Part shown: positions 1 through 14,108 of the stretch, in pieces
Layout of the letters: every line of letters begins with the position of its first letter
How positions within the stretch are numbered: the stretch's first letter is position 1
NCBI GenBank assembly: GCA_002435835.1
Contig: DIVM01000128.1
Coordinates: forward strand, 27,027 to 41,134
From: Firmicutes bacterium UBA6132
GTDB lineage: Bacteria; Bacillota_A; Clostridia; Tissierellales; Sedimentibacteraceae
Direction of reading: 5' to 3'
Length of the DNA stretch: 14,108 nucleotides
Notes under the pieces: model-generated
Seen by the model: the letters and a program-made list of their open reading frames with translations, nothing else
Told to the model about the DNA's origin: nothing
Databases searched by the model: none
Program-made: the position numbers and the translations under genes

Positions 1-1598
1 ATTACAACAGCTATAAAGGAGTGCCTCTTTGGGATTTATTGTTAAAATCAGGGGTGAATCCAAATATTGATGAAAACACAAAAATTAGATTTATAGCAGC
101 TGACAATTATAATTTTGCACCAATGACAATAAAAGAAATAAAAGACAGCTCTCTGTACGGGTATTATGAAAAAAGTCCTCTTGATAAAGGTGACGGAGCA
201 TTTAACTCTATAAGCGAAAAACCTTTATATTCAGGTCTTCCAGTTCTTGTTACTTATGGATTTAACGGATACCCATATGTAATAAGAGCAACTGATGAAG
301 GTTTTAATCCCGGTTTGGGAAATGAAGGAGGACCTCTTCGCATTATTTTTGGCAAAACAAATTATTCGGATACAAATGGCTCCCATCAGGTTCAGTTTGC
401 AAAAGAAATAATTGTTGGAGAAGGTGAATCCTTGTCCACAAACAGTCATGTAACCGGAGGAGTTACAACAGGGCAGGAAGTATCAGAAAATTCTTCCTTT
501 AAGCATAATGAAGAAATTTATAAAGATTATTTGGATATTCCTGTTTTGCGCATAACAGGATCACAGGTTAAAGAGCCTGTGACTTTGACACTAAGACAAA
601 TCGAAGCTTTAACAAAATATTCTGTAAGGGATATTTACACAGGGGATGGCATAAGAGAATTTGAAGGAGTTGTTCTTTGGGATTTAATTTCACAGGTTGC
701 AGGTATAAAGGAAGGTGTAGATGTTCCAAGTATAAGAGTTTTTTCGGGACCTAATTACAACCAAATATTAAGAAGTACTGATCAAGTCATAAACGGTGTT
801 TTGAATTCTCAGGGAAAAAATAAAAAAATTATTTTAGCATATGGTGTTGACGGTTATCCTCTTGTTCCAAACGAAGGAAGTGAAGGATATATAAACAACA
901 ATGCCTACGGACCTTTAAGACTGATTATTGAAGAAAGTAAGTCCATGTGTGTGAAGTGGACTGACTGCATTGTTGTAGGCACGGGCGAATATGAACATCC
1001 GAAATTGGAAGATGTAAAAGAAATTAACATCCCTGATATATCGCAGATTGACAAAGAAAGCATTACAATTAAAGACATTAAAAATTCATGGGCTAAAAAA
1101 GAAATAGAAAATATGGCAGCCATGGGATATGTAGAAGGATATAACGGAATGTTCAGACCATTTGACAATATTACAAGAGCAGAATTTACCACTCTAATTG
1201 TAAAAGTTTTAAGAATTGATTTGAACGATTCAGTTTCGGTTACATTATTTAAGGATGTTAAATCAAATGACTGGTATTCAAAATATATTGAAACAGCTTA
1301 TAATATTGGTTTAATTAAAGGTTATGAGGACGGTACATTTAAGCCTAATGCTCCCATAACAAGACAAGAAATTGCTTCAATTATAGGGCCTTTATTAAAT
1401 TCGAATTTATCTGAAAATGATGCTGATGAAATTCTTTCGCATTTTTCTGATAATGTAGATGATTATGCAAATATTTCCGCTGCTAAATGTGTAAAAGCTG
1501 AAATTATAAAGGGGCTTCCAAACAATTTATTTGCTGGTTCTAAAAATGCATCACGAGCTGAAGCAGCTGTTATGATACTAAGATTTTTGAAAAATTAA
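1..1598 (+). CDS. SLH-anchored surface protein with repeated SUOX/molybdopterin-like modules (5' end outside window)
   Basis: The reading frame is open to the left edge of the window. The residues just upstream of the GTG at 21 (YNSYKG) complete a YKGVPLWDLL motif typical of the oxidoreductase molybdopterin-binding (SUOX-like) fold, so GTG 21 is an internal codon and the true start lies upstream. Counting from that GTG, the tail of one module covers residues 1-133. A second module covers about 170-320, with FEGVVLWDLI at 214-223 and YGPLRLII at 296-303. Three SLH repeats follow at about 350-397, 409-460 and 472-524, with landmarks such as FRPFDNITRAEF and FKPNAPITRQEI. SLH repeats normally bind pyruvylated secondary wall polymer, so the protein should sit on the cell surface. 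The Mo-ligand Cys is absent from the complete module; its only cysteines, C310 and C316, lie near the module end. A terminator follows the stop codon. The redox role is inferred. Confidence 0.85.
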   Translation, partial: YNSYKGVPLWDLLLKSGVNPNIDENTKIRFIAADNYNFAPMTIKEIKDSSLYGYYEKSPLDKGDGAFNSISEKPLYSGLPVLVTYGFNGYPYVIRATDEGFNPGLGNEGGPLRIIFGKTNYSDTNGSHQVQFAKEIIVGEGESLSTNSHVTGGVTTGQEVSENSSFKHNEEIYKDYLDIPVLRITGSQVKEPVTLTLRQIEALTKYSVRDIYTGDGIREFEGVVLWDLISQVAGIKEGVDVPSIRVFSGPNYNQILRSTDQVINGVLNSQGKNKKIILAYGVDGYPLVPNEGSEGYINNNAYGPLRLIIEESKSMCVKWTDCIVVGTGEYEHPKLEDVKEINIPDISQIDKESITIKDIKNSWAKKEIENMAAMGYVEGYNGMFRPFDNITRAEFTTLIVKVLRIDLNDSVSVTLFKDVKSNDWYSKYIETAYNIGLIKGYEDGTFKPNAPITRQEIASIIGPLLNSNLSENDADEILSHFSDNVDDYANISAAKCVKAEIIKGLPNNLFAGSKNASRAEAAVMILRFLKN

Positions 1599-1604
1599 TT
1601 TAAT

Positions 1605-1641
1605 ATGCAAAAGCAGTCAATCTGCTTTTGCATGATTTTTT
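1605..1641 (+). terminator. Rho-independent terminator after the SLH protein gene
   Basis: A perfect 12-bp inverted repeat is visible: ATGCAAAAGCAG at 1605-1616 pairs with CTGCTTTTGCAT at 1622-1633 around the 5-nt loop TCAAT. It is followed by GA and six T (1636-1641). It begins seven bases after the TAA stop. The next gene starts only 12 bases later, so the hairpin may act as a partial terminator or attenuator within the locus. Confidence 0.85.
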
Positions 1642-1652
1642 ATGGGGGTATT

Positions 1653-2525
1653 ATGAAAAAGAAATTATTAGTTATTATGCTAATATTGATGATAACAGTT
1701 ACGGGATGTTCGGACAGCAAAAATAAAGAATCTGCAAATGATAAAGAACAGGTTCAAACAAATGAAACTATGGCTGAAAATTCAAATATTAATACAAACA
1801 GTTCAAATAAAGAAGAAATAACAAATGTACATAATGAAGAATCAAAAATCAATGATGATAATAACAATGATAAAAGTGATGTAAGTGAAGATAACAATGC
1901 TGATGCAAATAGATTAAATTCAGATAATTCATCAAGCATAAATAAAAATACAAATTCATCAATAACTAACAGTACAAACACTGAAAGCAATAATAAAAAT
2001 ATTTCTGATTCAGAGTTAGCTTCAATAACCATAGCTGATAATGAAACTGAAGATACTGAAGATTCGGATGAAAATACATATACTTTGAAAATTACAGGTA
2101 ATGTTTCTAATGAGATGAATTTGAGTTTAAGTGATTTAAAAGCAATGAACAATTATATTTTCGAAGGGGATTTTTTTTCGTTAAATAGCTTTGGCACGAA
2201 AGGATATACTCATTTTAAGGGAGTTAACCTTTGGAAAATATTAGATGAAAAATCACAAATATTAAGTACAGCTTCAAAAGTTACCGTAATTGCACATGAC
2301 GGATATAAAGTTGAATTCACAATTGAGCAGGTGAAAAAACAAGATTATATTGATGAACAAAATTTAGAAACGAAATATCCCATTATAATAGCTTGGGAAG
2401 AAAACAAAGAAGAATATGACCAAAAAGAAGGAGCACCATTTAAACTTGTGGTTGGGCAAAAAGAAGCTAATGATGTAAATAAACCTCAATGGGTATCGAA
2501 TATAGACAAAATAGTTATAGAATGA
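1653..2525 (+). CDS. Lipoprotein with long low-complexity spacer and C-terminal SUOX-like module
   Basis: I chose ATG 1653 because it gives a clean lipoprotein signal (MKKKLLVIM, hydrophobic stretch, VTGC) and has GGGGG at 1644-1648. An in-frame ATG at 1605 lies inside the terminator stem and would put extra residues ahead of the signal. The 290-residue product has its lipobox Cys at residue 19. An Asn/Ser/Asp/Glu-rich spacer of roughly 120 residues (20-142) could carry the domain across the peptidoglycan. A SUOX-like module fills 143-290, with FKGVNLWKIL at 188-197, AHDGYKVEF at 214-222 and a closing PQWVSNIDKIVIE. The module has no cysteine, so there is no Mo-ligand thiol; SLNSFGTK occupies that region. 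It starts the tightly packed gene run leading to the FMN-domain protein. The function is unknown; an extracytosolic binding or electron-transfer role is inferred from neighbours. Confidence 0.85.
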   Translation: MKKKLLVIMLILMITVTGCSDSKNKESANDKEQVQTNETMAENSNINTNSSNKEEITNVHNEESKINDDNNNDKSDVSEDNNADANRLNSDNSSSINKNTNSSITNSTNTESNNKNISDSELASITIADNETEDTEDSDENTYTLKITGNVSNEMNLSLSDLKAMNNYIFEGDFFSLNSFGTKGYTHFKGVNLWKILDEKSQILSTASKVTVIAHDGYKVEFTIEQVKKQDYIDEQNLETKYPIIIAWEENKEEYDQKEGAPFKLVVGQKEANDVNKPQWVSNIDKIVIE

Positions 2526-2538
2526 TGCGAGGAATAAA

Positions 2539-4125
2539 ATGAAAAATAAAAAGATTTACTTGTTGTTTTTTTCCGTTGTTGTATTTGTTGCAGCTGTATT
2601 ATTGTTTTTAAACAACTCATCAATGGATGAAAAAAAATATGTCAAGGAATTTTATCCGGATTCCAAAGAAATAAAGATTATTAAAAATATATCTGATGAT
2701 ATGTTTATAACTGTTAATTTCCCTGCAGTTCATAGAGCATATGAAGTTGACGACAAAATAAAAGCATTTGTTGTTAATAGTGTTGGATACAACGGTCCCG
2801 TAGAAGTACTGGTAGCCTTTGATTCGGATAATAATAAGTTGTTGGGCATAAGAGTTTTAAAACATGAAGAAGATGAAGATTATGCTAAATATATTGAAGA
2901 AAGCTGGTTTTTAGAAAGGTTTAAAAATTTGCTTGCAAATAAATATTTAAACCTTGTTGTACTTGATAAAAAAAATCCTGAAGACATTGTACAGGTTACA
3001 GGCGCAACCGTAAGTTCTCAGGCAGTTGTAAATGATGTGAATTCCGCCATAGGCGCATATCAATATTTAAACAATAAAATTGAAATGGCTAAGGTTGCCG
3101 ATGTCGTTCCTCAAGAAATGTGGGATAAGGATGAAAACAGTTTTGCCATAAATGTTGAAAATGATTCGATTAGAATTAATACGGATGAAATAAAGCAATA
3201 TGAGCAGGTAGAAAAGGACGTTGTTTTAATAAACACAACTGGTACAAAAACAGATATGCATGTTAAAGGACCAACTTTAAAACAAGTTCTACAAAATGAA
3301 AATATAGATCTATTAAATTTTGAAGCAATAGGCATAACTGGCAGGGATGGCTATTACACAATGGTTGATAAAGAAAAATTTAGCATAAATGATATTATAT
3401 TAGCATGGGAAATTGACGGCAAAGGAATTAAAAAAGAAGAAAAGCCAATACGGGTTATAATCCCTAATGAAATGGGACCGTATTGGGTTAAAATGGTTTC
3501 TAATATTGATTTATATGATGAAATATCGCCAAAAGAAATCAATAAAGTTCACATATTTAATGCTTTGACAGCGGACATAGAACCTTATTATTACGAATAT
3601 TACGGAAAAAAGGACAAATCCATAGAAGTGGGAAAAATATTAAATAAATTTGATTTAGTGGACCAAAAAGGTTTTTTTACCATGGCTGCTTTAGACGGAT
3701 TAATAAAAAATGAAACAATTTCATTGGTAAGACAAAGATATTTCATTAAAGTCGAAGGTGATAATGCTCCTATGAATATAGCTCCTAATTTCAAACTTGG
3801 AATGAATGTAAAAAACATGACTCATTTTTCCACTACAAAGGATGCCGTGATATTTCCTAAAAAAATGAAAGAAGTGGTGCGGACAAAGGAAATAGAAGGC
3901 AAAGAAATGCTTAATTTAGAAGATGTTTTGCTTACTTCGGGCATGAGGTGGGATGAACAAAGCAAGTTTAGTTTCATAAGCACGGATGGATTAAAAATTG
4001 ATTTATCCCTTCATGAAGTGCTTAATTTATACCTTGTGGAAGAAAATGAAAAAGTGAACATATATGAAGGAAATAAAATAGTTTTAAATAATTTGCTGAG
4101 GATTGAAAAAAATGAAATTAAATAA
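2539..4125 (+). CDS. Membrane-anchored FMN-binding-domain protein with SUOX-like modules
   Basis: The start is ATG 2539, with GAGG about eight bases upstream. The 528-residue product has an N-terminal membrane anchor or uncleaved signal at about residues 5-25. An FMN-binding domain of the RnfG/NqrC type covers about 75-175 and ends in VTGATVSS. In such domains the Thr of the (S/T)GA(T/S) motif, here T157, is the site where ApbE attaches FMN covalently. A SUOX-like module occupies about 205-327 (KGPTLKQVL, TGRDGYYTMV, MGPYWVKMVSNIDLY). Two more divergent stretches, about 355-415 and 440-525, look like degenerate copies; the second has LEDVLLTSGMRW followed by STDGLKIDL. No cysteine is present anywhere, so Moco coordination of the classical kind is excluded. 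It overlaps the next gene by 14 bases, which suggests coupled expression with the 4Fe-4S/FMN membrane protein, its likely electron donor. That partnership is inferred. Confidence 0.85.
   Translation: MKNKKIYLLFFSVVVFVAAVLLFLNNSSMDEKKYVKEFYPDSKEIKIIKNISDDMFITVNFPAVHRAYEVDDKIKAFVVNSVGYNGPVEVLVAFDSDNNKLLGIRVLKHEEDEDYAKYIEESWFLERFKNLLANKYLNLVVLDKKNPEDIVQVTGATVSSQAVVNDVNSAIGAYQYLNNKIEMAKVADVVPQEMWDKDENSFAINVENDSIRINTDEIKQYEQVEKDVVLINTTGTKTDMHVKGPTLKQVLQNENIDLLNFEAIGITGRDGYYTMVDKEKFSINDIILAWEIDGKGIKKEEKPIRVIIPNEMGPYWVKMVSNIDLYDEISPKEINKVHIFNALTADIEPYYYEYYGKKDKSIEVGKILNKFDLVDQKGFFTMAALDGLIKNETISLVRQRYFIKVEGDNAPMNIAPNFKLGMNVKNMTHFSTTKDAVIFPKKMKEVVRTKEIEGKEMLNLEDVLLTSGMRWDEQSKFSFISTDGLKIDLSLHEVLNLYLVEENEKVNIYEGNKIVLNNLLRIEKNEIK
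4098..4101 (+). promoter_or_regulatory. Ribosome binding site deciding the start of the 4Fe-4S/FMN gene
   Basis: GAGG lies 10 bases before ATG 4112 but only one base before the alternative TTG at 4103. The ATG is therefore the supported start. Confidence 0.6.
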
Positions 4126-5290
4126 ACGCAGCATAGTACAAATAATTATTACATTTTTTGTATTGGTGAACTGCATTTTTTACAAGCTTTATTTAAATGA
4201 TATTGTCAGCATAAAAATAATGTCCTTAGGTGATTTAAATCCTTATGGAGGGTGGAGCGCCTTAAAATCTTTAGTTACAGATGCTTCTTACAAATACAGG
4301 GGTATTACAAAAAGCATTGCTTTGACTATTTCAATAATGATAACATCATTTTTTATGGGCAGATTTTTTTGTGGATTTATCTGCCCAATTGGTGCCTTGC
4401 AGGATTTTTTTAAATTTCTTGGAAGCAATTTAAAAATAAAAGAAAAAAAGATATGGGAAAATAAATATTTCAATCCTGAAATTATAAAATATTTTATTTT
4501 GTTAGTGGCAGTTGTTTTAAGTTGTTTAAATCTTGGAAACATAATAGCACCATATTCGCCATGGGCTACATATTTAAATTTATTTATTGGTTTTAGTTTA
4601 AATATGGGAACATTTATTTTGATTATGATTATATTTTTTTCTTTATTTTTTAAGCGAATATTTTGCAGAGTTTTCTGTCCCTTAGGGGCATTTCAGTCTC
4701 TTTTATATGCTTTGGGTCCTTTGAAACTAAAAAAATCAAAATCATGCGGCATATGTGTAAAATGCTTTAACGATTGCCCTGTTGACATTAAAAATACTGA
4801 AGAATTAATTTCTCCAGAATGTGTAAACTGTACTTCCTGTTGTGAATATAAATGCATTCATAAAGATTCCAATCGTTCAGCCTGCAATGTGGAATTTGCA
4901 AAAAATCCTATTTCAAATAAGAAATATATAATATTAAGTTCATTGGTTTTTACATCAGTGTATTTAATTTTATTAATTTATCCTTTATCTTTTCAAACTA
5001 ATTTTACTGAAAGCAGTTTAAAGTTTAAAGACGGAATATATGGGGGAGAAGGAATGGGTTTTGGAGGAAGCATTTTTACCGAAATTAATGTTGAGGATGG
5101 ACAAATAAAAAATATTAAAATTATTAATCAAAATGAAACTCAAGGTTTTTATGAAGAAGCATTTAAGCAGATTTCCCAGGAAATAGTCGAAAAACAAAAT
5201 TTTAATGTGGATATAGTAAGCGGCGCCACAGCATCGAGCAGAGGAATACTAAATTCAGTAAAACAAGCTATCAGTAAATCATTGGAGTGA
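4112..5290 (+). CDS. Polytopic 4Fe-4S (NapH/NosR-like) membrane protein with C-terminal covalent-FMN-type domain
   Basis: ATG 4112 was preferred over TTG 4103 on ribosome-site spacing, giving 392 residues. Five membrane segments are visible, at about 8-28, 66-86, 125-145, 160-182 and 271-293. Two CxxxCP motifs (C87/C91 and C185/C189) close segments 2 and 4, as in the NapH/NosR/CprC family. A soluble ferredoxin-like stretch follows: C212, C215, C218, C222, then C237, C240, C243/C244, C248. After the last membrane segment comes an FMN-binding domain (about 305-392) with VSGATASS; T373 would carry the FMN. With positive charges (KR) next to the Cys motifs, the topology puts the Fe-S centres inside and the FMN outside. 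It should therefore carry electrons from a cytosolic donor across the membrane to flavin. In NosR and CprC the FMN domain is N-terminal, so this order is reversed. The electron donor and acceptor are unknown. Confidence 0.88.
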   Translation: MKLNKRSIVQIIITFFVLVNCIFYKLYLNDIVSIKIMSLGDLNPYGGWSALKSLVTDASYKYRGITKSIALTISIMITSFFMGRFFCGFICPIGALQDFFKFLGSNLKIKEKKIWENKYFNPEIIKYFILLVAVVLSCLNLGNIIAPYSPWATYLNLFIGFSLNMGTFILIMIIFFSLFFKRIFCRVFCPLGAFQSLLYALGPLKLKKSKSCGICVKCFNDCPVDIKNTEELISPECVNCTSCCEYKCIHKDSNRSACNVEFAKNPISNKKYIILSSLVFTSVYLILLIYPLSFQTNFTESSLKFKDGIYGGEGMGFGGSIFTEINVEDGQIKNIKIINQNETQGFYEEAFKQISQEIVEKQNFNVDIVSGATASSRGILNSVKQAISKSLE

Positions 5291-5293
5291 TAT

Positions 5294-5785
5294 ATGCAAA
5301 ATAAAAAAAATAACAAACTATATTTATTGATAATTATGGTATTGATGATGCTTTTCAGCTCATGTTCAAACCAAAACGAACAGATTTCATTGAAAATTAA
5401 TGCAAATGAAGAGATTCAAAATATAAATGCTGACTTTATATTTAATCATGAAAATGTAATTCTCTTTCCTTCAGTAGTAAGAAGCAGCGGCAAAAAGCCA
5501 GTTGAAACCAATTTTAAAGGTGTTGAATTATCAACACTGTTTAAATCAGCAAATATTGATGCAAAAAACTTTGACAAATTTACTTTTAAAGGCTCTGATG
5601 GATATTCAATTGTATTAAAAAAAGAAGAAATAATTGAACCAAACAATGCATATCTTGTTTTTGAAAGGGACGGAGAAAAATTAAAATCAAATAAAAGTGG
5701 AAGTGGTCCCTTTCAGTTAATAATAAGAAATGATCCATTTAGCCAGCGCTGGGTAAAACGTGTTAATGAAATCATTTTAGAATAA
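5294..5785 (+). CDS. Small SUOX-like domain lipoprotein
   Basis: The start is ATG 5294, three bases after the preceding stop, with GGAG about seven bases upstream. The 163-residue product has a basic N-terminus, a hydrophobic stretch and the lipobox FSSC with Cys 24, so it should be lipid-anchored on the outer face of the membrane. The rest (31-163) is one compact SUOX-like module: NFKGVELSTLF at 73-83, GSDGYSIVL at 100-108, GSGPFQLII at 136-144 and RWVKRVNEIILE at the end. Where molybdenum enzymes have the Cys ligand this protein has VRSSGKKP, so there is no thiol ligand. It is clearly similar to the small anchored protein at 7204-7725, with the same architecture and GSGPF signature. It sits immediately after the 4Fe-4S/FMN membrane protein and before the ECF substrate component, so it could be a redox partner or a substrate-capture protein; neither is proven. 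Confidence 0.8.
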   Translation: MQNKKNNKLYLLIIMVLMMLFSSCSNQNEQISLKINANEEIQNINADFIFNHENVILFPSVVRSSGKKPVETNFKGVELSTLFKSANIDAKNFDKFTFKGSDGYSIVLKKEEIIEPNNAYLVFERDGEKLKSNKSGSGPFQLIIRNDPFSQRWVKRVNEIILE

Positions 5786-5818
5786 CATAAATTATAATAA
5801 GGACTAAAAAGGACGAAA

Positions 5819-6370
5819 ATGAAAAATAAAACATTGTTAAGCAGTTTTTCTGTATTTGATTTAATAATGATTGCAGTTATTTCTGCATTAGGCGTTGCTA
5901 CGAAGCCAATAGTCGTGCCTCTTGTCCATATTGTTACAGGTCCTTTGTTCATACCTGGAGGAGCGGTTGCAGGAGGATTTTATATGATGTGGATTGTAAT
6001 AGGCAAGGGAATAGTTAAAAAAAATGGAACAGGTACATTGATTGGAATAGTGCAATCTATTTTAGTTATTGCAACCGGCGCTATGGGCTCCCACGGCATC
6101 ATGAGCTTAATTTCCTACACTTTGCCAGGATTATCAGCAGACTTAATATTTTTAATTTCTAAAAATAAAAATTATAACTTGCTTCACTATATGTTTGGCT
6201 GTATAACAGCAAATATGGTAGGAACATTAATATCCAACTTAATGTTTTTCAGGCTTCCACAAGTTACGGTTATTGTAATTTTATCCGCTTCAGCATTATC
6301 CGGTGCTTTAGGGGGCATCATTGCTTACAGTTTAATAAAAATACTTAACAACATGAATGTAATAATTTAA
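5819..6370 (+). CDS. ECF transporter substrate-binding (S) component, substrate unknown
   Basis: ATG 5819 has AAGGA about six bases upstream; 183 residues. It is a very hydrophobic protein with roughly five to six membrane segments. Gly/Pro-rich loops (VTGPLFIPGGAVAGGFYMMW at 39-58 and LSGALGGIIAY near 160-170) resemble the YkoE-like/ECF S-component style. The identification rests mainly on context: the two ATPases and the T component of an ECF importer follow in the same gene run, which has no other candidate S subunit. S components bind the small molecule and toggle in the membrane when docked on the T subunit. I do not recognise the specificity. A riboflavin-type assignment is not supported by any motif I can see, and a cofactor precursor is only a guess from neighbouring genes. 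The 33-base gap before it holds only the ribosome site. Confidence 0.72.
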   Translation: MKNKTLLSSFSVFDLIMIAVISALGVATKPIVVPLVHIVTGPLFIPGGAVAGGFYMMWIVIGKGIVKKNGTGTLIGIVQSILVIATGAMGSHGIMSLISYTLPGLSADLIFLISKNKNYNLLHYMFGCITANMVGTLISNLMFFRLPQVTVIVILSASALSGALGGIIAYSLIKILNNMNVII

Positions 6371-6388
6371 TTGCAAGGGGCTGAAAGC

Positions 6389-7165
6389 ATGAATAGAAAA
6401 AATAAAATGATTGCATCTTTTACGGTTATATGTACATTGATTATAATTTTTTTACTGTATTATTTGAGTTTTTATGTTCCTCTAAAAATAACTCAAGCAT
6501 ATTATGATGCGAAGGAATGTCTTGATAAAAACGAAAAGGTAATGGTTGTTCTTTTAGACGGCTTTTCCTATGATGAATACATAGAAGCCAAAAATAAAAA
6601 TAAAATTCCTTTTTTAGAAAATTTTTATAAAGGGAAGGCGTTAAGCGTATATAAGCCTGTTACAAATGCAGGCTTTGCAGCAATAATTACAGGACAACCT
6701 CCCATTAAAAATGGAGTATTTGACAGAAGCTTCAGAGAATTAAAAACTGAAAGTATATTTGCTTATGCACAAAGAAAAAATAAAAAGTCAATATTGCTTG
6801 AAGCAGATATTAAAATATTAAATACTGAAATAGAACCTCATCTCCATTTAGATGAAAACAAGAATGGAAATATTGATGATGAAATATTTAATGATGCAAT
6901 GGAAGCATCAATTAGTGATTATGATTTAATTTTCATACATTTCCATGGAATTGACGACAGAGGTCACAGCTTTGGCCCAAATTCGGAAGAAACATTAAAT
7001 TATATAAATAAAATTGACAGCTATATAAAAAATATAAATGCTGTTTGGGGAAATACCATTATTTTAACTGCGGACCACGGAATGCATGAAGAAGGCGTAG
7101 GGGGAAGTCATGGCAAATTTATAAAAGAAGATATGAATGTTCCGTATTTTAAAGTCATTCCATAA
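6389..7165 (+). CDS. Membrane-anchored NPP-family (alkaline phosphatase superfamily) phosphodiesterase/phosphatase
   Basis: ATG 6389 follows AAGGGG at 6375-6380; the in-frame TTG at 6371 precedes that site and is rejected. The 258-residue protein has an N-terminal anchor at about 8-29 and then an ectodomain of the nucleotide pyrophosphatase/phosphodiesterase type. The two-metal site is complete: D57 (VVLLDGF), the Thr nucleophile T92 nine residues before the TG of IITGQPP, D189 and H193 in the DxxGHxxGP signature, D229 and H230 (TADHGM), and H241 (GSHGKF). It is shorter than typical secreted NPPs (often over 400 residues), so substrate-binding insertions are likely missing. Enzymes of this family hydrolyse phosphodiester or pyrophosphate bonds of nucleotides and related compounds. 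Lying next to the S component, it may trim a phosphorylated or dinucleotide cofactor outside the cell before import; that role is inferred. Confidence 0.85.
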   Translation: MNRKNKMIASFTVICTLIIIFLLYYLSFYVPLKITQAYYDAKECLDKNEKVMVVLLDGFSYDEYIEAKNKNKIPFLENFYKGKALSVYKPVTNAGFAAIITGQPPIKNGVFDRSFRELKTESIFAYAQRKNKKSILLEADIKILNTEIEPHLHLDENKNGNIDDEIFNDAMEASISDYDLIFIHFHGIDDRGHSFGPNSEETLNYINKIDSYIKNINAVWGNTIILTADHGMHEEGVGGSHGKFIKEDMNVPYFKVIP

Positions 7166-7203
7166 TATTAAATTAAAATTATAAAATTATTAAAGAGGGT
7201 TAT

Positions 7204-7725
7204 ATGAAAAATAAAACTGCTGCAGTTGTTGCTGCAATTGTTTTAATATTGCTTGCAGCTTCGTTATTTATAAGTTTAAAATTTAATGAAACCAATATAG
7301 CTTTGCAGCAGGAATTGCTTTTGAAATCACAAATTAGTTTAAAAGTGGCTGACAAAGAAATAATGATTGGTTTAAATGATATTGTTTCAGCAGAAGAAAA
7401 CTTCAGAGCTGTTCTTGATACATCTGTTTCATCAGCAAAATATCATGATTATACAGGTGCACAGCTGAAAAATATTTTGATAAATAAAAATATAAATATA
7501 GAAAATTATGATACGGTATTATTAAGTGGTGCTGACGGATTTTCTGCAGCATATGCAGCTGAAGAAGTAATTAAAGACAATAATGTTTATATTGCTTATA
7601 AAGAGGACGGTAATTTGTTAAAAAGCATGGACAGTGGAGGAAGTGGACCTTTTTTGTCAATAATTGTTCAGGACTCGTTCAGCAACAGAAGATGCAAATA
7701 TCTTACAAAAATAGAGGTAAAATGA
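7204..7725 (+). CDS. Small membrane-anchored SUOX-like protein, paralog of the 5294-5785 lipoprotein
   Basis: ATG 7204 has GAGGG about seven bases upstream; 173 residues. An N-terminal hydrophobic segment (about 6-26) lacks a lipobox Cys, so it is probably an uncleaved anchor or an ordinary signal peptide. The module at about 43-173 follows the same plan as the lipoprotein at 5294: YTGAQLKNIL at 83-92, SGADGFSAAY at 108-117, GSGPFLSII at 146-154, then a region near FSNRRCKYLTKIEVK. The position of the Mo-ligand Cys has DTSVSSAK; the single Cys (164) is near the C-terminus. The gene is placed between the phosphodiesterase and the ECF ATPases, and its stop overlaps the ATPase start. That makes it a candidate accessory protein of the importer rather than a stand-alone enzyme. 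The function is not known. Confidence 0.78.
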   Translation: MKNKTAAVVAAIVLILLAASLFISLKFNETNIALQQELLLKSQISLKVADKEIMIGLNDIVSAEENFRAVLDTSVSSAKYHDYTGAQLKNILINKNINIENYDTVLLSGADGFSAAYAAEEVIKDNNVYIAYKEDGNLLKSMDSGGSGPFLSIIVQDSFSNRRCKYLTKIEVK

Positions 7726-8396
7726 TGGATGCAGTTGTTGTCAATAATTTAAACTTCAAATATAAAAATTCAAAAGAAAAAATAATAAATGATTTAAGCT
7801 TTAAAATTAAAAAAGGAGAAACCGTAGCATTATTAGGCAATTCCGGTTCAGGAAAAAGCACATTGTGCAATTGTATCTGCGGATTAATACCTAAAATTTA
7901 TGAAGGTGAATATTTTGGTGATGTAATAATATTTGGCCAAAATATTAAAACAATGACCCTGTCTAAAATATCCCAAAAAGTGGGAATTATATTTCAAAAT
8001 CCTGTGAATCAGCTTTTTTCGCCTACAATTGAAGACGAACTTGCTTTTGGACCTGAAAATCTTTGCGTGGACAGGGAAGAAATAGGGCATCGCATTGACG
8101 AAGTTTTAAAATTAATTAATATGGAAGAGTATCGCTGTCAAAATCCTAACAATATATCAGGAGGACAGCAGCAGCTAATTGCCATTGCTTCTGTGTTGAT
8201 GCTTAATCCAGAAATAATAATATGTGATGAAATAATGTCATTCATAGACAGGGAAGGAAAGGAAATCATAAAAAATCTTTTAAAAAATTTAAAAGAGAGA
8301 GGAAAAACAATAATTATTGTTGACCATGATTTAGATAATATTGAATTGGCGGACAGAACAATTAATATAGAGGCTGGTTTGAATGGAAAATTTTAA
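7725..8396 (+). CDS. ECF transporter ATPase subunit (EcfA-type, first)
   Basis: Two adjacent ATG codons (7722 and 7725) follow GAGG at 7714-7717. I use 7725 for its 7-base spacing, but 7722 differs by only one residue. The 223-residue ABC ATPase has Walker A GNSGSGKST (38-46), Q-loop Gln 91 in IIFQNPVNQLF, signature ISGGQ (144-148), Walker B with D168/E169 in ICDEIMSFID, and switch His 201 in IVDHD. The FQNPxxQLF context around the Q-loop is typical of ECF/cobalt-type ATPases. It works as a heterodimer with the next gene product to drive the T component. The Walker B region reads DEIMSFID rather than the usual DEPTSxLD, a mild departure. Its start touches the preceding stop and its end overlaps the next gene. 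Confidence 0.92.
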   Translation: MDAVVVNNLNFKYKNSKEKIINDLSFKIKKGETVALLGNSGSGKSTLCNCICGLIPKIYEGEYFGDVIIFGQNIKTMTLSKISQKVGIIFQNPVNQLFSPTIEDELAFGPENLCVDREEIGHRIDEVLKLINMEEYRCQNPNNISGGQQQLIAIASVLMLNPEIIICDEIMSFIDREGKEIIKNLLKNLKERGKTIIIVDHDLDNIELADRTINIEAGLNGKF

Positions 8397-9072
8397 AACT
8401 GATAAATTTCAAAATAATTTTATAGAAATAAACAGCATATGCTTTAAATACAATGACAATACAGTTTTCAACGATTTTTCTCTTGTTTTAAAAAAGGACG
8501 AAACTACTTTTTTATCCGGCAAAAACGGAAGCGGCAAAACTACTCTAACTAAACTCATTGTGACAATATTAAAACCTCAAAGGGGAAACATTTTGCTGTT
8601 TGGGCAAAACACTAAAAATATGTCCTTGACTCAGGCAGGAAAAGCAATAGGTTATGTATTTCAGCATCCCGAAAGGCAGCTTTTTGCTTCTTCTGTTTTA
8701 GAACAGCTCACATTTCCTTTGATTTTTAATGGCATGTCAGAAAATGAAGCACTAAAAAAAGCTGAAGAAATGATTAGTATATTTAATTTAGAAAAAATAA
8801 AAAATTCATATCCGTTTTTTTTAAGTTATGGAGAAAAAAGAAAATTAGCAATTGCATCAGTTTTAATGCATGACCCTGAGTACATTATTTTTGATGAACC
8901 TACAGCGTCTTTAGACAATGAAATAATTGAAAATTTATCTTTGGTAATAATGAATTTAAGAAAAAATAAAAAAGGATTGTTAATAATCAGCCACCATGAT
9001 AATTTTATCAAAAAACATGGAGAAAGAATAATTTTGCTTGAAGGAGGGATAGTTAAAGGTGACTACAATTAA
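8383..9072 (+). CDS. ECF transporter ATPase subunit (EcfA-prime-type, second)
   Basis: ATG 8383 has GAGG at 8370-8373, nine bases upstream, and overlaps the previous gene by 14 bases. The 229-residue ABC ATPase has Walker A GKNGSGKTT (46-54), Q-loop Gln 94 in YVFQHPERQLF, Walker B D171/E172 in IIFDEPTASLD, and switch His near 204-205 (ISHHD). Its signature motif is LSYGE (147-151) instead of LSGGQ, keeping the Ser, the second Gly and an acidic residue in place of Gln. In a heterodimer with the upstream ATPase, one composite ATP site would therefore use a canonical signature and the other this variant. It belongs to a dedicated (group I) ECF importer, with all subunits in one gene run. Confidence 0.92.
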   Translation: MENFKTDKFQNNFIEINSICFKYNDNTVFNDFSLVLKKDETTFLSGKNGSGKTTLTKLIVTILKPQRGNILLFGQNTKNMSLTQAGKAIGYVFQHPERQLFASSVLEQLTFPLIFNGMSENEALKKAEEMISIFNLEKIKNSYPFFLSYGEKRKLAIASVLMHDPEYIIFDEPTASLDNEIIENLSLVIMNLRKNKKGLLIISHHDNFIKKHGERIILLEGGIVKGDYN

Positions 9073-9802
9073 TAAATTAGACCCTCGGACTAAAATTGTT
9101 CTTGTTTTGATGCTATCCAGTATTTCATTAATGTATGATGAATTATTAATGCTTTTTATAATTTTGTTATTGACTTTTGCTTCAGCTTTATTAATAAATG
9201 TTGATTTTCAATCTATAATTTTTAAATTAAAAAAAATTTTAAAATTAATTATTGTAATTGCAATAATTCAATCCTTATTTACAAAAGAAGGTACTCCAAT
9301 TTTGCAAATAGGAATGATTACTATTTTTACAAACTATGGTATAATAAAAGCACTTCAGTTTTTGTTAAGGATGAGCATAATTATTGTATCATCATCCATC
9401 ATTATTACTTCTTCAAGCAGAGAAATAATCCAAGGTTTAGTTAAATGGGGATGTCCTTATGAAATTGCATTCATGGTCATGGCTGCTATTAGGTTTTTGC
9501 CTGTTTTTAAAGAAGAATTGACTGATATAACAATTGCTCTTAAGCTAAGAGGTATAGATTTTAATAGAATAAAAATAAATCAAAAATTAAAAATATATAA
9601 ATACATATTGTTGCCAATAATAACTAATTCAATACTTAAAGCAAGGGAGCTGTCTTCTGCAATGGAAATGAGAGCTTTCAGGGCATATCCAGTAAGGACA
9701 AGTTATATGGTTCTGAAAATGCAAAAAACAGATTATTTAGTTTTAGTGATTTGTTTATTTATATCAGCAATATTATTTATAATTCAATGGAGGCTAATAT
9801 GA
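9059..9802 (+). CDS. ECF transporter T component (EcfT-type permease scaffold)
   Basis: GTG 9059 follows GGAGGG at 9043-9048 with 10-base spacing and overlaps the ATPase gene by 14 bases. The 247-residue protein has several membrane segments: about 13-47 (a long hydrophobic run), 62-72, 95-118, 135-150 and 226-243. It carries the two coupling-helix motifs that contact the ATPases: ALKLRG (160-165, canonical AxxxRG) and AMEMRA (201-206, last Gly replaced by Ala). The opening KLDPRTKI is also typical of the CbiQ/EcfT family. It links the two ATPases to the S component encoded at 5819-6370. Its stop codon overlaps the start of the MobB-like gene (ATGA), so translation of the two is probably coupled. 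Confidence 0.9.
   Translation: MTTINKLDPRTKIVLVLMLSSISLMYDELLMLFIILLLTFASALLINVDFQSIIFKLKKILKLIIVIAIIQSLFTKEGTPILQIGMITIFTNYGIIKALQFLLRMSIIIVSSSIIITSSSREIIQGLVKWGCPYEIAFMVMAAIRFLPVFKEELTDITIALKLRGIDFNRIKINQKLKIYKYILLPIITNSILKARELSSAMEMRAFRAYPVRTSYMVLKMQKTDYLVLVICLFISAILFIIQWRLI
9789..9793 (+). promoter_or_regulatory. Ribosome binding site deciding the start of the MobB-like gene
   Basis: GGAGG lies five bases before ATG 9799. The open frame extends back to 9751, but only ATG 9799 has this site and gives the conserved MobB N-terminus (MKVFSVIG). Confidence 0.65.
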
Positions 9803-10539
9803 AAGTATTTTCTGTTATCGGAATATCGGATTCGGGCAAAACAACTACAATTGAAAAATTAATCAAAGAGCTAATTAAAAGAAATTATTCAGTTGGAACA
9901 GTCAAAGAAATACGTTCCCATGACTTTAAAATGGATGCAGAAGGAACAAACACTTTTGTACATAGACAGGCCGGGGCTACATTGGTTACAGCAAGAGGAG
10001 AAAGAGAAACAGGAATAATGTATCAAAAAAGATTAAGCATTAATGAAATATTAAGCGCTTATTCCCATGATATTGTAATATTAGAAGGAGTAAGGGATAC
10101 TTCAGCACCTAAAATAGTTGCTGCTCATGACGCAGAATCTATAGAAATGAGGCTTGATGAAACGGTATTTGCAATTACCGGAAGGGTTTCCGCTAAAATT
10201 GATGAGTATAAAGGACTACCTGCCATAAACGCTTTGACCGATGTTGAAAAATTAGCAGATTTAATAGAAGAAAAAGTATTTGATAAACTTCCGGATATAA
10301 ACTGCAAAAAATGCGGCCTTTCATCCTGTAATGAAATGTGTTCCTTAATCATTAAAGGACAAAGAAAAAGGTCCGACTGTATTCAATCAAAACAGCAGTT
10401 AATAGTAAAAATAAATGGTAAGGAAATAGCGATGATCCCGTTTGTAGAAAATATATTTAAAAATACTGTTGAAGGTATAGCAAAAGAATTAAAAGGATAC
10501 AGCTCAAATGGAGACATCGAAATATGCATCAAGAGATAA
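9799..10539 (+). CDS. mobB: MobB-family P-loop GTPase fused to a 4Fe-4S motif
   Basis: ATG 9799 overlaps the EcfT stop (ATGA); 246 residues. The N-terminal half is MobB-like: P-loop GISDSGKT (8-15), the SHDFKMDAEG and HRQAGATL motifs (40-62), and VILEGVRD (93-100). MobB proteins are adapter GTPases that assist nucleotide attachment in molybdenum cofactor maturation. After the GTPase there is a Cys motif, C169, C172, C177 and C194 (CxxCGxxxC, then 16 residues, then C). Its spacing matches the 4Fe-4S domain of the acetyl-CoA synthase corrinoid subunit family (PF04060); C181 is an extra Cys. A short C-terminal domain (about 200-246, VKINGKEIAMIPFVENIF) follows. The start of the fold and the motif order are clear. 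What it does in an ECF/redox cluster is inferred: cofactor handling or a GTP-driven chaperone role. Confidence 0.82.
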   Translation: MKVFSVIGISDSGKTTTIEKLIKELIKRNYSVGTVKEIRSHDFKMDAEGTNTFVHRQAGATLVTARGERETGIMYQKRLSINEILSAYSHDIVILEGVRDTSAPKIVAAHDAESIEMRLDETVFAITGRVSAKIDEYKGLPAINALTDVEKLADLIEEKVFDKLPDINCKKCGLSSCNEMCSLIIKGQRKRSDCIQSKQQLIVKINGKEIAMIPFVENIFKNTVEGIAKELKGYSSNGDIEICIKR

Positions 10540-11159
10540 AACTTATAAGCAAAAGAAATGAAGTGAAAAGGATTATTAATGATGATAAAACATATATTAT
10601 AAAAAAATTCAGATGTTTGGATGAATTTGATAAAGAAAAAAATATTTTAAACATATTAAAAGAAAACAATGCGAATGTGCCAGAAATATTATATGCTGAA
10701 AAAAACACATTATTTCTTCAGGATTTAGGCGAATTTACTTTGCTTAAATGGTATGAACAAATTGAAAATAAAAATTCAGAGTGCTATGAAGAAATAATTT
10801 TAAAATTATGCTTTTATTTCAGTAATATATATGAGATATTTAAAAATAATTTCAAAGAACAACTCATATTGTATGATGTTAATTTCAGAAATTTTATAAT
10901 TAAAAATAATGAAGTATACGGGATTGATTTTGAACTTGTTCAAAAAGGTGAATTGGAAAATGATGCAGGCAAATTAGCTGCATATGCATTAACATACGAT
11001 CCATCCAATACTCATTGGAAAATTAAATTTTGCAATGTACTTATAAATATGTTTTCAGATAAATTAAATATTGATAAAAAATTAATATTGGAAGAGCAAA
11101 ATAAAGAGTTGAACAACATATACAGGAGACGCAATATTAATGTACAAAATAGAAACTAA
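10524..11159 (+). CDS. Small protein-kinase-fold phosphotransferase (Bud32/KdkA/APH-like), substrate unknown
   Basis: ATG 10524 has GGAG about 10 bases upstream and overlaps the MobB-like gene by 16 bases; 211 residues. The minimal kinase landmarks are present: a candidate ATP-binding Lys in YIIKKF (K27/K28), an acidic helix with E34/E38, a catalytic loop LYDVNFRNF with D118 and N123, and GIDFE with D135 as the metal-binding Asp. There is no obvious glycine-rich loop. The size resembles Bud32-like, Rio-like or lipopolysaccharide/Kdo kinases rather than full-length aminoglycoside phosphotransferases. As a cytosolic kinase in an operon with an importer and an ectophosphodiesterase, it could re-phosphorylate an imported compound. 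It could equally phosphorylate a protein or cell-envelope sugar. The substrate cannot be read from the sequence. It is followed by an overlapping Cys-rich gene. Confidence 0.7.
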   Translation: MHQEIKLISKRNEVKRIINDDKTYIIKKFRCLDEFDKEKNILNILKENNANVPEILYAEKNTLFLQDLGEFTLLKWYEQIENKNSECYEEIILKLCFYFSNIYEIFKNNFKEQLILYDVNFRNFIIKNNEVYGIDFELVQKGELENDAGKLAAYALTYDPSNTHWKIKFCNVLINMFSDKLNIDKKLILEEQNKELNNIYRRRNINVQNRN

Positions 11160-11736
11160 AATTAATAAAATAATAATGAATGATTTAATGCGTAATTACA
11201 TGGACAAAAAAACAATAGAGGGATATTGCAAAGAATGCAGCAAATATGGAAATGTTTGGTCCTGCCCTCCATATGATTTCAGCACTGAAAATTATTTAAA
11301 TCAGTTTAAGAATGTGCATGTAATAGGAACAAAAGTAATATTTGACGAAGAAGCATTAGAAAAAACTTATACAAAAGAAGAAATAAATAATATTTCATAC
11401 GATACAGTTATTAGTGTAAGAAAAAAAGTTTTTGATAAATTAATAAAATTAGAAGAAATTTATCCTGAGGGCAAAATTATAAATTCAGGTAATTGTACAA
11501 TTTGTAATATCTGTACAAGAACAAGCAATATAAAATGCATTCATGAGCAGGATTTAAGATATTCATTAGAATCTCTTGGATTTGATGTGGGAAAAGTTAC
11601 AAAAGAAATCCTTAATATAGAATTAAAATGGCCTACACATACAAGACTTCCTGAATATTTAACTTTGGCAAGTGGTTTTATGACAAATTTACAAATAGAA
11701 AATAGTGAAATAAATAATCTATTGACAAATTTGTAA
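11140..11736 (+). CDS. DUF2284-family Cys-rich putative metal-binding protein
   Basis: ATG 11140 has AGGAGA at 11124-11129 and overlaps the kinase gene by 20 bases; 198 residues. Two cysteine groups define the family. The first is C30, C33 and C42 in YCKEC followed by YGNVWSCPPY. The second is C119, C122, C125 and C133, followed by LRYSLESLGFDV. Such patterns suggest iron-sulfur or zinc binding, and members are found in many anaerobes without a firmly established role. In the family the last Cys is usually followed by xHP before the R-Y-S motif; here it reads CIHEQDLRYS, a small departure. There is no signal peptide, so it should be cytosolic. It ends the gene run; the promoter for the next unit overlaps its 3' end, so no terminator is seen for this operon. 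Confidence 0.82.
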   Translation: MYKIETKINKIIMNDLMRNYMDKKTIEGYCKECSKYGNVWSCPPYDFSTENYLNQFKNVHVIGTKVIFDEEALEKTYTKEEINNISYDTVISVRKKVFDKLIKLEEIYPEGKIINSGNCTICNICTRTSNIKCIHEQDLRYSLESLGFDVGKVTKEILNIELKWPTHTRLPEYLTLASGFMTNLQIENSEINNLLTNL

Positions 11737-11750
11737 TATTTTTGTATAGT
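11722..11750 (+). promoter_or_regulatory. Sigma-A-type promoter for the metG T-box unit
   Basis: A perfect -35 TTGACA (11722-11727) is separated by 17 bases from a -10-like TATAGT (11745-11750). Transcription would begin near 11757, just after the DUF2284 gene ends. The -35 lies inside the last codons of that gene. Confidence 0.75.
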
Positions 11751-11756
11751 TTTATT

Positions 11757-12038
11757 GAAGTTAAGAATAATATAGTACATATTAAATGCGATGAAAAGAA
11801 GAGTAATTTATAAATCATGACAAAGAGAACCGGGACGGTGAAAAACGGTGATTGATTTTAAATGAACATGGCCTTGGAGCATTGTACTCGAACTAATTTA
11901 GTTAGAGTATACCGGTTTGTAACCGTTAAAATACATGGTCTATGACCTATTGAGGCATCTGTTGCAAAACATGTGCAAAAAAGAGTGGTAACGCGATAAT
12001 TCGCCTCTTTGCTTTTATGAGCAAAGGGCGATTTTTTT
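11757..12038 (+). ncRNA. T-box leader (methionine, AUG specifier) controlling metG
   Basis: The roughly 280-base stretch before metG carries the hallmarks of a tRNA-sensing T-box leader. A Stem I-like region starts with GAGAACCGG and GGTGAAAA (about 11825-11843) and contains AATGAACATGGCCTTGGAGC. The conserved GAA...TTGGAGC context places ATG 11868-11870 as the specifier codon, matching Met. The conserved T-box sequence AAGAGTGGTAACGCG sits at 11981-11995, where UGGU can pair with the ACCA end of tRNA-Met. AAGAG (11981-11985) can pair with CTCTT (12005-12009) to form the antiterminator. The alternative is the terminator at 12001-12038. When uncharged tRNA-Met binds, read-through into metG is expected. 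The core reads UGGUAAC rather than the common UGGNACC. The 5' boundary is approximate and follows the promoter. Confidence 0.9.
12001..12038 (+). terminator. T-box-controlled intrinsic terminator before metG
   Basis: TCGCCTCTTTGCT (12001-12013) pairs with AGCAAAGGGCGA (12020-12031) around TTTATG, with one bulged T. Seven T follow (12032-12038). The 5' arm overlaps the 3' side of the antiterminator, so the two structures exclude each other. Confidence 0.92.
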
Positions 12039-12077
12039 ATGATTAAATCCCAATAATAATAAAAAATAGGAGGAACT

Positions 12078-14054
12078 ATGAATAAAGGAAAATATTATAT
12101 AACAACTGCAATTGCATATACTTCTGGAAAACCTCATATAGGAAATACTTATGAGATAGTTTTAGCAGACAGTATTGCAAGATTTAAAAAATTAAACGGA
12201 TATGATGTTTATTTTCAAACTGGAACTGATGAACATGGAGAAAAAATTCAATTAAAAGCACAGGATGCTAATAAAACTTCACAGCAATTTGTTGATGAAA
12301 TAGCTTCACAAATTAAAACAATTTGGGATACTATGAACACAAGCTATGACAATTTTGTTAGAACAACTGATGCAAACCACATTAAACAAGTTCAAAAAAT
12401 ATTTAAAAAATTATTTGAACAAGGTGACATATACAAAGGAACTTATGAAGGATGGTACTGCACTCCTGATGAAGCATTTTTCACAGAGTCCCAATTAGTT
12501 GACGGCAAATGTCCTGACTGTGGAAGAGATGTTCACAAAGCTAAAGAAGAAGCTTATTTCTTTAAAATGAGCAAATATGCTGATAGATTAATGAAACATA
12601 TTGAAGATAACCCAAAGTTTATTCAGCCTGAATCTCGTAAAAACGAAATGGTAAACAATTTCTTAAAACCTGGTCTTCAAGATCTTTGTGTTTCAAGAAC
12701 ATCATTTAACTGGGGAGTTCCTGTTACATTTGATGAAGGTCATGTTGTATATGTTTGGATCGATGCATTATCTAATTACATTACATTCCTTGGCTATGAT
12801 GTAGATGGAAACCATGGAGATTTATATAAAAAATATTGGCCAGCAGATGTACATTTAATAGGAAAAGATATTTTAAGATTCCATACAATTTATTGGCCGA
12901 TAATATTAATGGCTTTAGGAGAAGAGCTTCCAAAACAAGTATTTGGTCATCCATGGCTTTTAGTTGGAGAAGACAAAATGTCTAAATCAAGAGGAAATGT
13001 AGTTTATGCTGATGATTTAGTTAATTATTTTGGTGTTGATGCTGTTAGATATTATGTTCTTCATGAAATGCCATTTGCTAATGATGGAACATTAACTTAT
13101 GAATTAATGATTGAAAGAATTAATTCTGATTTAGCTAATATTCTTGGAAATTTAGTTAATAGAACTATTACAATGACAAATAAATATTTTAACGGAGAAA
13201 TATTAGCTCCTACAGAAAAAGAAGCAATTGATGATGAACTTGTAAATCTTGCTTTACAAACTCCTAAAAATGTTGAAGCTAAAATGGACGAATTAAAAGT
13301 TGCAGATTCCATCGATGAAATATTTACTCTTTTAAGAAGAAGTAATAAATATATAGATGAAACTCAGCCATGGGTTCTTGGAAAAGATGAAAGTAAAAAA
13401 GAAAGACTTGGAACAGTTTTATATAACTTACTTGAATCAATTCGTATAGCTGCAGTTTTATTGGAGCCGTTTTTACCTGAAACAGCTAATAAAATATATA
13501 CTCAGTTAAATACTAAAAAAACAAATTGGGAATCAATTGAAAAATTTGATGGAATGATTGTAGGAGAAAAAGTTTCAACTCCAGAAATATTGTTCGCAAG
13601 AATAGATGCTGTTAAAAAATTAGAAGAAATTAATAATAAAGAAGGTAAAGTTGTGGAAAATAAAGAAACAAAAGAAGAGCAGATTGTTGATAAAAAAGAA
13701 GAAATAAAAGAAGAAGCACAAAATGATGATGGTTTAATAACTATTGACGATTTCGCTAAAATAGATTTAAGAGTAGCTGAAGTTGTTGAAGCAAAAAAGC
13801 ATCCTGATGCTGATAAACTTTTAGTTTTACAGTTAAAACTTGGAGAAGAAATAAGGCAGGTAGTATCTGGAATAGCAAAATATTATGAGCCTGAAGATTT
13901 AATAGGCAAAAAGGTTGTAATGGTTTATAATTTGCAGCCAGTTAATTTAAGAGGATTAGATTCTTATGGAATGATTCTTGCAGCTAAAAAGGGTAAGAAA
14001 TTAACTTTAGTTTCTACTTTAGAAGATTTAGCTTCTGGAGCAAAAATAAGCTAA
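12078..14054 (+). CDS. metG: Methionyl-tRNA synthetase with C-terminal tRNA-binding domain
   Basis: ATG 12078 follows AGGAGG at 12068-12073. The 658-residue class I synthetase attaches Met to tRNA-Met in the cytosol. The HIGH motif is HIGN (20-23) and the KMSKS loop is KMSKS (300-304). A zinc-knuckle region has C128, C145 and C148, but the partner normally in CxxC reads CTPD (D131), so one ligand is substituted. The anticodon-binding helical domain covers about 340-540, followed by a charged Lys/Glu linker (about 520-550). A C-terminal OB-fold tRNA-binding domain of the Trbp111/EMAP type fills about 553-658 (DFAKIDLRVAEV, HPDADKLLVLQL, QVVSGIA), which usually makes the enzyme dimeric. It is a monocistronic T-box-regulated unit as far as this window shows. 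No terminator is visible in the 54 bases that remain downstream. Confidence 0.97.
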   Translation: MNKGKYYITTAIAYTSGKPHIGNTYEIVLADSIARFKKLNGYDVYFQTGTDEHGEKIQLKAQDANKTSQQFVDEIASQIKTIWDTMNTSYDNFVRTTDANHIKQVQKIFKKLFEQGDIYKGTYEGWYCTPDEAFFTESQLVDGKCPDCGRDVHKAKEEAYFFKMSKYADRLMKHIEDNPKFIQPESRKNEMVNNFLKPGLQDLCVSRTSFNWGVPVTFDEGHVVYVWIDALSNYITFLGYDVDGNHGDLYKKYWPADVHLIGKDILRFHTIYWPIILMALGEELPKQVFGHPWLLVGEDKMSKSRGNVVYADDLVNYFGVDAVRYYVLHEMPFANDGTLTYELMIERINSDLANILGNLVNRTITMTNKYFNGEILAPTEKEAIDDELVNLALQTPKNVEAKMDELKVADSIDEIFTLLRRSNKYIDETQPWVLGKDESKKERLGTVLYNLLESIRIAAVLLEPFLPETANKIYTQLNTKKTNWESIEKFDGMIVGEKVSTPEILFARIDAVKKLEEINNKEGKVVENKETKEEQIVDKKEEIKEEAQNDDGLITIDDFAKIDLRVAEVVEAKKHPDADKLLVLQLKLGEEIRQVVSGIAKYYEPEDLIGKKVVMVYNLQPVNLRGLDSYGMILAAKKGKKLTLVSTLEDLASGAKIS

Positions 14055-14108
14055 TAAAATTTTGGGTTAAAAAAATTAAAGACGATAATTTTCAATTAAT
14101 ATAAATTG

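Follow-up and report, generated by a model that had tools for sequence, protein, structure and literature searches.

The window analysed here, a 14,108-nucleotide stretch of contig DIVM01000128.1 from Firmicutes bacterium UBA6132, contains a tightly packed run of genes that probably encodes machinery for salvaging the pyranopterin cofactor of tungsten or molybdenum enzymes. We propose this substrate because both a riboswitch and a pattern of gene loss in related genomes point to it. Literature searches found no description of such an import system in any organism. The prevailing view, as presented in the abstract of PMC9793310, is that cells needing Moco must make their own, and the discussion of that paper states that uptake of exogenous Moco has not been examined or observed outside C. 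elegans. If our reading is correct, a bacterial import system would alter this picture, natural tungsten-cofactor auxotrophs would be expected in anaerobic food webs, and genes would be at hand for studying how an unstable cofactor crosses a membrane.

Gene organisation

Every open frame in the window lies on the + strand, at the positions listed in an earlier note on this DNA. Between 1598 and 11736, adjacent genes overlap or are separated by at most 38 nt, in agreement with the close packing described there. This single run encodes five SUOX-like proteins, two FMN-domain proteins, a full ECF importer, an NPP-type phosphodiesterase, a MobB-FeS protein and a kinase-fold protein:

3..1598, +: S-layer-anchored SUOX-like protein, SUOX-like modules and three SLH repeats (Pfam); 5' end cut by the window edge
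1605..2525, +: lipoprotein with one SUOX-like module (Pfam, 42.7 bits; lipobox read from the sequence)
2539..4125, +: RnfG-like FMN domain (TGAT) joined to a PruR/SUOX-fold module and to one further conserved domain (Pfam, structure model, fold match)
4103..5290, +: Fe-S membrane protein with weak NapH/NosR likeness and a C-terminal FMN domain (SGAT) (Pfam; ATG start at 4112)
5294..5785, +: small anchored SUOX-like module (Pfam, 24.2 bits)
5819..6370, +: ECF S component (PF09819, 59.2 bits; 20 relatives aligned)
6371..7165, +: NPP-type phosphodiesterase with an N-terminal anchor (Phosphodiest, 3.2e-19)
7204..7725, +: small anchored SUOX-like module adjoining the ATPases (Pfam, 22.1 bits, just below cut-off)
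7692..8396, +: ECF ATPase A1 (ABC_tran)
8383..9072, +: ECF ATPase A2 (ABC_tran)
9059..9802, +: ECF T component, CbiQ family (CbiQ, 1.8e-30)
9751..10539, +: MobB-like GTPase with an Fe-S domain (MobB, 4.3e-26; FeS, 2.9e-8)
10524..11159, +: APH/RIO-like small kinase (APH, 23.0 bits, just below the cut-off of 23.2)
11140-11736, +: DUF2284 protein (Pfam, 7e-19)
11782-12011: T-box preceding MetRS

The lipoprotein probably starts at a later ATG, and the MobB-like GTPase probably at 9799. Two points about the first gene correct the first reading: the left edge of the window truncates it, and it carries SLH repeats. Its relatives, ranging from 214 to 1339 residues, occupy the same place in 18/21 close loci; relatives of the lipoprotein were found in 21/21 and of the membrane Fe-S/FMN protein in 20/21. 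The T-box and MetRS form a unit apart from the operon.

Oxidored_molyb, the SUOX family of Pfam, matches all five genes that had been assigned SUOX-like modules, three above the curated cut-off of 24 bits (42.7, 38.8 and 24.2) and two just below it (23.9 and 22.1). Two proteins had been singled out for covalent-FMN-type motifs; TGAT and SGAT are indeed visible in the translations of 2539-4125 and 4103-5290, and FMN_bind matches both (4.9e-14 and 3.8e-16), the second also matching Fer4_5 (1.6e-19). This combination of FMN_bind with a [S/T]GA[T/S] motif is that of flavinylated electron-transfer proteins, and FMN attachment is predicted for both. The importer is complete, as had been claimed: genes for the S component, both ATPases and the T component all lie in this run. 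The P-loop is retained in 28/29 relatives of A1 (with SGG) and 29/29 relatives of A2, and both kinase motifs are present in 21/21 relatives of the small kinase. The phosphodiesterase resembles ENPP structures of the human type, though the sequence match is weak.

The SUOX-like modules

For the FMN protein 2539-4125, a structure model and fold search matched its SUOX-like module to the fold of PruR, which binds pterins and lacks the catalytic cysteine (a first model, built from 17 close sequences with a pLDDT of 67.7, was set aside). Almost all modules (174/179) lack a cysteine within 35 residues before the xGVxL motif, the position of the Mo ligand being placed by this motif and not by superposed structures. 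We rejected SUOX-type catalysis because the Mo-ligating cysteine of SUOX-family molybdoenzymes is absent. A SUOX fold of ~135 residues without the cysteine characterises PruR-like pterin-binding proteins; the modules are assigned to this fold, which the structure model shows for one of them, and pterin binding is predicted. The module at 7204..7725 has a relocated cysteine, within R-C-K.

Conservation of the operon

Many genomes share this gene order, well beyond close relatives, and the gene set is therefore not a chance assembly; this is the outcome of the synteny check proposed in the earlier note. The S component was present in 33/35 and 26/199 genomes, the latter from one order; a comparison with solved structures gave no sequence relative of it at E values up to 0.1. 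Of the accessory proteins named in that note, the ectophosphodiesterase, MobB-like GTPase and kinase-fold protein stand, but DUF2284 does not: neither it nor MetRS had a match in the 47 compared loci (0/47 each), and both were excluded as operon parts. The absence of DUF2284 sets the end of the conserved unit at the kinase-fold gene. The smallest form observed, locus L115, reads riboswitch-S-SUOX module-A-A-T; within 11.5 kb, BLAST gave no relative of the FMN or Fe-S proteins encoded in the window. The gene maps, drawn from simply picked ORFs and BLAST matches at 1e-4, missed some genes, such as S in L008 and L116, which was recovered separately. Loci L111-L122 were picked for having S, so that the S, A and T counts for these loci follow by construction.

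A Mo/W-cofactor riboswitch precedes most importer genes in relatives

Among the 199 genomes of one order, 24/26 importer genes have the molybdenum/tungsten-cofactor riboswitch RF01055 upstream in the same orientation. Nearly all aptamers (33/34) lack P3 and are thus of the type linked to the tungsten cofactor. The script had counted 28/34; six unparsed or mis-parsed aptamers are P3-less by eye, and L030, one of the 28, has P3 by alignment (covariance-model alignments were restricted to L004, L009 and L030). A terminator usually follows the riboswitch in these relatives, and from its position 3' of the aptamer we infer that the cofactor-bound state is OFF. Candidate antiterminator pairings, with helices of 4 to 10 bp and shuffle values of 0.02 to 0.98, are suggestive only. 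S is present in L027 and L028, where the scanned stretch contains no RF01055. Nor did the scan find RF01055 in the window itself, which is cut inside the first gene, so that any riboswitch of its own would lie outside it.

Import of flavin or thiamine, suggested by FMN_bind and the S family, was rejected: in the scanned loci RF01055 reached threshold but riboswitches for flavin or thiamine did not. The S paralogue loci L123-L126 lack RF01055; they were dropped as a neutral control because XdhC lies near S in L123 and L124. In G177 a second Moco riboswitch precedes a MobA-MoeA fusion and MobB, in an operon that includes an ABC importer of the FecCD type, separate from the ECF importer.

The importer in genomes with AOR enzymes and without cofactor synthesis

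Within the same order, the importer was found in 8/10 genomes that have tungsten-type AOR enzymes but no moaA/moaC, compared to 16/65 other AOR genomes (199 genomes; p 0.0012, ignoring kinship). Two genomes of this kind are essentially single contigs, and Sedimentibacter sp. MB31-C6 is among the carriers without synthesis. These groups score as having synthesis both G219, whose moaA lies at a contig edge, and G212, with a moaA-like gene (162.5 bits); if they are not moved, the groups number 12 and 63 and p, again ignoring kinship, is 0.014. If eight genomes that match AFOR_N weakly are left out, the figures are 8/10 versus 16/57 (p 0.0029, also ignoring kinship). G169, with only a 114-bit paralogue, was scored S-negative. 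MoaA was searched in 19 genomes of the order set beyond the first 35; the set may include incomplete genomes, as a 90% completeness filter was set but its effect was not evident in the output. MoeA_N is absent in 7/9 S genomes without synthesis.

Other observations run against salvage. The cultured-strain genomes G001, G002, G004, G007, G009, G017 and G018 all encode their own cofactor synthesis. G172 and G202 have AFOR but neither synthesis nor S, and S occurs without AFOR in G051 and G180. Across all 199 genomes, MoaC is missing in 9/26 with S and 81/173 without, and is thus not rarer with S.

Proposed function and alternative explanations

We infer the following order of events. PruR/SUOX-fold modules anchored in the S-layer and membrane would catch pterin cofactor shed by other organisms and hand it inward; the NPP-type ectoenzyme would take off a nucleotide or phosphate; and the PF09819 S component with A/A/T would carry the cofactor into the cell, where the small kinase and the MobB-FeS GTPase may aid its re-processing. 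Intracellular cofactor would then occupy the riboswitch and lower expression. The Fe-S/FMN arm would supply electrons to the FMN domain that is joined to a pterin-binding module, perhaps making or keeping the captured cofactor reduced. Besides the genomic exceptions above, the two loci lacking RF01055 and the unseen region upstream of the window, salvage has to contend with the NPP motif DxxGHxxGP, retained in only 12/25 relatives, and with the pocket of PruR itself, reportedly too small for Moco according to an excerpt of PMC13259868.

A more specific version is possible, though we hold it only tentatively: a dedicated importer of the finished, metal-loaded cofactor that works reductively. 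Outward-going Fe-S/FMN electrons would act on cofactor held by S-layer-borne modules, the relocated cysteine of the importer-adjacent module would be a temporary ligand before ECF import, and some anaerobe lineages would have dropped synthesis to live off the cofactor of dead neighbours. Instead, the importer could carry a metal-free precursor or other pterin (molybdopterin, cPMP or a reduced pterin), with metal added inside or the pterin used otherwise. The closest fold, that of PruR, belongs to a protein described as binding small pterins in reduced form, and metal insertion could be internal in G177, which retains the MobA-MoeA fusion and MobB behind its second riboswitch. We nevertheless consider this unlikely, given the loss of MoeA_N from most synthesis-less S genomes; cPMP would also require MoaD/MoaE, and a free pterin unrelated to Moco leaves the riboswitch unexplained.

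The FMN, Fe-S and RnfG-like parts are real, and in L008 a gene with FAD_binding_2 and FMN_bind follows the kinase gene. That extracellular electron transfer or a reductase activity is the main function of the operon, its importer supplying a flavin or thiamine-like vitamin, is nonetheless improbable in view of the missing Mo-ligating cysteine, the riboswitch found at threshold and the importer of L115, which lacks a recognised FMN or Fe-S gene nearby. The earlier proposal of a distinct envelope system joining an outward electron path to cofactor uptake holds in outline. Judging by L115, however, FMN and Fe-S are not central; the PruR-like nature of the SUOX modules and the identity of the cofactor had been missed. 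Some ECF importers transport metal ions. Molybdate transporters, too, are found under Moco riboswitches in the excerpted part of PMC2408646, but tungstate or molybdate is a very improbable substrate: an oxyanion importer would not stand in for moaA/moaC, yet S is present in 8/10 AOR genomes without them, the pterin-fold modules, NPP, kinase and MobB suit an organic cofactor, and G177 has its separate FecCD-type importer. Salvage of the Mo/W pyranopterin cofactor is the reading we prefer.

Comparison with known systems

Individual ECF vitamin importers are known to be controlled by riboswitches. Like those covered in the excerpt of PMC3766115, the importer combines S, two ATPases and T, follows a cofactor riboswitch and is retained where synthesis is lost; it differs in its added surface pterin-fold modules, NPP and electron arm, and a Mo/W-cofactor importer is not among the functional categories in that excerpt. 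PruR of Proteobacteria is likewise an exported SUOX fold without the Mo-ligating cysteine, but partners DcpA-type signalling proteins, whereas the modules described here, from Clostridia and relatives, occur together with an importer, S-layer repeats and FMN domains. In the Isd haem relay of Gram-positive bacteria, wall-anchored capture domains lead to a membrane importer; the likeness is in working only, as folds and cofactor are unrelated, and we claim no membership. The RnfG/NqrC and NosR/NapH-type flavinylated extracytosolic systems share FMN_bind with [S/T]GAT and a membrane Fe-S protein, but here an FMN domain is fused to a pterin-binding module within a Mo/W-cofactor regulon; the main texts of two surveys of such systems mention neither molybdopterin nor ECF. 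The Moco riboswitch regulons of PMC2408646 involve the same RNA family, with no import system described in the excerpted part. That part does note an exception, left open there, in Syntrophomonas wolfei, whose P3-less RNAs precede putative sulfite oxidase genes; an operon of the present kind may explain it.

Gene content and conserved order

The window contains a run of 14 genes on the forward strand (positions 3-11736); from position 1598 on, adjacent genes either overlap or are separated by no more than 38 nt. All of the parts listed in an earlier note could be recognised: five proteins with SUOX-like modules, two FMN_bind proteins (one being the membrane Fe-S protein), an ECF S component (S), two ATPases (A1, A2), the T component, an NPP-type phosphodiesterase, a MobB-FeS protein, a kinase-fold protein (APH) and a DUF2284 protein. 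Two of the SUOX matches, and that of the kinase, score narrowly below the Pfam cut-off. The first gene is truncated at the window edge and encodes a protein with three SLH repeats. The end of the run and its neighbours are:

11140-11736, forward strand: DUF2284 protein; its gene overlaps the 3' end of the kinase gene
11782-12011: T-box leader (RF00230, 105.6 bits, Rfam), 5' of methionyl-tRNA synthetase
12078-14054: methionyl-tRNA synthetase, downstream of the T-box leader

The last two form a separate unit adjoining the operon.

The FMN/SUOX protein has 222 relatives among the candidates scored (E ≤1e-3); among 120 matches listed, identity is 60-99% and query coverage at least 95%. Scanning genome contigs yielded 80 loci, and L001-L035 among them were treated as relatives; loci L111-L122 were selected for the presence of S. 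The earlier note had taken the genes to be one system, and their order does recur across L001-L021: slhSUOX, lpSUOX1, fmnSUOX, FeSfmn, lpSUOX2, S, NPP, SUOX3, A1, A2, T, MobB, APH. It extends as far as APH in L007, L008, L009, L014 and L017; the S frame of L008, absent from simple ORF picking, was detected by a separate search, and an opposite-strand frame separates NPP from SUOX3 in L009. The DUF2284 gene, also counted as part of the set, is missing in all 47 compared loci (L001-L035 and L111-L122), and is therefore probably a local addition. Methionyl-tRNA synthetase is likewise found in none of the 47.

Table. Loci containing each gene. Counts are lower bounds, because contig ends truncate many loci.
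Gene: L001-L021; L022-L035; L111-L122
lpSUOX1: 21/21; 11/14; 2/12
fmnSUOX: 21/21; 14/14; 9/12
FeSfmn: 20/21; 3/14; 2/12
S: 14/21; 7/14; 11/12
NPP: 13/21; 1/14; 11/12
T: 13/21; 6/14; 12/12
MobB: 11/21; 3/14; 11/12
APH: 8/21; 3/14; 10/12

The importer lies apart from the FMN genes in L003, L005, L015 and L016. Genomes G005, G015 and G016 carry S at another place, and a genome search of G003 found no S.

Mo/W-cofactor riboswitch

An Rfam scan of 21 loci out of L001-L035 revealed the Mo/W-cofactor (Moco) riboswitch RF01055 in 16: 5' of the first SUOX-SLH gene (L001, L002, L004, L006, L007, L008, L009, L017, L018), ahead of the cluster (L019), or near or inside related clusters (L022, L023, L025, L030, L031, L035). 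It was not found in the fetched stretch of L014, which is truncated within the cluster, of L021 and L024, where the genome-wide list places copies just beyond that stretch, or of L027 and L028, which count against the link. None was found in the window either, which begins too far downstream to include this element. The genome-wide list contains one or more copies for each of the 35 genomes. RF01055 lies immediately 5' of S in two Desulfotomaculaceae relatives (L098, L102), and 49 nt separate its end from the S match in L115. In the order to which G009 belongs (199 genomes), RF01055 lies on the strand of S and no more than 9.5 kb upstream for 24 of 26 S genes; the exceptions are in G013, whose S contig (L013) is 5,063 bases long, and G186.

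Stem P3 is missing in 33 of 34 aptamers (by script and by eye). Regulski et al. 2008 (PMC2408646) tie the P3-less form to the tungsten cofactor, noting the exception of S. wolfei, where such RNAs precede putative sulfite oxidase genes. An intrinsic terminator follows the aptamer in 21 of 22 cases and in 27 of 34 when the panel is widened; for random pieces, the control of the first count, the figure is 11 of 380. This placement after the aptamer suits an OFF switch, and a competing antiterminator helix is only suggestive.

Copy number is high in G019 (24), G022 (23), G023 (30) and G027 (17), some copies being in tandem. In L127, from G177, which lacks moaA/moaC, a second Moco riboswitch precedes genes for a MobA-MoeA fusion, MobB and an ABC importer of FecCD type; the second one of G050 lies 5' of an ordinary aldehyde dehydrogenase gene (Aldedh; L128, 7619-9480), perhaps swapped against a tungsten-dependent AOR.

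There is a second set of S-like proteins (31-37% identity). XdhC is encoded near the S paralogue in both L123 and L124, and L124 also has MobA-like(-HD) and MoCF_biosynth genes nearby, again linking the S family to Mo cofactor; the scanned loci of these paralogues (L123-L126) contain no Moco riboswitch.

Importer and cofactor synthesis

All 35 genomes chosen for an FMN/SUOX relative encode AFOR_N, a domain of tungsten-type aldehyde oxidoreductases; MoaC is present in 23, MoeA_N in 22 and MoaA above cut-off in 20 (fragments in G003, G012, G025). The 12 genomes missing both MoaA and MoaC all have S and AFOR_N, and one (G016) has MoeA_N. As these 12 are all titled as metagenome assemblies, we repeated the test on the 199 genomes, selected independently of the system. 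S occurs in 26, RF01055 in 64 (including all 26 with S), AFOR_N in 75 (including 24 with S) and MoaC in 109. Neither MoaC nor MoaA is present in nine of the S genomes, seven of which are also without MoeA_N. Among AFOR genomes, S is present in 8/10 without synthesis compared to 16/65 others (p 0.0012, uncorrected for kinship; several of the eight look related), or 8/12 compared to 16/63 when split by MoaC alone (p 0.014, likewise uncorrected). Two genomes lacking moaA/moaC are essentially single contigs (G050, 4,683,267 bases of 4.7 Mb; G177, 3,009,901 bases of 3.0 Mb), which shows that draft assembly alone does not account for the loss.

Against salvage, G172 and G202 have AFOR and neither synthesis nor S, and G051 and G180 have S without AFOR. 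Across all 199 genomes, S carriers do not lack MoaC more often (9/26, compared to 81/173 without S), as would be expected if many S-less genomes make no use of the cofactor.

Proposed function

The NPP motifs DxxGHxxGP and [STA]DHG are conserved in 12 and 20 of 25 relatives. Of 26 MobB relatives, 24 retain the P-loop, and all 21 kinase relatives have the two kinase motifs. Judging by family, NPP may cleave a dinucleotide form of the cofactor or take off a phosphate, which the kinase would re-add. Matches to NapH and NosR, both under cut-off, were obtained for the membrane Fe-S/FMN protein; we infer that its electrons would keep the captured cofactor reduced. Uptake of a Mo/W pyranopterin cofactor is the probable function of the operon; the full version, reductive uptake of the metal-loaded cofactor, is put forward tentatively.

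We found no description of a bacterial Mo/W-cofactor importer in the literature searched, which lay mostly outside subscription journals, and term searches of the main texts of two flavinylation surveys (PMC8238504, PMC11334425) gave no mention of molybdopterin or ECF. The operon's parts are known; their combination and the proposed substrate are new as far as this literature goes.

Variant loci

The Pelotomaculum locus L023 has MotA/ExbB-like and DUF2149 genes among SUOX-like genes (6332-7277), which might form an energised surface relay; frames of similar size occur in L022, L024, L025 and L034, the domain scan covering L023 alone. The FMN proteins (214-240 aa) of these five loci carry the flavin-acceptor motif TCAT, not TGAT. 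An FAD_binding_2 plus FMN_bind protein is encoded 3' of the kinase gene in L008 (18649-20538), and L009, L014 and L116 have frames of similar size 3' of APH.
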